64,000 nt of DNA, from the NCBI GenBank assembly GCA_947502595.1, contig CANNAM010000004.1, forward strand, positions 124,001-188,000, read 5' to 3'. This DNA comes from an uncultured Marinicella sp. Lineage in GTDB: Bacteria; Pseudomonadota; Gammaproteobacteria; Xanthomonadales; Marinicellaceae. The notes under the pieces are model-generated. The model was not told the DNA's origin. It did no database searches and saw only the letters and a program-made list of their open reading frames with translations. Positions within the stretch are counted from its first letter, which is position 1. Every line of letters starts with the position of its first letter. Position numbers and translations under genes: made by a program. This document shows, piece after piece, positions 1 through 64,000 of the stretch.

Positions 1-1367
1 AGTCGATGTGCATCAATACCGTTGGCCAGCACCAATAATTCGGTGTTGTGGATGACTTTGTTGTGTACGTCATACAATTGCCAAACACCGTTTTGGTTTG
101 AGCTCAAGCGCTGTACATCAGCAGTGATCCATTGGTCGACATCGGCCAGCAGTCGTTGGCCCACTTTGTCCGTTTGGACGTAACCTGCTTGTGGGTAATG
201 TAATTGACAGTGATCAGCTGTTACCTCGAGTTGCAGTAATTGTTTCGGTAATTTGGCTTGTTCAATTAAAGCAGCCCAGCTGTGCTGTTGATCTGAACGA
301 ATTGCTTGCTGTACACCAATGGCTTTGAACTCTGTGGATTGGTAAAAGCGCACAGCCATTTCATATGCACGCAAATACAATAAGGCTTCAGGAGAATCTT
401 TCACAGTCAGCATCGGCATCACCATGGCCAGTTCATTGCCTGAGGCTTGTTGCATGGGGGTTGGATGCAAATCAATCAGGGTGGTTGTATAACCCAATTT
501 TTTCATCTGATGAGCCATGCAAAGGCCTGCGATACCAGCACCAAGGACAGTAACAGCGGGTTTTTCTGAAACCGTTTGCGGCCAAGGGTGCCAGGGTTGT
601 ATATTGAGTGGTTGATGGGTTTTATCGGTGATGAAACGTGCTTTGATCATTTCTCTTTTTTGCGCAAAACCCGCTGGTTTTTGAACTTCAAAACCTTGAG
701 CAGTCAGTGCCTTGTTTATCGCCGAAGCAGCGGTAAAGGTGGATAAAGTGGTGCCGGGCTTAGACAGTCTAGTGATTTCATCGAATAAATCAGCATGCCA
801 CATGTCTGGATTTTTTTTCGGTGCAAAGCCATCCAAAAACCAGGCATCAACCTTGGCTTCTAATTGGCTAAAGCTACGTGTTGCATCACCAAACCCTAAA
901 CTGAGTGAGACGTTATCTGGCAGTTGAAAATGATGAAATCCAGCTCGAAAACTGTCCTGAAAGCAATCCCATATTGTCAGCAGTTGCTGGCTGAATTGAG
1001 TCAGTTCAGGGAAACATTGGTGGGCCAAGCGCAGGCTGTTTTTATCCAGCGGAAATTTTTCTACACTGATGAAATGGAGGCGACCTGTTTGGCTGTTGCG
1101 TTGCTGCCACGCTTGTAAAACCGCCAAAAAATTCAAACCCGTACCAAAGCCTGTTTCGGCTATACAAAAAGTTTGTTCTGGATTCAGATGTTGCCACCGT
1201 TGGCTCAATTGGTTGGCTTGTAAAAACACATATTGGGATTCAGCCAAACCGCCTTGGTCATTGAAGTAAACATCATTGAAGCGTGGACAATGAGGTTGTT
1301 GGTTTTTAGGCGCTGTTGCAAAAGCTGGGGTGTAAGATAGGTTTAACGGGTCTTCAGTCTGGGTCAT
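1..1367 (-). CDS. mnmC: MnmC, bifunctional tRNA U34 modification enzyme (partial, C-terminus off the left edge)
   Basis: The ORF track missed this gene because its stop lies outside the window. Read on the minus strand from ATG at 1367, about 455 codons are open to the edge. The N-terminal half carries the SAM-binding motif GFGTGLNF (about residues 73-80) and the family motif FLDGFAPKKNPDMW. The second half opens with a Rossmann FAD motif, VTVLGAGIAGL. Both halves are typical of MnmC, which converts cmnm5(s2)U34 to mnm5(s2)U34 in the tRNA wobble position: the FAD domain oxidises and the methyltransferase domain methylates. The family is usually near 650 residues, so roughly a third is missing. 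The short plus-strand ORFs here are shadows. Confidence 0.93.
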   Translation of the reverse strand, partial: MTQTEDPLNLSYTPAFATAPKNQQPHCPRFNDVYFNDQGGLAESQYVFLQANQLSQRWQHLNPEQTFCIAETGFGTGLNFLAVLQAWQQRNSQTGRLHFISVEKFPLDKNSLRLAHQCFPELTQFSQQLLTIWDCFQDSFRAGFHHFQLPDNVSLSLGFGDATRSFSQLEAKVDAWFLDGFAPKKNPDMWHADLFDEITRLSKPGTTLSTFTAASAINKALTAQGFEVQKPAGFAQKREMIKARFITDKTHQPLNIQPWHPWPQTVSEKPAVTVLGAGIAGLCMAHQMKKLGYTTTLIDLHPTPMQQASGNELAMVMPMLTVKDSPEALLYLRAYEMAVRFYQSTEFKAIGVQQAIRSDQQHSWAALIEQAKLPKQLLQLEVTADHCQLHYPQAGYVQTDKVGQRLLADVDQWITADVQRLSSNQNGVWQLYDVHNKVIHNTELLVLANGIDAHR

Positions 1368-1497
1368 GACCAGATTATAAATGAAATCAATTAATTAGGT
1401 ATTGTCGCTGTGTCAAGAATGCCTGCTGCTGGATTTACAACAGCGGTCGCAGTCATTGAGCTTGCTGTAAAATCGTTTAAATCAACTGTTTAATTGG

Positions 1498-1683
1498 TTA
1501 TTTGGTGTTAGAGGCAATTTGCACCATGCCATAGTTGCATTCTACGCAGGTATAGTCTTTAGCAACAAATGGAGAGGTGTTGTTGCGGTAATTCAACACT
1601 TTAATATAGACCACATTGGAGTGACATGTAGAACATGCAAACTTAACAATGTTACTGGTATTGGTTTGGTCAGTCTTGCCCAT
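1498..1683 (-). CDS. Small zinc-ribbon-like hypothetical protein
   Basis: A 61-residue ORF with two CxxC pairs, CSTC near residue 17 and CVEC near residue 46, the spacing expected of a four-cysteine zinc ribbon. There is no signal peptide or membrane segment, so a cytoplasmic zinc-binding protein is likely. It lies 130 bp upstream of mnmC on the same strand, but the gap argues against tight coupling. No good Shine-Dalgarno sequence precedes the ATG. I do not recognise a named family. The intact pairs and the lack of a competing ORF make it a credible gene; its function is unknown. Confidence 0.6.
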   Translation of the reverse strand: MGKTDQTNTSNIVKFACSTCHSNVVYIKVLNYRNNTSPFVAKDYTCVECNYGMVQIASNTK

Positions 1684-1820
1684 TAAAATGTTTATTTTGG
1701 TTGCGATTAATTAAATTATGCTGGTTTAATATTGGCATGTTAAGCGTTTGTAGGTTTATTCGTATTTTTCACCTTTAATACGGCCTTTTTGCTGATTTGT
1801 TAAGCTAAAATACCCTGCAT

Positions 1821-4070
1821 ATGACAAAAATTGATCACAAAATCCAAATTCCGGATTACCGCATCATCAGAAAAATAGGTGAAGGTGGTATGAGTGTGGT
1901 GTATTTGGCTTTTCAGGAGTCATTAAAACGTGAGGTGGCGCTGAAGATCATGCGCCCGGTAGTTACTGATGAAGAAAATGTGGTGAAACGCTTTGAACAA
2001 GAAGCTGAAATCATTGCGAAGTTGTACCATCCAAATATTGTTAATATATATGAAGTGGGGCACATTGATGATGAAGTGTTGTTTTATTCAATGCCGTATT
2101 TACAACATGGTGACCTGACCACATTCGCTTACCAAAACGACGAAGAACTCAAAACCATGCTGGCTGGCATTTGTGATGGCTTGTCCTATGCACACACGCA
2201 AGGTGTGGTTCACCGCGACATCAAGCCCGAAAATATATTATTTGACCAATTCGGCAATGTGCAGATTGCAGATTTTGGTATCGCTTTGAGTACTGGGCGC
2301 AGAAGGTTCACCAAAGACAGCCGCATCATCGGCAGTGTTTATTACATGAGCCCTGAGCAAGCACAATCAAAGCATGTTGATGCGCGATCAGATGTTTATG
2401 GTTTGGGTGCCATCCTGTATGAAATACTGACCGGTGAACCGGTGTTTGATGAAGACAGCGATTTATCCGTGATGATGGCGCATTTGTCCAATCCGGTGCC
2501 AAGCTTGCCCGCTGAATTGGCACATTGGCAAACCGTGATAGACCGTTGTCTGGCAAAATCACCCAATCAGCGGTTTCAAAACATGACTGACTTAAAGCAA
2601 GCGGTTTTGGCGGTGGGGCAAAAGCCATCCAAGTTATGGCTACATGAACACTTTAAAACAGCTGCTTTCACCTTGGTTTTGCTCGGCGCCATGGGATTGG
2701 TGTGGTACCAAATATCTAATGTTACTGTATCAAACCAAGCAACAGTCAGTCCTTCAGAGCCTGCCAAAAGCAATATACAATCCAATGCCGCACCAGCGCC
2801 CCCTGAGCAGGAAGTGTTGGAAGTTGAAGATTCAAGTGTCCCAAATACGGTTAACACTTTAAGTGATTTGCAAGTTGAAAGTCTTTTGCAAAAAGCCAAA
2901 CGCAACATTGCCGATAAGCAATTAACCACCCCAGCCGACAACAATGCTTTGGATCAAATCTTAACTTTGTTACGAAACTTGCCTGACCATCAACCAGCAC
3001 TGCGATTGCTTTCAGAAGTAATGGCCGGTTACTATGATTTGCTGTACCAAGCGGTGCAAAACAATAACTTAACTGCCGCAAAGTCCTTTGCCGACTCGGT
3101 TTCAGAGGTCAGGCATCGCACGATATTAGTGAATGAGGCTTTGTTGATTCAGCTGGAACAAAACACAGATTTAGAGCGCAGTTTATTGATCGGAGCGGTG
3201 GTTGAAAAGGTCAAAGCTGCTAAGCAGTCTCTGAATCAGCAATTGGCACAGACGCACATTGATTTAATTGATCAGGTTATACCGGGGCAAAAGCTGATTG
3301 ACGAACTGTTAGATACAATCAGTACGATGCTTAAGCCAGGTCAAGTGCTAAGCGATAAGCTGGGGCTTAAAACGGTGGTAATCACCCCACAATACAAAAG
3401 CCAACAAGGTTTGCTCAATTATGGTTTTGCGGTGACGCAAAGTGAAATAACCTGGGCACAATTTGACCGCTTTGTGCAGGCCACCCAGCGCCCATTGAGT
3501 CGCTGTAAAAGTAAAATCAAAGCCAATATGATCTTCAGCCAACGTAATTACAATAAACCTGGGTTCAAAGTTGAAAAAGACATGCCAGTGGTGTGTGTTA
3601 CTTGGCAAGATGCCAATCAGTATGCCAGTTGGCTGAGTCAACAAACTGGATTGAAATACCGTTTGCCAACAGCCCGAGAATGGCAGCACACCATGAAACT
3701 CAGCAAACAGTCGCTGACTTGTGGTATGGCCAATTTAGCTGGCGCAGAGTTTCCAGAGCAAAGTGACATTAGTGACTTGTATGATTGTGATGATGGCAGT
3801 ACACATGTGGCGAGAGTTGATCGCTATGCAAAAAACAAGCTTGGCTTGCTGGGCATGTACGGCAATGTCAGTGAATGGCTGTCTGGCTGCGAAGAATTGG
3901 GTAAGTTCAAAGCCATATTTAATCCCGATGACATGTGTGACAACAACCCAATTATCGGTCGGTCGTGGTTATCCGGTCCAAGTGATACAGGTGATATACA
4001 ACAGGTAAATTATGGCAGCGCGTGGACGCACATTGGTTTCAGGTTGGTCAGGGATTTGAGAAAAGAATAA
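1821..4070 (+). CDS. Membrane Ser/Thr protein kinase with C-terminal formylglycine-enzyme-like (SUMF1/FGE) domain
   Basis: A Hanks-type kinase domain fills about residues 12-265. It has the glycine loop GEGGMSVV (20-27), the lysine in VALKIM (K42), the catalytic HRDIKPEN (131-138), DFG (151-153) and SPE in the activation segment. One hydrophobic segment (about 280-297) follows, so the rest should be periplasmic. A Pro/Gln/Leu-rich linker with helical character leads to an FGE-sulfatase-like domain at about 535-745, marked by RLPTAREW, GMYGNVSEW and GFRLVRD. In related fusions this domain is thought to bind ligands rather than make formylglycine, and I do not see the usual catalytic cysteine context. 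The likely role is transmembrane signalling by phosphorylation. Substrate and ligand are unknown. Confidence 0.9.
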   Translation: MTKIDHKIQIPDYRIIRKIGEGGMSVVYLAFQESLKREVALKIMRPVVTDEENVVKRFEQEAEIIAKLYHPNIVNIYEVGHIDDEVLFYSMPYLQHGDLTTFAYQNDEELKTMLAGICDGLSYAHTQGVVHRDIKPENILFDQFGNVQIADFGIALSTGRRRFTKDSRIIGSVYYMSPEQAQSKHVDARSDVYGLGAILYEILTGEPVFDEDSDLSVMMAHLSNPVPSLPAELAHWQTVIDRCLAKSPNQRFQNMTDLKQAVLAVGQKPSKLWLHEHFKTAAFTLVLLGAMGLVWYQISNVTVSNQATVSPSEPAKSNIQSNAAPAPPEQEVLEVEDSSVPNTVNTLSDLQVESLLQKAKRNIADKQLTTPADNNALDQILTLLRNLPDHQPALRLLSEVMAGYYDLLYQAVQNNNLTAAKSFADSVSEVRHRTILVNEALLIQLEQNTDLERSLLIGAVVEKVKAAKQSLNQQLAQTHIDLIDQVIPGQKLIDELLDTISTMLKPGQVLSDKLGLKTVVITPQYKSQQGLLNYGFAVTQSEITWAQFDRFVQATQRPLSRCKSKIKANMIFSQRNYNKPGFKVEKDMPVVCVTWQDANQYASWLSQQTGLKYRLPTAREWQHTMKLSKQSLTCGMANLAGAEFPEQSDISDLYDCDDGSTHVARVDRYAKNKLGLLGMYGNVSEWLSGCEELGKFKAIFNPDDMCDNNPIIGRSWLSGPSDTGDIQQVNYGSAWTHIGFRLVRDLRKE

Positions 4071-4097
4071 TTAAATTTTAGGAGTGACAATAAGAGC

Positions 4098-4745
4098 ATG
4101 AATACCACAGAGGACAAGCAAATCGAAGGTGCTTATTTCGATGCCACAGAAGCTCGGGTGATGGCTTGCTTGATGGAAAAGCAATTGACCACTCCAAACA
4201 ACTACCCTTTGAGTCTTAATTCACTGCTGTTGGCATGCAACCAAAAAACCAACCGTGTTCCGGTGATGCAATTAACTGAAGGTGAATTGGGACACACCGT
4301 CAACCAACTGGAAAAACGAAGTTTAGTTGGTGTCGATTATGGCGGTCGAGCCACACATGTGACCCATCGCGTGATCACGGTCTTTGACATCAGCCGCAAA
4401 CAACAAGCTGTGTTGGCGGTGCTAATGGTTCGTGAACCCTTGACCTTGAATGACATCAAAACCAAAACTGCCAGGATGGAAGATTTCAGTGGTGTTGATG
4501 AAGTGTTGTCTGTGGTTGAGTCATTGATTGACCGGGCAGAGCCGTTGTTGGTTCGCATACCCAAAGGGCCAGGTAGCCGAGAAGACCGTTACACTCATTT
4601 GTTGTGTGGAGCTGTTGATTTAAATTCTGTGGCGGCTCAAATCAAAGAGCCGAGTCAAAGCAAAGCATCGCAGCTGGATGAGTTGACCAGAAGGATTGAG
4701 TTGCTAGAAGCACAAATGCAACAATTGATGGCTGCCAAAGATTGA
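4098..4745 (+). CDS. yceH: YceH family protein (UPF0502, DUF480)
   Basis: The 215-residue product matches the YceH family in its N-terminal pattern, including ARVMACLMEKQLTTP and the following PLSLNSLL stretch, and it has the usual length. The family folds as two winged-helix domains and has no established biochemical function. The C-terminal 25 residues form a short coiled coil (ELTRRIELLEAQMQQLM). AGGAGT lies 13 nt before the ATG, a rather long spacing. It follows the kinase gene by 27 bp and may share its transcript. A hairpin terminator lies between it and the convergent htpG. Confidence 0.88.
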   Translation: MNTTEDKQIEGAYFDATEARVMACLMEKQLTTPNNYPLSLNSLLLACNQKTNRVPVMQLTEGELGHTVNQLEKRSLVGVDYGGRATHVTHRVITVFDISRKQQAVLAVLMVREPLTLNDIKTKTARMEDFSGVDEVLSVVESLIDRAEPLLVRIPKGPGSREDRYTHLLCGAVDLNSVAAQIKEPSQSKASQLDELTRRIELLEAQMQQLMAAKD

Positions 4746-4769
4746 AATAAATGGTTGCTCCAGAATGTG

Positions 4770-4794
4770 ACAAGGCGCACAGTGTGCGCCTTGT
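4770..4794. terminator. Perfect hairpin between convergent yceH and htpG
   Basis: An 11-bp perfect GC-rich stem (ACAAGGCGCAC and its complement) closes a 3-nt loop, AGT. It lies 25 bp after the yceH stop and 21 bp after the htpG stop on the other strand. There is no long T-run on the plus side, so it may act as a bidirectional or weak intrinsic terminator. Confidence 0.7.
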
Positions 4795-4815
4795 AAACAG
4801 GTGAATCTGCTGTTT

Positions 4816-6708
4816 TTACTTTAAAATATCAAGCATCAGCTGATTCATTTTTTGCACATAATTGGCTGGGTTTTTCAATTGACCGCCTTCTGCCAACAGG
4901 GCTTGTTCAAACAACAGTTCTGACCACTGTTTGAATTGCTCTTCATTGTCTACATGCTCAATGTGTTGCACCAGTGGATGCTCCAAGTTGATTTCCAAAG
5001 CGGGTAATTGACCTGGCATGGCTTGACCGGCTTGCTCCATCAATTTTTGCATGTGGATGGCCATGGCGTGCTCATCCATGACCAAACAACTGGCGGAGTT
5101 CACTAAGCGTGTTGAAGCTGTGACTTCACTGACATGGTCTTTCAACTGTTTTTGGATTTTTTCCAAGAATGATTTATCGGCGGCAGAAGGTTCCGCCGCT
5201 TTATCCTCATCTTGGCCCAAATCTAATTTGCCTTTGGCCACTGACTGGAATTTTTTACCATCATATTCTTGCACATGGCCCATCATCCACTCATCAATGC
5301 GGCTGTGCATCAATAACACTTCAACACCTTCTTTCTTGAATAATTCTAAGTGCGGTGAGTTCTTAACCGCTTCATACGATTCACCAGTGATGTAGTAAAT
5401 TTTATCTTGAGCTTCTTTCATGCGACCGATGTAGTCATCTAAAGACACATTTTCAGTGGCATCTTGGTTGTCAGTTGAAGCAAATCGCAATAATTTTAAT
5501 ACCGCATCGCGGTTGGCATAATCTTCAACCACCCCTTCTTTGAGGGTGTCGCCAAATTCTTTCCAGAAAGTGGCATAGACTTCAGTGTCCAAAGATTTTT
5601 TCTTTAATAAGCCCAGTACCCGTTTAACCAAGCCTGACTTGATTTTTTGTAACAATGGGTTGTCTTGTAATAATTCACGCGACACATTCAAAGGCAAATC
5701 ATTGGAGTCAACCACACCTTTGACAAAGCGCAGGTAGTTAGGCATCAACTCTTTGGCAGCATCCATAATGAATACCCGTTTGATGAACAGTTTCAAACCT
5801 TCACGTTCATCTTGGCTTTGGAACATATTGAACGGTGATTTACTTGGCACATACAATAAGTTGCTGTAACTTTGGGTGCCTTCAATGTGGTTATGTGTCC
5901 AGAATGCCGCATCATTGAAATCATTGGAGATTTGCTTATAAAATGCTTGGTAGTCTTCATCTTTCACTTCAGAAGGTGCTTTCTTCCACAGTGCAGTGGC
6001 GTCATTGACTACTTCATATTCTGGTGTCTTGGCTGGAATTTCATTGCCGTCGTCGTCTTTTTCAGGGTGGGTGATTTCCAGCATTTTGATCGGGAAAGCC
6101 ACATGCTCTGAATATTTTTTGATTAAATTGCGTAACCTGAAATTATCCGCAAATTCGGCTTCTTCTTCACGCAAGTGCAAAATGATTTCAGTGCCATGGG
6201 TGTCTTTCTTAATTGATTCCAGTGTATAGGCACTCTTGCCATCTGATTTCCATGCCACCGCACTTTCAGGTTTTTCTCCGGCTTTCAAAGTCCTGATTTC
6301 AACTTCGTCAGCTACAATGAAAGAAGCATAAAAGCCCACTCCGAATTGACCAATTAAGTTGGCGTCATCGCGGTCTTTTTTGGCAATCGATTCGAGGTAT
6401 TTTTTGGTGCCTGAATTGGCGATGGTGCCAATGTTGTTGATCACTTCTTCACGGGTCATACCGATGCCGTTGTCAGTGATGGTTACGGTTTTGGCTGTTG
6501 CATCGAAATCCACTTTGATGGATAAATCGGCAGCGCTTATTTTTTTGTTTTTAATTGCTTCAAAGCGCAACTTATCGCAGGCATCAGAAGCGTTTGAGAT
6601 AAGCTCTCTTAAAAAGATTTCTTTGTTCGAGTACAGCGAATGAATGACCAAGTCCAAAACTTGGTTCACTTCCGCTTGAAATTCAAATTTTTCAGCAGTA
6701 TTTGTCAT
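4816..6708 (-). CDS. htpG: HtpG, Hsp90 family molecular chaperone
   Basis: A 630-residue protein, close to the E. coli length of 624. The N-terminal GHKL ATPase domain shows ELISNASDA, DNGIGM and GQFGVGFYASF. The middle domain has LPLNVSRELLQ, with the arginine that contacts ATP. The C-terminal dimerisation domain is complete. HtpG is a cytosolic ATP-dependent dimeric chaperone acting late in folding and during heat stress. The gene is monocistronic between a hairpin and a divergent promoter region, and a sigma-32-type promoter lies upstream. No clear Shine-Dalgarno precedes the ATG. Confidence 0.98.
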   Translation of the reverse strand: MTNTAEKFEFQAEVNQVLDLVIHSLYSNKEIFLRELISNASDACDKLRFEAIKNKKISAADLSIKVDFDATAKTVTITDNGIGMTREEVINNIGTIANSGTKKYLESIAKKDRDDANLIGQFGVGFYASFIVADEVEIRTLKAGEKPESAVAWKSDGKSAYTLESIKKDTHGTEIILHLREEEAEFADNFRLRNLIKKYSEHVAFPIKMLEITHPEKDDDGNEIPAKTPEYEVVNDATALWKKAPSEVKDEDYQAFYKQISNDFNDAAFWTHNHIEGTQSYSNLLYVPSKSPFNMFQSQDEREGLKLFIKRVFIMDAAKELMPNYLRFVKGVVDSNDLPLNVSRELLQDNPLLQKIKSGLVKRVLGLLKKKSLDTEVYATFWKEFGDTLKEGVVEDYANRDAVLKLLRFASTDNQDATENVSLDDYIGRMKEAQDKIYYITGESYEAVKNSPHLELFKKEGVEVLLMHSRIDEWMMGHVQEYDGKKFQSVAKGKLDLGQDEDKAAEPSAADKSFLEKIQKQLKDHVSEVTASTRLVNSASCLVMDEHAMAIHMQKLMEQAGQAMPGQLPALEINLEHPLVQHIEHVDNEEQFKQWSELLFEQALLAEGGQLKNPANYVQKMNQLMLDILK

Positions 6709-6741
6709 GTTTTTTTGTCAATATGTATTGAGATGTCAGCA

Positions 6742-6769
6742 AAATAGGGATGTAGTTGTATATTTCAAG
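6742..6769 (-). promoter_or_regulatory. Sigma-32 (heat-shock) promoter of htpG
   Basis: On the minus strand the sequence reads CTTGAAA (6769-6763), 13 nt, then CCCTATTT (6749-6742). The sigma-32 consensus is CTTGAAA, 11-16 nt, CCCCATnT, so the -35 element is exact and the -10 differs at one base. It lies 34 bp before the htpG start, as expected for the E. coli regulon. Confidence 0.75.
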
Positions 6770-6823
6770 TACTTAGGGTGGCTAGTCAGTTAAAATAGTG
6801 CAATTATTTTTCAGAGAGCTTGA

Positions 6824-7744
6824 ATGAGTATCAATTGGTTTCCCGGCCATATGCACAAAGCACAAAAAGAAATTCGACAACTATTGCCGGAGGTTGATTT
6901 GGTGATTGAGGTGTTGGATGCACGTTTGCCGTACAGCTCACAAAATCCTTTGTTACAAAATTTAAGGGGACAAACACCGTGTATCAAATTACTCAATAAG
7001 TCCGATTTGGCTGACCCTGAGTTAAACCAAGTTTGGATCGATGAGTTGCAAACCGATGCAACCGTCAAAGCGTATGCGGTGAACACCAGTGACAGTGGCT
7101 TAATCAAGCAAATCCCTCAGTGGTGTCTGGATTGGTTTCCGGAGCGTGAAGTGAACAAGAAACCCATCCAGGTGATGATTATGGGTATACCCAATGTGGG
7201 TAAATCTACCTTGATAAATATCATGGCGGAGCGCACCATTGCCAAAACCGGAAATGAGGCAGCTGTAACCAAGAGGCAACAAAGAATAAAATTACCCGGT
7301 AATGTGATTTTACATGACACGCCTGGGGTGTTGTGGCCTAAATTTGAAAATCAAAACAGCGCATTCAGATTGGCAGTGACCGGTGGCATCAAAGACAATA
7401 TAGTTGAAGCAGAAGACAAAGCTGATTATTTGGCTGAGTATGTAATGGCTGCATACAAAAATGAGATCGCTGAGCGTTACAACATAGTAGTTATGCCAAC
7501 AGAACCTTATGATTTATTGCTGGAAATTGGACAACAACGTGGAGCACTTAAAGCAGGAGGGCGAGTTGATTTGACCCGCATTTCAAGCTTGTTCTTGAAT
7601 GAATTCAGAACTGGTGTGATGGGTCGAATTACTTTAGAAACACCTGAGATGATGAAATCAGAACTCATAGAAGTTGAAAAGTTGAGGGCGGCAAAAGCGG
7701 CGAAAGTAGCAGCCAGAAAAGCCCGGCCAAAAGGCAGTAGATGA
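6824..7744 (+). CDS. rbgA: RbgA/YlqF family ribosome biogenesis GTPase
   Basis: The start has the family signature WFPGHMHKA. The GTPase motifs are circularly permuted: G4 NKSD (58-61) comes before G1 GIPNVGKS (121-128) and G3 DTPG (165-168). That order defines the YlqF/RbgA group, whose Bacillus member acts late in 50S subunit assembly. The 306-residue length fits, and a basic Lys/Arg/Ala-rich C-terminal tail suggests RNA contact. AGAGAG precedes the ATG. The stop overlaps the rluA start by four bases (ATGA), so the two RNA-related genes are translationally coupled. Confidence 0.93.
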   Translation: MSINWFPGHMHKAQKEIRQLLPEVDLVIEVLDARLPYSSQNPLLQNLRGQTPCIKLLNKSDLADPELNQVWIDELQTDATVKAYAVNTSDSGLIKQIPQWCLDWFPEREVNKKPIQVMIMGIPNVGKSTLINIMAERTIAKTGNEAAVTKRQQRIKLPGNVILHDTPGVLWPKFENQNSAFRLAVTGGIKDNIVEAEDKADYLAEYVMAAYKNEIAERYNIVVMPTEPYDLLLEIGQQRGALKAGGRVDLTRISSLFLNEFRTGVMGRITLETPEMMKSELIEVEKLRAAKAAKVAARKARPKGSR

Positions 7745-8388
7745 TTTACCAGCCACCGATGGAACCCTATTTGGATGTGGTTTATCAGGATGAAGATGTG
7801 TTGGTGCTGAATAAACCGTCTGGTTTATTGTCAGTACCAGGGCGTCAAAGCATCCACAAAGATTCACTACAAAGCCGTGCTCAACAGCAATTTCCCACAG
7901 CCACTACTGTACACCGATTGGATATGGAAACCTCCGGTCTGATGGTGATGGCGTTGAATAAGGCCAGCCATGTGCATTTAAGTCGGCAGTTTGAGCAACG
8001 TAAAATAAAAAAACGCTATCTGGCCCGAGTCTATGGGCAATTGAAAAAATCATCGGGTGCGGTTGATGTGCCATTGATTTGTGATTGGCCCAATCGACCC
8101 AGGCAAAAGGTTGATTTTCAGGCAGGTAAACCTGCGTTGACCCATTGGCAGGTGCTGAACCAAGAAGCTGAGACCACATTGGTTGAATTGCAGCCGGTTA
8201 CGGGGCGCTCACACCAATTGCGGGTACACATGCAATCAATAGGTCACCCAATAGTTGGCGATCCTTTGTATGCCACCGGCGCTGCGCTGACTTGGTCAGA
8301 CCGCTTGCAATTACACAGCAACGAGCTGCAATTCAATCACCCCACTGCTGACACACAGATGAAGTATGCAGTACCAGCAAATTTTTGA
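7741..8388 (+). CDS. rluA: RluA, 23S rRNA/tRNA pseudouridine synthase
   Basis: The 215-residue protein resembles E. coli RluA (219 residues) along its whole length, with LNKPSGLLSVPGR near the N-terminus, the catalytic HRLDMETSG (Asp61), LICDWPNRP and the RNA-binding GRSHQLRVHM. RluA converts uridine to pseudouridine at 23S rRNA position 746 and tRNA position 32. There is no S4 domain, as expected for RluA rather than RluC or RluD. The start codon overlaps the rbgA stop. Confidence 0.95.
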   Translation: MIYQPPMEPYLDVVYQDEDVLVLNKPSGLLSVPGRQSIHKDSLQSRAQQQFPTATTVHRLDMETSGLMVMALNKASHVHLSRQFEQRKIKKRYLARVYGQLKKSSGAVDVPLICDWPNRPRQKVDFQAGKPALTHWQVLNQEAETTLVELQPVTGRSHQLRVHMQSIGHPIVGDPLYATGAALTWSDRLQLHSNELQFNHPTADTQMKYAVPANF

Positions 8389-8532
8389 ATCAGCAGTTTT
8401 GCTGTGCTCCATTCAATACAGCTCAAAAAATAACTTGTATTTTCAATGCAATTGGATGGGTTTTGTCTGATCCAATTGGCTGATTAAACCATTGGCAAAT
8501 GATCTATTTGCTTAATTATTTTGCAACAAAAA

Positions 8533-8564
8533 TTGACAAAAGATTCATCTGGAATCAGTATACT
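8533..8564 (+). promoter_or_regulatory. Possible sigma-70 promoter of the FMN reductase/OYE pair
   Basis: A perfect TTGACA (8533-8538) precedes TATACT (8559-8564) in an AT-rich 205-bp gap. The 20-nt spacer is longer than the optimum of 17, so the pairing is uncertain. The -10 box would place transcription start about 25 nt before the start codon. Confidence 0.35.
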
Positions 8565-8593
8565 GTACTATTTTTATAACTCAGGAGAAAGGT

Positions 8594-9139
8594 ATGAAAA
8601 TAGCCGGTATTTCAGGCAGTCTCAGAAAACAATCAACCCATCGTGGTATTTTGCGAGCAGTACAACAACACCTAGAAACCATGGGTATTGAATACATTGA
8701 TGTTGAGATTGGTGACTTTCCTTTGTACAACCAAGATGTCAACAGCCAAGGGATTCCTGCTGCCGTTCAACAGGCTCATGACAAGCTGCAATCAGCCGAT
8801 GCCATTGTGTTGGCCTCACCTGAATACAATTATTCGGTGAGTGGGGTTTTGAAAAACGCCATAGATTGGTTGTCGCGGGTAGAAAACCAAGCGTTCAATG
8901 GCAAAGCAGTTGCTATCATGGGTGCCAGCCCTGGGATGGGTACAGCACGCAGTCAATACCACTTGCGCCAAATACTGGTTTTTGTCAATGCTTACGTGGT
9001 CAACAAGCCGGAAATCATGATTGCCCAAGCAGCCGACAGATTCGACGAACAGGGTAACCTCACAGATAAAACCACGTTAGAGTTTGTGGGTAAATCATTA
9101 CAGGCATTGGTGGCGCTTTCCAAACAGTTAAAGCAATGA
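8594..9139 (+). CDS. NADPH-dependent FMN reductase family protein (ChrR/YieF-like)
   Basis: A flavodoxin-like fold of 181 residues. GSLRKQSTHRG (8-18) is the FMN phosphate-binding loop and PEYNYSVSGVLKNAIDW is the conserved second flavin-contact motif. Homologues are soluble NAD(P)H:quinone, chromate or azo-dye reductases. The physiological substrate cannot be told from sequence. GGAGAAAGGT precedes the ATG. The stop overlaps the downstream OYE start (ATGA), so the two flavoenzymes should be made together, perhaps in electrophile or quinone detoxification. Confidence 0.88.
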   Translation: MKIAGISGSLRKQSTHRGILRAVQQHLETMGIEYIDVEIGDFPLYNQDVNSQGIPAAVQQAHDKLQSADAIVLASPEYNYSVSGVLKNAIDWLSRVENQAFNGKAVAIMGASPGMGTARSQYHLRQILVFVNAYVVNKPEIMIAQAADRFDEQGNLTDKTTLEFVGKSLQALVALSKQLKQ

Positions 9140-10257
9140 CAAAAGTAAACAAAACACCCCTGTTTGAACCATTTGAACAGGGTGGTTTGGCTTTAAAAAA
9201 CCGCATCGTCATGGCGCCCATGACCCGCAGCTTCTCCCCTGGTAATGTACCCAGTGAAAAAACCGTGGAATATTACCAGCGACGGGCTGCCAATGCAGTT
9301 GGTTTAATCCTTACTGAGGGTACTTGTGTAGGTCATAAAGCAGCCAATGGTTACCCAAATGTGCCTTATTTCTATGGTGCTGAGGCTTTGGCCGGTTGGC
9401 AAAAAGTGGTCGATGCAGTTCATCGCGAAGGCGGTAAAATCATGCCGCAATTGTGGCATGTTGGTGGCGTCAGAATAGACTGTTTAGAACCAGATGATTC
9501 AGTGCCAGCTTACAGCCCTTCAGGCTTGTTGGCACCTCAAAAGCCCAATGGTCGGGTGATGTCACAAGCCGATATAGATGCGGTGATTGCGGCATTTGTT
9601 GCTGCTGCTGTCAACGCGCAAGAATTGGGTTTTGATGGTATAGAGCTACATGGTGCCCACGGTTATTTAATTGATCAGTTTTTTTGGGAGCAGACCAATT
9701 TAAGAACTGATAAATATGGCGGTGATCGGGTGCAACGAACCACTTTTGCAGTGGAGTTAATTGAGGCCATTCGTACACAGGTAGGACCAGACTTTCCAAT
9801 TGTATTGCGGTACTCACAATGGAAGCTACAAAATTACAATGCCAAGTTGGCTGACACGCCAGCTGAGCTTGAACAGTTCTTGTTACCATTGGTGGCTGCA
9901 GGTGTTGATATCTTTCACTGTTCGACCAGGCGTTTTTGGGAACCTGAATTTGCTGGTTCAACAATGAATTTGGCTGGTTGGACCAAAAAATTAACTGGCA
10001 AGCCGACCATTACAGTAGGCAGTGTTGGTTTGGATGGTGGTTTCGTGGATGAGTCCAAAAGGGGCATGAGTGCCCGATCAGGCACCTCAATCGAGCAATT
10101 TGAATTGATTGAACAATCATTGGCTGGTGGTGAATATGATTTGGTGGCCGTGGGTCGCTGCTTGTTGCAAGACCCAGAGTGGGTGCATAAGTTAAAAGAC
10201 AAAAACTTTGAAGCCATGCAAGCCTATAGTGCAGAAGCAATGAAAACACTGTATTGA
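9136..10257 (+). CDS. Old yellow enzyme family NADH:flavin oxidoreductase
   Basis: A 373-residue TIM-barrel flavoprotein. The N-terminal NRIVMAPMTR and the active-site region HGAHGYLIDQFF, followed by NLRTDKYGG, are classic for OYE/NemA-type ene-reductases. These use FMN and NAD(P)H to reduce the C=C bond of alpha,beta-unsaturated carbonyls or nitro compounds. The substrate is unknown. Start and upstream stop overlap by four bases, tying it to the FMN reductase. It is somewhat longer and more divergent at the C-terminus than NemA, so I do not assign that name. Confidence 0.9.
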   Translation: MTKVNKTPLFEPFEQGGLALKNRIVMAPMTRSFSPGNVPSEKTVEYYQRRAANAVGLILTEGTCVGHKAANGYPNVPYFYGAEALAGWQKVVDAVHREGGKIMPQLWHVGGVRIDCLEPDDSVPAYSPSGLLAPQKPNGRVMSQADIDAVIAAFVAAAVNAQELGFDGIELHGAHGYLIDQFFWEQTNLRTDKYGGDRVQRTTFAVELIEAIRTQVGPDFPIVLRYSQWKLQNYNAKLADTPAELEQFLLPLVAAGVDIFHCSTRRFWEPEFAGSTMNLAGWTKKLTGKPTITVGSVGLDGGFVDESKRGMSARSGTSIEQFELIEQSLAGGEYDLVAVGRCLLQDPEWVHKLKDKNFEAMQAYSAEAMKTLY

Positions 10258-10283
10258 CTTGTAATTTCTGAAACCATTAAATC

Positions 10284-10976
10284 ATGCAATCACTGAAGCA
10301 GTTAACTGATTATTTAACCACTGATTTCTTAGGCGGGCCCAAACCTTGGAAATTTGCTTGGATCATTAACTTTCAAAAAGCCGGCACCTTTTTGGTGGTG
10401 GCATGGATGATGTATGTATACCAGAATTACAGCACTGCAGCTTATGTTTATTTGGCTTTGCATGGCAGTTATGGATTGGTTTGGTTGATTAAGGACTTGA
10501 GTTTTCCCGATGCCAATTGGCAAAGAAAGATAACCATTGGGGCTGGTGTGCTGGCATTCTTTGCTGTGTTATTTTGGTATTGGGTGATTGCTTGGTTGCT
10601 CATCAGCCAAGCACAAACGCCCAATTACCCATTGGCTGATAACCTGTGGTTTGCACTGTGTATTGCGCTGTGCGTGTTGGGCTGTGTGGTCATGATTGCG
10701 GCTGACGCGCAAAAACATTACACACTTAAATACCACAAAGGACTGATTATGGATGGCGTTCATAGGTACATCAGACACCCTAATTATTTAGGTGAGGTGA
10801 TGATTTATAGTTCATTTGGCTTGTTGGCATGGCACTGGTTGGCAGCAGTGATCCTGTTGAGTGTATGGCTGATGGTATTTGTGCCTAATATGCGGGCCAA
10901 AGAACGCAGTTTATCTCGATACCCTGAATGGCAAGCTTACCGCGAACGCAGTGGTTGGCTGTTACCATTTTTGTAA
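10284..10976 (+). CDS. Integral membrane methyltransferase-like protein (ICMT / steroid-reductase C-terminal fold)
   Basis: A 230-residue membrane protein with about five hydrophobic segments. The C-terminal half carries GVHRYIRHPNYLGE followed by a hydrophobic segment and RAKERSLSRYPEW, the pattern shared by isoprenylcysteine carboxyl methyltransferases, phospholipid methyltransferases and 5-alpha-reductase-like (DUF1295) proteins. In this fold the RHPxYxG stretch binds SAM or NADPH. Whether it methylates or reduces, and on what substrate, is not visible. It follows the OYE gene by 26 bp and may be the third gene of that transcript. The stop directly abuts the convergent barrel gene. Confidence 0.75.
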   Translation: MQSLKQLTDYLTTDFLGGPKPWKFAWIINFQKAGTFLVVAWMMYVYQNYSTAAYVYLALHGSYGLVWLIKDLSFPDANWQRKITIGAGVLAFFAVLFWYWVIAWLLISQAQTPNYPLADNLWFALCIALCVLGCVVMIAADAQKHYTLKYHKGLIMDGVHRYIRHPNYLGEVMIYSSFGLLAWHWLAAVILLSVWLMVFVPNMRAKERSLSRYPEWQAYRERSGWLLPFL

Positions 10977-11558
10977 TCAGTCACCAATAGGGACTAAAAT
11001 GCCAATGGTGAACTGGCCGTCGCCAAAGCCATCCTGGCCAGGTAAATCAGAATCGTTGGTGTCTAAGCGGGCACGTGCTTCAGCCCTTATTCGCACACCG
11101 TTACCGGTGAAATACCATGAGCCACCAATTGCCAAATTGACTATCAAATCAGTCTCTTGGGATTCTGGAAATCTGGAGTCCGAATAAATGCTACCCATCC
11201 CAACCAGAAAGTAAGGTTTCCATAAAAAGTTGTGGTCGGTGTACATGAAATTAAAAGTTGCTGAATAATGTTTCAGATCAAAGTCCATAGCAAAGTCATA
11301 TTCGTCGCGCATCAGCTCGAATTCCATGGCCCAATTTTCATTGACATGCTTGCCTACACGCAAATCAATGACTTGCGCCTCATTCAAACGAAGTTGGTCA
11401 TCAGGAACCACAATGCCGATGTTGCTGTTCCAATACCAGCGGTAATCGATGCCATCGTAGATGTGCTCCAAAGTGTTGTCATCATTAGGGCTTGCAGCCA
11501 AAATTTCAGGGTTTTGTAAACACAAGATTAAGGCCAGAAGTAGGCAGTAAAATTTCAT
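10977..11558 (-). CDS. Outer-membrane beta-barrel protein (hypothetical)
   Basis: A signal peptide (hydrophobic LLLALILCL, cleavage probably after ILAA) precedes about 170 residues of alternating amphipathic strands with many aromatic and glycine residues, typical of a small eight-strand barrel. Size and pattern resemble OmpW/OmpA-type or acyloxyacyl hydrolase-like barrels, but no diagnostic motif is present. The last residues (LVPIGD) lack the usual terminal aromatic, which is a caution. The stop directly abuts the stop of the convergent membrane methyltransferase gene with no spacer. Confidence 0.65.
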   Translation of the reverse strand: MKFYCLLLALILCLQNPEILAASPNDDNTLEHIYDGIDYRWYWNSNIGIVVPDDQLRLNEAQVIDLRVGKHVNENWAMEFELMRDEYDFAMDFDLKHYSATFNFMYTDHNFLWKPYFLVGMGSIYSDSRFPESQETDLIVNLAIGGSWYFTGNGVRIRAEARARLDTNDSDLPGQDGFGDGQFTIGILVPIGD

Positions 11559-11574
11559 TGCGCTATTCTACCAC

Positions 11575-11618
11575 GTCAGTAAATGGATAAAACGATATGA
11601 GTAATGACATTTACTGAC
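11575..11618. repeat. Perfect 11-bp inverted repeat with 22-nt spacer
   Basis: GTCAGTAAATG at 11575-11585 is exactly mirrored by CATTTACTGAC at 11608-11618. Arm centres are 33 bp apart, about three helical turns. It lies 17 bp upstream of the barrel gene start, where a repressor or activator could control it. It could also fold as an RNA hairpin. Confidence 0.6.
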
Positions 11619-11803
11619 AGCGAAAATAATTTAATTGTAAACATATGTAAATAAAACGATTAAAAACTTGCATTTTTGAACTTAATTATAAATATCAACA
11701 ATCCTTCTTGATTTTGCCTATGCCCTTGTGTAGTATCTTTATTCTAGATGAACTAGTGGGTGTTAAGAATACTAATTAAAGGGGCACACAGATCATTTTG
11801 GCC

Positions 11804-11826
11804 ATACAAAATTCAATATTTTGTAT
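11804..11826. repeat. 9-bp inverted repeat upstream of the subtilase
   Basis: ATACAAAAT (11804-11812) and ATTTTGTAT (11818-11826) flank a 5-nt spacer, 34 bp before the subtilase start codon. It has the form of a dimeric regulator operator or a 5' UTR hairpin. The low GC content lowers its significance. Confidence 0.4.
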
Positions 11827-11860
11827 TCGTAAATTTCATAAAAAGTAGGAGAGACAATTC

Positions 11861-14800
11861 ATGTCCAAATCAAAATTCAATCCTTTGATTACCGCTACTG
11901 TGATGTCGGCTGTTTATTTAGCCGGTGTATCCAACGTTTCGAACGCAGTTGTTCTGGACGGAGCGGAATCTAGCAGAACGCTGTCTTTGGCGGCAAATGC
12001 AGGTAATGCAAATGCAAGTTTATTACCGGCATTAAACGCTGAAGGTCACAGAAGGTATATAATTCAATTGCACGGGGCTGCAGTGGCTCGCTACGATGGA
12101 GTTGGTGAACTTGCTGCCATTCCTAGAAGAGCTGACAATAAAATAGAGGTTAATTCACCTGCTGTTCAAAGTTATGTCAGTTATTTAGAACAACAACAAC
12201 AGAATTTTATCCAATCAGTTTCAAGTACACTTAACCGCAATGTTGTGCAAAGGTTCAGCTATCAATACGCCCTCAATGGCGTGGTGTTAGAACTGACGGC
12301 TGAAGAAGCAAGTACTTTAGGTAATTTGCCAGAAGTAAAAAGTGTTTCAGCAGACATGGCTTACGAACTTGATACAGATGCTGGTCCTCAATTGATTGGT
12401 GCTGATAATGTTTGGACAGGCACAGCGCCTGCCACAGGCACTGGATTTGGTGAAGGTGTAGTGATTGGTATTTTAGATACTGGTGCGAATTTTGATCATC
12501 CTTCATTTGCAGCTGTTGGTGGTGACGCTTATGCACACACCAATCCACTGGGTGCAGGTAATTATCTAGGGGTATGTGATCCTAGTAATACTGAACAATA
12601 TATAGCTGACTATACATGTAATGATAAAATCATAGGTGGCTATGACTTTATTAATGACATCACACCACCAAGTGGTTTCGATATCCCTGGTCCTGAAGAT
12701 GAAAATGGCCATGGAACCCATACCGCATCTACTGCTGGCGGTAATGTGGTATTGGATGCAGAAATTAATGGCATCACTAATATTGCTGTAAGTGGTGTTG
12801 CGCCGCATGCCAATATCATTCCATTTGACGTTTGTTACAATCCAGACCCAGCTGAGGGTGGTGGTTGTTTTGGTTCAGCTACGGTGGCTTCAATCGACCA
12901 AATATTGGCCGATGGCGTTGTTGATGTGGTTAACTACTCCATCAGTGGCGGTACCAACCCTTGGGGTGGTTTTGTAGAACAGGCGTTTTTAAGTGCCACT
13001 GATTCAGGTGTTTTTGTTTCTGCATCGGCAGGTAACTCCGGCCCAGGGCCAGGCACTTTAGGTCATTTAGAGCCGTGGACTGCAAGTGTTGGTGCTTCTA
13101 CTCATAACCGCAGATTTTCAAATGATTTGACAGTAACTGCACCGACTCCAGTTCCTGCTGAATTGGTTGGTGCTTTAGCAATTCAAGGCACAGGTCCAGT
13201 GATGGTTGCAGATATGGTAGGTACCATGGAATATGCAGGCAATATTGACGGTGGTGCCAATGTAACCGCTTGTACGGCTTTTACTGATCCGTTGACTGGC
13301 TTAATTGCGGTTATTTCTCGAGGTGGTTGTGCATTTGCAGATAAAGTGAACAATGCAGTGGCTGCTGGTGCTGTTGGGGTAGTTGTGCATAACAATGTAC
13401 CTGGCGACCCTATTATCATGGGTGGTTTAGATACAACTACTGTGCCTGCTGTGATGGTCAGTTTAGATATTGGTTTGGCTCTAGATGCATTCATCGATGC
13501 CAATCCAGGTGTTGCTGAAGTTTCTGTTGCCGGTCAAACTTCAACCAATCTGAATGGTCAGGCTGATTCAATGGCTGCCTTCAGTTCTCGTGGTCCAAGT
13601 CCTTTTGAATACAACAAACCTGATGTCACAGGTCCAGGTGTTAGTATTTTAGCTGGATTTGCAGACTCTGATACGGGTACTGGTACACTGCCAGAATATG
13701 GAGTTATTTCAGGAACTTCAATGTCATCACCGCACAATGCGGGTGCTGCCGCATTGTTGAAAGAAATACAACCCAGCTGGACCGTGCCAGAAATCAAATC
13801 TGCTTTAATGATGACCGCTAAAACAGCTGGTGTAACCAAAGAAGATGGTTTAACTCCTGCTGATCCATTTGATCGCGGTGCTGGTCGAATTCAAGTTGAT
13901 GTTGCTTCTTCTGCTGGTTTGGTTTTGAATGAAACAGCATTCCGCTTTTTATTGGCTGATCCTGCAAACGGTGGTGATCCTAAGACATTGAATGTAGCCA
14001 GTTATAAAAACAACAGTTGTGTTGGTACATGTTCTTTCCAAAGAAAATTCACCAGTGTTGCTGCAACACCGATTAATTACACTGCCAGTTTGGTAGGCAT
14101 GACAGGAACGGTTAACCCGGCTACTTTTACGGCCAACCCAGGTCAAACTGTAACCTTGAATGTTGAAATTGATGGTGCAGCGTTACCAGCTGGAGCTACC
14201 AGCTTTGGAGAGCTGATGATTACAGAGCAGGCCACAGTTGTTTCTAACACTGTCCCATTTACTTCTGTACCAGCTGATCCCAATATCCCTGATGATAATT
14301 ATGATGGTAGTTTAGGCTCAATGCTATGTGAAACCATCAATGTAACTGGCATCAATGCCGATGTATTCAGTGCTTCATTGGATATGTCTATGAGTCATAC
14401 TTGGACTGGTGATGTTACCATTAAATTACAGAACCCCAATGGTGATGTACTGGGCGTGATGAGTCGTCCAGGATTGGCAGAACCTGCTGATGATGGTTCG
14501 GATTGTTGTGGCAGTAGTGAAGCGCTGGTAGTTAGCGCGCCAGTGAGTTTTTTCGATGGCGCAGCAACTTCAGCAGAAGACATGGGATCGTTTGGTGACG
14601 ACATTTGTGCTGTTGATGGCATTTGTGAGTATGCCCCTTTCCCTGATTCAGTTGCTAACCCACCTGCAACTTTTGCAGACTTGGGAGTAGGTTCTGCCAA
14701 TGGTGATTGGAATGTTTGTGTCGGTGATTCTGGTAATGGTGACACAGGTACTTTAGAAAGTGTTACTTTGAATGTGCTGGAATTTGCTACTACTGTGCCT

Positions 14801-15814
14801 AATTTGCATTTGCCATTGGTCGTGGTTGGCTTTCCAGAGCAGCCTGATATTGATGTGAATCCACTTTCTTTAGCGGCAACTTTAGATGCAGATATGACTA
14901 CTGATTTGAACTTAAATATCAGTAATTCACCAGTAGCTGGTGCTGATTTGAACTGGATGTTTGGTACAGGTTCGTTCAGCTTGGTGTATGCAGAGCAAGT
15001 TGATGCAACAGGAACTATTACCAATGGTATTGTGAGTGGGTTTTTCTTACAAGACAATGGTGGAGCTGGTTCTGGCGCCTACAGTGCTGATGATTTTGTG
15101 CTTTCACAAGATTCATCAATCGAAACCATGTACTTTGAAGGGTTTGCCAATAGTGCGACATTGTCCACATCAGCGACATCTATTCAGTTACAGGTCTTTG
15201 CTGATAATGCAGGTGTACCAGATGGTCACCCTGAAGACGGTCTAAATTCGGCTTTATTCGCTTTGGATATTCCAGTAGCAGATCCTAGCTTAGACTTAAC
15301 TGACAATAACATCAGTATTGATGTATCAGCTGCCAACGGTGGTATGCCCTTAGATTTACCTGCGGGAACTTATTGGGTATCGGTATTCCCTACGCAGAAC
15401 ATGACAGCTGGTGATGGTACAAGGTGGAATTGGTATGCATCTGGTCCTGATGTTGCTGGTGCTGCTGCTCAGTTGATTTCACCAATTTCATTTGGTGTCG
15501 CAGATTGGACAGGTATTCCAGGGTTAACAGCTGAGCCAAATTTTGAGCAATTGGCTTACAACATCGCAGGTTCAAGTGTTTGTGGTGCGCCATGGATTAC
15601 AACATCAGTTGCAAACGGTGTTATAGCACCTGGTCTAGATACTGATGTGACAGTCACATTAGACTCTACTGGTATGACACCAGGTGTTTACACCGCTACT
15701 TTGTGTGTTGACAGTGATGATCCTGATGAAGCTCAAGTTTTGGTTCCTGTAACCATGACTGTCGATGGTCCATCTGACCTTATCTTTAAAGACGGTTTTG
15801 AGGGAACTCCTTAA
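11861..15814 (+). CDS. Secreted subtilisin-like serine protease (S8) with PA and P domains
   Basis: A 1317-residue preproprotein with an N-terminal signal peptide and an inhibitor-I9 propeptide (about 64-170). The S8 catalytic domain has Asp206 in GILDTGAN, His284 in NGHGTHTAS, the oxyanion Asn392 in SAGNSGPG and Ser620 in GTSMSSPH. A protease-associated (PA) insert spans about 445-560, with ISRGGCAFADKVNNA. Beyond it lie Ig-like regions and a proprotein-convertase P-type domain (about 790-970). The protein ends in DLIFKDGFEGTP, like the short C-terminal tail of many secreted proteins in Lysobacterales relatives. It is probably an extracellular peptidase for polymer degradation and a possible client of the type II system at 39.8-50.3 kb. 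A terminator follows. Confidence 0.95.
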   Translation: MSKSKFNPLITATVMSAVYLAGVSNVSNAVVLDGAESSRTLSLAANAGNANASLLPALNAEGHRRYIIQLHGAAVARYDGVGELAAIPRRADNKIEVNSPAVQSYVSYLEQQQQNFIQSVSSTLNRNVVQRFSYQYALNGVVLELTAEEASTLGNLPEVKSVSADMAYELDTDAGPQLIGADNVWTGTAPATGTGFGEGVVIGILDTGANFDHPSFAAVGGDAYAHTNPLGAGNYLGVCDPSNTEQYIADYTCNDKIIGGYDFINDITPPSGFDIPGPEDENGHGTHTASTAGGNVVLDAEINGITNIAVSGVAPHANIIPFDVCYNPDPAEGGGCFGSATVASIDQILADGVVDVVNYSISGGTNPWGGFVEQAFLSATDSGVFVSASAGNSGPGPGTLGHLEPWTASVGASTHNRRFSNDLTVTAPTPVPAELVGALAIQGTGPVMVADMVGTMEYAGNIDGGANVTACTAFTDPLTGLIAVISRGGCAFADKVNNAVAAGAVGVVVHNNVPGDPIIMGGLDTTTVPAVMVSLDIGLALDAFIDANPGVAEVSVAGQTSTNLNGQADSMAAFSSRGPSPFEYNKPDVTGPGVSILAGFADSDTGTGTLPEYGVISGTSMSSPHNAGAAALLKEIQPSWTVPEIKSALMMTAKTAGVTKEDGLTPADPFDRGAGRIQVDVASSAGLVLNETAFRFLLADPANGGDPKTLNVASYKNNSCVGTCSFQRKFTSVAATPINYTASLVGMTGTVNPATFTANPGQTVTLNVEIDGAALPAGATSFGELMITEQATVVSNTVPFTSVPADPNIPDDNYDGSLGSMLCETINVTGINADVFSASLDMSMSHTWTGDVTIKLQNPNGDVLGVMSRPGLAEPADDGSDCCGSSEALVVSAPVSFFDGAATSAEDMGSFGDDICAVDGICEYAPFPDSVANPPATFADLGVGSANGDWNVCVGDSGNGDTGTLESVTLNVLEFATTVPNLHLPLVVVGFPEQPDIDVNPLSLAATLDADMTTDLNLNISNSPVAGADLNWMFGTGSFSLVYAEQVDATGTITNGIVSGFFLQDNGGAGSGAYSADDFVLSQDSSIETMYFEGFANSATLSTSATSIQLQVFADNAGVPDGHPEDGLNSALFALDIPVADPSLDLTDNNISIDVSAANGGMPLDLPAGTYWVSVFPTQNMTAGDGTRWNWYASGPDVAGAAAQLISPISFGVADWTGIPGLTAEPNFEQLAYNIAGSSVCGAPWITTSVANGVIAPGLDTDVTVTLDSTGMTPGVYTATLCVDSDDPDEAQVLVPVTMTVDGPSDLIFKDGFEGTP

Positions 15815-15836
15815 AATTCAAGCAAAAGGTAAAATT

Positions 15837-15867
15837 AAAAGCGTGGATTTATTCCACGCTTTTTTTT
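15837..15867 (+). terminator. Intrinsic terminator of the subtilase gene
   Basis: AAAAGCGTGGA pairs with TCCACGCTTTT around a 5-nt loop and is followed directly by a run of T, 23 bp after the stop codon. This is a textbook rho-independent terminator. Confidence 0.9.
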
Positions 15868-16249
15868 GTCTTATTTTTCTTGCAGCCCTTATTAGCAAAT
15901 TTAACATAACCTGCTCATTTGGTTGTTTTGCTGACAGTGATGCTGGCTATTTTAATGAGGTATCAGTACAGCGTCACATCAATTTTTGTATTGAGCAGAT
16001 GTCAGATCAATGCTGCTTTGCGCTTATCGGCATAGAATTGTTTGGATGATCTGTGCATTGATGGTGAAAAAGGCGCATGAGTGATTTATCAGGACATAAA
16101 GCCAAGTACAGTAAGCAGTCGCACTGTGACATGCACTTGATCAAGATTAAAATAGCAGCAGCTTGTGCTGTATATTTTGATGTGTTGCAGAAGTACATGA
16201 GCACTGCTGTGCAAGCACAGGAAACGTTTACTTGTTTATGTTTGCTTGG
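15868..16249. other. Region without a convincing gene
   Basis: About 380 bp between the subtilase terminator and the end of the minus-strand MCE operon. The tracked ORFs (15765-16049 plus, 16007-16204 minus) overlap each other, start poorly and have unusual Cys-rich compositions. I see no tRNA, no clear hairpin terminator and no family resemblance. It may be a decayed gene or simple spacer. Confidence 0.5.
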
Positions 16250-16687
16250 TTAAACCAATAATGTTTTGAGTTTTTCCCAGGTGGGTCTTTTTAAAGCTGG
16301 CTTGGCAAGTAAGTCACTGAGGCTGCTGAGATTCATGATTTGTTGACTGTCAGGTAAGTTCACGTCATTAAATACCAAAGATTTTTTTGGGTGTTGGTAG
16401 GTAACTGCATGACCGTCGTAACTAATCAAAGCATAAGTACAATCGTGGTTGATGGCCTGTAACATTTTAGCCAACAGCCTGAATTGGTCTTTATCCAGTT
16501 TACCCACAGCGGAACCAGGAGACTCATCTGCTGGTTTGGTTTGTGGTAATGGCTGAGCCTGCTGTGGCGTAGCAGCAGTTTTGACTATTGGAGACGCTGC
16601 TGTATTATGGTGTGGTTTGCTGGTGCTTGGTTTGGCTTGTAATCGCAGCAAGCCTAAAGCATCTACCAATCGGTCAGTTATCATCAT
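16250..16687 (-). CDS. Hypothetical protein, weak resemblance to DNA polymerase III psi (HolD)
   Basis: The track start (16765) lies deep inside the upstream lipoprotein gene. The overlapping ATGATG at 16687 gives 145 residues and a short overlap with that gene's stop, so I prefer it. The protein has a Thr/Pro/Gln-rich linker after a short N-terminal helix (DRLVDALGLLRL). The C-terminal domain ends in LLAKPALKRPTWEKLKTLL, which recalls the HolD C-terminus (L..L..NP..R..LW..I). HolD is small and very divergent, so this is only a suggestion. No signal peptide is seen. Position at the end of the MCE operon may be incidental. Confidence 0.5.
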   Translation of the reverse strand: MMITDRLVDALGLLRLQAKPSTSKPHHNTAASPIVKTAATPQQAQPLPQTKPADESPGSAVGKLDKDQFRLLAKMLQAINHDCTYALISYDGHAVTYQHPKKSLVFNDVNLPDSQQIMNLSSLSDLLAKPALKRPTWEKLKTLLV

Positions 16688-17249
16688 TAAGTTGCTTGTG
16701 CAGCTGTTCCAAAATTGAGTCCAATGCCTGGCTGATGGCCAGAGCAAAGGCCCGGAAACCTTCACCTTGCATGTTTTCTGTTGCAGTAAATTGTTGATTA
16801 AAAATCAAATGATGATCGGCATCATATAATAAGAACTCAATGCTCACTTTGGCTTGCAGTTGATTTTTTTCAAAAGCCAATATCCTGCTGTCTAAAATTT
16901 GATGGTTGCCTTCTGTTGGTGTTTGGTAACTGACAGATTGCCAATGATTTTCTGCCCATTGTTTGAATCGATCTTGAAGCAATACTTTGGGCGATTCGAG
17001 CCAGAAGTTATGACTCAACTGCACCAATGAACCATCTGCTTGGGTTGCTACCATGGGTCTGCCACCCAATATACTTAGGGCTTTGGGACGTTTGATCACC
17101 AAGCTAATGGGCTTGAGTTCGCTGTGGTTAATTGTTTGGGCTGTGGCAGTTAACCTGAAATGCTTTCTGGTTTGAGACTTTTTTATGCCACATGCACTGC
17201 ACAGTAACACAAATATTAACATCATAGCCGTGGTATTGATTGTTTTCAT
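16674..17249 (-). CDS. ABC-type transport auxiliary lipoprotein of the MCE system (PqiC-like)
   Basis: A 191-residue lipoprotein with lipobox LCSAC (Cys20). The mature part fits the ABC-type transport auxiliary lipoprotein family (PqiC/DUF330 type), which works with MCE proteins at the outer-membrane side of lipid transport. It starts four bases before the mlaD-like stop, so it is coupled to it. The residue after the lipid-modified cysteine is Gly, consistent with sorting to the outer membrane. There is no MlaC or MlaA in the operon, so this protein may be the outer-membrane partner. Confidence 0.78.
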   Translation of the reverse strand: MKTINTTAMMLIFVLLCSACGIKKSQTRKHFRLTATAQTINHSELKPISLVIKRPKALSILGGRPMVATQADGSLVQLSHNFWLESPKVLLQDRFKQWAENHWQSVSYQTPTEGNHQILDSRILAFEKNQLQAKVSIEFLLYDADHHLIFNQQFTATENMQGEGFRAFALAISQALDSILEQLHKQLNDDN

Positions 17250-18190
17250 AGGTCATCATCCGCCACTTCAGGATCAGAGGAGAAAATTAAACTGGAAGGG
17301 TTTTTTCTGATTAAATTAGTCGCTTCGTTTAAGTTCATGCTGGCACTTTCTATTTCATTGGTTATGCTGTCTAATTTATTCGACAGTGCTAACATGCTTT
17401 GTGATGCAGTTTTCAGTAGTTTTGCCATGTCGGAGTCATCGGCTGAAATCAAACCCCGTGCATCACTGACCAAACCATTGATGTTGGCTAAGCCCTTGTC
17501 TAATTCTTTGACCGAAGACTGCATTTGATGACTCAAGTTAGCCAAGTTGCCAATAAAGAGATCTATATTTTCGGTATTTTCATTGCTGAGCACTTTGTTG
17601 GCAGACTCCATAAGTAGTTTAAGTTCGCCAGTTGTGGACTCCACATTGCCCATGATGTCAGGCAAGCCTTGATCAATTTGTAAAGTGATGCTGTCCAGTC
17701 TTTCATACAGCATGTCCAACATCGGTTTTATTTTATCCTCAGTGATGTCAGTTATGTTCTCAGAAACACCGCCTAATTGAGCAAATAAATCTGCTGGGGG
17801 CAGGCCAGGGATGGTTTCGCCCGCTTTGAAATATGTGGTTTCATCTCCACCTTTGATGTTGATTGATATATCGCCCAATAAGCCAGCTGAATTAATTTGT
17901 GCACTTGAATCGGTAGGTATTTTCCATTCTTTGTGTACGGTAAAAGTTACTTTAAAATCGACTTTTGATAATTTATATTCGGGTTTGATTGATTCAATTT
18001 GACCAATACGATAGCCCTCAAAATACACAGGCGTGCCAAACCTTAAACCAGTTACGTTGTTGTAGTAACTGTGGTATTCAACGGCATCGGCTTTATTGCC
18101 GGTCATTTTGATCAAGACCCACATAGTGAACACAGAAATCGCTATGGTGAATAGGCCTACCCAAAAATAATTGCTGATGTGTCTTTTCAT
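17246..18190 (-). CDS. MlaD-like MCE domain protein
   Basis: One N-terminal transmembrane helix (about 8-28) anchors the protein. An MCE domain follows (about 40-130), with NNVTGLRFGTPVYFEGYRIG and NSAGLLGDISINIKGG. The long C-terminal part is mostly helical and likely forms the hydrophobic tunnel or needle. At 314 residues it is much longer than E. coli MlaD (183), closer to the MCE proteins that pair with PqiC-like lipoproteins. It should form a hexameric ring binding lipid between the inner-membrane transporter and the periplasm. Its start overlaps the mlaF-like stop. Confidence 0.9.
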   Translation of the reverse strand: MKRHISNYFWVGLFTIAISVFTMWVLIKMTGNKADAVEYHSYYNNVTGLRFGTPVYFEGYRIGQIESIKPEYKLSKVDFKVTFTVHKEWKIPTDSSAQINSAGLLGDISINIKGGDETTYFKAGETIPGLPPADLFAQLGGVSENITDITEDKIKPMLDMLYERLDSITLQIDQGLPDIMGNVESTTGELKLLMESANKVLSNENTENIDLFIGNLANLSHQMQSSVKELDKGLANINGLVSDARGLISADDSDMAKLLKTASQSMLALSNKLDSITNEIESASMNLNEATNLIRKNPSSLIFSSDPEVADDDL

Positions 18191-19047
18191 GAGAGTGTGT
18201 AATTTTCCTGTGTCAGTCTTCTGAGGTATTCAGTTGGGTTTAATTTATCATGTCTTGAGCGGCGTTGCAGTAAATCCATCACCCGTTTGTTTGTTGACCG
18301 TTTGATTTCTTCAACAGTACCAGTGATCAGGTTTTTGCCATTATCTAGTACAGTAATCCGATCTGCAATTTTAAATGCACTGTCTAATTCATGAGTGACC
18401 ACCACCATGCTCATGCCCATGGTATCGCGCAGTGACAGGATAAGGTCGTCAATTTCTGATGCCACTACTGGGTCTAAACCAGCAGAGGGCTCATCAAAGA
18501 ACAATAGTTTCGGGTCCATCACAATGGAACGTGCCAAAGCCGCACGTTTTATCATGCCACCTGATAATTGAGCCGGCATTAATTTGTGGAAGCCACCCAA
18601 GTTCACCACTTCAAGTTTCATTCTTGAGATGATGCGTATGGTGTTTTCATCCAAGTCAGTGAGTTCGCGCAGTGGTAAGGCCACATTGTCACCGACTGAC
18701 ATTGATGAAAATAAGGCGCCACTTTGGAATGAAACTCCGATGTCTTGTTTGAGGTTCAAGTGGTCATTGAAACTGATTTTTTGTAGGTCTTTGCCGAGCA
18801 ATTTAATTTCACCAGCTGTTGGTTGATAAAGACCCAACATATACCACAGCAGGGTTGATTTACCAGAACCACTGCCTCCCATTACCACCCTGATTTCGCC
18901 TTTTTTAACTTCGAAATCGACTCCATCTAAAATTTTTCTCTGCCCGTAATGTGTCACCAGTCCTTTGACTTCAATGACGTTCTCATGCTCGTTTATCTGA
19001 GAGCGAGGTTGTTGTTTGCTTGTGTGCTTTGTTTCAGTCGTACTCAT
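18187..19047 (-). CDS. MlaF-like ABC transporter ATPase
   Basis: A complete ABC ATPase of 286 residues, with Walker A GGSGSGKST, signature LSGGMIKRAALARS, Walker B LLFFDEPSAGLDP and the H-loop VVTHELDS. The GGM form of the signature is typical of MlaF/Ttg2A. It powers lipid movement by the MlaE-like permease. A hydrophilic N-terminal extension of about 20 residues precedes the domain. It lies 7 bp after mlaE and overlaps mlaD by four bases. Confidence 0.93.
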   Translation of the reverse strand: MSTTETKHTSKQQPRSQINEHENVIEVKGLVTHYGQRKILDGVDFEVKKGEIRVVMGGSGSGKSTLLWYMLGLYQPTAGEIKLLGKDLQKISFNDHLNLKQDIGVSFQSGALFSSMSVGDNVALPLRELTDLDENTIRIISRMKLEVVNLGGFHKLMPAQLSGGMIKRAALARSIVMDPKLLFFDEPSAGLDPVVASEIDDLILSLRDTMGMSMVVVTHELDSAFKIADRITVLDNGKNLITGTVEEIKRSTNKRVMDLLQRRSRHDKLNPTEYLRRLTQENYTLS

Positions 19048-19054
19048 GATGACA

Positions 19055-19861
19055 TCACTTGGTTAAGAAATAGCTGGCAATCATGTCGGCCAAGACAATG
19101 AATGAGATGGACACGACCACTGCAGTGGTGGTGGCTTTGCCCACACCTTCAGCACCGCCGGTGACATGGAAACCAGTGGTAGCACCGACCAAGACAATGA
19201 TGATGCCGAATACCACGCTTTTAACCAAACCTTGCATGACATCGCCAATCACCAATACATTAAAAGACTCCAGCATGTATGCACTGATGCTGATGTCTAA
19301 ATCATGGACACTGAAAATGGCCCCGCCAAAGATGGCCAGTACATCGGCACTGATAACCAACAATGGCATAGAAATAATCAGCCCCAATAATGGTGGCAAC
19401 ACCAAATAACGCACCGGTACCACGCCAATCACCTTCAGCGCATCTATTTCTTGTGAAACCACCTGAGAGCCGATGCGTGCTGCAATGGCAGCGCCTGAAC
19501 GACCAGCAACAATGATGCCTGTAATTAATGGGGAGAATTCACGGGTGACGGATTTGGCAATGGCCAATAAGACCTGCGATTGTGCGCCAAAATCAGATAA
19601 GGCGTAAAGTAACTGGATGGATAACATCATGCCAACCACAAAGGCCAAAGCCATAACTATCGGTAAAGCATCAAAGCCGTTGACCCTGATTTGTTCCACC
19701 ACTTGTCTGAGCCTGACTTTTTGTTTGTATTTGCGGCCTACGAACAGCCAGTAAAAGCTGTCCCAAAATAAACGCATGGCATAACCGATGCGTTCAATGG
19801 CCTGATAGGCCCACATCCCTATACTTTCAATTTTGGCAACCAAGCTTTTAGTCAATGTCAA
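19055..19861 (-). CDS. MlaE-like ABC transporter permease
   Basis: A 268-residue permease of the MlaE/YrbE family with about five membrane segments. The conserved cytoplasmic elbow region GRSGAAIAARIGSQ and VSQEIDALKVIGVVPVRYLV are clear family marks. It moves phospholipid across or out of the inner membrane with the MlaF-like ATPase. The start overlaps the STAS gene stop by 14 bp. In gene order (STAS, E, F, D, lipoprotein) this set differs from E. coli mlaFEDCB. Confidence 0.93.
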   Translation of the reverse strand: MTLTKSLVAKIESIGMWAYQAIERIGYAMRLFWDSFYWLFVGRKYKQKVRLRQVVEQIRVNGFDALPIVMALAFVVGMMLSIQLLYALSDFGAQSQVLLAIAKSVTREFSPLITGIIVAGRSGAAIAARIGSQVVSQEIDALKVIGVVPVRYLVLPPLLGLIISMPLLVISADVLAIFGGAIFSVHDLDISISAYMLESFNVLVIGDVMQGLVKSVVFGIIIVLVGATTGFHVTGGAEGVGKATTTAVVVSISFIVLADMIASYFLTK

Positions 19862-20153
19862 ACACCTGATCTAAGCGTGCCAGCTCAAGAATACTCCTGA
19901 CATGACTGCTGAGGTTGGTTAAACTGAATTTTCGTCCATTGCTGTTGGCAAACTGTAAACCTTCAACCATGGCTGCAATTCCAGATGAATCAATGTATTC
20001 CACTGCTGATAAATCCACTTTAACTTCTGGAGTGGTTTTCAAGGCGGCCAATATAGTTTTTCGCACTTCGGCTGAGTTGGCCAAATCAACTTCGCCACTG
20101 ATGAAAACAGTGGTCAATGAGTCTGATTTTTCAAAACGGATAAAGTCTGTCAT
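19848..20153 (-). CDS. STAS domain protein (MlaB-like)
   Basis: A 101-residue single-domain STAS protein with the core motif VEYIDSSGIAAMVEGL, whose serine is the position phosphorylated in anti-sigma factor antagonists. Beside MlaE/MlaF genes such proteins are MlaB-type subunits that bind the ATPase and regulate it. The start overlaps the cyclophilin stop by four bases and the end overlaps mlaE by 14 bp, so the five transport genes are tightly coupled. Confidence 0.88.
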   Translation of the reverse strand: MTDFIRFEKSDSLTTVFISGEVDLANSAEVRKTILAALKTTPEVKVDLSAVEYIDSSGIAAMVEGLQFANSNGRKFSLTNLSSHVRSILELARLDQVFDID

Positions 20154-20743
20154 TGGTTTAACCTCACACTGATGATTTGAATGGGCTTTAATGGCACATC
20201 CTTGGCTTCTAATTGTGGGCTGAAAGTTGTTGTGCTTTGGCCCATTTGATCAATCACCTCCATGCCTGAAACCACATAGCCAAATACAGTATAGCCCCAC
20301 GATTTTTTATTCGGGTCTAAATTGTGATTGTCCTTTAGGTTGATGTAAAAACTGCTTTCTGCAGAATGAGGGTCTTCGTACCTGGCCATGGCCAAGGTAC
20401 CACGGTCATTGCTTAAACCATTGCCTGACTCATTGAATAACTTGCCACAGCTTGTTACTGGTGACAGGTCTGATTTAAACGCCCCAGTTTGAACCACATA
20501 GTCGGCAACCACACGATGTACGATGTTGTCATCATAAGCTTGTTGGGTCACCAAGTGCAGAAAGTGATTCACGGTTAAGGGGGCACGGCGACGGTCCAGC
20601 TCTATCACCACCTCACCGAGGTTGGTGTGTAGGGTTAATTCTGGATACATCACATCTGGATAGGCCGGTTCTGTAGGACAGGCCGCTGATAATTGTGCTG
20701 CGAATCCGCTGAAGCTGAGTATAAATATTAGGTTGAATTTCAT
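20150..20743 (-). CDS. Periplasmic cyclophilin-type peptidyl-prolyl isomerase
   Basis: From the ATG at 20743 the 197-residue product has a signal peptide, MKFNLIFILSFSGFA, cleaved near LSAA. The track start is an upstream TTG that only adds eight residues before the signal. The cyclophilin domain shows LGEVVIELDRRRAPLTVNHFL, the active-site region FHRV-like NIVHRVVADYVVQTG and SSFYINLKDN. It should catalyse Xaa-Pro isomerisation in the periplasm, like PpiA. It is the first gene before the STAS-MlaE-F-D set and overlaps it. Confidence 0.9.
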   Translation of the reverse strand: MKFNLIFILSFSGFAAQLSAACPTEPAYPDVMYPELTLHTNLGEVVIELDRRRAPLTVNHFLHLVTQQAYDDNIVHRVVADYVVQTGAFKSDLSPVTSCGKLFNESGNGLSNDRGTLAMARYEDPHSAESSFYINLKDNHNLDPNKKSWGYTVFGYVVSGMEVIDQMGQSTTTFSPQLEAKDVPLKPIQIISVRLNQ

Positions 20744-20820
20744 GGGGTCAATCAGTATACGCTGCAATTATTTTACCCAAGCTGAGGCCTTATTGATATA
20801 GCTAGCAACAATATTCGGGC

Positions 20821-20844
20821 AATGGTGCCAATGAAGACACCATT
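20821..20844 (-). terminator. Possible hairpin after valS
   Basis: AATGGTG and CACCATT form a 7-bp stem with a 10-nt loop, 10 bp after the valS stop on the minus strand. No T-run follows, so termination is uncertain. Confidence 0.3.
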
Positions 20845-20854
20845 TATCGTACTG

Positions 20855-23638
20855 TTACAGTTTGTTGAGCTTGTCTAATTGTTCCTCTAATTCACTCAAG
20901 ATGGTTTGGTTGGCTTGCAGTTTATCTTGTTCTGCAGCAACCAAATGAGCCGGCGCTTTGTTGACAAACTTGTCATTATTAAGTTTGCCCGTCGCTCGCT
21001 GAATCTCTTGTTTGATTTTGTCAATTTGCTTATTGATGCGTTGGCTTTCTTCGGCTTTATCAATCAATCCAGCCAATGGAATCAAAATCTTCATCTCACC
21101 CAGCAGTGCAGTGGCAGATGCGGGTTCAGTTTGTTCGTCTGTAAGCAGATCAATGGCTGATAATCGAGCCATGGTTTTAACCAACTGTTGGTTGTTCTGC
21201 AAATAGAGCTGATCAGTTGCATTGGCTTGTGCCAGCAGTACATCAAGTTTTTTCGATGGTGGGATGTTCATTTCCCCGCGAATTTGGCGCACCGCTAAAG
21301 TAAGGCCTTTGACCCAAGTGATTTCTGCTTCAGCAGCTGGGTTGAGTAATGTGTCATCACTGTCAGGGAAGCTGCTGATCATGATTGATTCAGGGCTTAA
21401 GTCCAGTTTTTCTTTTACCGCTTGCCAGATTTCTTCGGTTACAAATGGCATGATGGGGTGCAACAAGCGCAGGGCTTGGTCCAAGACATACAATAAAGTG
21501 CCTTGTAGCTGGCTTTTGTGCTCGGTTTTCAATAAAGGCTTGGAAAGCTCCAAGAACCAATCACAGTATTCATTCCAGAAAAAGTCATAAATGGCATGGC
21601 TGGCTAAATCCAAGCGGTAACGATCCATGTGTTTGCGGTATTCGGCGATGCAATTTTGTAGTCTAGATACAATCCATAATTCAACGGTTGAGGCATTGTC
21701 TAGATTGAATTTTGTGGGAATGTAATCTTCGGTGTTCATGAACACGAAACGTGAGGCATTGAAGATTTTATTGCAGAAGTTGCGGTAGCCTTCAACTCGG
21801 CCCATGTCAAAATTGATGTCACGACCGGTACTGGCTAAAGAGGCAAAGGTAAAGCGCATGGCATCACAGCCATAAGCTTTTATGCCTTCTGGGAATTCAG
21901 CTTTGGTGGCCTTTTCAATTTGGGCCACCTTTTTTGGCTGGTCCTGCATCAAGCCTTGGGTTCTCTTGGCCAACAAGTCTGTCAGGCTGATGCCGTCAAT
22001 CAGATCAATGGGGTCGAGTACATTGCCTTTGGATTTGGACATTTTTTGGCCGTTGGAATCACGCACCAATCCATGGATATACACTTCTTTGAACGGGATG
22101 TTATCCATGAACTTAATGCCCATCATGATCATTCTGGCCACCCAGAAGAAGATGATGTCAAAGCCAGTGACCAAAACATTGGTGGGGTAATAGGTTTGTA
22201 ATTCTTTGGAGTTTTCTGGCCAGTCCAAGGTGGCAAAAGGCCAGAGGGCCGATGAAAACCAAGTGTCCAGAACATCATTGTCTTGGCGTAACTTGAGGTC
22301 TGCTGATAAATTGTTTCGAGCACGGGCATCGGCTTCATCAAGGCCCACATATATATTGTCCTGCTCATCGTACCAAGCTGGGATGCGGTGTCCCCACCAC
22401 AGTTGACGAGAAATACACCAATCTTGGATGTCATTCATCCAAGCATAGTAAGTGTTTTTCCAATTGTCTGGGACGAATTTGATGTCGCCATTATCGACCG
22501 CTTCGATGGCCGGTTTGGCCAAGGTTTTGGCATCAACATACCATTGGTTGGTTAACATCGGTTCAATCACGTCACCTGAGCGATCGCCTCGAGGCACCAT
22601 TAGGGTGTGTGGTTTGATTTCAACCAATAAGCCCAGTCGTTCCATCTCAGCCACCACTGCTTTACGGGCTGCATACCTAGATAAGCCCTGGTAGGCTTCC
22701 GGTGCATTTTTATTGATGGTGGCATCAAAATTCAGTACATTCAGTAACGGCAGGTCATGGCGTTGGCCCACTTGGTAATCATTGAAATCGTGGGCTGGGG
22801 TGATTTTTACACAACCGGTGCCTTTCTCAGGATCGGCATGTTCATCACCGACAATAGGAATTAAACGACCACAAATGGGCAACAACACCTGCTGACCAAT
22901 CAGGTGTTTGAATCGATCGTCATCAGGGTTAACTGCTACAGCAGTATCGCCCAATAAAGTTTCAGGACGTGTGGTGGCAATGGTCAGAGATAAATCAGTG
23001 GCTTGGCCATTTTCATCTGCAACAGGGTAATTAAAGTGCCACATAAAGCCACTTTCTTCAACCGACTCAACTTCCAAGTCGCTCAAAGCTGTGTTTAAAG
23101 TAGGGTCCCAGTTCACCAACCTTTGTCCACGGTAAATCAGACCTTCTTCATGCAAATCCACAAACACTTTCATCACTGCGGCTGACAAACCCTCGTCCAT
23201 AGTGAAGCGTTGTCTGGACCAGTCAGGTGAAGCGCCTATGCGCCGCAATTGATTGGTGATGGTGTTGCCTGATTGTTCTTTCCACTGCCAAACTTTATCT
23301 ACAAAAGCTTCACGACCCAGCTCAACCCTTGATGTGCCTTGGGCGTTCAATTGGCGCTCGACCACCATTTGGGTGGCAATACCTGCATGGTCCGTACCTG
23401 GCTGCCACAAGGTGTTCTTGCCTTGCATGCGGTGGTAGCGAATCAGGGTGTCCATAATGGTGTCCTGAAATGCATGGCCCATATGCAAAGTGCCGGTTAC
23501 ATTCGGCGGTGGGATCATGATGCAATAGGTTTCGTCACTGTCGGTGTTACCGGTGGCTCCAGCTTTAAAGTATCCGTGCTGTTCCCAGGTCTTATACCAT
23601 TTGCTTTCAATCTGAGTTGGGTCGTATTTTTCAATCAT
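20855..23638 (-). CDS. valS: Valyl-tRNA synthetase
   Basis: A class I synthetase of 927 residues (E. coli 951). It carries the HIGH-type motif in PPPNVTGTLHMGHAF, the KMSKS motif in GQKMSKSKGNV, an editing (CP1) domain and the C-terminal coiled coil (about 860-927) that grips tRNA. It charges tRNA-Val. It lies 19 bp after pepA, the usual gammaproteobacterial partner, but holC, which commonly sits between them, is missing. Confidence 0.98.
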   Translation of the reverse strand: MIEKYDPTQIESKWYKTWEQHGYFKAGATGNTDSDETYCIMIPPPNVTGTLHMGHAFQDTIMDTLIRYHRMQGKNTLWQPGTDHAGIATQMVVERQLNAQGTSRVELGREAFVDKVWQWKEQSGNTITNQLRRIGASPDWSRQRFTMDEGLSAAVMKVFVDLHEEGLIYRGQRLVNWDPTLNTALSDLEVESVEESGFMWHFNYPVADENGQATDLSLTIATTRPETLLGDTAVAVNPDDDRFKHLIGQQVLLPICGRLIPIVGDEHADPEKGTGCVKITPAHDFNDYQVGQRHDLPLLNVLNFDATINKNAPEAYQGLSRYAARKAVVAEMERLGLLVEIKPHTLMVPRGDRSGDVIEPMLTNQWYVDAKTLAKPAIEAVDNGDIKFVPDNWKNTYYAWMNDIQDWCISRQLWWGHRIPAWYDEQDNIYVGLDEADARARNNLSADLKLRQDNDVLDTWFSSALWPFATLDWPENSKELQTYYPTNVLVTGFDIIFFWVARMIMMGIKFMDNIPFKEVYIHGLVRDSNGQKMSKSKGNVLDPIDLIDGISLTDLLAKRTQGLMQDQPKKVAQIEKATKAEFPEGIKAYGCDAMRFTFASLASTGRDINFDMGRVEGYRNFCNKIFNASRFVFMNTEDYIPTKFNLDNASTVELWIVSRLQNCIAEYRKHMDRYRLDLASHAIYDFFWNEYCDWFLELSKPLLKTEHKSQLQGTLLYVLDQALRLLHPIMPFVTEEIWQAVKEKLDLSPESIMISSFPDSDDTLLNPAAEAEITWVKGLTLAVRQIRGEMNIPPSKKLDVLLAQANATDQLYLQNNQQLVKTMARLSAIDLLTDEQTEPASATALLGEMKILIPLAGLIDKAEESQRINKQIDKIKQEIQRATGKLNNDKFVNKAPAHLVAAEQDKLQANQTILSELEEQLDKLNKL

Positions 23639-23657
23639 GCTTGTCAGTGGCGGTTAG

Positions 23658-25124
23658 TTATTTCTGGCTTTCGTTGATGAGGTATTGAACCAACATGGCT
23701 ACAGGTCGACCAGTAGCACCGTCTTTTTTGTTGTTCCAAGCGGTGCCAGCAATGTCGATGTGGGCCCATTTCTGTCCGTCAGTAAAACGTGACAAGAAAC
23801 AACCGGCGGTGATGGTGCCAGCTGGAAAGCCGCCAATGTTTTGCATGTCTGCAAAAGTGGTGTCGATTTGTTTTTGGTACTCATCCCAAAGTGGTAACTC
23901 CCAAACCCGATCGTGGGACTGTAAGCCAGCGGTTTTTAAATCATCAAATAGTCCATCTGTTTTGGTCATCACTGCCGAAGCTTGGTGTCCCAGAGCAACC
24001 ACACAAGCGCCAGTCAAGGTGGCGAAATCAAGTACCACAGAAGGTTTGAATTCTTGTGAATAAGTTAAGGTGTCACACAAAATCATGCGGCCTTCTGCGT
24101 CGGTGTTTAAAACTTCAATGGTTTTGCCTGAATAGGAAGTGATGACATCACCGGGGCGGTAAGCCTTGCCATCAGGCATGTTTTCAACCGCCGGTACAAA
24201 AGTCATTAAGTTGATTGGTAAGCCCAATTCAACAGCAGCAACAAATCCACCGATCACAGTGGCCGCACCACACATGTCATATTTCATTTCGTCCATGTTA
24301 GGACCTGGTTTCAATGAGATTCCGCCGGTGTCGAAAGTGATGCCTTTACCAACCAAAGCGATTGGCGCTTGGTCTTTGTCTGCGCCGTTGTATTTCAGTA
24401 CCACCATTTTAGGTTTGTTGGCACTGCCTTGACCTACGGCCAATAAAGCGCCCATGCCCATTTTTTTCATTTGTTTGTGGTTCAATACATTGATTTCACA
24501 GTTTCTGTTTTTTTCAGCTATCTTGGTGGCATAGCTGGCAATGTATTTGGGATTACACACATTGGGTGGGTAGTTGCCCAAGTGTCTGGCTGCGCTGACA
24601 CCGGCAGCCATGGCTTTGGCGTGTTTGAAAGCTTCTTTTTGTGTGTCATCGACTGCCAACTCCATTTCTTTCAGGCTGTGTTTATTGTCTTTTTTGTAAG
24701 ACTTGGTGTCTTCGTAGCGGTATTCGGCATGTGCTGAAGCCAAAGTCACTAGTTTAATCGCTTGTTCAGCATCGATGTTTTTACTGTCACACATGGCCAA
24801 ATAGTTGGCCACTGTTTGACTTCTTGATTTAGCGGCTGCTTGAATCACTTGGTGGGTGTTTTCATACAAGGCTGTGGCGGTTAGTTTGTCGGCCTTGCCT
24901 AAACCCAATACTGTAATAACTTGTCCATTAGGGTTGTAAATATTTTGTGTTTGTCCTGCTTGTCCGGTGAAATCTTTGTTGCTGAGTCTGGCAGCAAACT
25001 GGTCTTTGACATCGGAGCCTAGTTGGTCAATCCATTGGTTTTCTGTTTGACCTTTAAAATGGCCAATGATGATTTGATCGGCTTGGCTATCAATAACTGC
25101 TTGTTGGGTAGATTTTATTTTCAT
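23658..25124 (-). CDS. pepA: Leucyl aminopeptidase PepA (M17)
   Basis: An M17 metallopeptidase of 488 residues. The catalytic C-terminal half shows VGKGITFDTGGISLKPG and the diagnostic NTDAEGRMILCDTL, which ligate the two metal ions. It trims N-terminal residues from peptides in the cytosol. In E. coli PepA also binds DNA in Xer recombination. The N-terminal domain here runs about 170 residues. AGGAGC lies ten bases or so before the start. It is followed by valS and is divergent from lptF. Confidence 0.95.
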   Translation of the reverse strand: MKIKSTQQAVIDSQADQIIIGHFKGQTENQWIDQLGSDVKDQFAARLSNKDFTGQAGQTQNIYNPNGQVITVLGLGKADKLTATALYENTHQVIQAAAKSRSQTVANYLAMCDSKNIDAEQAIKLVTLASAHAEYRYEDTKSYKKDNKHSLKEMELAVDDTQKEAFKHAKAMAAGVSAARHLGNYPPNVCNPKYIASYATKIAEKNRNCEINVLNHKQMKKMGMGALLAVGQGSANKPKMVVLKYNGADKDQAPIALVGKGITFDTGGISLKPGPNMDEMKYDMCGAATVIGGFVAAVELGLPINLMTFVPAVENMPDGKAYRPGDVITSYSGKTIEVLNTDAEGRMILCDTLTYSQEFKPSVVLDFATLTGACVVALGHQASAVMTKTDGLFDDLKTAGLQSHDRVWELPLWDEYQKQIDTTFADMQNIGGFPAGTITAGCFLSRFTDGQKWAHIDIAGTAWNNKKDGATGRPVAMLVQYLINESQK

Positions 25125-25309
25125 GTGGGGCTCCTAAGTTGAACAGGGTGGACATTTTAATCAACCTGAGACTTATAAACCAGTGCTAATTACTATTAGC
25201 TGTCAATGAATCAAGGGCAGTAATCAGTTAATCAGCTGTTATTTTTCTGCAGTGATCACCTCTGGTGTATTAAGACAGCGCCTTAATATTCTGAAGGGCG
25301 ATTAATATC

Positions 25310-25318
25310 TGCTAAAAT
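25310..25318 (+). promoter_or_regulatory. Possible extended -10 promoter of lptFG
   Basis: TGCTAAAAT matches an extended -10 element (TGnTATAAT), 26 bp before the lptF start. The -35 position holds only TTCTGA, which an extended -10 promoter can tolerate. Confidence 0.4.
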
Positions 25319-25344
25319 GTGCGCTTCGTGATTGTTTTGACCTT

Positions 25345-26451
25345 ATGAATATATTAGCCACTTACCTCAGAAAACAAACCATCAAAACATCGATGGTGGT
25401 GCTTTTGCTGTTGTTTTTATTGATGGTAGGCACCTTGTTCACCTCTACTTTGCGGGCCATAGCGCGTGGCATTTTACCGCCAGAACTGTTGTTTATAGAA
25501 TTGAGCTTGCGTTCGGTGGATGTGCTGGCAATACTGATTCCCTTGTCGTTTTATTTGGGGGTGTTGGTTGCCTTGAGCCAAATGTACCGCAACCAAGAAG
25601 CGGTGATGATGCATGCCATGGGTTGGTCAAGTAAAGACATCTTGCGTGCTCTGATGCCTTTGGTGTGGGTGGTGTTTGTCTTGATGTTGTTGATTTCATT
25701 GGTGATTGCGCCTCAAGCCGCAAAGCTTTCTAAAGAGTTAACCACCCAGGCCAATGACAACATTTCTTTGATGGGTTTAACCGAGGGAAAGTTTCAAAAG
25801 TTCTTTTCCAGCGAGGGGGTGATTTTTGTTGAAAAAATAGATGTGGAAAATCAACGGGTAGAAAACGTCTTTGCCAACTTGTACCATCCAAATAGGATTG
25901 ATACCCTGACCGCTGAGTACGGTCATCAGTTTGAAGAAAACGGTCAGAAGTACGTGGCCTTGTTCAACGGATTCCGGAATGAAGGCAAGCCAGGTTCGAA
26001 TGCCTACCAAATGATGCAGTTCGAACGCAACGACATAAAGTTACCTGATTTGGATGATGAAATTGCTGATTTAGACGAAAAGTCCAAACCCACTTGGGAG
26101 CTATTGGATTCAGGTGATTTGACAGAACAAGCCCAGTTGCACTGGCGTTTAAGTCCAGCGTTCTCATTGTTGGCATTATTTGTGTTGGCTGTGTCGCTGG
26201 CCAAGACTTCACACCGCGAAGCTAAATTCATCAATATAGTGGTGGGTATTTTGGCCTACGCATTCATGGTTAACTTATTAACCATCGGACACTCATTGTT
26301 AGAGAAAGGCGATTTGCCCATGCAATTGGGTTTATGGTGGGTGTACCTTATTATACTTGGCTATGCTATTTGGCGGTTGTATAAAGCCGATGGGCCCAAG
26401 GTGGGGTTAAATCATTTGTCGAACAAGGCAAAGGTGGCAAAGTTGTCATGA
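25345..26451 (+). CDS. lptF: LptF, LPS export ABC transporter permease
   Basis: A YjgP/YjgQ family permease of 368 residues, with three N-terminal and three C-terminal membrane segments around a periplasmic beta-jellyroll domain. The first segment (VVLLLLFLLMVGTLF) and the loop GILPPELLFIEL are characteristic. With LptG and LptB it extracts LPS from the inner membrane and pushes it along the Lpt bridge. It is divergent from pepA, as in E. coli, and overlaps lptG by four bases. Confidence 0.95.
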   Translation: MNILATYLRKQTIKTSMVVLLLLFLLMVGTLFTSTLRAIARGILPPELLFIELSLRSVDVLAILIPLSFYLGVLVALSQMYRNQEAVMMHAMGWSSKDILRALMPLVWVVFVLMLLISLVIAPQAAKLSKELTTQANDNISLMGLTEGKFQKFFSSEGVIFVEKIDVENQRVENVFANLYHPNRIDTLTAEYGHQFEENGQKYVALFNGFRNEGKPGSNAYQMMQFERNDIKLPDLDDEIADLDEKSKPTWELLDSGDLTEQAQLHWRLSPAFSLLALFVLAVSLAKTSHREAKFINIVVGILAYAFMVNLLTIGHSLLEKGDLPMQLGLWWVYLIILGYAIWRLYKADGPKVGLNHLSNKAKVAKLS

Positions 26452-27524
26452 AAATTTTAGCGCGGTATATTTTCAAAACATTTTCCGTGGGCTTGCTGAT
26501 GGCAGTGGTGCTGTTGTTGGCGATTGATGTGTTGTTCAGTTTAATTAAAGAACTGAATGATGTCACCGCGGTGTACACCCTTGGTGATGTGTTCTTTTAT
26601 GTGTTGTTGACTGTTCCAAGTAAGGTTTATGAATTATTTCCTGTCAGCGTGGTGGTGGCGGTGGTGGTCAGCTTGGGCGCCTTGGCCAGCGGTTCTGAGT
26701 TGGTGGTGATGTTGGCCTCAGGTGTCAGTAAACTTAAGCTTGCCTTCACGGTTTTGATGGCGGTGTCATTGTGGTTGGTGTTGGTGGTGCTGATGGGTGA
26801 GTTTGTGGCGCCTGCTGGGGATCAAATGGCGCAACAGTTCAGGAACGAACAAATTTCTGCGGGCAAAGCCACTTCAGCCTCAAATGCCATCTGGCTCAGA
26901 GACGATGATGTGATATTCAGGACCAATCAGATGAAAAAAAACCCAGGCAGTCAGTCTTATGAATTGATTGATGTGACGGTTTTTGAGTTGCAAGATAAAA
27001 AATTGGTTCAGGTGTCTGAAGCCAAGTCAGCGGTATTTGCTGACCGTCAATGGACATTAAGTGACCTCAAAGTGTCGGTATTCAGCGACCAAGGTGTGAG
27101 CACCAAAGTCGTAGCACATCAACAGTGGGCCTCAAGAATTAAGCCTGAGATATTGAACATCAGCACCACCCGTCCAAAATACTTAAGTATTCGAGACATC
27201 AATAAATTTCAGCAATTCAACTCGTCCAGTGGAACTTTGCAATCATCCTATCAAATCGCCCAATGGTCTAAAATGGCTTTTCCTTTGTTGGTTTTAACCA
27301 CTGCATTGTGTGGCATCATGGTGTTGTTCGGCTCAGTCAGGTCGGGTGGGTTTGGTCAACGGTTGGTGATTGGAATCATGATTGGTATAGTGGTGTATTT
27401 ATTGAATAAGACTTTGCTCAATTTTGGCGAAGTCTATCATGTCAACCCATTTACGGTCACAGTGTTGCCCTCATTGTTGCTGTCTACAATCTTGCTGCTT
27501 AAACTGTCGAGCAAGCAGTCATGA
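26448..27524 (+). CDS. lptG: LptG, LPS export ABC transporter permease
   Basis: The second YjgP/YjgQ permease, 358 residues, with the same layout of six membrane segments around a periplasmic beta domain. The N-terminus (ILARYIFKTF) and the loop before the second segment (KVYELFPVSVVVA) match LptG. It pairs with LptF to form the LPS extraction channel. Its start overlaps the lptF stop (ATGA). Confidence 0.95.
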   Translation: MKILARYIFKTFSVGLLMAVVLLLAIDVLFSLIKELNDVTAVYTLGDVFFYVLLTVPSKVYELFPVSVVVAVVVSLGALASGSELVVMLASGVSKLKLAFTVLMAVSLWLVLVVLMGEFVAPAGDQMAQQFRNEQISAGKATSASNAIWLRDDDVIFRTNQMKKNPGSQSYELIDVTVFELQDKKLVQVSEAKSAVFADRQWTLSDLKVSVFSDQGVSTKVVAHQQWASRIKPEILNISTTRPKYLSIRDINKFQQFNSSSGTLQSSYQIAQWSKMAFPLLVLTTALCGIMVLFGSVRSGGFGQRLVIGIMIGIVVYLLNKTLLNFGEVYHVNPFTVTVLPSLLLSTILLLKLSSKQS

Positions 27525-27544
27525 CTCTGTATGGTTTGTGAGTG

Positions 27545-27585
27545 ATGGGTTTGTGCTGCTGCATCAACGCGTGCTGCAAACCCAT
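27545..27585. terminator. Hairpin between convergent lptG and the RDD gene
   Basis: ATGGGTTTG and CAAACCCAT form a perfect 9-bp stem with a 23-nt loop, 21 bp after the lptG stop. There is no adjacent T-run, so it may be a weak or bidirectional terminator. Confidence 0.4.
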
Positions 27586-27631
27586 TGTATGAAGCTATGG
27601 TTCTTTAAAAACAGTTTTCATTTTTTGTCAG

Positions 27632-28042
27632 CTACTGTTTTTTACTTAGGTCCACAACTTGACTGTTTGAAACCATGTCCATCCAAGTCAGTTTATTTAG
27701 GCTGAATTTTCTGTGCCATAACCCCAGTCCAAGCAACATTGTTGATACCAAGCCAACAAAAAAACGCAGGGTTGCATCAAGCCAACTCATGTTCTGATGG
27801 TTTTGTATACCAATTTTCCAAGCCCGCATTCCCAAGGTTTGGCCACCGAGTTTCCATGAATATGTGAAGTACAAGAATACTTCGGTAAACAATATCAGTT
27901 GTAACCACAAAGTCCTTGGTTTAACCTCTTCACCCTGACGGAATAAAACCAAAATAAGTGAAGTTAATAGGAAAAGTGCTAAAATAGGAAAAATGTCGTA
28001 GATAAGTGCGGCAAGGTGTTTCCAAAGTTTGGATTGTTTCAT
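27632..28042 (-). CDS. RDD family membrane protein
   Basis: A 136-residue protein with three or four membrane segments. It has the family hallmarks: an N-terminal LAALIYDIFPILAL with the acidic residue inside the first segment, and the loop GGQTLGMRAWKIGI. RDD proteins are poorly characterised; some are linked to ion transport or solute uptake. The gene is alone on its strand between lptG and the TonB operon. Confidence 0.85.
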   Translation of the reverse strand: MKQSKLWKHLAALIYDIFPILALFLLTSLILVLFRQGEEVKPRTLWLQLILFTEVFLYFTYSWKLGGQTLGMRAWKIGIQNHQNMSWLDATLRFFVGLVSTMLLGLGLWHRKFSLNKLTWMDMVSNSQVVDLSKKQ

Positions 28043-28279
28043 AATTAGTATTTCTTCGCTAAAGCATTGAGGTGCTTGGATTTTAAAGAATTTAGCTCAC
28101 CATTGGTAATAAATAAATTCGTAAAATTGTGTAATTATTACTTTAATTTTTCAAAAAAGGCAGTTATTCTTGTTCACCACTAAGTCGAGTGCGGACTTAT
28201 TCTGGATGATTATTTGTTAAAATTATGATCATCGAGCGGTCCCACATTATCTTAAACACAATTTATTGGAAGGGAAGGT

Positions 28280-29053
28280 ATGTTGATATCTCAAATTTCT
28301 AAAGTTTCAAAATCCAAATATTTGGTAGTTTTGGCTTTAATGGTAACTTCAATAGCAAGTTTTGCTCAGTTACAAACGGCTGTACAAGTGGTGACTAACA
28401 CCAACAATGCAGCAGAAAGTTCACAAAAAAGTATTGATCGCCTCAGTGATCAAACAGAAGAATTATTGGTTCAATACAGAACTGTAATTTCAGAAATTGA
28501 AAGCTTAACAGTTTACAATCAGCAATTAGAAGCTGTGGTGAATGATCAAAACTCTCAAATTCAATCTATGAATCAACAAATGACTGAATTAGAGTCAACT
28601 AACCGCGCCGTTGTGCCTATGGTTATTGAAATGGTTGATATGTTGAGAAAAATTATTGAAGCTGATATTCCCTTCAGAATCAATGACCGTTTAGACAGGG
28701 TTGCAGGTCTTGAAGACATGTTGAATGCATCAAATGTAACCACTTCTGAAAAATACCGTAAGGTAACCGAAGCTTACCAAATCGAATTAGATTATGGTCG
28801 CTCAGTGTCTACATACCAAGCAGAAGCTGATGGTGGTGTACAAGTTAACTTTTTACAAATTGGTCGCACAGCCTTGTTGTACCAAACGCTTGATGAGAAG
28901 AAATCTGGCTGGTATAACACCAACACCAAAAAGTTTGAAGAGTTGCCAGACCGCTATAACGCATCAATCAAAGAAGGAATCAGAATTGCTGCCAAGCAAG
29001 CTGCGCCTAACTTAGTTGGTTTGCCTATTTTGTTTCAAGTTTCAGGAGAGTAA
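28280..29053 (+). CDS. DUF3450 periplasmic coiled-coil protein of the TonB system
   Basis: A signal peptide ending in SFA precedes about 100 residues of coiled coil (QSIDRLSDQTEELLVQYR onward) and a C-terminal globular part. The pattern and place match DUF3450 proteins, found at the head of TtpC-type TonB operons in Vibrio, Shewanella and relatives. The protein is exported and probably contacts the long ExbB periplasmic domain. It has a strong ribosome binding site (GAAGGGAAGG) and is the first of six genes. A TGTTAAAAT extended -10-like site lies near 28215. Confidence 0.85.
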   Translation: MLISQISKVSKSKYLVVLALMVTSIASFAQLQTAVQVVTNTNNAAESSQKSIDRLSDQTEELLVQYRTVISEIESLTVYNQQLEAVVNDQNSQIQSMNQQMTELESTNRAVVPMVIEMVDMLRKIIEADIPFRINDRLDRVAGLEDMLNASNVTTSEKYRKVTEAYQIELDYGRSVSTYQAEADGGVQVNFLQIGRTALLYQTLDEKKSGWYNTNTKKFEELPDRYNASIKEGIRIAAKQAAPNLVGLPILFQVSGE

Positions 29054-29056
29054 GAC

Positions 29057-30421
29057 ATGAAAAAATACATCATTACATTATTGGCTCTTGGCTTAATGAC
29101 AACCAACAGCCAGGCACAAGACATGTCCTTGGACCAACTGTTAAAAGTGGTTCAACGCGCTGCAACTGAATCTTCAGCTGCAAATAAAAAACGCGAAGCC
29201 ACATTTAAACAACAACGTGACCAACAAAGTAGGTTGTTGTCGGAAGCACGCGCACAATTGGCGGCATTAGAACGCAGAACAGAAGAGTTAAAGACAGCTT
29301 TTGACGAAAACGAACTCACTTTGGCTGATTTAGAAACTACATTGGCTGAAAGGGCCGGTAACTTAGGTGAGATGGCTGGTACAGTTAAAGTATTGGCAGG
29401 TGACTTAAGAAGTGCAATTGAAGAATCTATGACATCTGCTGAATTAGATTCAAGGATTCCATTCTTAACAACATTGGCATCTCAATCTAAAATGCCAAAC
29501 ATTCAAGAATTGCGTCAGTTGTGGGTTGAAATGCAACGTGAAATCATTGAAGAAGGTAAAATTTCTCGTTTCACTACCAACATCCGTGACGAGCATGGTG
29601 AAATTGAAAACAATGTTACTGTGACTCGTGTTGGTACGTTCAATGCTTTTGATTCAAACGGTAACTTCTTGGTTTGGAAGTCAGCCAATGATGCCAACAA
29701 CAGTTCAGGTAAAGGTGAATTGCAAAGATTGCAAAAACAACCTGCTGGTCAATATGCCAGTCAGGCCAGAGCTTTTGTTAAAGCCAATCCTGGTGAACTG
29801 GCTCAAGTTCCAGTCGACTACACCCGTGGTACCATCTTGCAATTAGTGGTACAAACACCAAGCATACAAGACAAAATCAAACAAGGTGGACCAGTTGGTT
29901 ATGTGATCTTATCTTTAGGTGCATTTGGTTTAATTATTGCGTTGATTAAGTTCTTCATGTTGTTTGCATCAGGCAGCAAAATGAAATCGCAAATTAAGAA
30001 GAAACAGCCTAACCAAAACAATGCTTTGGGTCGCATCATGTCTGTTTATACTGAAAACCCAGATTCAGACATTGAGACCATGGAGCTTAAATTGGATGAA
30101 GCCATTTTACGAGAAACCGGTCCGCTGGAATCAGGCTTGTCATTCATTAAAGTACTGTATGTGATTGCACCGTTGTTGGGTCTGTTGGGTACAGTTGTAG
30201 GTATGATTCAAACCTTCCAAATGATTACTTTGATGGGTACTGGTGACCCTAAATCTATGGCCGGTGGTATTTCTATGGCTTTGGTAACAACAGTATTGGG
30301 CTTGGTTGTGGCCATTCCTTTGACTGTTCTCCATTCAGTATTGCAATCGATGGCAAGAAAACAGACTCAAGTTCTTGAAGAGCAGAGTGCTGGTATTGTT
30401 GCTAAGATGGCGGAGAAATAA
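29057..30421 (+). CDS. TtpC-like long ExbB/TolQ proton channel protein
   Basis: A 454-residue fusion-like protein. A signal peptide (cleavage after SQA) leads to a long coiled coil (about 40-110) and a periplasmic region (about 110-280), then a MotA/TolQ/ExbB domain with three membrane segments. The conserved APLLGLLGTVVGMIQTF and MAGGISMALVTTVLGLVVAIP mark the proton channel. Such proteins (TtpC) are needed for TonB2-type energy transduction in Vibrio. It starts 3 bp after the DUF3450 gene and ends 2 bp before the second ExbB. Confidence 0.9.
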   Translation: MKKYIITLLALGLMTTNSQAQDMSLDQLLKVVQRAATESSAANKKREATFKQQRDQQSRLLSEARAQLAALERRTEELKTAFDENELTLADLETTLAERAGNLGEMAGTVKVLAGDLRSAIEESMTSAELDSRIPFLTTLASQSKMPNIQELRQLWVEMQREIIEEGKISRFTTNIRDEHGEIENNVTVTRVGTFNAFDSNGNFLVWKSANDANNSSGKGELQRLQKQPAGQYASQARAFVKANPGELAQVPVDYTRGTILQLVVQTPSIQDKIKQGGPVGYVILSLGAFGLIIALIKFFMLFASGSKMKSQIKKKQPNQNNALGRIMSVYTENPDSDIETMELKLDEAILRETGPLESGLSFIKVLYVIAPLLGLLGTVVGMIQTFQMITLMGTGDPKSMAGGISMALVTTVLGLVVAIPLTVLHSVLQSMARKQTQVLEEQSAGIVAKMAEK

Positions 30422-30423
30422 AT

Positions 30424-30948
30424 ATGTTTTGGCTCAAAGAGCGATGGTATGACATATTGGCGTTTATTGACATGGGTGGCCCAGTGCTTTGGGCCATCAT
30501 GTTATTGCTGTTTGTCATGTGGTTGATGATTCTTGAGCGATCTTGGTTTTTCTTTGTTACATACCCGAAATTAAGAAATAGAATAATTTCTGAATGGGAC
30601 AGTCGTGAAGATACAACCACATGGTATGCCAAAAGAATCAAAGAGGCCAAAGTTTCGGAAGCTTCCGTTGAGTTACGTTCCGGCTTGGGCTTTTTAGAAG
30701 CCTTGGTTGCGATCAGTCCATTGTTTGGTCTGTTCGGAACAGTTTATGGTATGTTGCAGGTTTTTGATATTATGGCTATTGCTGGTACCAGTAATGCCAG
30801 GGCTATGGCTGGTGGTGTTTCGAAAGCCACTATTCCAACAATGGCAGGTATGGTAGCCGCGCTTTCTGGGGTGTTTTTCACCACGTATTTTAAGCAAAAG
30901 TCCAGGGTTGAAGCTGAAAAGTTAGAAGACCGCATGCAATCACATTAA
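30424..30948 (+). CDS. exbB: ExbB family proton channel protein (TonB2-type)
   Basis: A standard-size ExbB of 174 residues with three membrane segments. The conserved region LVAISPLFGLFGTVYGMLQVF and AGGVSKATIPTMAGMVAA are those of ExbB/TolQ. It forms the proton-driven motor with ExbD. The system therefore has two ExbB-type proteins, one long and one short, as in other TtpC loci. Confidence 0.92.
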   Translation: MFWLKERWYDILAFIDMGGPVLWAIMLLLFVMWLMILERSWFFFVTYPKLRNRIISEWDSREDTTTWYAKRIKEAKVSEASVELRSGLGFLEALVAISPLFGLFGTVYGMLQVFDIMAIAGTSNARAMAGGVSKATIPTMAGMVAALSGVFFTTYFKQKSRVEAEKLEDRMQSH

Positions 30949-31007
30949 AGATTTTTGAACTTAATGACCAGTCATTGAGTCAGAATCAGTAGAACCAGAG
31001 AAAAAAT

Positions 31008-31412
31008 ATGAAAAAAAGACACTTTCATGAAGATGAAGCAGAAATTAACATCACTCCAATGTTGGACGTGGTATTTATTATGTTGATTTTCTTTATCGTG
31101 ACCACTTCATTTGTGAAAGAAACGGGTGTTGATATTTCTCGCCCCAGTAGTTCACAAGCCAAACAAGTGAAGAAAGGTAACATTTTAGTTGCCATCAAAG
31201 AAGATGGTGTGATTTGGATTAATAAGCAAGAAGTTGACCTACGGGCTGTGCGTTCTCGGGTTGAGAAAATGCACGCTGAAAACCCGGAAGCCAGTGCTGT
31301 AATTATTGCAGACCGTGGTTCCAGAACGGGTGATTTGGTTGAAGTGATGGATCAAATTAAATCTGCAGGTGTAGAAAATATTTCTATTGCAGCTGAAAAA
31401 GGTCAGGGGTAA
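31008..31412 (+). CDS. exbD: ExbD/TolR family protein
   Basis: A 134-residue protein with one membrane helix containing the key aspartate, NITPMLDVVFIMLIFFIV, where the Asp carries protons in the motor. The periplasmic domain is about 90 residues, usual for ExbD. It lies 59 bp after exbB and 6 bp before tonB. Confidence 0.94.
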   Translation: MKKRHFHEDEAEINITPMLDVVFIMLIFFIVTTSFVKETGVDISRPSSSQAKQVKKGNILVAIKEDGVIWINKQEVDLRAVRSRVEKMHAENPEASAVIIADRGSRTGDLVEVMDQIKSAGVENISIAAEKGQG

Positions 31413-31418
31413 ATTGAT

Positions 31419-32051
31419 ATGAGTTTGCCACGCTACATCCTAGTTGCTTTTATAGCTGCCGCCATCACTGTGGTGTTGTACTTGTTGATGCATGCTTTGA
31501 TTAACCAGTCAGGAAAGAACTTAATGGGCGATGACGATTTACCTGCTATTGATTTCACCAAGGTCAAATTGGACGATGAAGTCAGAGAGCGTAAACGTGT
31601 GATTCCTAAAAAGCCACCACCACCTAAAGAGCCACCACCACCACCAAAGATGAACGTTCAGCAAGATCAGCAAGTGGTTAATAATATGCCAACACCTAAT
31701 ATTCCAAACTTGGATTTAGGCGTCGGTGGTAACGGTCCATTTCTTGGTGCCATTGGTCAAGTTAATATGAGTGAAGAAGGTGGGGTAATTCCAATTGTAA
31801 GAATTGCACCACAGTATCCACGCAAAGCCTTGATGGCAAAAATCGAAGGTTGGGTAAAGGTGAAGTTCACCATTACGGCCACTGGTACTGTATCTAATCC
31901 TGAAGTCGTTGACGCTAAGCCAAAAAGAATTTTTGATCGGGAAGCTATCAGGGCTATTCTGAAATTTAAATTCAAGCCTAAAGTTGTCGATGGCCAAGGT
32001 GTTGAGCAAGTGGCTACTCAGACCATTGAATTTGATTTGCCAGATGAATAA
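31419..32051 (+). CDS. tonB: TonB family energy transducer (TonB2-like)
   Basis: A 210-residue protein with an N-terminal membrane anchor, a proline-rich spacer (KKPPPPKEPPPPPK) and a C-terminal TonB domain with the motif PRKALMAKIEGWVKVKFTI, which contacts TonB boxes of outer-membrane receptors. It transmits proton-motive energy from the ExbB/ExbD motor. The short spacer and operon context point to the TonB2 type. Confidence 0.93.
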   Translation: MSLPRYILVAFIAAAITVVLYLLMHALINQSGKNLMGDDDLPAIDFTKVKLDDEVRERKRVIPKKPPPPKEPPPPPKMNVQQDQQVVNNMPTPNIPNLDLGVGGNGPFLGAIGQVNMSEEGGVIPIVRIAPQYPRKALMAKIEGWVKVKFTITATGTVSNPEVVDAKPKRIFDREAIRAILKFKFKPKVVDGQGVEQVATQTIEFDLPDE

Positions 32052-32066
32052 GAGGATTCAATTAAC

Positions 32067-33326
32067 ATGAAAAAAATAATAGTATTACTGCTTTGCTTAT
32101 GTGCAACAGTTGTCTCAGCAGGTTCATTAAAAACTGATAACCCCATTCGTAAGCCTTCGGGTCAAGTTGGGGTAATGAGTGAAGTACAGAGCAAGAAGAT
32201 TACTCGTTACAGTGAAATGTTGGCAGATGAAAGGTATTCAGAAGCTAAAGAAGGCTTGAAAGATTTGTTAAAAGGTTCAGGTGTGAGTGGGTATGTTGAA
32301 TCAGTTGTCTATCAGCTTTTAGGCCATATTGATTCCCTACAAGGTAATTACGTATCTTCAGCTGCTAATTTTAAGAAGTCGATTGATATTGATGCGATGC
32401 CAAATACGACTCAATTTCAAATGATGTTGCAGTATGCACAACTTTTGATGTTGGACGATAAACACCAGGCAGGCATCAAAGCTTTGGATGAATATTTTGC
32501 CGTAGCTGATGAAATTCCTGACTCTGCTTTTGCAATTAAAGCAAATGCGCATGTTCAATTAGAGCAATTCAGAGAAGCCAAAGCTGCAATTATTCAAGCC
32601 ATACAGTTAGCTGATACGCCTAAGGAGTCTTGGTACCAATTATTACTTGCTGTTCATTCTTCTTTATCTGAGTACAGAGAAATGTCTGAAGTGCTGAAAG
32701 TGCTAATTTCATTGGCACCCAATAAAAAGACTTATTGGATGCAATTGTCTTCAGTTTACTTTACTTTAAAAGAAGACAAAAAATCATTGGCAGTTTTAGA
32801 GCTGGCGCATAAAAAAGGTTTGTTACAAAAAGAGCCTGATTATATGCAGTTATTTAAAATGTACTCTTATAACAGCATACCTTACAAGGCAGCTGATATA
32901 TTGCAGTATGCTCTAGATAACAACAAAGTTGAATCTAATTTCAAGAACTGGAAACAAGCTGGCCAAGTTTGGTATGAAGCCAGAGAATTAGATAAAGCCT
33001 TGGTTGCTTATAATAAAGCCAGTGAATTTGCTGAAGACGGTGACATGGACCTAACTCGTTCATACATTTATTTAGATAAAGAGCAGTGGTCTAAGGCAGT
33101 TGAGTCACTTACATCTGCATTACAGAAAGGTGGACTTGATAACAACAAAACCGGTAATGCATGGTTAATGCTTGGTATGAGTCAGGCCAGTATCAAGAAT
33201 TATGCCAAAGCGCGTACTGCTTTTAATAACGCCACAAAATACGAAAAGGCCAGAAATAATGCCCAACAGTGGTTGTCTCATTTAACTACTTTAGAGCAAA
33301 AAGCCAGTCAAGCTGACGGTAATTAA
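32067..33326 (+). CDS. TPR-repeat periplasmic protein of the TonB operon
   Basis: A signal peptide (cleavage near VVSA) precedes several degenerate tetratricopeptide repeats across about 400 residues. A TPR protein closes most DUF3450-TtpC-ExbB-ExbD-TonB operons. It probably scaffolds or supports the complex in the periplasm; the exact role is not established to my knowledge. It lies 15 bp after tonB and its stop overlaps the xerD start by one base. Confidence 0.85.
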   Translation: MKKIIVLLLCLCATVVSAGSLKTDNPIRKPSGQVGVMSEVQSKKITRYSEMLADERYSEAKEGLKDLLKGSGVSGYVESVVYQLLGHIDSLQGNYVSSAANFKKSIDIDAMPNTTQFQMMLQYAQLLMLDDKHQAGIKALDEYFAVADEIPDSAFAIKANAHVQLEQFREAKAAIIQAIQLADTPKESWYQLLLAVHSSLSEYREMSEVLKVLISLAPNKKTYWMQLSSVYFTLKEDKKSLAVLELAHKKGLLQKEPDYMQLFKMYSYNSIPYKAADILQYALDNNKVESNFKNWKQAGQVWYEARELDKALVAYNKASEFAEDGDMDLTRSYIYLDKEQWSKAVESLTSALQKGGLDNNKTGNAWLMLGMSQASIKNYAKARTAFNNATKYEKARNNAQQWLSHLTTLEQKASQADGN

Positions 33327-34216
33327 TGTCAGTCGAAGTTGATCTGATCTTTGATCAATTTCTGAGTTATTTAAAACTGGAAAAAGGATTTTCCAGTAAC
33401 TCAATCTCTAGTTATCGAACCGACATAACCCAATTTCTGCAGTTTTCCAAACAATCAGGTGTTGATGTCTATCATGTTGATACGCCGGTCTCTAATCGAT
33501 TCATCAAACAGCTCAACAGCAAAAGACTATCCAGTAAGTCCATTGCCAGAAAAATTTCTTCGCTTAGGCAGTTTTACATGTATTTACAGCGGCAGCAATT
33601 AATTTCAGACAATCCATTTTCAGCAGTGGTGTTGCCTAAACTCAGTCGTTCTGTTCCAAAACCTATGAGTGAGCAACAGGTTGATATGTTGTTAGCTCAG
33701 CCTGATGTACGGTCTGTGCTCGGCTTACGTGATAAAGCCATGCTAGAACTGATGTACGCAACAGGTATGCGAGTCAGCGAATTGGTTAATTTAAAAGTCA
33801 ATCAAATTAATTTAAATCAAGGCGTGGTCAGGGTGCTGGGCAAAGGTGGTAAGGAGCGTTTGGTGCCCATGGGTGAAGAAAGTGCCGAGTGGCTGCAGCG
33901 ACATATTAACGTAAGTCTTTCGGTCATGCAAAAAAATTCAGGTCATCTATTTATCAATCAAAAAGCCTCCGTTATGACCCGCCAGGCATTTTGGTACCGG
34001 GTAAAAAAATACGCCGCTTTGGCGGGTATTACTCCAGCACCTTCACCGCATGTTTTACGTCATTCATTTGCCACACATTTATTGAATCATTCTGCAGACC
34101 TAAGGGTGGTGCAAATGTTACTGGGTCACAGTGATTTATCCACCACTCAAATATATACCTTTGTTGCCAAAGAAAAACTCAAACAAATTCATGCCAGTCA
34201 CCACCCTAGGGGTTGA
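33326..34216 (+). CDS. xerD: XerD tyrosine recombinase
   Basis: A 296-residue recombinase with all active-site residues: Arg149 (TGMRVSELV), Lys173 (GKGGKE), His242 and Arg245 (PHVLRHSFATH), His268 (LLGHSDLSTTQ) and the nucleophile Tyr277 (YTFV). With XerC it resolves chromosome dimers at dif with FtsK. Length and the downstream dsbC match the XerD neighbourhood of E. coli and relatives, and favour XerD over XerC. It is coupled to the end of the TonB operon by a one-base overlap. Confidence 0.95.
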   Translation: MSVEVDLIFDQFLSYLKLEKGFSSNSISSYRTDITQFLQFSKQSGVDVYHVDTPVSNRFIKQLNSKRLSSKSIARKISSLRQFYMYLQRQQLISDNPFSAVVLPKLSRSVPKPMSEQQVDMLLAQPDVRSVLGLRDKAMLELMYATGMRVSELVNLKVNQINLNQGVVRVLGKGGKERLVPMGEESAEWLQRHINVSLSVMQKNSGHLFINQKASVMTRQAFWYRVKKYAALAGITPAPSPHVLRHSFATHLLNHSADLRVVQMLLGHSDLSTTQIYTFVAKEKLKQIHASHHPRG

Positions 34217-34338
34217 ACTAATCCGTGATTAATTGAAATAGCGATGGATTTTTTACGCTCATTGGTTAGAATGACTTAAATTTTTAGAACATTTGACCCA
34301 TTCAGTTGTCTGAATGTCGACTATACGAAGGAAACCCA

Positions 34339-35067
34339 ATGAAATATATCTCAGTAATAAGCTTGATTCTAAGCGCTAACATGGCATCTGCGGAAGCAGA
34401 TTTTGATAAATACGAAACTGCATTAAGTAAAGTATCTTCTTCTAATATCAAAGTTTTATCCGTTGAAGACACGCCGATCAGCGGTGTTAAAGAAGTTATG
34501 ATCGATGGTGGTCGTGGCAGTGAAATCTTGTACTTAAGCGATGATGGTAAATACATCATTAATGGTTCGTTGTTTGACATAGATAACCGTGTTGACTTAA
34601 CCGATCAAAAGAAATCAGGTATCAGAAAAGACCTGCTGGCATCTATGGGTGATTCACAAAGGATCAACTTTTATCCAGAAAATATGACTCAACATGTTAC
34701 CGTCTTCACGGATATCGATTGTGGTTATTGTCGTAAGTTGCATGCAGAAATGGCTGAATATAACGAATTGGGTATAGGGATTTCATACCTGTTTTTCCCT
34801 AGGGCTGGATTACAATCTGCGTCATTCGACAAAGCAGTAAATGTTTGGTGTGCAGCAGATCAACAAAAAGCCATGACCATGTCTAAGGCTGGTGAGCCCG
34901 TAGAGCCAAAGACTTGTGACAACCCAATCGCTGAACATTATAAAGCCGGAATTTCATCGGGCGTATCAGGTACGCCAGCACTGGTGCTAGATGATGGTAC
35001 CATCATGCCTGGTTACCTACCGCCTCAACAGCTCAAGCAAAGGTTAGACAGTTTAAGCGCTAAGTAA
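34339..35067 (+). CDS. dsbC: DsbC, periplasmic disulfide isomerase
   Basis: I chose the ATG at 34339, preceded by AAGGAAAC, because it gives a clean signal peptide (cleavage near ASA). The track start 33 bp upstream only adds eleven residues before it. The mature protein has an N-terminal dimerisation domain and a thioredoxin fold with the active site CGYC and the cis-proline region SGTPALV. Two further cysteines (VWCAA, KTCDN) match DsbC's second disulfide. It repairs wrong disulfides in exported proteins. The xerD-dsbC order is conserved, and a strong terminator follows. Confidence 0.95.
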   Translation: MKYISVISLILSANMASAEADFDKYETALSKVSSSNIKVLSVEDTPISGVKEVMIDGGRGSEILYLSDDGKYIINGSLFDIDNRVDLTDQKKSGIRKDLLASMGDSQRINFYPENMTQHVTVFTDIDCGYCRKLHAEMAEYNELGIGISYLFFPRAGLQSASFDKAVNVWCAADQQKAMTMSKAGEPVEPKTCDNPIAEHYKAGISSGVSGTPALVLDDGTIMPGYLPPQQLKQRLDSLSAK

Positions 35068-35088
35068 CTTCACCCTGATTAAAATTGA

Positions 35089-35128
35089 GCCAAAAGAGGG
35101 CGTTTAAACACCCACTTTTGGCTTTTTT
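35089..35128 (+). terminator. Intrinsic terminator after dsbC
   Basis: GCCAAAAG pairs with CTTTTGGC, continued inside by GGG with CCC, and six T residues follow. It lies 21 bp after the dsbC stop. Confidence 0.88.
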
Positions 35129-35214
35129 GCTTGTTATCATTCGGTTTTTCGAGTACTTATTAACTCAGTCAATCTACATCATGTAAAATACCCTTTTTTT
35201 TAATCCAGTTGGTT

Positions 35215-38200
35215 ATGAATTATCAGTTGCTTACATTTGTTGGTGCTCCAATATATTCCTCGTTCAGACTTAATAAAATCAATCAAGAGTTGCTACAAGC
35301 AACTGCTGGGCAGCAAATTAAAAATGCAGTCGGTTTTTATGTGGTTGAAACCAAGCGGCAGTTAGGCGCAGATCAAATCAGTCAAATTGAACAATTACTG
35401 TCTGCTAAGTACTACTCAGATTCAGTTGCGTCCAACCAAATTCTGATCATGCCTAGAGTAGGTACCATATCGCCATGGTCTACTAAGGCAACAGACATTT
35501 GCCACCATTGTGGTTTATTTGATTTAACCCGGGTAGAAGCTGGACGGTTGATTACAGTTAATCAATCTGATTTTGCTGCCCATGACCTAATTCACGACCG
35601 CATGACTGAGGGCGTTTATGTCGGTACCGCAGAGCTTAATGAACTGTTTGATCACCAGTCGCCTAAACCGGTCAAGTATATAGACATCAAACAATCAGGC
35701 AAATCAGCATTGGCTGAACTGAACCAAACTTTGGGTTTGGCGTTGTCAGATGAAGAAATTGAATATTTGTTTGAGCAGTACACCCGGGCTGGAAAAAACC
35801 CAACAGATGTTGAGCTGATGATGTTTGCGCAAGCCAATTCGGAGCATTGTCGACATAAAATTTTCAACGCAAGCTGGCAAATCGATGGTCAAGACCAACC
35901 GCTGTCATTGTTTAAGATGATCAAAAATACCGAAGCCCAAGCTTCGCTGCCGGCATTATCGGCTTACAAAGACAATGCGGCTGTGTTTGCTGGTGGTCCT
36001 GGTTTAAGAATGACTACCAATGCAAATAATGAATACCAAGGTGTTGCGCAAGAAATTGATGTGCTCATTAAGGTTGAAACACATAATCACCCGACTGGCA
36101 TTGAACCTTTTGCCGGTGCCGCCACCGGATCAGGTGGAGAGATAAGAGATGAAGCTGCCACCGGTCAAGGCGCTAGGCCGAAAGCGGGGTTGTGCGGTTT
36201 TTCAGTCAGCCATTTGCGCATTCCTGGGCTACCGCAGGCTTGGGAAAACAATGCACCAGGGACGCCTGCACGCATGGCAACTTCATTTGAAATCATGCAA
36301 AAAGGTCCAATAGGTGCGGCGGCATTCAATAATGAGTTTGGTCGCCCAAATATTTGCGGTTATTTCAGGAGCTTTGAGGCCCGAACCTCAGAACCTAATC
36401 AGTGGCGTGGCTATCACAAGCCAATTATGTTGGCTGGTGGTTTAGGTAATATCAATCACATTCATACCCGAAAACAAGACACTCAAGTTGGTGATTTTGT
36501 GGTTGTTTTGGGTGGCCCTGCTATGCTCATTGGCTTGGGTGGTGGTGCTGCCAGTTCAATCAGCAGTGCTGATGGGCAAGAAGAGTTGGACTTTGCTTCG
36601 GTGCAACGTGGTAATCCAGAAATGCAACGCCGCTGCCAAGAAGTCATCGATCGTTGTTGGTTCCAAGAAACTAAAAGTCCAATCAGGTCAATCCATGATG
36701 TCGGTGCCGGTGGCTTGTCCAATGCCATCCCTGAAATTTTAGATGATGCCAGTTTGGGTGGTGAAATTGAATTACGTCGTTTACAGGTAGATCATGTTTC
36801 TATGTCGCCGATGGAGATCTGGTGTAATGAGTCACAAGAACGCTATGTGTTATCAATTAAACCTGAAAAATTAACGGAATTTGAAGCTTTGTGTAACAGA
36901 GAGCGTTGCCCTTATGCAATCATGGGCCAGGCCACTGCAGAGCGAACTTTGCGCATCAATGATGAGTTGTTTGACAACCGTCCTGTTGATATTACTATGG
37001 ATTTGTTGTTTGGTAATACCCCGCAAACAGCCATCGACATTCAGTCGCAAAAGCCAGTAACGGTAGCATTTGAACCAAGACTTGAAAACCTCAAAGATCA
37101 AGTTGAACAAGTGTTGTCGTTCCCCACAGTGGCCAGTAAAAAATATTTGATTACCATTGGTGACCGTACCGTATCAGGGTTGATTCATCGTGATCAAATG
37201 GTTGGACCATGGCAAGTCCCAGTGGCAGACTGTGGAATCACCTTACGTGATTATGAGTCTTTGGCTGGTGAAGCCATGGCTGTAGGTGAACGCACGCCAT
37301 TGGCTTTGTTGAATCCAGCCGCTTCAGCCCGCATGGCCGTGGCCGAAGCGTTAACTAATTTAATGGGCGTAGGCATCAACAGCCTGAGCGAAATCAAAAT
37401 TTCAGCCAATTGGATGGCAGCCAGTGCCGCTGAAGGTGAGTTCCAAGCTCTGTATGAAGCCGTGCGCGCTGTAGGAATGGAGTTGTGCCCTGCCTTGGAT
37501 ATTGGCATACCGGTTGGTAAAGATTCGATGTCAATGCAGACCACTTGGCAGGACGATGAACAACAAAAATCTGTGGTGTCACCGATGTCATTAATAATTT
37601 CAGCATTTGCTCCAGTCGACGATGTCACCTTACATAAAACGCCACAATTATCCGGCCAAGTGGGTAACTCTTTGGTACTGATCGATTTGTCTGCGGGTAA
37701 AAACCGTCTGGGTGGCTCGGTGTTGTATCAAGTGCAAGGGCAAATGGGCCAAGAGAGTCCCGATTTGGATGAACCTGCACAATTGTCTTCATTGTTTGAT
37801 TTAATGACCACCGCGCTGCAGCATAATTTAGTGGCGGCTTGCCATGACCGTTCTGATGGTGGACTATTGGCAACTGTGGTTGAAATGGGTATAGCTGGGC
37901 ACTGTGGAGTGGCTTTAGATTTAACTGCTGTTGCTGATCAAATTGAGCCGTGGTTATTCAGTGAAGAGCCAGGCTTGGTGGTCGAGTTGTCACCTCAGCA
38001 TCAAGCGGCATTCATGCAGCTGATAGCTGATGCTGGTTTGTCTGCGCAATGTCATACAGTGGGCAGTATCAATGCTGACATGCTTTTTAGTATCAAACAT
38101 GAAACTGTGTTTGAGCAATGGCCGTTAACAACCTTGGAAGCTATTTGGTCACAAACCAGCTATCAGATGGCTTTGCACAGAGACAACCCAGCAGTAGTAG

Positions 38201-39060
38201 AGCAAGAGTTCCAAGCAATAGGTGCTGATAATCCAGGTATACAACCGAAAGTTGACTTTACCTTCGATGCTGCAATGATTGCGGGTTACCACGACCAAAT
38301 TAAACCGCGGGTGGCAATTTTGCGTGAACAAGGGGTCAATGGTCAGAATGAGATGGCTGCAGCTTTTATGCGAGCTGGATTTGAGGCTGTTGATGTGCAT
38401 ATGCAAGACTTGATTGATGCGCGCTTTGAATTAAGCAGTTTCAGTGGCTTGGTTGCATGTGGTGGCTTTTCTTATGGTGATGTATTGGGTGCAGGTTTGG
38501 GCTGGGCAAAAACTATTTTATTTAACCCTAACTTACGTCAGCAATTTGCCGACTTCTTTGTCGATGAAAGAAAGTTTGTGTTGGGTGTCTGTAATGGCTG
38601 TCAAATGCTTTCAGGCTTACGTTCGATTATTCCTGGTACCGCGCATTGGCCAGACTTTTTACGCAATGAAAGTGAGCAGTTTGAGGCACGTTTCTCTCAA
38701 CTGAAAATTGCTGAGACGGACAATATATTCTTTAAAGGCATGCAAGGTGCTCAAATTCCGGTGGCCATAGCCCATGGAGAAGGCCGGGCACATTTTGCTG
38801 CTGGCGCCACCAGCAAAATGCCAGTTGCTGCACAGTATGTGGACAATCACGGCCAGTTGACTATGCAATACCCATACAACCCCAATGGTTCCAACCAATC
38901 TGTGGCAGCAGTCAGTGGTGCTGGTGGACGTGTGTTGGCTATGATGCCACATCCTGAACGGGTATTCCGCACAGCACAAATGTCCTATGCGCCAGCCAAT
39001 TGGGGAGAGAACTCACCTTGGATGAGAATGTTTTATAATGCCAGATTATTTGTAGATTAA
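35215..39060 (+). CDS. purL: Phosphoribosylformylglycinamidine synthase (PurL)
   Basis: A large single-chain FGAM synthase of 1281 residues from the ATG at 35215; the tracked TTG two codons earlier is less likely. The N-terminal PurS-like domain and two AIR-synthase halves include [20 protein letters not shown] and [12 protein letters not shown]. The C-terminal class I glutamine amidotransferase has the nucleophile in GVCNGCQML and the histidine in MPHPERVFR. It makes FGAM from FGAR, glutamine and ATP in purine biosynthesis. The full length matches the gammaproteobacterial type rather than the split PurLQS. Confidence 0.97.
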
Positions 39061-39073
39061 GCCGCTGGATAGT

Positions 39074-39679
39074 ATGATTAAATCACCAATTAAAGAATTG
39101 TTCATCAATGCATTGTTGTTTTTACCGTTGTGTTTCTTTTTTTGGTTTTTAGCCGCATCGGTGTGGGTGCAACCGGCTAAGTGGTTGGCGTCTACAGTGT
39201 TGTCTTTGTGGCAAGCTGATTTGTTCAATGGGATAGAACAGCAGCAGTTTATGTTCCATGTACAAACCTTGATATTCCCCCAGGGATTTGGCTCTGAGAG
39301 TCAATTGGCTGTGCTGGATGTGACCGTCAACCCAATGAAATACGGCTATGGTCTGGCGGTTTTTTCAGGTTTAGTGATGTCTGTACCAGATTTAAGCCTC
39401 AAAAAAAGACTGTTGCAGTTACTGGTGGGTTTTGTTGGGGTCAGCTTGATTCAAGCCAATGGGGTGTTTTGGGACACCTGTAAATCTTTGTTGTTTTCCG
39501 GTGGTGGTGATGCATTCAATGCAATCAATGCGACCGGCATCAGTCATGATTTGGTGGCAGCCATGTACCAAATGTCTTACTTGATTTTGCCAGCGGTGAT
39601 TCCAGTGGTGATTTGGGTTTTATTGAATAGAAGTTTTATTGAAGAAATTACCCAGTACAATAGTAGGGTGGGTCGATAA
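39074..39679 (+). CDS. Exosortase-H-associated-like membrane protein
   Basis: A 201-residue protein with about four membrane segments. The N-terminal LPLCFFFWFLAAS, the central NPMKYGYGLAVFSGL and the C-terminal YLILPAVIPVVIWVLLNR resemble the small membrane protein that accompanies exosortase H (XrtH) in gammaproteobacteria, as I recall that family. XrtH itself is not in this window. The family's biochemical role is not known to me. It follows purL by 13 bp and precedes the type II secretion operon by about 107 bp. The assignment is from memory of the pattern, so it is moderate. Confidence 0.55.
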   Translation: MIKSPIKELFINALLFLPLCFFFWFLAASVWVQPAKWLASTVLSLWQADLFNGIEQQQFMFHVQTLIFPQGFGSESQLAVLDVTVNPMKYGYGLAVFSGLVMSVPDLSLKKRLLQLLVGFVGVSLIQANGVFWDTCKSLLFSGGGDAFNAINATGISHDLVAAMYQMSYLILPAVIPVVIWVLLNRSFIEEITQYNSRVGR

Positions 39680-39786
39680 AACTTCACGACCCGATGAAAC
39701 ATAAGAAACTTTGTCTGGAGGGTACTGTCTGATTCATGCAGGTTAGTACAAACAGTTAACAATCAGCATTAAGCAAATAAATTAAA

Positions 39787-41514
39787 ATGAATGTAGCCAA
39801 CGAACAACAACCAATAACCGAAACTCGAACATTAAGCTTTGAAGAGCAGTTGTGTGAGTATTTGGTAGAACAAGGCCGTTTGAAAGATGAAGACTTACAG
39901 CGTGGGCTGCGGTTGAACAAAGAAAGTTTTGGGGTTTCGCTGGTGCCCTTATTGGTGCGTTTGGGGCTGGCTTCAGAACGGGATGTGGCCTTGTCATTGC
40001 ATGAGCTGTTGGACATCCCCATTATTTCTGACAAGGACTTGCCTGAAGCCAATTCCGTTGATGTTGAGTTCCCTATCAGGTACATGCGTGAAAGTCAGTT
40101 TGTACCAATCGAAGAAGATGAAGAAAAATTAACTGTAGTGATGGTGTATCCCTATGAAGAATACCTCACTAAAGCCATCAAAATGGTGGCTGAAAAAGAA
40201 TTAGACATTAAGATTGGTCTGCCATCAGATGTTGAAAATGCCATCGAGCGGTATTATGGCGGTGGTAAATCTGCCATGGGACAACTGGTAGAAGGCTTGT
40301 CCAATGAAGACGGTGAAATTGAAGACGTTGAGCACCTGAAAGATTTGGCCAGTGAAGCACCAGTAATCAGGTTGGTTAACATGATCATGCAGCGGGCGGT
40401 TGAGTCCAGGGCGTCGGATATTCATATAGAGCCTTTTGAGAATCGCCTGAAAGTGCGTTATCGCTTGGATGGTGTTTTGCATGAGGTGGAATCACCGCCT
40501 GCCAGGTCTACAGCTGCTGTCATCAGTCGCATCAAGATTATGGCAAAATTGAATATTGCTGAACGTCGGTTGCCACAGGATGGGCGCATCATGTTAAGGG
40601 TGCAAGGTAAAGAGTTGGATTTGCGGGTGTCGACTGTACCCACATCGTACGGTGAAAGTGTGGTGATGCGAATTTTGGACCGGGAAAGTATTGTCTTTGA
40701 TTTCGACCAACTGGGTTTTCGACCGCATACTTTAGAGCCATTTTTGAAGGTGCTTGAAATGCCGCACGGTATTTTGCTGGTAACTGGTCCAACTGGATCT
40801 GGTAAAACCACCACTTTATATACCGCCTTACAACGCCTGAATACCGAAGACCGTAAAATCATTACGGTTGAAGATCCGGTGGAGTACCAGTTAACCGGCA
40901 TCAATCAGATTCAAGCCAAAGCTTCAATTGGCTTGGATTTCTCCTCAGCCTTACGAGCCATCGTGCGCCAAGATCCAGACATCATTATGATTGGCGAGAT
41001 GCGTGATTTAGAAACCGCAAAAATTGCGATTCAATCAGCCCTCACGGGTCACTTGGTGTTGTCTACTATTCACACCAACTCTGCAGCAGGTGGTATTTCT
41101 CGAATGATCGATATGGGTGTTGAGGATTACTTATTAACCTCTACAGTCAATGGCATATTGGCACAACGTTTGGTGCGTCGCTTAGATAAAAGCAGCATGG
41201 AAAAATACCAAGTGATGCCAGAGATGATTGAAGAGTTGAATTTGCGGCGTTTTTCAAATGAACCAGACTTGCATTTTTATCGACCTCAACCCTCTGAAGA
41301 AAATCCAACGGGTTATGCAGGTAGGATGTCAATTCTGGAATGTTTAACCATGACAGAAGAGCTCAGACGGATGGTGATGAAAGGCGCCACTGCCGGAGAC
41401 CTACAGAAACAGGCGCAATCTGAAGGTATGTTGACCATGTATGAGGATGGTTTGTTGAAATGCTTGGCTGGTGAAACCAGTTTTGAAGAAGTTATCCGGG
41501 TATCACACGAATAA
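39787..41514 (+). CDS. gspE: Type II secretion ATPase GspE (XpsE type)
   Basis: The 575-residue ATPase has an N-terminal GspE_N domain that binds GspL. The catalytic part has Walker A GPTGSGKT (334-341), the Asp box EDPVEY, Walker B DIIMIGEMRD and the His box GHLVLSTIHTN. It drives pseudopilus assembly. The C-terminal region after QRLVRRL has no CxxC pairs, so the tetracysteine zinc motif of EpsE and XcpR is absent. I recall XpsE of Xanthomonas also lacks it. No clear Shine-Dalgarno precedes the ATG. First gene of an eleven-gene gsp set. Confidence 0.96.
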   Translation: MNVANEQQPITETRTLSFEEQLCEYLVEQGRLKDEDLQRGLRLNKESFGVSLVPLLVRLGLASERDVALSLHELLDIPIISDKDLPEANSVDVEFPIRYMRESQFVPIEEDEEKLTVVMVYPYEEYLTKAIKMVAEKELDIKIGLPSDVENAIERYYGGGKSAMGQLVEGLSNEDGEIEDVEHLKDLASEAPVIRLVNMIMQRAVESRASDIHIEPFENRLKVRYRLDGVLHEVESPPARSTAAVISRIKIMAKLNIAERRLPQDGRIMLRVQGKELDLRVSTVPTSYGESVVMRILDRESIVFDFDQLGFRPHTLEPFLKVLEMPHGILLVTGPTGSGKTTTLYTALQRLNTEDRKIITVEDPVEYQLTGINQIQAKASIGLDFSSALRAIVRQDPDIIMIGEMRDLETAKIAIQSALTGHLVLSTIHTNSAAGGISRMIDMGVEDYLLTSTVNGILAQRLVRRLDKSSMEKYQVMPEMIEELNLRRFSNEPDLHFYRPQPSEENPTGYAGRMSILECLTMTEELRRMVMKGATAGDLQKQAQSEGMLTMYEDGLLKCLAGETSFEEVIRVSHE

Positions 41515-42725
41515 TGGCACAGTTTATTTACAAAGCAATCACACCAACCGGTGAACAGCTAGAGGGCCAGCTGGAAGCGGCCAGCCAGGCAGAGGTGATT
41601 GCTAAGATTCAAGAGGCCGGCAACATGCCAGTTTCAGCCAAGGAGCTGAAACCTGGTTTTACCTTAGAGAACCTGTTGGCTAAACGCAGTAAGATTTCGC
41701 AAAAGCAAGTGGGTTTTTTTACTGAGCAGCTGTCAACTTTATTGAACTCTGGTATGCCATTGGATCGCTCATTGTCGGTGATGATAGATTTATCAGATGA
41801 TGAGCGCGTTCGCACCATGGTCGAGCAAGTACGTGATAAGGTCCGCGGTGGTGGTACATTGTCTGATGCACTGGAAGCCCAACACGGGGTGTTTTCAACC
41901 ATGTACACCAATATGGTACGTGCTGGTGAAATGGGTGGTACTTTAGAGGTTTCCTTACAGCGGTTAAGTGAATACTTGAAAAGCTCCAAGGAGCTGCGAG
42001 ATTCAGTGGTATCAGCAATGATTTACCCTGCCATTTTAATGGTGTTGGCAGTGGGTTCTTTGTTTATCTTGTTGGCCAAGGTAGTGCCTAAGTTTAAACC
42101 ATTGTTTGAGGACGCCAATATTGAACTGCCTTTAATCACTCAAATTGTTTTTGCTGCAGCTGCAGTGGTGCAAAGCTTTTGGTGGGTGTTGATGTTGGTC
42201 GTCATAGTAGTGGTGGTGTTGTTCAAACAGAAACTCAAAGAGCCTGAGTTCCGTTACAGCTGGGATCAGCGCATTCTGAATTTGCCTTTGTTCGGTGAAT
42301 TAACCACGCGCGTAGAAACCGCTAAATTCACCCGCACATTGGGTACTTTGGCTGAAAGCGGTGTGCCGTTATTAACTGGTTTGTCGGTGGCCAAAAAAGT
42401 CATCAACAACAGCGTGATTCTCAAGGCCATCAGTGAAGCCACAGAAAAAGTAAAACACGGTGCACCTTTATCGGATGCGCTGGCCAAAGAAAAAGCCTTC
42501 CCAAAGCTGGCACAACAGTTGCTCAGTGTGGGCGAAGAAACAGGCAAATTAGACGAGATGCTGGTAAGGGCATCAGACACTTATGATGGTGAAGTGAAAA
42601 ACACCATTGAGCGAATGTTGTCGGTATTGGTACCCGTTTTGGTGCTGATATTGGCAGGATTTATTTTTACCATTGTGTTCGCCATCCTGATGCCGATGAT
42701 GAACATGAGCGAATTAGTAGGATAG
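41514..42725 (+). CDS. gspF: Type II secretion inner-membrane platform protein GspF
   Basis: A 403-residue GspF/PilC family protein with two repeated cytoplasmic domains and three membrane segments. The motifs MVRAGEMGGTLE and LLSVGEETGKLDEML mark the two repeats. It sits at the centre of the platform between GspE and the pseudopilins. It starts at the last base of gspE. Confidence 0.96.
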   Translation: MAQFIYKAITPTGEQLEGQLEAASQAEVIAKIQEAGNMPVSAKELKPGFTLENLLAKRSKISQKQVGFFTEQLSTLLNSGMPLDRSLSVMIDLSDDERVRTMVEQVRDKVRGGGTLSDALEAQHGVFSTMYTNMVRAGEMGGTLEVSLQRLSEYLKSSKELRDSVVSAMIYPAILMVLAVGSLFILLAKVVPKFKPLFEDANIELPLITQIVFAAAAVVQSFWWVLMLVVIVVVVLFKQKLKEPEFRYSWDQRILNLPLFGELTTRVETAKFTRTLGTLAESGVPLLTGLSVAKKVINNSVILKAISEATEKVKHGAPLSDALAKEKAFPKLAQQLLSVGEETGKLDEMLVRASDTYDGEVKNTIERMLSVLVPVLVLILAGFIFTIVFAILMPMMNMSELVG

Positions 42726-42729
42726 ATAA

Positions 42730-43143
42730 ATGATTAATAACAGAAAAAAACAACAAGGTTTCAGTTTGATTGAGGTGTTGGTGGTGATGACCATTTTGGC
42801 CGTGATTTTTGGCTTGGTGGTGTCTAATGTAACCGGCGGTCAGGACAAAGCCAAATACAAGCAAGCCAAAATTGAAGTGCAAAAACTGTCACAATCAGTC
42901 AGCGAATTCTATTTAGACACTGGCAGCATGCCTGACAGTTTGGATGAGCTGTATAACGACAATGGAGATGCCATGTGGATGGGCCCTTATGTCAAAGAAA
43001 AAGAGCTGAAAGACCCATGGGGTGAACCTTACCATTTTTCAGCCAACAGTCAACACGGTCAATCTTTTGATATCTACTCATACGGCAAGGATAAAAGTCC
43101 AGGTGGTGACAAGTTAGCTGCCGATATAGGCAACTGGCAGTAA
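42730..43143 (+). CDS. gspG: Major pseudopilin GspG
   Basis: A 137-residue prepilin with the cleavage/methylation site KQQGFSLIEVLVVM, Phe+1 and Glu+5 after the Gly. The C-terminal domain has the conserved DPWGEPYHF and SYGKDKSPGGD, with the aspartates that bind calcium in major pseudopilins. It polymerises into the piston-like pseudopilus. The prepilin peptidase gene is not in this window. Confidence 0.96.
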   Translation: MINNRKKQQGFSLIEVLVVMTILAVIFGLVVSNVTGGQDKAKYKQAKIEVQKLSQSVSEFYLDTGSMPDSLDELYNDNGDAMWMGPYVKEKELKDPWGEPYHFSANSQHGQSFDIYSYGKDKSPGGDKLAADIGNWQ

Positions 43144-43145
43144 AT

Positions 43146-43613
43146 ATGGTTTTGCGCCAAACTAAAGCAACGCTTACTGGCTTTACCCTGATTGAGGTAC
43201 TGGTGGTGTTGGTGATGTTGGCTGTTTTGGCTGGCACCTTGGCTTTTAATATGTCAGGCTCAATGAAGGCCGCTAAAATCAGAGCGGCGAGTAAAGATTT
43301 GGTGGCGGCTTTACGTTATACCCGATCACAAGCGGTGATAAAACATCAAGAGCAACGTTTAATGATTGATGTCAAAGAAAAGTCTTATACCGCGCCAGGC
43401 AAACCCAAGGTGGTGTTGCCCGAAGGCATGGAGCTTAAAGTATTTGCTGCAGCATCTGAGGTGCCTTCGGATGACACTGCAGGCTTTCGTTTTTTTTCTG
43501 ACGGCAGTTCAACCGGTGGGCGCGTGACATTGATATACGATGAACGTTTTTGGCGAATCAATGTAGCCTGGTTAACGGGTGAAATCAGGTTGTTTAAGGA
43601 CACAGAGGTCTGA
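43146..43613 (+). CDS. gspH: Minor pseudopilin GspH
   Basis: A 155-residue pseudopilin with LTGFTLIEVLVVL at the N-terminus, a GspH-type C-terminal beta domain (AASKDLVAALRYTRSQAV) and FRFFSDGSSTGGRV. It lies 2 bp after gspG. It is one of the minor subunits that with I, J and K cap or start the pseudopilus. Confidence 0.92.
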   Translation: MVLRQTKATLTGFTLIEVLVVLVMLAVLAGTLAFNMSGSMKAAKIRAASKDLVAALRYTRSQAVIKHQEQRLMIDVKEKSYTAPGKPKVVLPEGMELKVFAAASEVPSDDTAGFRFFSDGSSTGGRVTLIYDERFWRINVAWLTGEIRLFKDTEV

Positions 43614-44059
43614 TGCAACAACCGGTCCTGCTATCGCGCCATAAAAGCCAAGGTTTCACGTTGATTGAGGTGATTGCCTCATTCACCATATTGGCCATGA
43701 CTTTTATGGTGATTTTGGAAATACTGTCTAACTCCAGTACCAACACCATCAAGTCATCTGAGCGAACTAAAATTTCCTTGTTGGCACAAAGTAAGATGGA
43801 TGAGGTTGGGTTGTTGATTCCTGTGGAAGAGGGTTCTCAATCAGGCAGTTTTGATGATGAGGTTAATTGGGATCTGGTAATACAATCTTTTGATGTGGCT
43901 TATGAAGGCAATGTGGTTATGGATTTCGCACCAGTTGAGTTATATAAGGTGGTATTGACACTGACCTGGCAAGACGGTCATGACAAAACCCGTTCTGTGG
44001 ACTTCACCACCCTCAAAGCCATGACACCAGACTTTGAATCACAGGGTTTGGGTCGATGA
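43613..44059 (+). CDS. gspI: Minor pseudopilin GspI
   Basis: A 148-residue prepilin-like protein with KSQGFTLIEVIASF. The typical GspI phrase LLAQSKMDEVGL follows the helix. It forms the tip complex with GspJ and GspK. Start and upstream stop overlap as TGATG. Confidence 0.92.
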   Translation: MQQPVLLSRHKSQGFTLIEVIASFTILAMTFMVILEILSNSSTNTIKSSERTKISLLAQSKMDEVGLLIPVEEGSQSGSFDDEVNWDLVIQSFDVAYEGNVVMDFAPVELYKVVLTLTWQDGHDKTRSVDFTTLKAMTPDFESQGLGR

Positions 44060-44757
44060 AGCGTACTCAAGGCTTTACCCTGATAGAAGTCATAGTGGTG
44101 TTTACTTTACTGGCCATGATTATGGCCATGATTTTCTCAGGTATTGATTCAGGCCGACGTACAGCAGAAAAAGGTGAACAACGGATCACTGCAATCAATG
44201 AAATGCGGGTTATTCAAGGCATCATACGCCACCAAGTTTCTCGCGCCATGGGTTTGGGTGTGGTTGAATCTGATGAAGGTGAAATGTTGAAATTTATTGG
44301 CGATGAAAATGCCATTACTTTTGTGGCCCCTATGCCTGGTTACCTTGGTACCGGCGGTCCGCACATTCAAAAGTTAGAACTGGTTAATGCCGATGGCGGT
44401 AAAATACTGCAATACACGCACGGATTAATCAGTAATTATGATGATGAAAACGAACAATCTGCTTTTGATGATGCTGAACCCATTGTGTTATTGGAAAACA
44501 TCAGGGATGGGGTGTTCAGATTTGTTGAGTTGGATGAGGAGGGTTTGCCAACCGACTGGCTCAATGAATTAGAAAACCCAGTGGCCATGCCATTGATGGT
44601 ACAACTGGATTTAACCATGATGCCGACTGCCAAAGAGCAGTGGCCTTTATTCCAAGTGGCCATCCAATTGGACGGCAGTGGTACTTCAGCCAGACGCAGG
44701 ACCAGTGCCATCAATCTGTTGCAACAACGTAACAGTAACAGGGGCAGTGAACAGTGA
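44056..44757 (+). CDS. gspJ: Minor pseudopilin GspJ
   Basis: A 233-residue pseudopilin with TQGFTLIEVIVVF at the N-terminus and the larger beta-rich C-terminal domain typical of GspJ. It starts four bases before the gspI stop and is part of the I-J-K tip complex. Confidence 0.92.
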   Translation: MKRTQGFTLIEVIVVFTLLAMIMAMIFSGIDSGRRTAEKGEQRITAINEMRVIQGIIRHQVSRAMGLGVVESDEGEMLKFIGDENAITFVAPMPGYLGTGGPHIQKLELVNADGGKILQYTHGLISNYDDENEQSAFDDAEPIVLLENIRDGVFRFVELDEEGLPTDWLNELENPVAMPLMVQLDLTMMPTAKEQWPLFQVAIQLDGSGTSARRRTSAINLLQQRNSNRGSEQ

Positions 44758-45671
44758 GGTCACATTTGCAATCAGTCCCAATCAGCTCAAGGGTGAAACA
44801 GCAGGGCATCGCTTTGGTGTTGGTGCTGTGGGTGGCTTTGTTGATGAGTGTGATTGCCGGTAGTTTTGCTTTGTCAGCACGCACCGAGAGTTTACAATCT
44901 CGTATTTTGTTCAATGAAACCAAGGCCAGGTTTTTGGCCGAAGCAGGATTGAATCGTGCCGTATTTGAGTTGCGAAACCCTGACCCAGAAACTCGGTGGA
45001 TTGCTGATGGTAGGCCGTATAAGTTTGAATTAGACGACGCAGAAATTGAAATCAAAATTATTGACGAGTCAGGTAAAATTGATTTGAATCAAGCATCCGA
45101 GGAACTTTTGATTGGATTGTTTGCCTCATTGGGCGTTGATTATGATGAAGCGATTGGCATCGTTGATAAAATTTTAGATTGGAAAGATGCAGATGAAGAG
45201 GTACGACTTGCCGGTGCAGAAGATGCTGACTATTTTGCTGCTGGTTATCAGTATGGCGCCAAAGACGCACCGTTTGATACAGTTCCAGAGTTGATTCAAG
45301 TGATGGGTGTCAGTTATGAAATGTACCGTAAAATTGAACCAGCACTGACGGTATACTCTGGCCGAAAAGCCATTAATCTGGCCTTTGCACCGAAAGAGGT
45401 TTTGCTGGCAATTAATGGTGTGACGGCTGAGGCAGCTGATATGTTTATTGAAGAACGAACTGCCATTGAAGATGTGAATGCGGTACTGCCTTTGTTGGCT
45501 GAAGGATACTCAGGTCAGTTACGCGGAGGTGGGACCACTTTCAGCATCATCAGCAAAGCAACTTTGCCTAATAAGCAATTTGCAACAATAGATGCCACCA
45601 TCAGAATGGGTGGCAATTTACAAGGGCGGCCTTTTAGGGTGGTGCGCTGGAGAGACAACGAACACAAATGA
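44754..45671 (+). CDS. gspK: Minor pseudopilin GspK
   Basis: A 305-residue protein starting at GTG, overlapping the gspJ stop. The cleavage region KQQGIALVLVLWV lacks the Glu+5 found in other pseudopilins, the usual feature of GspK that places it at the tip. The helix-hairpin-helix region with SGKIDLNQAS and APKEVLLAINGV is typical of the T2SSK family. Confidence 0.94.
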   Translation: MRSHLQSVPISSRVKQQGIALVLVLWVALLMSVIAGSFALSARTESLQSRILFNETKARFLAEAGLNRAVFELRNPDPETRWIADGRPYKFELDDAEIEIKIIDESGKIDLNQASEELLIGLFASLGVDYDEAIGIVDKILDWKDADEEVRLAGAEDADYFAAGYQYGAKDAPFDTVPELIQVMGVSYEMYRKIEPALTVYSGRKAINLAFAPKEVLLAINGVTAEAADMFIEERTAIEDVNAVLPLLAEGYSGQLRGGGTTFSIISKATLPNKQFATIDATIRMGGNLQGRPFRVVRWRDNEHK

Positions 45672-46813
45672 CTACATACATTGAAAAAATAACTGAACCA
45701 TTGTCGCAGTGGTACCAAGGGTCTGGTGTCCATGCCTTTATGGCTTGGTGGATCGGTGAGTTAAAAGGTATCGTGCCAAGCGCTTATCAGAAAACTATAT
45801 TTCCAGAGTCATTGTCAGTTTACGTGACCGGCATAGAGTCCGGTGATGATGCGGTGCAAATATGGCAACAACATGCAGCATCATGGGAACAACTGACTTT
45901 TGATGATTCAGTTCAAGGCAAAGAGTGGTGGCACCAGCTGAATCATTATTTAGGCTCATCTGATGTTGACACAAAAGTAACTTGTTTGCTGGATGAATCT
46001 AATGTATTGATTCGCAGCGTGGCAATGCCTGTTGTGGTTTATAACGACATAGATTCGGTGCTCTCATTCGAGCTAGATAAATACATCCCTTTCAAAGCAG
46101 ATGAAGTGGAATATGCTTATACCAAAGGTGAGGTTGTTGAGGGCAGTGAAAAATTTCCGGTGATGTTGACGACCATTAAGAAGCAGCAATTGAATCGTTT
46201 GATTGATCAGTTTGAGGCCAAAGGTTTACAGCTGTCTGGTATTGATGTGAATGTGGGCAGTCAGGAGTTGCCAGCGAAATTAGGGGTTAATTTACTGCCT
46301 AAAGAGGTTCGCAAGAAAAAAGATTGGACTAAAATCAAATGGAATGTAGGCCTGGCTGCTGTTGCATTGTTATTGGTTTGGTTTGTCATGTACACTTCAT
46401 TAGACAACAAAAGGATTAAAATTGAGTCATTGGAAAACCAAGTTGCAGAATTGAAAAAAGATGCACGACGGGCCAAGTTGATTGAGACAGAGTTGAATGA
46501 ATCAATCCAGGCGGCTAATTTTCTGGGTAATTTAAAAAACCAAACCCCCAGTCGACTATTGATGTTCAAAGAGTTGACACAAAAAATACCTATGAACACG
46601 TATTTAACCAGAATCATGATTGACCAAGAGCGCATTGAAGTGGTCGGCCAATCTGATAATGCCAATGCATTGGTGCCGATACTCAATCAATCGGTCATCT
46701 GGCATGAGCCCCAGGTAATTGGTAATGTAACAATCGACCCAAGAACCAGCAAAGAAAAATTCACCATCAGGTCTGCTTTCAAATTACCCGGCGAGGTGAA
46801 CAATGAATCTTGA
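45668..46813 (+). CDS. gspL: Type II secretion protein GspL
   Basis: The 381-residue protein has an N-terminal actin-like cytoplasmic domain (KYIPFKADEVEYAY), one membrane helix (about 225-242, VGLAAVALLLVWFVMYT) and a periplasmic ferredoxin-like PilN-type domain. It links GspE to the platform through GspM. The overlap with gspK (ATGA) and gspM shows tight coupling. Confidence 0.9.
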   Translation: MTTYIEKITEPLSQWYQGSGVHAFMAWWIGELKGIVPSAYQKTIFPESLSVYVTGIESGDDAVQIWQQHAASWEQLTFDDSVQGKEWWHQLNHYLGSSDVDTKVTCLLDESNVLIRSVAMPVVVYNDIDSVLSFELDKYIPFKADEVEYAYTKGEVVEGSEKFPVMLTTIKKQQLNRLIDQFEAKGLQLSGIDVNVGSQELPAKLGVNLLPKEVRKKKDWTKIKWNVGLAAVALLLVWFVMYTSLDNKRIKIESLENQVAELKKDARRAKLIETELNESIQAANFLGNLKNQTPSRLLMFKELTQKIPMNTYLTRIMIDQERIEVVGQSDNANALVPILNQSVIWHEPQVIGNVTIDPRTSKEKFTIRSAFKLPGEVNNES

Positions 46814-47417
46814 TCCTCGACTGAGTAAATGGTCTGCTATTTTTGTGTTGTTATTGGTGCTGATGACTGTCTATTTTTTATTTTTCCACTGGTTTGTGGT
46901 GGCGCATGCAGAGTTGAATGCAGACGTTCAGGAATTAAATGAGTCACGTCAACAATTCATTAATGAGGCAGCCAAGACCCCAGAGTTGAGTCAGTTGTTG
47001 CAGCAGGTCAAAGCCCAAGTGGGTTCAAACGATGAGTTTTTACAAGCGGACTCAAAAAATCTGGGCAATGCAGAGATCACTTCAATTTTCAAAAATATAG
47101 TGAACCAGCAGGCTGCAGACAATGCTGAGTGTCAAATCATCAGCCAATCACCCACTCAAGATCGTGAGCCTGAGCAATTTGAAAAAATAACTTTGCGTGT
47201 TAGAATGCGCTGCCAATATGAAATCTTTGTAAAAATATTGGGTTTGCTAGAGGAAAACACCCCATCTTTATTCGTCAATGATTTGCGGGTTGAAACCAGG
47301 AATGTGAATCGCTATCGAAAAAATTCCAATCAAGCCAATGCACCAGAAAATTTAGAAATCAGGTTTGACTTGTTCGCTTATTTAAAAAACCCAGTTGAAA
47401 AACCAGATGAAAAATAA
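46803..47417 (+). CDS. gspM: Type II secretion protein GspM
   Basis: A 204-residue bitopic protein with one N-terminal membrane helix (FVLLLVLMTVYFLFFHWFV), a coiled region and a small periplasmic domain. Size and position match GspM, which dimerises with GspL and feeds energy and subunits to the pseudopilus. Its start lies 11 bp inside gspL, and its end overlaps gspN. Confidence 0.88.
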   Translation: MNLDPRLSKWSAIFVLLLVLMTVYFLFFHWFVVAHAELNADVQELNESRQQFINEAAKTPELSQLLQQVKAQVGSNDEFLQADSKNLGNAEITSIFKNIVNQQAADNAECQIISQSPTQDREPEQFEKITLRVRMRCQYEIFVKILGLLEENTPSLFVNDLRVETRNVNRYRKNSNQANAPENLEIRFDLFAYLKNPVEKPDEK

Positions 47418-48111
47418 TTTTTTTGCTAATGCGCTGTTGGTGCTGATAGGTGTTTTGCTGCTGCTGGCAGCGCTGCAGATGTTTGGCTGGGGGCAGGGAA
47501 CGTCCTCGTTAGAAGCAGATCCGTTTGATGAAACCTCATTGAATCAACTGGACTTGGGTGAAAATGCCCAGAACAACATCAAGATTGATGATGAGGTTAT
47601 GGTGAAAATCACCGATGCCCCATTGTTCAGTTATGATCGAATGCCTTATATCCCTACGGAAGAAACGGATCTGACCCTTGCTGGTGAAGATGAAGTAGTT
47701 GAGCCTGATCCACTGAAAGCCAAGGTAACCAGTATCATCATCACTGATGAAAACAGCTATGCCATGGTGTTTGACCAAGTCAGTAACACCAGCGTCACCT
47801 TGAAACAGGGCATGCCATTGCCGGGTGACCAAGGTTTGTGGACGGTGGATAACATCAATCCCAGAGCCGTTACATTTGTGGCTGAAGGTGAAGAGCCGGT
47901 TGAGCTGGGTTTGGAAGTTTTTGATGGCCAACTGAATGCCAAAGCACCTAACAGCAGAAAGAACAACAGAAACCAACGCAACAATAACAATAAAAATAAC
48001 AACAATCAAAACAACACCGCTCAAAAGAACAGTGCCGAGGAAATCAGAAAGAAAATTGCTGAACGTCGTGCACAAATGCGAGCCAATGCTGCCAAAGGAA
48101 AGAAAGAATGA
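47407..48111 (+). CDS. gspN: Type II secretion protein GspN (XpsN type)
   Basis: I take the ATG at 47407 rather than the tracked TTG; it gives 234 residues and overlaps the gspM stop. One N-terminal membrane helix is followed by a periplasmic domain with ITDAPLFSYDRMPYIP and by an Asn/Lys-rich low-complexity stretch near residues 180-205, then a basic helix. Position between M and D and the absence of gspC match xps operons of Xanthomonas, where XpsN links the L-M pair to the secretin. The Asn-rich linker is unusual and probably flexible. Confidence 0.82.
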   Translation: MKNNFFANALLVLIGVLLLLAALQMFGWGQGTSSLEADPFDETSLNQLDLGENAQNNIKIDDEVMVKITDAPLFSYDRMPYIPTEETDLTLAGEDEVVEPDPLKAKVTSIIITDENSYAMVFDQVSNTSVTLKQGMPLPGDQGLWTVDNINPRAVTFVAEGEEPVELGLEVFDGQLNAKAPNSRKNNRNQRNNNNKNNNNQNNTAQKNSAEEIRKKIAERRAQMRANAAKGKKE

Positions 48112-50264
48112 TAAAACAATTTAAAAATATAGGGTCGGTCAGTGTGCTGATGTTTTTGTTATCCGGCTGTGCTGTGACGCAAAAGGACTTGAGTGGTGAA
48201 CTTGATAACTCCGATTATTTAAAAAATATGGAATCCACCACTTACTCTGGCGAGGTTTTCAACGATGGCAGTGTGGATCAGAAGCAACATGAAGTGGCTG
48301 AGTACTACCCTGGTACTGGTGAATTCATTAACTTCGATGCGGCATCTAAAGTCAAACCAAGTGTGAGCTCACAGGGTGAGGTAACATTCAATTTTGAAGG
48401 TGAGTCTTTACAGGCCGTGGTCCATTTGATTTTGGGTGAAATTCTGAAAGAGAATTACGTGATATCTCCTGGCGTGAGTGGCAAAGTAACTTTCGCAACT
48501 GCTAAGCCGGTTTCCAAGAGTCAAGTTATCCCAATCCTGGAAATGATGCTGAGTTGGAACAAGGCTGCTTTGGTGATGGTTGATGACCGCTACCATGTGT
48601 TGCCAGAAGGTCAAGCCATCAAGGGCATGTTGACCCCAAAATTGAAACAAGGCAGTCAAGCCAATGGTTATCAAGTTTTGGCTGTACCACTGACATATGT
48701 TTCGCCAACTGAGATGGAGAAAATTTTAGCGCCGTATGCAAAAGATGGTGCAGTGGTTAAGGCCGACAATGCCAGAAACATATTGTTTTTGTCTGGTAAT
48801 AACAGTGAGCTGAGTAACTACCTTGAAACCATTGAGATATTCGATGTGGATTGGTTGGCTGGTATGTCTACCGGTATCTTTTATCTGAAGCAAGTGGAAT
48901 CGACTGATATATTGGTTGAGTTGGAAGCTTTGTTTGGTGAAGGTGCTGATAACCCATTGGCTGGTATGTTCAGATTTTTGCCTTTAGAGCGACTCAACGC
49001 CATCATGGTGATTACCCCTCAAGAAGATTATTTACATCAGGCCAAACAGTGGATAGATCGATTGGACAGAGCAGATTCAGATGGTGCGTCTAATTTATAT
49101 GTCTACAGCGTGAAAAACATCAAGGCCGATGACTTGGCCAATTATTTAAATGATGTGTTTGGTGGCAGCAGTGGTTCAAGTTCGTCGAGAAAGGCCAGCG
49201 GTGGTACTGTGGTGCCAGGTCAAGCAGGCAAAGAGGTCAGTTCATCAGGTGCCAGTAACACCAACACCTCCAGAAGAAAAACTACCAGCAGTTCCGGCTC
49301 AGGTATCAATGACATATTTATATCTGCCATTGAAGACTCAAATCAGTTGTTAATCAAAGCTGGTGTGGTGGATTATGAAAAAATCCTGTCAGCCATCCAG
49401 CGTTTAGACATAGAGCCATTACAGGTGTTGGTTGAGTTGAAAATCATTGAAGTTACTTTAGATGACAGCATTTCTTTTGGTATGGATTTGTTGTTTGGTG
49501 ATGGTGCGCCGAACATCATCGGCCCTGACGACGGTGGTTCATCATCGGTTGGTCCAACTTCGAAGAGTGTACCCTATAATTTTGGTACCACAGGCGCCCG
49601 GATCAACGGCAGCGGTGTTGCATATCGGTTCCTTGGCACCGATGCCAGTGCCAAATTAAGTGCGCTAGAAGAGGAGGGTCGTGTGGCCCTGTTGTCCAGT
49701 CCTTCTATGTTGGTGTTAAACAATAAGAATGCCACCATCAATGTGGGTGACCAAATTCCAATCACCAATGTGGGTTCAATTGGCAGTAACAACAACAGCA
49801 CCATATCCAGCACCCGCTTTATCCAAACCGGTGTACAGGTAGACATCACACCAAGGGTCAACCCAGGTGGGTTGGTGTACATGGAAATCAGTCAAGACGT
49901 CAGTGCGCCAGGAAAACCAAGCAGCGAAGGTGGTACACCACCAATATCAACCCGTGCGCTGAACACCGAAATTGCCGTGCAAAGTGGTAACACCATAGTT
50001 ATGGGTGGCTTGATCAGTGAAACCGACACATTTTCAAGATCAGGTTTTCCACTGTTAAGCCGAATTCCAGTGATTGGTAATGCCTTTGGGTCCAGAAGTA
50101 AGGTGGCAAAACGCACTGAGTTGATGTTGTTGATTACCCCAACAGTGATTGAAAACCCAGCGCAGGCCAGACAGGTCACTAAAGAGTATGCTAAGAAATT
50201 CCGTGGGCTTAAACCCATGAAAATTAATGTAGAAACAAAAGAAGACGAAATGGAGAATGAGTAA
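48108..50264 (+). CDS. gspD: Type II secretin GspD (lipoprotein form)
   Basis: The 718-residue outer-membrane secretin begins with a lipobox, LLSGC (Cys21), as in XpsD. N0-N3 domains follow; a Ser/Thr/Gly-rich insert lies in N3 (about 350-400). The secretin core has VALLSSPSMLVLNNKNATINVG and the terminal gate region TEIAVQSGNTIVMGGLI. It forms the exit channel. Being itself a lipoprotein it may need no separate GspS pilotin. Overlaps gspN by four bases. Confidence 0.96.
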   Translation: MIKQFKNIGSVSVLMFLLSGCAVTQKDLSGELDNSDYLKNMESTTYSGEVFNDGSVDQKQHEVAEYYPGTGEFINFDAASKVKPSVSSQGEVTFNFEGESLQAVVHLILGEILKENYVISPGVSGKVTFATAKPVSKSQVIPILEMMLSWNKAALVMVDDRYHVLPEGQAIKGMLTPKLKQGSQANGYQVLAVPLTYVSPTEMEKILAPYAKDGAVVKADNARNILFLSGNNSELSNYLETIEIFDVDWLAGMSTGIFYLKQVESTDILVELEALFGEGADNPLAGMFRFLPLERLNAIMVITPQEDYLHQAKQWIDRLDRADSDGASNLYVYSVKNIKADDLANYLNDVFGGSSGSSSSRKASGGTVVPGQAGKEVSSSGASNTNTSRRKTTSSSGSGINDIFISAIEDSNQLLIKAGVVDYEKILSAIQRLDIEPLQVLVELKIIEVTLDDSISFGMDLLFGDGAPNIIGPDDGGSSSVGPTSKSVPYNFGTTGARINGSGVAYRFLGTDASAKLSALEEEGRVALLSSPSMLVLNNKNATINVGDQIPITNVGSIGSNNNSTISSTRFIQTGVQVDITPRVNPGGLVYMEISQDVSAPGKPSSEGGTPPISTRALNTEIAVQSGNTIVMGGLISETDTFSRSGFPLLSRIPVIGNAFGSRSKVAKRTELMLLITPTVIENPAQARQVTKEYAKKFRGLKPMKINVETKEDEMENE

Positions 50265-50680
50265 TGAAAATAAGGTATGTATTGTTGGCCATGTTGCCAG
50301 TGTTTTTGGTTGGCTGTAAGGAAAGTGTGGACGTGGTTGACAGTAAGTCAGTGGCAAGGTGGCAAGCGATTGTTGATAAAGATTATGATAAAGCCTATTC
50401 ATATATAGCAGATTCATACCAAAAAATTGAAGACTTGAACACCTACCGCTTAAGGATAGCAGCCGCTCAAGTCAATACGCAATGGCAAGGTGCTGAGTTT
50501 CGTGGTAAAATCTGTGATGAGTCACAATGTGAAGTGAAGCTGGGTTTAAAATACAAATACGTGTTTCCAAAAGCAAGTATGGGCAGCGTTGAAAGCACTG
50601 CGCAAATTATGGAGAAGTGGATCAAAGAAGACGGCGAGTGGAAAATTTTGCCGTCAGCTGAACAAAATTTACAACCTTAA
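50264..50680 (+). CDS. Small lipoprotein coupled to gspD, function unknown
   Basis: A 138-residue protein with a clean lipobox FLVGC (Cys18) and a mature part that looks NTF2-like: helix-rich start (ARWQAIVDKDYDKAYSYI), then strands with two cysteines (KICDESQCEV) and a closing EKWIKEDGEWKILP. Its ATG overlaps the gspD stop (TAATG), so it is the last gene of the secretion operon. I do not recognise it as a known pilotin (GspS/AspS). It may help place or stabilise the secretin, which is inference from position. Confidence 0.75.
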   Translation: MKIRYVLLAMLPVFLVGCKESVDVVDSKSVARWQAIVDKDYDKAYSYIADSYQKIEDLNTYRLRIAAAQVNTQWQGAEFRGKICDESQCEVKLGLKYKYVFPKASMGSVESTAQIMEKWIKEDGEWKILPSAEQNLQP

Positions 50681-50711
50681 GGCTGGTTGTAGGTGGTTGT
50701 GATATTTAAAA

Positions 50712-50755
50712 AAAACAGTCTGCCAAGTTTTAAACTGATGCCAAATGACTGTTTT
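50712..50755 (+). terminator. Possible terminator of the gsp operon
   Basis: AAAACAGTC (50712-50720) pairs with GACTGTTTT (50747-50755). The 26-nt loop is long and only a short T-run is built into the stem, so the strength is uncertain. It starts 32 bp after the lipoprotein stop. Confidence 0.45.
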
Positions 50756-50822
50756 ATATAACATGGGGAATTACAGAAAAAGCAGATTTTATTGTACGGA
50801 ATGATTGACTTTCAATACATTG

Positions 50823-50847
50823 GTCAATTGCTCTATTAGTCAATTGC
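50823..50847. repeat. Direct repeat GTCAATTGC, two copies
   Basis: GTCAATTGC occurs at 50823-50831 and 50839-50847, 16 bp apart. Each copy contains the palindrome CAATTG. It lies about 60 bp before the candidate -35 of the next gene, a place where an activator could bind. Confidence 0.45.
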
Positions 50848-50910
50848 ACTGGCTGTTTTTGATTGTCAGTGATTAAGAAATAAATAGAAAATATGCTTGT
50901 TTTTGAATTT

Positions 50911-50940
50911 TTGATGATATATCATTGCAACTGCTATCTT
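50911..50940 (+). promoter_or_regulatory. Candidate promoter of the secreted protein gene at 51014
   Basis: TTGATG (50911-50916), an 18-nt spacer and an extended -10 TGCTATCTT (50932-50940). This would give a 5' UTR of about 65 nt. The match is partial. Confidence 0.35.
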
Positions 50941-51013
50941 GTATAGCTTCGTTCATATGAGCGGGGATATTTTATAGCCCTGATATTAAATTATAATTTT
51001 TTTGGAGTTAGAA

Positions 51014-52453
51014 ATGAAAAAAAATAAACTAACTATGTCTATTGCCGCTGGTGTTGCTGGTGTTGCTGGATTAGCAAGTGTTGCTAATGCAGTGCATATC
51101 AACCCAGAAGGTACTGGTCAAGTATTGATTTATCCGTATTACTCGGTTCACAACACTTTACAAACGACTTACTCGATTGTAAATACTACAGCTGATTCAA
51201 AAGCTGTTAAAATCAGATTCTTGGAAGGCGAGAACTCTTTAGAGGTACTCGATTTCAACATCTACATGTCTGCATATGACGTATGGGCTGGTGTTTTAGG
51301 TAACACTGATACAGGTCCTGCACACGGTAGAAGTGACACAACATGTGCACCTTTCATCGATGCAGTTACACCTTTACGTCCGTTCTTGATTGAACAATTG
51401 GACGGTGTTGCTAGAGAAGTTGCTTTAGAGCGTGCTTTAGACGGTCACTTTGAAGTATTAGAAATGGGTACTTTGAATCCTGCTGACGCTGCTTTAGTTG
51501 ATCACGGCACAAACGGCGTTCCAGCTGACTGTCAAACTATTGCTGATCGTTGGACCAGCAGTGGTGCATGGACAACTGGTTCAATCGACCCACAATTAGA
51601 CGCTCCTACTGGCGGTTTATTCGGTGGCGCTACTATTTTAGAGCCTAGCCAAGGTGCTGCTATGAGTTACAATGCTGTTGCATTAGATGACTTCTGGGGT
51701 CCTTCTTTATTAGCTATTCATACTGATCCAGGTAGTTTATCTCCTAGCTTAGTTGATGCTGACGCTACAAGTAACAGATTCCAAGGCGCTGCTTATGACG
51801 CTTCTGGTGTTTATGTTGGTGGTGGTAACACGCTGACTTCAACATGGTTACGTGGTATTGATGCTGTTTCTGCTTTGTTCATGTCTGACAGAGTAATGAA
51901 CGAGTACGTTTATGACGAAGGTCGTAATGCCAAAACTGAGTGGGTTGTTACTTTCCCAACTAAAAACTTTTATGTAAATGGTGGCGTTACAGCTCCGTTC
52001 AGCACTCAATGGAGTCCTGCGACTAAAGCTTGTGAAGGTTACAACATGACTGTTTGGGATCGTGAAGAGTTGCCTGGTAGTGATGAGTCTTGTTACGACA
52101 TCTCTCCACAAGACCCTAACGCGCCTGGTTGTGCTCCAGTTATCTGTTATGAAGCCAACGTTGTTGAGTTCTTAAGACCTGGTGTTTCTTCTACTGGTTC
52201 TTCAGCTCTGTTAGGTTCACAAAACTTGGTTTCAGTTAGTGGTCCTTCTACAGCTGCTACTCCAAGTGGTTGGGCTCGTATGGGCTTCAACGGTATTAAC
52301 ATGCAATTAGTAAGTGATACTGGTGCTTCTTACAGAGGTTTACCTGTAACTGGTTTCATGGTACAACGTTACAGTAATGCAGCAGCAGCTGAAGGCTTAT
52401 TGGCTTCTTACGCAGCTACATTTACTCACAACACACGTATTAACTCTTTCTAA
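51014..52453 (+). CDS. Secreted/surface protein of unknown function, probably highly expressed
   Basis: From the ATG at 51014 (GGAG nine bases upstream; the tracked TTG is less likely) the product is 479 residues. A signal peptide ends at SVANA, and the mature protein starts VHINPEGTGQVLIYPYYS, then YSIVNTTADSKAVKIRFLEG. I recall this start in uncharacterised exported proteins of several gammaproteobacteria. It looks beta-rich with few charged residues and several cysteines. The gene is isolated, with its own leader and a strong terminator, and its codon use is even and biased to T/A-ending codons such as GCT and TTA, unlike its neighbours. I infer high expression. No sorting signal is seen at the C-terminus (NTRINSF). 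Confidence 0.8.
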   Translation: MKKNKLTMSIAAGVAGVAGLASVANAVHINPEGTGQVLIYPYYSVHNTLQTTYSIVNTTADSKAVKIRFLEGENSLEVLDFNIYMSAYDVWAGVLGNTDTGPAHGRSDTTCAPFIDAVTPLRPFLIEQLDGVAREVALERALDGHFEVLEMGTLNPADAALVDHGTNGVPADCQTIADRWTSSGAWTTGSIDPQLDAPTGGLFGGATILEPSQGAAMSYNAVALDDFWGPSLLAIHTDPGSLSPSLVDADATSNRFQGAAYDASGVYVGGGNTLTSTWLRGIDAVSALFMSDRVMNEYVYDEGRNAKTEWVVTFPTKNFYVNGGVTAPFSTQWSPATKACEGYNMTVWDREELPGSDESCYDISPQDPNAPGCAPVICYEANVVEFLRPGVSSTGSSALLGSQNLVSVSGPSTAATPSGWARMGFNGINMQLVSDTGASYRGLPVTGFMVQRYSNAAAAEGLLASYAATFTHNTRINSF

Positions 52454-52477
52454 GGAATTAATACAATTCCGTTGTTT

Positions 52478-52510
52478 AAAGGACAATTTATTTAAATTGT
52501 CCTTTTTTTT
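52478..52510 (+). terminator. Strong intrinsic terminator
   Basis: AAAGGACAATTT and AAATTGTCCTTT form a perfect 12-bp stem with a 4-nt loop, followed by more T residues, 24 bp after the stop. It separates the secreted protein gene from the polysaccharide operon. Confidence 0.92.
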
Positions 52511-52569
52511 CGCAAAAATTAACACTTCCTTTGATATACTTCAAACTTTATAGACCATGCAGAAATGAG

Positions 52570-53835
52570 ATGAAAATTAAAACTATACTATTGATTGGAT
52601 TATCTACTGTTGCTTATGCAGAGAATAAGGTAATCATCCAAAACTCAGAAGTCACTGGATGGAATGGCCAGCCAGATGTCGAAGTAAATTTGGATCCCAA
52701 TTCACCACCAATGATTTCAAACAGTGATGGTAATATTTATGTGGTACCAAATGAAATTTTCACGGTGAATCAAACTGAAATTAAGCCACCTGTTATTTCA
52801 ATGTTTATCACAGGAAATGGCACCAGTGTTGCCAATATTTCTGGCAGGGTATCAAATTCACCCACTTCTTGCCAGCGTGTCACTACCAACTGGACACCTA
52901 TTTTTTCAGGAACAGATTATATTTTTAATGAAACTGTTTCAATCCCAAACACAGAACTTAACTATACATTTTCTATGAGCTGTACAAACAGCTTAAACCA
53001 AACAGATAATGCCTCTGTTACATACTATGGAACCAGTTCGGGTTCGCAAACTGGAGGTGATGTTTCAATAACAAACTTCAATGTCCAGTACTTGTCTACC
53101 AACCAATACAGAGTCAGCTATACAGCCAATAATGCCACATCATGTAAAGGCTTAAGTAGTACCAACGATGGCTGGAGAAATAACACCAATAATCCTGCCA
53201 CAGTTAATATCACTTCATCTGCAAGTTGGGGACTGGAATGTGAAGGCCAAAATGGCCCAGTTTCAATCAATGCCAACTTTAACAGCACACAATATGATGT
53301 TACTTATCAAACCCAAGGTCCTGCCAATTGTGCAAGTGTACAAACACCACCAGGCTATACCCGGGAAAACTACGTATTCGGCAGTACAATATTTGATACC
53401 AGTTCTTCATTCCCTGCAAGTGCTGGAAAGCAAGCCTTGCTAAATGTTGTTTTAGGCACTTACGCTACCATTGAATTTACTTACAACCGATCATCTTACG
53501 ATCCTGAAGGTGATATTACATGGTCTTCTTTACAGCCATCATTAGAGCCAGATGTAGGTTTACCTGATAAAACCAGAATGACAGTAACCGAATGTCCTGG
53601 TGACTTGATGTTAAATAGTTCTACTGTAAATGCACATTGTGCAGCCAATATTTTTGATGGTACAGGCGATGTCAGAATGACTCATTTAACTGGCTTGTCA
53701 AGGTGTCAACTTGTTGAAGGACAAAAATATTACCTCAATATCATACAAACCCATGATCCAGGTAATGTCCAAGACAGTTGTGCTACTATTCGAGCAGGTG
53801 GTTGTGGGCCTTTATTAAGAACCAGACATAACTAA
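52570..53835 (+). CDS. Secreted protein with Cys-paired Ig-like repeats, unknown function
   Basis: I use the ATG at 52570, which gives a 421-residue protein with a clean signal peptide ending AYA; the track start adds 13 unlikely residues. The mature part is rich in Asn, Thr and Ser. Similar blocks recur with a cysteine after a short N/S/T/P stretch: SPTSCQRV (Cys101), NATSCKGL (Cys192) and GPANCASV (Cys254). The first two have a partner cysteine 32-37 residues on (MSCTN, LECEG), as in Ig-like domains. A C-terminal domain with six more cysteines follows. No family is recognised. First of eight tightly spaced genes. Confidence 0.75.
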   Translation: MKIKTILLIGLSTVAYAENKVIIQNSEVTGWNGQPDVEVNLDPNSPPMISNSDGNIYVVPNEIFTVNQTEIKPPVISMFITGNGTSVANISGRVSNSPTSCQRVTTNWTPIFSGTDYIFNETVSIPNTELNYTFSMSCTNSLNQTDNASVTYYGTSSGSQTGGDVSITNFNVQYLSTNQYRVSYTANNATSCKGLSSTNDGWRNNTNNPATVNITSSASWGLECEGQNGPVSINANFNSTQYDVTYQTQGPANCASVQTPPGYTRENYVFGSTIFDTSSSFPASAGKQALLNVVLGTYATIEFTYNRSSYDPEGDITWSSLQPSLEPDVGLPDKTRMTVTECPGDLMLNSSTVNAHCAANIFDGTGDVRMTHLTGLSRCQLVEGQKYYLNIIQTHDPGNVQDSCATIRAGGCGPLLRTRHN

Positions 53836-53838
53836 AAC

Positions 53839-54774
53839 ATGAATACATTACTATTTATTCTATTGACTGTAATAAGCGCCGAAGAGGCGCTTATTACATC
53901 TGGTGAGCATAATATTTCAATTACTGATATGCATGTTTCACTTTATGATTTAGAAACTGAGCAAAGAGAGAAAGCATTCAAAGATGTAAAATACCTTGAT
54001 GTTATACTTAGGAAGCTGTTGAACTACGAATATGCATATGACTATGTTTTGCAAGAAGGTTTAAACAAATCAGAAGATTTTGTGGAAGCAGAAAATCTGG
54101 TATCTGAGTTTGTAGCAACCATGGATTATCCTGATTACATCAAATTATTAGGCATGGATGAAAAACTATTTAAAGCAAGTTACTATGACCATCGAATTAG
54201 AAAAGAATACTTTTTCCTATTAGAGGAACATTTCAAGAAAACCTTAGATTATGCCGCAATTGATAAATACATTGAGGAAGTTTACAGCACGATAAAGCCC
54301 AGTCAAGATGATTTGAAAATTGTATACGCACAAGTTGTAGAGTTACCCAAAGACCATTACAGTCAAACACAAATCATTGATTCATTAAAAATTCAACTTA
54401 ATGATGATCAAGTTGATTTGCTGCTACCAAACTTGCAGCAAGGTGATACTGCTCTTAATAGCAATGAAGTTAAGTTAGCAAAAGACAGTAAATTCAATTT
54501 GCCTTTCACCAATGATATATACAACTATGAAAACAGTGGGGTTATACCTAAAATTTTTGAATTTGAGGGTAATTATTATGTTGCAAGAATCAACAAAATT
54601 GACACCTCGGGTTTAGAGCATTATTACCAATACAAGGAAAGGGTGCTATTTGATTTGGTTGATGAGCAAATAAAAAAGCGTATGCAAAATGTAATCAATA
54701 CCTATTCACAATCTGAAACAAAAGTGAATGGTGAGGCAATTGAAAAGCTGTTAGAAAGTTACGCAAACTTATGA
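53839..54774 (+). CDS. Exported SurA/PpiC-like protein (putative periplasmic foldase)
   Basis: A 311-residue protein with a signal peptide (MNTLLFILLTVISA). Its long helical N-terminal half and a C-terminal part with EGNYYVARINKIDTSG recall SurA/PpiC-type proteins, in which an N-terminal chaperone domain surrounds a parvulin domain. The parvulin domain is short and degenerate, so isomerase activity is doubtful. It lies 3 bp after the Ig-like protein gene and 7 bp before wzm. A role in folding or exporting the upstream protein is inference. Confidence 0.55.
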   Translation: MNTLLFILLTVISAEEALITSGEHNISITDMHVSLYDLETEQREKAFKDVKYLDVILRKLLNYEYAYDYVLQEGLNKSEDFVEAENLVSEFVATMDYPDYIKLLGMDEKLFKASYYDHRIRKEYFFLLEEHFKKTLDYAAIDKYIEEVYSTIKPSQDDLKIVYAQVVELPKDHYSQTQIIDSLKIQLNDDQVDLLLPNLQQGDTALNSNEVKLAKDSKFNLPFTNDIYNYENSGVIPKIFEFEGNYYVARINKIDTSGLEHYYQYKERVLFDLVDEQIKKRMQNVINTYSQSETKVNGEAIEKLLESYANL

Positions 54775-54781
54775 CCGCCTG

Positions 54782-55537
54782 ATGTTTGCTTTCTTTTTAA
54801 AGAAAGAGTTATCTGATCGGTATTTAGGTAACTCTTCGGCTTTAATCTGGGTTATTTTGCAGCCAGTAGCAACGTTATTGACCTACTATATGGTGTTTGG
54901 GTTAATATTTGATGCGAGAATTGAAGGTATACCTGAAAATGCCTTCATCACTTATTTGGCTATTGGTCTTTGGCCTTGGATGGCTTTTTCTGAATCAGTA
55001 CTCAGCTCAATTGATACCATAATATCTAGAAAAGATTTACTGGGCAAAGTGAAAATAGATTTGCGACAAATAGTAGTTTCAGGGACAACAGCTACTTTTA
55101 TCCTACATGGCATAGGTTATGTGGTGATATTACTGCTGTTGATTTTGTTTAATCGACTTGAAATCACTTATCATCTATTGCTGTTAATTTTACCACTGGT
55201 TATTTTATATGTAATGGCAGTTGCCCTGAGTTTGTTCCTATCAGCACTGCAAGTGTTTTACCGTGATGCCAAGCAGATCATAAGCTCAATTATGCCCTTG
55301 GTATTTTTCTGTACACCAATTATTTATTCATTTTCCTTGATACCAGAACGTATACAAAGCTATTTTTTAATTAATCCTTTGGTGCCAATTATAGAGTTCA
55401 TTCATCATGTTGCTTTTAATGTAAAAGCGATTGCTTGGACACAACTGTCGGTAATCTTTCTGGTTAGTTTGGCCCTGCTATATTTGTCAAATATGTTTTT
55501 TAACAAGTTAGCCCCACGGTTTGATGATTTTGTCTGA
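54782..55537 (+). CDS. wzm: Wzm-like ABC-2 permease for polysaccharide export
   Basis: A 251-residue ABC-2 permease with six membrane segments. The N-terminal FLKKELSDRYLGNSSALIW and the later VFYRDAKQIISSIMPLVFF are diagnostic for Wzm/RfbA/KpsM-type O-antigen and capsule exporters. It moves undecaprenyl-linked glycan across the inner membrane. It overlaps wzt by one base. Confidence 0.93.
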   Translation: MFAFFLKKELSDRYLGNSSALIWVILQPVATLLTYYMVFGLIFDARIEGIPENAFITYLAIGLWPWMAFSESVLSSIDTIISRKDLLGKVKIDLRQIVVSGTTATFILHGIGYVVILLLLILFNRLEITYHLLLLILPLVILYVMAVALSLFLSALQVFYRDAKQIISSIMPLVFFCTPIIYSFSLIPERIQSYFLINPLVPIIEFIHHVAFNVKAIAWTQLSVIFLVSLALLYLSNMFFNKLAPRFDDFV

Positions 55538-56700
55538 TGGCAATAATTGAAATATCAAATTTAAGCAAATACTATCCACATGTGGCTAATAACCGCCAAC
55601 GCGTCAGAGGCATGGTTGATATCCTGCTTAATCACAGCCGCGAGGGTGGAGCGCGGATTTTGCATGACCTTTCTTTTACCGTCAAAAAAGGTGAATCGCT
55701 GGCCATAGTTGGGCGCAATGGTGCAGGCAAAAGTACTTTACTAAAAATACTTTCTGGCGTGATTCAGCCCACTTCAGGCACGGTAAAGGTCCATGGCACC
55801 ATCGGTGCTTTACTAGAGCTTGGTTCAGGTTTTGATCCGGAATATACAGGCCTAGACAATTTAAAAATGTCTGCAGCACTCAATGGAATCAAAGGCAAGC
55901 AAGCAGCAATTAAAATTCAGCGCATGATTGAGTTTGCAGATATCGGTGAATACATACATGAGCCAGTAAAAACGTATTCCTCGGGCATGGTCGTGCGGTT
56001 AGGGTTTTCTGTTATTACTGAAACAAAACCAGATTTGTTGATTACCGACGAAGTTTTGGCTGTTGGTGATGAAAGTTTCCAACTCAAATGTTTAAAATGG
56101 ATTGATGAGTATTTACACAGTGGCGGCACCTTGCTATTGGTGTCGCACAGTATTTACCATGTTCAAAAAATCTGTCAAAAAGCCATTTGGATTGATGCAG
56201 GTGAAATAAAGTTATCAGGTAATTCTTTTGAGGTGTCTCAAGCTTATCAGCACGAAATGTTGAGCCAACTGCCAAAGATAACCAATGAGTCGAATGAACA
56301 GCCTTTACAAATTAAATCGATAGAGTTCAAAGCTGCAAGCGGCAAGCTCACTCAGACCTTCGATTTGCATGCTGATATACATATAAAGGTCACACAACAA
56401 GCGCCGAATGGTGAGGTGCCGGGTTTGTGTATGGGAATTGTTGGGTATGATAATCAAGCCATCTACGGCACATTTTCAGACATAGAGAAAATTGTACCAA
56501 AAGTAATTGGTGATCAGTTGTTTGAATACAATTTAACAATTAAATCCTCGCCTTTATTGCCAGGTAAGTACCACTTTAAATTTCACACCATGACTCCTGA
56601 CCAAATTCAAATGGTAGATACGGTAGCAAAAGAAATCACCATAGTAGGTCAAACCAGAGAATTGGGTGTATGCCACATTGATGTGGACTGGACTGATTAA
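55537..56700 (+). CDS. wzt: Wzt-like ABC ATPase with C-terminal glycan-binding domain
   Basis: A 387-residue protein. The ATPase part (about 1-240) has Walker A GRNGAGKST, signature YSSGMVVRLGFS and Walker B LLITDEVLAVGDE, the polysaccharide-exporter subtype. The extra 140 residues form a Wzt-type beta-sandwich that in O9a-like systems recognises the modified non-reducing end of the glycan. This implies that chains are capped before export. It ends directly at the next start codon. Confidence 0.93.
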   Translation: MAIIEISNLSKYYPHVANNRQRVRGMVDILLNHSREGGARILHDLSFTVKKGESLAIVGRNGAGKSTLLKILSGVIQPTSGTVKVHGTIGALLELGSGFDPEYTGLDNLKMSAALNGIKGKQAAIKIQRMIEFADIGEYIHEPVKTYSSGMVVRLGFSVITETKPDLLITDEVLAVGDESFQLKCLKWIDEYLHSGGTLLLVSHSIYHVQKICQKAIWIDAGEIKLSGNSFEVSQAYQHEMLSQLPKITNESNEQPLQIKSIEFKAASGKLTQTFDLHADIHIKVTQQAPNGEVPGLCMGIVGYDNQAIYGTFSDIEKIVPKVIGDQLFEYNLTIKSSPLLPGKYHFKFHTMTPDQIQMVDTVAKEITIVGQTRELGVCHIDVDWTD

Positions 56701-57501
56701 ATGTCAATTCAAATCGTGGTGCCCATCTATAACGCTTATGCTGCAGTTAAAGCTTGCTTAGCAGCCTTACAGCGATACAGTTATGCTGCTGATGTTTTGC
56801 TGATAAACGATGCCTCTACAGACGACCGTATCAGCACATTGCTTGAACAACAACCTAAGGCTTGGCAGATTATCCATAACCCAAAAAACTTAGGTTTTGT
56901 GCAAACAGCGAATAAAGGGCTTCAAGCACATGCTGGGCACAGTATTTTACTGAATTCGGACACCTTAGTAAGCGCACGGTGGTTGATGGGTTTCGAACAA
57001 GCAATCGAGAAAATACAGGATTTAGGTACAGCCACACCATGGTCCAACAATGCAGAAATATGTTCTTTACCCAACACTCTGGTTGCCAATGAAATACCTA
57101 AAAACATTGATGAGGTAGGTTTGCAGTTGTATAAGAACCACGTGCCAACTTGGCCTGAAATACCGACAGCTGTTGGCTTCTGTATGCTCATTACTGCCCA
57201 AGCAAAGCGGCATGTGGGCTATTTTGATGAAATTACTTTTGGCAAAGGTTACGGTGAAGAGAATGACTATTCGTTAAGAGTTGCTGACAATGGTTTGAAA
57301 AATATATTGATTGATAACAGCTATGTTGCACATGTAGGTAATCAGTCATTCAAAGAAATCATGCTCCAGCCGAATGCACAAACCATGCAACGATTACTGA
57401 CTAAGCACCCAGATTACCTTCAGCTCATTGAGAAATACATCAAAAGCAATCCTTTGTCTTCATTAAGACAATCAATCATTGCTAAAATAGATGCTTTTTA
57501 A
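56701..57501 (+). CDS. GT2 family glycosyltransferase
   Basis: A 266-residue GT-A enzyme. QIVVPIYNAYAAVKACL is the nucleotide-binding start, INDASTDD contains the first acidic motif and LLNSDTLV the second; CMLITAQAKRHVGYFDE resembles the acceptor-side region of rhamnosyltransferase-like GT2 enzymes. The sugar is unknown. No spacer separates it from wzt. It probably adds a residue to the exported glycan on the cytoplasmic side. Confidence 0.9.
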   Translation: MSIQIVVPIYNAYAAVKACLAALQRYSYAADVLLINDASTDDRISTLLEQQPKAWQIIHNPKNLGFVQTANKGLQAHAGHSILLNSDTLVSARWLMGFEQAIEKIQDLGTATPWSNNAEICSLPNTLVANEIPKNIDEVGLQLYKNHVPTWPEIPTAVGFCMLITAQAKRHVGYFDEITFGKGYGEENDYSLRVADNGLKNILIDNSYVAHVGNQSFKEIMLQPNAQTMQRLLTKHPDYLQLIEKYIKSNPLSSLRQSIIAKIDAF

Positions 57502-57513
57502 TCGACCAGCAAC

Positions 57514-58386
57514 ATGTCCGAAGAACAATTAACATTTACCGGTGAACGATTTCTGCCGGATTGCGAACGCGAGATTTGGTATGAGCACTTCCATCGATAT
57601 GCCATGATAACTTCAATAGTCTCAGGTAAAGTTGTGTTGGATGCGGCGTGTGGGGAAGGGTATGGCAGTGATTTATTGGCTCGGTATGCGGCTCAAGTTA
57701 CAGGCATCGATATTTCTGCAGAAGCAATTAAACATGCCAATACCACTTACCATAGAGCCAATTTAAGTTACCAGCAATCGGATGTGTTGAGTTCTGAGTT
57801 GCCAACCAACAGCTTTGATGTGGTGGTTTCATTTGAAACTTTAGAGCATTTGGCTGAGCATGAACAATTGCTGAAAAATTTTAAGCGGGTGCTGAAACCA
57901 GGTGGGTTGTTGGTTATATCCAGTCCGGATAAATCTGAGTACTCAGACAAGACTGGTTTTAATAACGAATACCACGTCAAGGAACTGTACCGACATGAAC
58001 TTGAAGAGCTGTTGCAAGCCCATTTTAAATACAGCAAGTGGTTCGGTCAAAAGTTAATGTTTAACTCAACCATTTGGGCGCTGGAACAACCGTTGAAGTC
58101 GTGCCAGTTTGATTGCATTGATGAACAAGGTCAGGTATTGAATCAACCGCCTTTCACCCCAATGTACTATGTGGTTATGGCTTCAGATGAGCCAATTAAT
58201 AATGACTTGTGTGTGGATTACTATACTTTTACAGAGCAGGCAGAAACTGTATACGGTCACTATAATGCAGTAATCAGAGCGCACATAGAATATGAAAATA
58301 AATACCATGAGCTGAAAAAAACTCATGAAAATTGGTTAAAGCACCCCGTCATAGGTCGCTTTATTAAATGGTTTAATAAGGATTGA
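57514..58386 (+). CDS. SAM-dependent methyltransferase
   Basis: A class I methyltransferase of 290 residues. Motif I is VVLDAACGEGYGSD, motif II includes FDVVVSFETLEHL and motif III is LKPGGLLVISSP. It resembles methyltransferases in O-antigen clusters, such as those that cap chains in Wzt-recognised systems (WbdD-like), though the kinase part of WbdD is absent. The C-terminal 40 residues form a charged helix (YENKYHELKKTHENW). A capping role is inference from the neighbours. Confidence 0.85.
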   Translation: MSEEQLTFTGERFLPDCEREIWYEHFHRYAMITSIVSGKVVLDAACGEGYGSDLLARYAAQVTGIDISAEAIKHANTTYHRANLSYQQSDVLSSELPTNSFDVVVSFETLEHLAEHEQLLKNFKRVLKPGGLLVISSPDKSEYSDKTGFNNEYHVKELYRHELEELLQAHFKYSKWFGQKLMFNSTIWALEQPLKSCQFDCIDEQGQVLNQPPFTPMYYVVMASDEPINNDLCVDYYTFTEQAETVYGHYNAVIRAHIEYENKYHELKKTHENWLKHPVIGRFIKWFNKD

Positions 58387-58388
58387 AC

Positions 58389-60185
58389 ATGGAATTTGAA
58401 TTTAATTTTGGTGAACACAATATACAAAAAGCCAAACCACACGACCCTAATTTGTATGCTTCCGTTGCTGGCACAGCATTACAGCTAGGTAAAGATGAAC
58501 TGGTTTTTTTAGATCGCAAGAACACCAATCACATCATGACCTTGCAGGTTTTGCAGGCGATGAGCTTAACGCAACAGTTCAAACCCATGGATGAGCATGT
58601 GGCGACCATCGCAGAAAATATACCAGAGTTAAGCGGCCAGCATGAAGCCATAGAAACAGTGTTGGGGTTTCTGAAATCTAAAGGTTTACTGGTCAGTGAT
58701 CAGCAATGGTTGACTGAGTTAAAAAATCAACAAAAAGTCAACGTCAATAAATATGCTGGCATGGTGGTGCGCACATGTAACCGCCCTGAACATTTACAGC
58801 GATTGATCCAATCGTTTGAAAATTACCAAGCTGAACACGGTACACAGGACATGGTATTGGTTTTTGATGATTCTAACGATGCGAAAATCGAAGAACAAAA
58901 TCAAAAAATCTGTCAATCTGCAAAAGTAAGTGTTAAATACCATGGCCGATCTTGGCAAAACCAATTCATTGGTATGTTGAAAGAAAATTTTCCAGAGCAC
59001 AGCAAACAAATAGATTGGTTGTTAAAAGCGCGACCAGGTTTTACAGGTGGTCGGGTATGGAACTTGGCTTTACTTGCATTGGTGGGTAAAAAGTTCAGCT
59101 TTTATGATGATGACTATTTAATCCAGCCAAGACGAACCATTGAAAGCAATGAAAAACAAATTAACTTGGCTGAAAATGCAGAGCTTGATGTCGGTTTTGG
59201 TCTAAACATCAGAGACATCAAATCCAAAAGCACATCCGTAGCTTCTGATTCACTGGGTGCGATGGTTGATGCGTGTGGTCAAAACTTTGGTCAGTGGCTG
59301 TTGAGTCAAATAGATATAGAAACCTCATCTTTGTATGGTTTGAGGTTAACTGATTTAGAACGATTTGCCTCAGATTCAGTCATAAAATCAACTGGCAATG
59401 GTACTTGGGGAAGTCCCAGGGCTGAAAGTAATTACTGGTTGTATTTACTCAAGGGTGAGCAACGTGAAGCCTTTTGGCAAGACCGTGAAACTTATTTAGA
59501 TAATATTGAAGCTTCACACTTGTTGCATTATTCGCCTAATTATCAAGCACTGGCGACTGCTAATTTTGCACCATCTACCATTGATTGCAGCAGCTTTACG
59601 CCATTTTCAATGCCAATCAATAAAAATGAGGACCATTTTTTTAATTGCATGATGACTGGGTGTTACCCCAATCAGGTGGCCTTGCATTTTCCAACCATGA
59701 TGGGACACATACAAACCAGTAAAAGAAACAGAAGTAATTTTAACCACATTGCCAGAAAGCCGAATTTCAATAACTTTGTAGGTGACTTTATTCTGTCCAA
59801 GGGACCATTGGTGGAAACCATAGATCCAGTCACAAGGTTTCAAAATTTAGCCGCAATATTAGAGGATTTACGGACGTGTAAGGATGAGGTTATCATTAAT
59901 AAACTCAAAGAATACATGACCAAAACCAGAAGTGATTTGGTGTTCTCTTTACAAAATATCCTGGATGAAGTGCCTGATGCGCCAATTTATTGGCAGGCCG
60001 ATATAAGAGAAATTATTCAAGCCAATGGTAAGGCTGTTAAGTCTTCTCAAGCGCCTGTTCTGACCGACTGGAATGAAGGCTTGGATATGGCTGCATGTGT
60101 TGAGCAGGCCCGAAATGATTTAAATGAAGTGGTGCAAGCGATGGAAGTGTGGCCTAAGTTGTGGGCATTTTGTCAGGGCCAGTAA
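58389..60185 (+). CDS. PqqD-like domain fused to a GT-A-like domain, unknown function
   Basis: I place the start at ATG 58389, with AAGGAT upstream, rather than the tracked TTG two codons before; this gives 598 residues. About residues 22-103 look like a PqqD-type winged helix: FLDRKNTNHIMTLQVLQAM, then EHVATIAENIPELSG and VLGFLKSKGLLVS. About 120-470 look like a GT-A glycosyltransferase: GMVVRTCNRPEHLQRL, LVFDDSND and a DDD triplet in FYDDDYLI. The C-terminal helices have no match I know. PqqD domains bind peptides in RiPP systems; here there is no radical SAM partner in view. It is predicted to be cytoplasmic. Confidence 0.6.
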   Translation: MEFEFNFGEHNIQKAKPHDPNLYASVAGTALQLGKDELVFLDRKNTNHIMTLQVLQAMSLTQQFKPMDEHVATIAENIPELSGQHEAIETVLGFLKSKGLLVSDQQWLTELKNQQKVNVNKYAGMVVRTCNRPEHLQRLIQSFENYQAEHGTQDMVLVFDDSNDAKIEEQNQKICQSAKVSVKYHGRSWQNQFIGMLKENFPEHSKQIDWLLKARPGFTGGRVWNLALLALVGKKFSFYDDDYLIQPRRTIESNEKQINLAENAELDVGFGLNIRDIKSKSTSVASDSLGAMVDACGQNFGQWLLSQIDIETSSLYGLRLTDLERFASDSVIKSTGNGTWGSPRAESNYWLYLLKGEQREAFWQDRETYLDNIEASHLLHYSPNYQALATANFAPSTIDCSSFTPFSMPINKNEDHFFNCMMTGCYPNQVALHFPTMMGHIQTSKRNRSNFNHIARKPNFNNFVGDFILSKGPLVETIDPVTRFQNLAAILEDLRTCKDEVIINKLKEYMTKTRSDLVFSLQNILDEVPDAPIYWQADIREIIQANGKAVKSSQAPVLTDWNEGLDMAACVEQARNDLNEVVQAMEVWPKLWAFCQGQ

Positions 60186-60188
60186 ATA

Positions 60189-61013
60189 ATGATTAAGCCA
60201 ACAGCTGAACTTGATGTAGTGGTGGTGAACTACAACTCAGGTTCAGCTTTGGCTCAGTGTATTCAAACCATTACCCAATTTGAAATGTTGAACCTCAATG
60301 TTGTTGTCATTGATAACCATTCTTCAGACCAATCAATGACTGCTTTAGAAGACATGATCAAGTCCAACGGATGGAATGTAAATACCTTGTATAACAACAG
60401 TAATTTAGGTTTTGCCAAAGCCTGTAATCAAGGAGCCAGTACAGGACAGACTGATTACATCGCTTTTATTAATCCTGATTGTTTCATCAATGGACAGCAG
60501 CTGCTGCATTTGAAACAACGCTTGTCCGAAAATACCCAAGCGGGATTAATTGGCTGCCGGGTGCTGAATCCAGACATGACACTACAGGCGGCAAGTAGAC
60601 GCCGATTACCCACTTTCTGGCGCATTGTGTTTCACCTCACTGGTCTCTCAAGGCTGCCATTTTTCACAGGAATACACATCAAAGACCAAGGTTTGTTTGA
60701 TTCTGTAGTTACAGTTGAAGCGGTCAATGGTGCATGTTTAATGGTTAAAAGAACCGCTTTTCAACAAGTTGGTGGCTACGATGAAAATTACCCTTTACAT
60801 TTTGAAGACCTGGACTTGTTTGCTACTTTACAGTGCAACAACAAGGCGGTGTTGTATGACTCAAGTGTGCAAGTGGTGCACCTGCACGGTCATTCTGATC
60901 AACAAGTCGCACAAGTGAAGGCCTGGAAGCGCCGGGGTTTGTTGTTGTTCATGCAAAAGCACCGCCCCAAGTGGGAATATAAAATCAGTCGTTTTTTTCT
61001 GGGTCTAAAATAA
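60189..61013 (+). CDS. GT2 family glycosyltransferase (rhamnosyltransferase-like)
   Basis: A 274-residue GT-A enzyme with VVVVNYNSGSALAQCI, IDNHSSDQS, FINPDCFI and EAVNGACLMVKRTAF, the usual run in WbbL/rhamnosyltransferase-like GT2 proteins. A hydrophobic helix near residue 150-160 may associate it with the membrane. It is last in the polysaccharide operon, 3 bp after the PqqD-like gene. Its 3' end overlaps the convergent rsmI by 29 bp. Confidence 0.9.
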   Translation: MIKPTAELDVVVVNYNSGSALAQCIQTITQFEMLNLNVVVIDNHSSDQSMTALEDMIKSNGWNVNTLYNNSNLGFAKACNQGASTGQTDYIAFINPDCFINGQQLLHLKQRLSENTQAGLIGCRVLNPDMTLQAASRRRLPTFWRIVFHLTGLSRLPFFTGIHIKDQGLFDSVVTVEAVNGACLMVKRTAFQQVGGYDENYPLHFEDLDLFATLQCNNKAVLYDSSVQVVHLHGHSDQQVAQVKAWKRRGLLLFMQKHRPKWEYKISRFFLGLK

Positions 61014-61848
61014 ACTGATAAACTTGTTTCTTATTAATTTTAAAGTGATCTGCAACAATTTTGGCCGCAATTTTTGGTGGCAAATGGTCTTTTAAACTCA
61101 AGGCCAGTGACGCTTGCTCGCCGTTGATGGTGTTGCTTTTGGTGCTGTTCTCACCTTGGACAGCCAACACAAACTCACCCTTTTGATAATTACGATTGGC
61201 TTGGATCAGCTGCAACAGCTCACCGGCATTGCCACGAAATACTTGCTCAAATGTTTTGGTCAGTTCTCGTCCCATAGCGACCTGAGTTTCAGCACCAAAA
61301 ACTTCTAATAATTGCTCCACCGAAGTCAGGATTCGGTGCGAAGACTCATAAAATACGTGTGTGGCTACCAATGGCTGCCAGCTTTGGTAGGTGGTCAGTC
61401 TTTGTTGTGATTTGGGCGGTAAAAAGCCATGGAAGACAAAAGGATTGGTGTTGATGGCTGCCACCGACAACAAGGCTATCATTGCCGAAGGGCCTGGAAT
61501 GGGTACGACAGGTATTTTATGTTGATGCGCCAATTGCAGCAAAGGATAGCCGGGATCGCTGATCAGTGGGGTACCTGCATCTGAAATCAAGGCAATGTTG
61601 TCACCGCCCAGAATCATATTGATGATGTGGGTAGAACCATGGTTTTCATTGTGCTGATGCAAGGCCAAAGTTTTGGTGTTGATGTTATGTGCTTGAAACA
61701 GGCGTTGACTGTGACGGGTGTCCTCACAGGCGACCAAGTCACAATTTTGCAGCACTTCAATGGCCCTCAAAGTAATGTCTTTGAGATTACCAATTGGTGT
61801 GGCTACCACATATAATGTACCCACTTGAGTTGTAGAAGAATCATTCAT
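60985..61848 (-). CDS. rsmI: RsmI, 16S rRNA C1402 2'-O-methyltransferase
   Basis: The tracked start at 62007 would add 53 residues that run into lpoA; the family start MNDSSTTQVGTLYVVATPIG lies at 61848, giving 287 residues. ATPIGNLKDITLRAIEVL and SDAGTPLISDPGYPLL are the tetrapyrrole-methylase-fold motifs of RsmI, which methylates the ribose of C1402 in 16S rRNA. Divergent placement next to lpoA is conserved in gammaproteobacteria. Confidence 0.96.
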   Translation of the reverse strand: MNDSSTTQVGTLYVVATPIGNLKDITLRAIEVLQNCDLVACEDTRHSQRLFQAHNINTKTLALHQHNENHGSTHIINMILGGDNIALISDAGTPLISDPGYPLLQLAHQHKIPVVPIPGPSAMIALLSVAAINTNPFVFHGFLPPKSQQRLTTYQSWQPLVATHVFYESSHRILTSVEQLLEVFGAETQVAMGRELTKTFEQVFRGNAGELLQLIQANRNYQKGEFVLAVQGENSTKSNTINGEQASLALSLKDHLPPKIAAKIVADHFKINKKQVYQFILDPEKND

Positions 61849-61888
61849 CGAACAGTATTTTAATGGTTTCTGAGGTAAAATCCTAAAC

Positions 61889-63661
61889 ATGTTAAAAAAT
61901 ATCCGAAATACACTGCTGATTGCAGTATATATGGCAGTATTGGTGGCTTGTGGCAGCGGTGGGTCAGGTACGCATGTAAGACCGCAAAATGAAGTGGCCA
62001 AAACCAAGGGTTTGGCATTGTATGCTGAAAAAAATTATTTTGCGGCTACTGACTGGCTGAGTCAGTATTGGAGCAAACATCCTGACGATGTAGAAGCTTA
62101 TGTGGCCTTGTTAGACGCATGGCAACAACTGGGTGAAGTGACTCAAGTATGGAAATTATTAAATGAATCTGACATACAGGCTGCAGAGGTAGAGATCATT
62201 GAAGCTGAATTGGCCAGTCAAAATCAACACTGTGATGAGTCAGTCGCAATAACCAAAGACATCAACCATGTCTTTTTATCTGAATACTGGCAACCACGCT
62301 ATTGGCTGGTCAGGGCCCAGTGTTTAGCAGTTGAGAAACAGCATTTGGCTGCCGTGGAGGCTTTGGTTCAGGTTGAGGCGTACCTTGCTGATGAATTAAA
62401 CATACAAGCACACCACGATCAAATTGTTAATCATTTGCTTCGCATCAGTGAAGCAGAATTGATTTTGGCCATTGGCAACAGCGAATACGATGCAATCATG
62501 CAAGGCTGGCTGGAAGCGGCGTATGTAAATTTTGGTGCTGACGGTGTCTCTGGAGAAGGTTGGCTGCAACAATGGATCGATCATCCGGCATCAAGTTATT
62601 TTTTGGATTTAAATCAGGTTAATAGTCAACAAAAAGTAGCCGTACTGTTGCCATTTTCTGGTCGATTCAATGCCGTAGCCAAAGCTGTGCAAAAAGGCCT
62701 GCTAGCGGCTGCAGTGGCAGATACGAATAATCAGAATGATTTGTTGTTCTATGACACTGGCAGCCAAGCAGAAAATACCGCAGCAGCTTGGTATGCAGCG
62801 CAAGAAAATCAGGCTGATATGATTATTGGCCCACTAGATAAGGCTTCAATTGATGCGGTTGAACTGCTGCCGGCTGCTACCATTCCGGTGGTGATGTTGA
62901 ATCAGACTCAAGCAAATTACTTTCAATTCACCCTGTCGCCTGAAGGTGAAGCGGAACAAGCGGCTGAGAGGATGATCAATGATGGCAATAAGAGGGTGTT
63001 GATTCTGGCTCCTAACGACGCATGGGGAGAGCGAATGACCACTGCTTTTGCGCAGCGTTTCGTTGATTGGGGCGGTCAAATCATTACCAATACTTATTTT
63101 CAGCCTGCACAAAATGACTACTCTGCACAGTTAAGGCAGACATTGGGTTTGGTAGAAAGCCAATTAAGGGCAAAGAATTTACAAGGGTTCTTGAACCTCA
63201 ATTTGTCATCTGAAGAAGTTGTGCGCTCTGATATTGACGCTATATTTCTTGCTGCTAAACCCTCATTTGCAAGGCTGATGGTTCCTCAACTGAAGTTTCA
63301 CCATGCCGCCAATATACCGGTTTATGCCACTTCACATGTGTTTGATGGAATGAATAACGAACAGCACAACCGCGATTTGCAAGGTGTTCGATTTGCATTG
63401 AGTCCAATTGAAATGAACTCAAGTAGTTTGCAAGAAGTTTTACCTTTTGATACCCAGCGCATCAACACCGATAAACAACTGTTTTCGTTGGGTTATGATG
63501 CCTATCAACTGATTTCCAGGCTGGGTTGGATGAGTCGAGTCAATACCGGTGTAATTGAAGGCCTGACGGGAAAAGTGACCCTTGGCCTTAACGGACATTT
63601 TAAGCGGGGCTTGTCATGGGCAGAATACAACAATGGCTCAATCATTGCCTTGCCAGAATAA
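61889..63661 (+). CDS. lpoA: LpoA, lipoprotein activator of PBP1A
   Basis: A 590-residue outer-membrane lipoprotein with lipobox LVAC (Cys21). An N-terminal TPR-like helical domain (about 35-240) precedes a periplasmic-binding-protein-like LppC domain (from VAVLLPFSGRFNAVAKAVQ) that activates penicillin-binding protein 1A in peptidoglycan synthesis. It is divergent from rsmI with a 40-bp gap and overlaps yraN. Confidence 0.93.
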   Translation: MLKNIRNTLLIAVYMAVLVACGSGGSGTHVRPQNEVAKTKGLALYAEKNYFAATDWLSQYWSKHPDDVEAYVALLDAWQQLGEVTQVWKLLNESDIQAAEVEIIEAELASQNQHCDESVAITKDINHVFLSEYWQPRYWLVRAQCLAVEKQHLAAVEALVQVEAYLADELNIQAHHDQIVNHLLRISEAELILAIGNSEYDAIMQGWLEAAYVNFGADGVSGEGWLQQWIDHPASSYFLDLNQVNSQQKVAVLLPFSGRFNAVAKAVQKGLLAAAVADTNNQNDLLFYDTGSQAENTAAAWYAAQENQADMIIGPLDKASIDAVELLPAATIPVVMLNQTQANYFQFTLSPEGEAEQAAERMINDGNKRVLILAPNDAWGERMTTAFAQRFVDWGGQIITNTYFQPAQNDYSAQLRQTLGLVESQLRAKNLQGFLNLNLSSEEVVRSDIDAIFLAAKPSFARLMVPQLKFHHAANIPVYATSHVFDGMNNEQHNRDLQGVRFALSPIEMNSSSLQEVLPFDTQRINTDKQLFSLGYDAYQLISRLGWMSRVNTGVIEGLTGKVTLGLNGHFKRGLSWAEYNNGSIIALPE

Positions 63662-64000
63662 GGCGTTCAACAACACCAGGCGCTCAAGCAGAAGACATGG
63701 CTTGTCGGTATTTACGTAAGCACGGATTGCAGTTAATTGCGAAGAATTACAGCACCAAAGCAGGCGAAATTGATTTGATTATGCTTGATGACCAGCAGTA
63801 TGTATTTGTAGAAGTGAAACATCGCACTCGAACAAATTGGGCTGATGCTGCAGAAGCAGTGACTTATCATAAACAACAAAAAGTCATCAAAGCAGCGCAA
63901 CAATATTTGCAACAAAAGAAACTTTATGACCAAGTGGATTGTCGATTTGATGTGGTGGCCATTGATGGTGAATTGGCTGCTGCTGAGATTGCATGGCTGA
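63616..64000 (+). CDS. yraN: YraN family protein (UPF0102), partial at right edge
   Basis: Not in the ORF track because the stop lies past the window. From ATG 63616, inside the 3' end of lpoA, 128 codons are open to the edge. The core AGEIDLIM, then FVEVKHRTR and VDCRFDVVAIDG, match the UPF0102 family, a PD-(D/E)XK nuclease-like fold. The family is about 120-130 residues, so only a few are missing. An alternative ATG at 63697 would cut into the domain. lpoA-yraN order is conserved. Confidence 0.9.
   Translation, partial: MGRIQQWLNHCLARIRRSTTPGAQAEDMACRYLRKHGLQLIAKNYSTKAGEIDLIMLDDQQYVFVEVKHRTRTNWADAAEAVTYHKQQKVIKAAQQYLQQKKLYDQVDCRFDVVAIDGELAAAEIAWL

Follow-up and report, generated by a model that had tools for sequence, protein, structure and literature searches.

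We find that a gene in a 64,000-nucleotide stretch of Marinicella DNA (the window) encodes a fusion, here called RRE-GT, of a PqqD-like RRE with a GT-A glycosyltransferase domain. The fusion has intact glycosyltransferase motifs and shows conserved linkage to, and co-occurrence with, an NpdA-like S-layer protein, a T2SS and a Wzm/Wzt-glycosyltransferase-methyltransferase module. Our preferred reading, which we hold tentatively and at somewhat less than an even chance, is that RRE-GT is a soluble cytoplasmic enzyme of an NpdA-type S-layer locus, whose RRE grips a protein of the locus and whose GT-A domain adds a sugar to it. The grip on a peptide and the transfer of sugar to the bound protein are what we infer, and peptide or protein glycosylation by RRE-GT is plausible.

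To judge from the sequence, the open reading frame 58389-60185 is a real gene, and full-length orthologues of about 600 residues, free of internal stops, occur in most relatives. The start is the ATG at 58389, which opens the conserved MEFEFNFG, and MEF at residue 1 is kept in the orthologues. The TTG at 58383 was rejected as an alternative start; it is a mechanical extension of the frame, and the orthologues fix the start at MEF. The whole protein gave no match above threshold in Pfam, NCBIfam or the PDB sequences, and therefore the domain assignment needed structure and profiles. The AF2 model, built on a 39-sequence alignment, has a mean pLDDT of 91.3 and a pTM of 0.89. Neither a signal peptide nor a membrane segment is predicted, so the protein is expected to act in the cytoplasm. 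Its features are as follows.

58389-60185, plus strand: RRE-GT, 598 aa, in which a PqqD-like RRE is followed by a GT-A domain and a C-terminal helical domain (orthologues, AF2).
58389-58412, plus strand: N-terminal MEFEFNFG motif, conserved and strand-like with alternating aromatics, unstructured in the AF2 model and followed by a variable linker.
58452-58697, plus strand: RRE, a PqqD-like winged-helix domain, residues 22-103 (AF2, Foldseek, hhalign to PqqD).
58746-59753, plus strand: GT-A domain, residues about 120-455 (Foldseek; GT2 and GNT-I matches of relatives).
59106-59114, plus strand: D240-D241-D242, DxD-type metal/nucleotide-sugar motif (alignment).
59628-59633, plus strand: E414-D415, an xED motif that presumably supplies the catalytic base (by analogy with GT-A enzymes generally).
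59706-59708, plus strand: H440, the conserved C-terminal His of GT-A enzymes (role inferred).
59766-60182, plus strand: C-terminal helical domain, residues about 460-598, with a conserved (A/D)P(I/V)YWQAD(V/I)RE (alignment, AF2).

The N-terminal motif takes other forms elsewhere in the family (LNYQINYG, LSYQFNYT, DFSFSVS), and the aromatic alternation is kept down to about 20% overall identity. The MEFEFNFG terminus might lie in the groove of an RRE, either its own (in cis) or another molecule's (in trans). No other protein in the genome begins with this motif within three mismatches.

The preliminary description of this DNA had read the first 100 residues or so as PqqD/RRE-like, and this reading was borne out. 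In the AF2 model, residues 1-110 (pLDDT 85-91) form a b-b-b-b-a-a-a winged helix, a sheet followed by three helices, with strands at residues 22-25, 29-32, 37-41 and 47-51 and helices at 52-59, 67-77 and 85-97. When the N-terminal domain was modeled alone (pLDDT 85), the same elements were obtained as in the full-length model. In a Foldseek search of the PDB with the isolated domain, the best 12 matches were all RRE-bearing RiPP proteins, comprising TbiB1 (with its leader peptide), TruD, cyanobactin heterocyclases, TigE, MibB and MadB, and PqqD itself (5sxy) ranked 17th. These 12 matches have probabilities of 0.82-1.00 and an E-value of 5e-3 at best, modest values such as an 80-residue domain leads one to expect. 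An hhalign comparison of the RRE profile with a PqqD profile, made from 26 PqqD-family sequences of other genomes, matched over the whole PqqD length (P = 4.1e-6, score 32.5); the best of 20 column-shuffled controls reached P 0.021 and a score of 12.1, and the reversed profile P 0.24. Of the profile searches proposed for residues 1-110, the profile-profile match to PqqD was thus obtained, but the threshold of PF05402 (PqqD) was missed: this family scored below threshold in this genome and is absent among the families matched by the 39 aligned members. Given the Foldseek and hhalign matches without a PF05402 match, we regard the N-terminal domain, by model and profile, as a divergent relative of PqqD/RRE domains that escapes PF05402. 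Where RREs have been characterised, they bind substrate peptides (PMC7470986).

The GT-A domain with its DDD motif, also proposed earlier, was confirmed at the level of fold. The Foldseek search with the whole model gave MtdL first (E 2e-5, probability 1.00), followed by TarP, TarS, RmlT and MGAT2, and the DDD motif (residues 240-242) lies within this fold. The two points on which the preliminary description had made itself dependent, a winged helix at the N-terminus and a DDD inside a GT-A fold, are therefore both found in the models. The search against glycosyltransferase families gave a divided result. The query itself matched none above the cut-off (best MGAT2, E 0.015, and TIGR04440, E 0.04), but among its relatives Glycos_transf_2 (PF00535) was matched by 15 of 39 (best 4e-5) and GNT-I by 10 of 39. 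With no curated family above the cut-off for the query, the GT-A assignment is one of fold and motifs, not of membership in a named family. The DxD, the xED and the C-terminal His are the usual landmarks of GT-A enzymes, and all three are found in 87 of 94 members, the window protein included. With DDD 240-242, E414-D415 and H440 intact, the window protein looks catalytically competent from its sequence.

The remaining seven members bear on the function of the RRE. Six of the 94 (L029, L031, L032, L033, L034 and L037) have lost at least two of the three glycosyltransferase motifs, with the RRE and the helical domain intact, and all six lie in the usual operon position; in a seventh (L062) the first motif is altered. 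F64 and H70, two residues of the RRE, do not vary in any of the 93 members with this domain. From these sequences, the RRE appears to be kept even where glycosyltransferase catalysis has probably been lost. This conservation argues against the view that the RRE no longer binds peptides and merely caps the GT-A domain structurally, which we consider improbable. A point in favor of such a cap is that the AF2 model places F64 and H70 in the a1-a2 region, and the usual peptide groove of RREs is at b3/a3.

The weak class-wide matches at residues 100-230 (L124-L136) were examined as possible RRE-GT proteins and rejected, as they belong to another, uncharacterised GT-like family of about 600 residues without an RRE. 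This family, from Gammaproteobacteria, has the conserved motifs GKVVGDPPVSPAVMA and FIDSDQ and almost no Pfam coverage. In a class-level relative (G071, L218:4462-8325), the same glycosyltransferase and helical domains recur without the RRE; in its place they are joined to FkbH and a phosphopantetheine carrier domain, and a GT2 gene adjoins.

The genes around RRE-GT in the window form one block on the same strand.

39787-50264, plus strand: T2SS genes gspE-F-G-H-I-J-K-L-M-C/N-D (Pfam T2SSE, T2SSM_b, Secretin; remaining subunits assigned by gene order, pseudopilin N-termini and homology across loci).
51014-52453, plus strand: NpdA-like S-layer protein of 479 aa, the first 26 or so forming a signal peptide (position after the gsp cluster, size, taxon list, strain match; no Pfam match).
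52570-53835, plus strand: second secreted protein, 421 aa, of weak conservation; its C-terminus bears a cTYYLN-type motif across loci.
53839-54774, plus strand: candidate exported SurA/PPIase-like chaperone, 311 aa (sequence reading, conservation across loci; no Pfam match).
54782-55537, plus strand: Wzm-type ABC-2 permease (PF01061).
55537-56700, plus strand: Wzt-type ATPase with a Wzt_C-like C-terminus (PF00005; PF14524 below cut-off).
56701-57501, plus strand: GT2 glycosyltransferase a, GT2a (PF00535).
57514-58386, plus strand: SAM-dependent methyltransferase (PF08241).
60189-61013, plus strand: GT2 glycosyltransferase b, GT2b (PF00535).

A lipoprotein-like gene lies between gspD and the NpdA-like gene. 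The order gspD, lipoprotein, NpdA, secreted protein, chaperone, Wzm, Wzt, (GT2a), methyltransferase, RRE-GT, GT2b is found in many genera of Lysobacterales, recurring in Marinicella, Dokdonella, Rudaea, Tahibacter, Pseudofulvimonas and others; GT2a is missing in some of them.

By strain, position, size and taxon match, the product of 51014-52453 is very probably the known S-layer protein NpdA. NpdA has been reported from Delftia and Paracidovorax and also, among further genera, from Rudaea, Dokdonella, Tahibacter and Chiayiivirga; its gene immediately follows a gsp cluster of 12 genes (PMC10765051). With its signal peptide of about 25 residues, its mass of about 50 kDa and its position after gspD and one lipoprotein-like gene, the 479-residue protein fits this description and the NpdA system of both papers (PMC10765051, PMC3110197), and the four last-named genera are common to that system and the present loci. 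Rudaea cellulosilytica DSM 22992 is among the strains which the study examined (PMC10765051); this strain is also one of our loci (L087), with the NpdA-like protein at the same position. Differences are that its main text describes only the upstream gsp genes, with the Wzm/Wzt-glycosyltransferase-methyltransferase-RRE-GT block unmentioned there, and that Marinicella was absent from the consulted portions of its taxon list (PMC10765051). Assembly of the NpdA S-layer is reported to depend on LPS (PMC3110197), which fits the linked Wzm/Wzt-glycosyltransferase-methyltransferase module.

The secreted protein upstream had been suggested as the substrate. This suggestion stands in so far as the protein exists, is conserved together with RRE-GT and can very probably be equated with NpdA, but no motif tracking with RRE-GT was found in it, and NpdA loci exist without the enzyme. 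No recognition motif present only together with RRE-GT was found in NpdA or its neighbors. The NpdA-like signal peptide, MK[KR]NxLTTAVxAGIAGVAG, equals the best block of the mature protein in conservation; in locus-linked copies, residues 1-20 show a mean identity of 74%, against 46% in the mature chain, and unlinked paralogues have unrelated signal peptides. We considered this segment as the RRE recognition sequence and rejected it: copies from genomes without RRE-GT keep 10-13 of the 20 consensus positions, versus 12-18 otherwise. Since the signal peptide is conserved with or without RRE-GT, it gives no evidence for leader recognition. A shared end motif of the two secreted neighbors was also rejected, because only the TYYLN-type motif of the second protein was found, and it is present without RRE-GT too. 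NpdA-like proteins number up to 11 per genome, and in other Marinicella genomes (L167, L168) paralogues form tandem arrays of four, whose members lack the conserved signal peptide.

Among 250 Lysobacterales genomes, RRE-GT and the NpdA-like protein occur together in 99, RRE-GT only in 14, the NpdA-like protein only in 33 and neither in 104 (Fisher 5e-25, uncorrected for phylogeny). The 14 genomes with RRE-GT only are mostly incomplete assemblies. Among the listed genomes of family f12, the two are present together or both absent; in families f8 and f9, RRE-GT lies away from the locus, yet persists in genomes that bear the NpdA-like protein. Outside the order the RRE-GT family is rare, with three clear cases in 274 genomes of the class and none in a 299-genome sample of the phylum. 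Of these, the first lies next to gspF and the second next to GT2b, the latter in a genome with gspD-NpdA; they belong to two other families of the class. The third is the FkbH-carrier fusion. Conversely, NpdA-Wzm-Wzt loci without detectable RRE-GT occur both inside and outside the order, and NpdA in these loci has a very similar N-terminus. Divergent unlinked copies of RRE-GT stand in unrelated contexts that reveal no substrate. Two divergent RRE-GT genes (L038, L039) immediately precede genes for a kinase and a nucleotidyltransferase similar to AmgK and MurU, which act in cell-wall recycling.

The unrelated contexts of the divergent copies could point to a small RiPP-like peptide, encoded elsewhere, as the substrate of RRE-GT, the linkage to the S-layer locus then being secondary. 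RRE domains occur mostly in RiPP pathways (PMC12710340). The strong linkage and co-occurrence with the NpdA-like protein speak against such a peptide. The operon, moreover, leaves no room for a small precursor gene: none was found, the genes from 52570 to 61013 are near-contiguous, and the sole sizeable gap is at 50681-51013. The linked small precursor gene that marks a RiPP cluster is thus absent from the RRE-GT locus, and we rate a RiPP-like substrate as very unlikely.

We return to the preferred reading, glycosylation of a protein of the locus. The RRE would hold a stretch of peptide within a protein that is produced by the locus or on its behalf, before that protein is exported; most simply this would be the S-layer preprotein or the partner secreted protein. 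The GT-A domain would add a sugar to the protein so held. The glycan may help the S-layer protein to bind the exported, methyl-capped O-polysaccharide, or may prime it. The fold and homology of the RRE, the fold and motifs of the GT-A domain, the conserved gene order and the co-occurrence even where RRE-GT is unlinked favor this reading, as do the gene neighborhoods of the two relatives from other families of the class, the reported LPS dependence of NpdA assembly (PMC3110197) and the peptide binding of characterised RREs (PMC7470986). Against it are the lack of an RRE-GT-specific recognition motif, the NpdA loci without the enzyme and the six members with a degenerate glycosyltransferase, as well as operon neighbors that belong to an O-polysaccharide pathway, which needs no protein acceptor, and the fact that no mention of NpdA glycosylation was found in the consulted papers on NpdA.

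Docking of the RRE within the glycan-assembly machinery is almost as likely as protein glycosylation. RRE-GT might be an ordinary glycosyltransferase of a Wzm/Wzt O-polysaccharide pathway for the LPS that anchors the S-layer, with the RRE as a docking module that keeps the assembly complex together by binding a peptide of a pathway partner (the methyltransferase, Wzt or GT2b) and no protein being glycosylated; we consider this possible, though below an even chance. The gene's location in a Wzm-Wzt operon, flanked by the methyltransferase and GT2b, and the LPS dependence of NpdA assembly (PMC3110197) are consistent with it. Members with a degenerate glycosyltransferase keep the RRE and the helical domain in the same operon position, as a scaffold would, and in the FkbH-carrier fusion, which adjoins a GT2 gene, the same glycosyltransferase domain occurs without an RRE. 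However, the methyltransferase-GT2b pair is also found without RRE-GT, and unlinked copies off the glycan operon persist in NpdA-bearing genomes. We also know of no RRE with a docking role inside O-antigen assembly, which counts against docking. Glycosylation is favored over docking by what RREs generally do, by the unlinked copies and by how tightly RRE-GT co-occurs with the secreted protein.

More specifically, glycosylation by RRE-GT could represent leader-directed glycosylation outside RiPPs, in which, during S-layer biogenesis in Lysobacterales, a RiPP-type RRE steers a cytoplasmic glycosyltransferase to the S-layer preprotein or the partner secreted protein before Sec/T2SS export. We consider this form of the proposal rather unlikely. 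HMW1C, the autotransporter heptosyltransferases and GtfA/B are cytoplasmic glycosyltransferases of exported surface proteins and offer a functional precedent if RRE-GT modifies the S-layer preprotein before export; none of them, to our knowledge, uses an RRE. Among solved folds and families, those nearest to the catalytic domain are MtdL (a GDP-fucose mutase of GT-A fold), TarP/TarS, GT2 and GNT-I; these share 10-13% identity with RRE-GT, catalyze other reactions, and have no RRE or equivalent C-terminal domain.

The combination had been described as one without a known counterpart, which holds only in part. RRE-glycosyltransferase fusions were flagged by RRE-Finder in 2020 (PMC7470986) and in 2025 with PF00535 (PMC12710340), with no function assigned to them. 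Like RRE-GT, they unite an RRE and a glycosyltransferase in one protein with no known function. They came from a search for RiPPs, whereas RRE-GT sits in an S-layer/T2SS/ABC-glycan locus without a precursor peptide. RRE-GT also differs in a glycosyltransferase below Pfam thresholds and an extra helical domain; the two sets may overlap. What appears new, in that we did not find it in the open-licence literature, is the S-layer/T2SS/ABC-glycan setting, the order-wide conservation and the members with a degenerate glycosyltransferase.

RREs count as a hallmark of RiPP biosynthesis, and genomes are mined for peptide natural products with their help. A large, conserved family of RRE-GT proteins at an S-layer/T2SS locus would place a peptide-recognition module in the construction of the cell envelope, and some RRE-Finder hits would then not be RiPP pathways. 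If RRE-GT directs the glycosylation of an exported protein, it would tie the question of how NpdA-type S-layers obtain or bind glycans to a defined, testable enzyme. The assembly of the S-layer, a protein coat, may thus involve peptide-guided sugar attachment.
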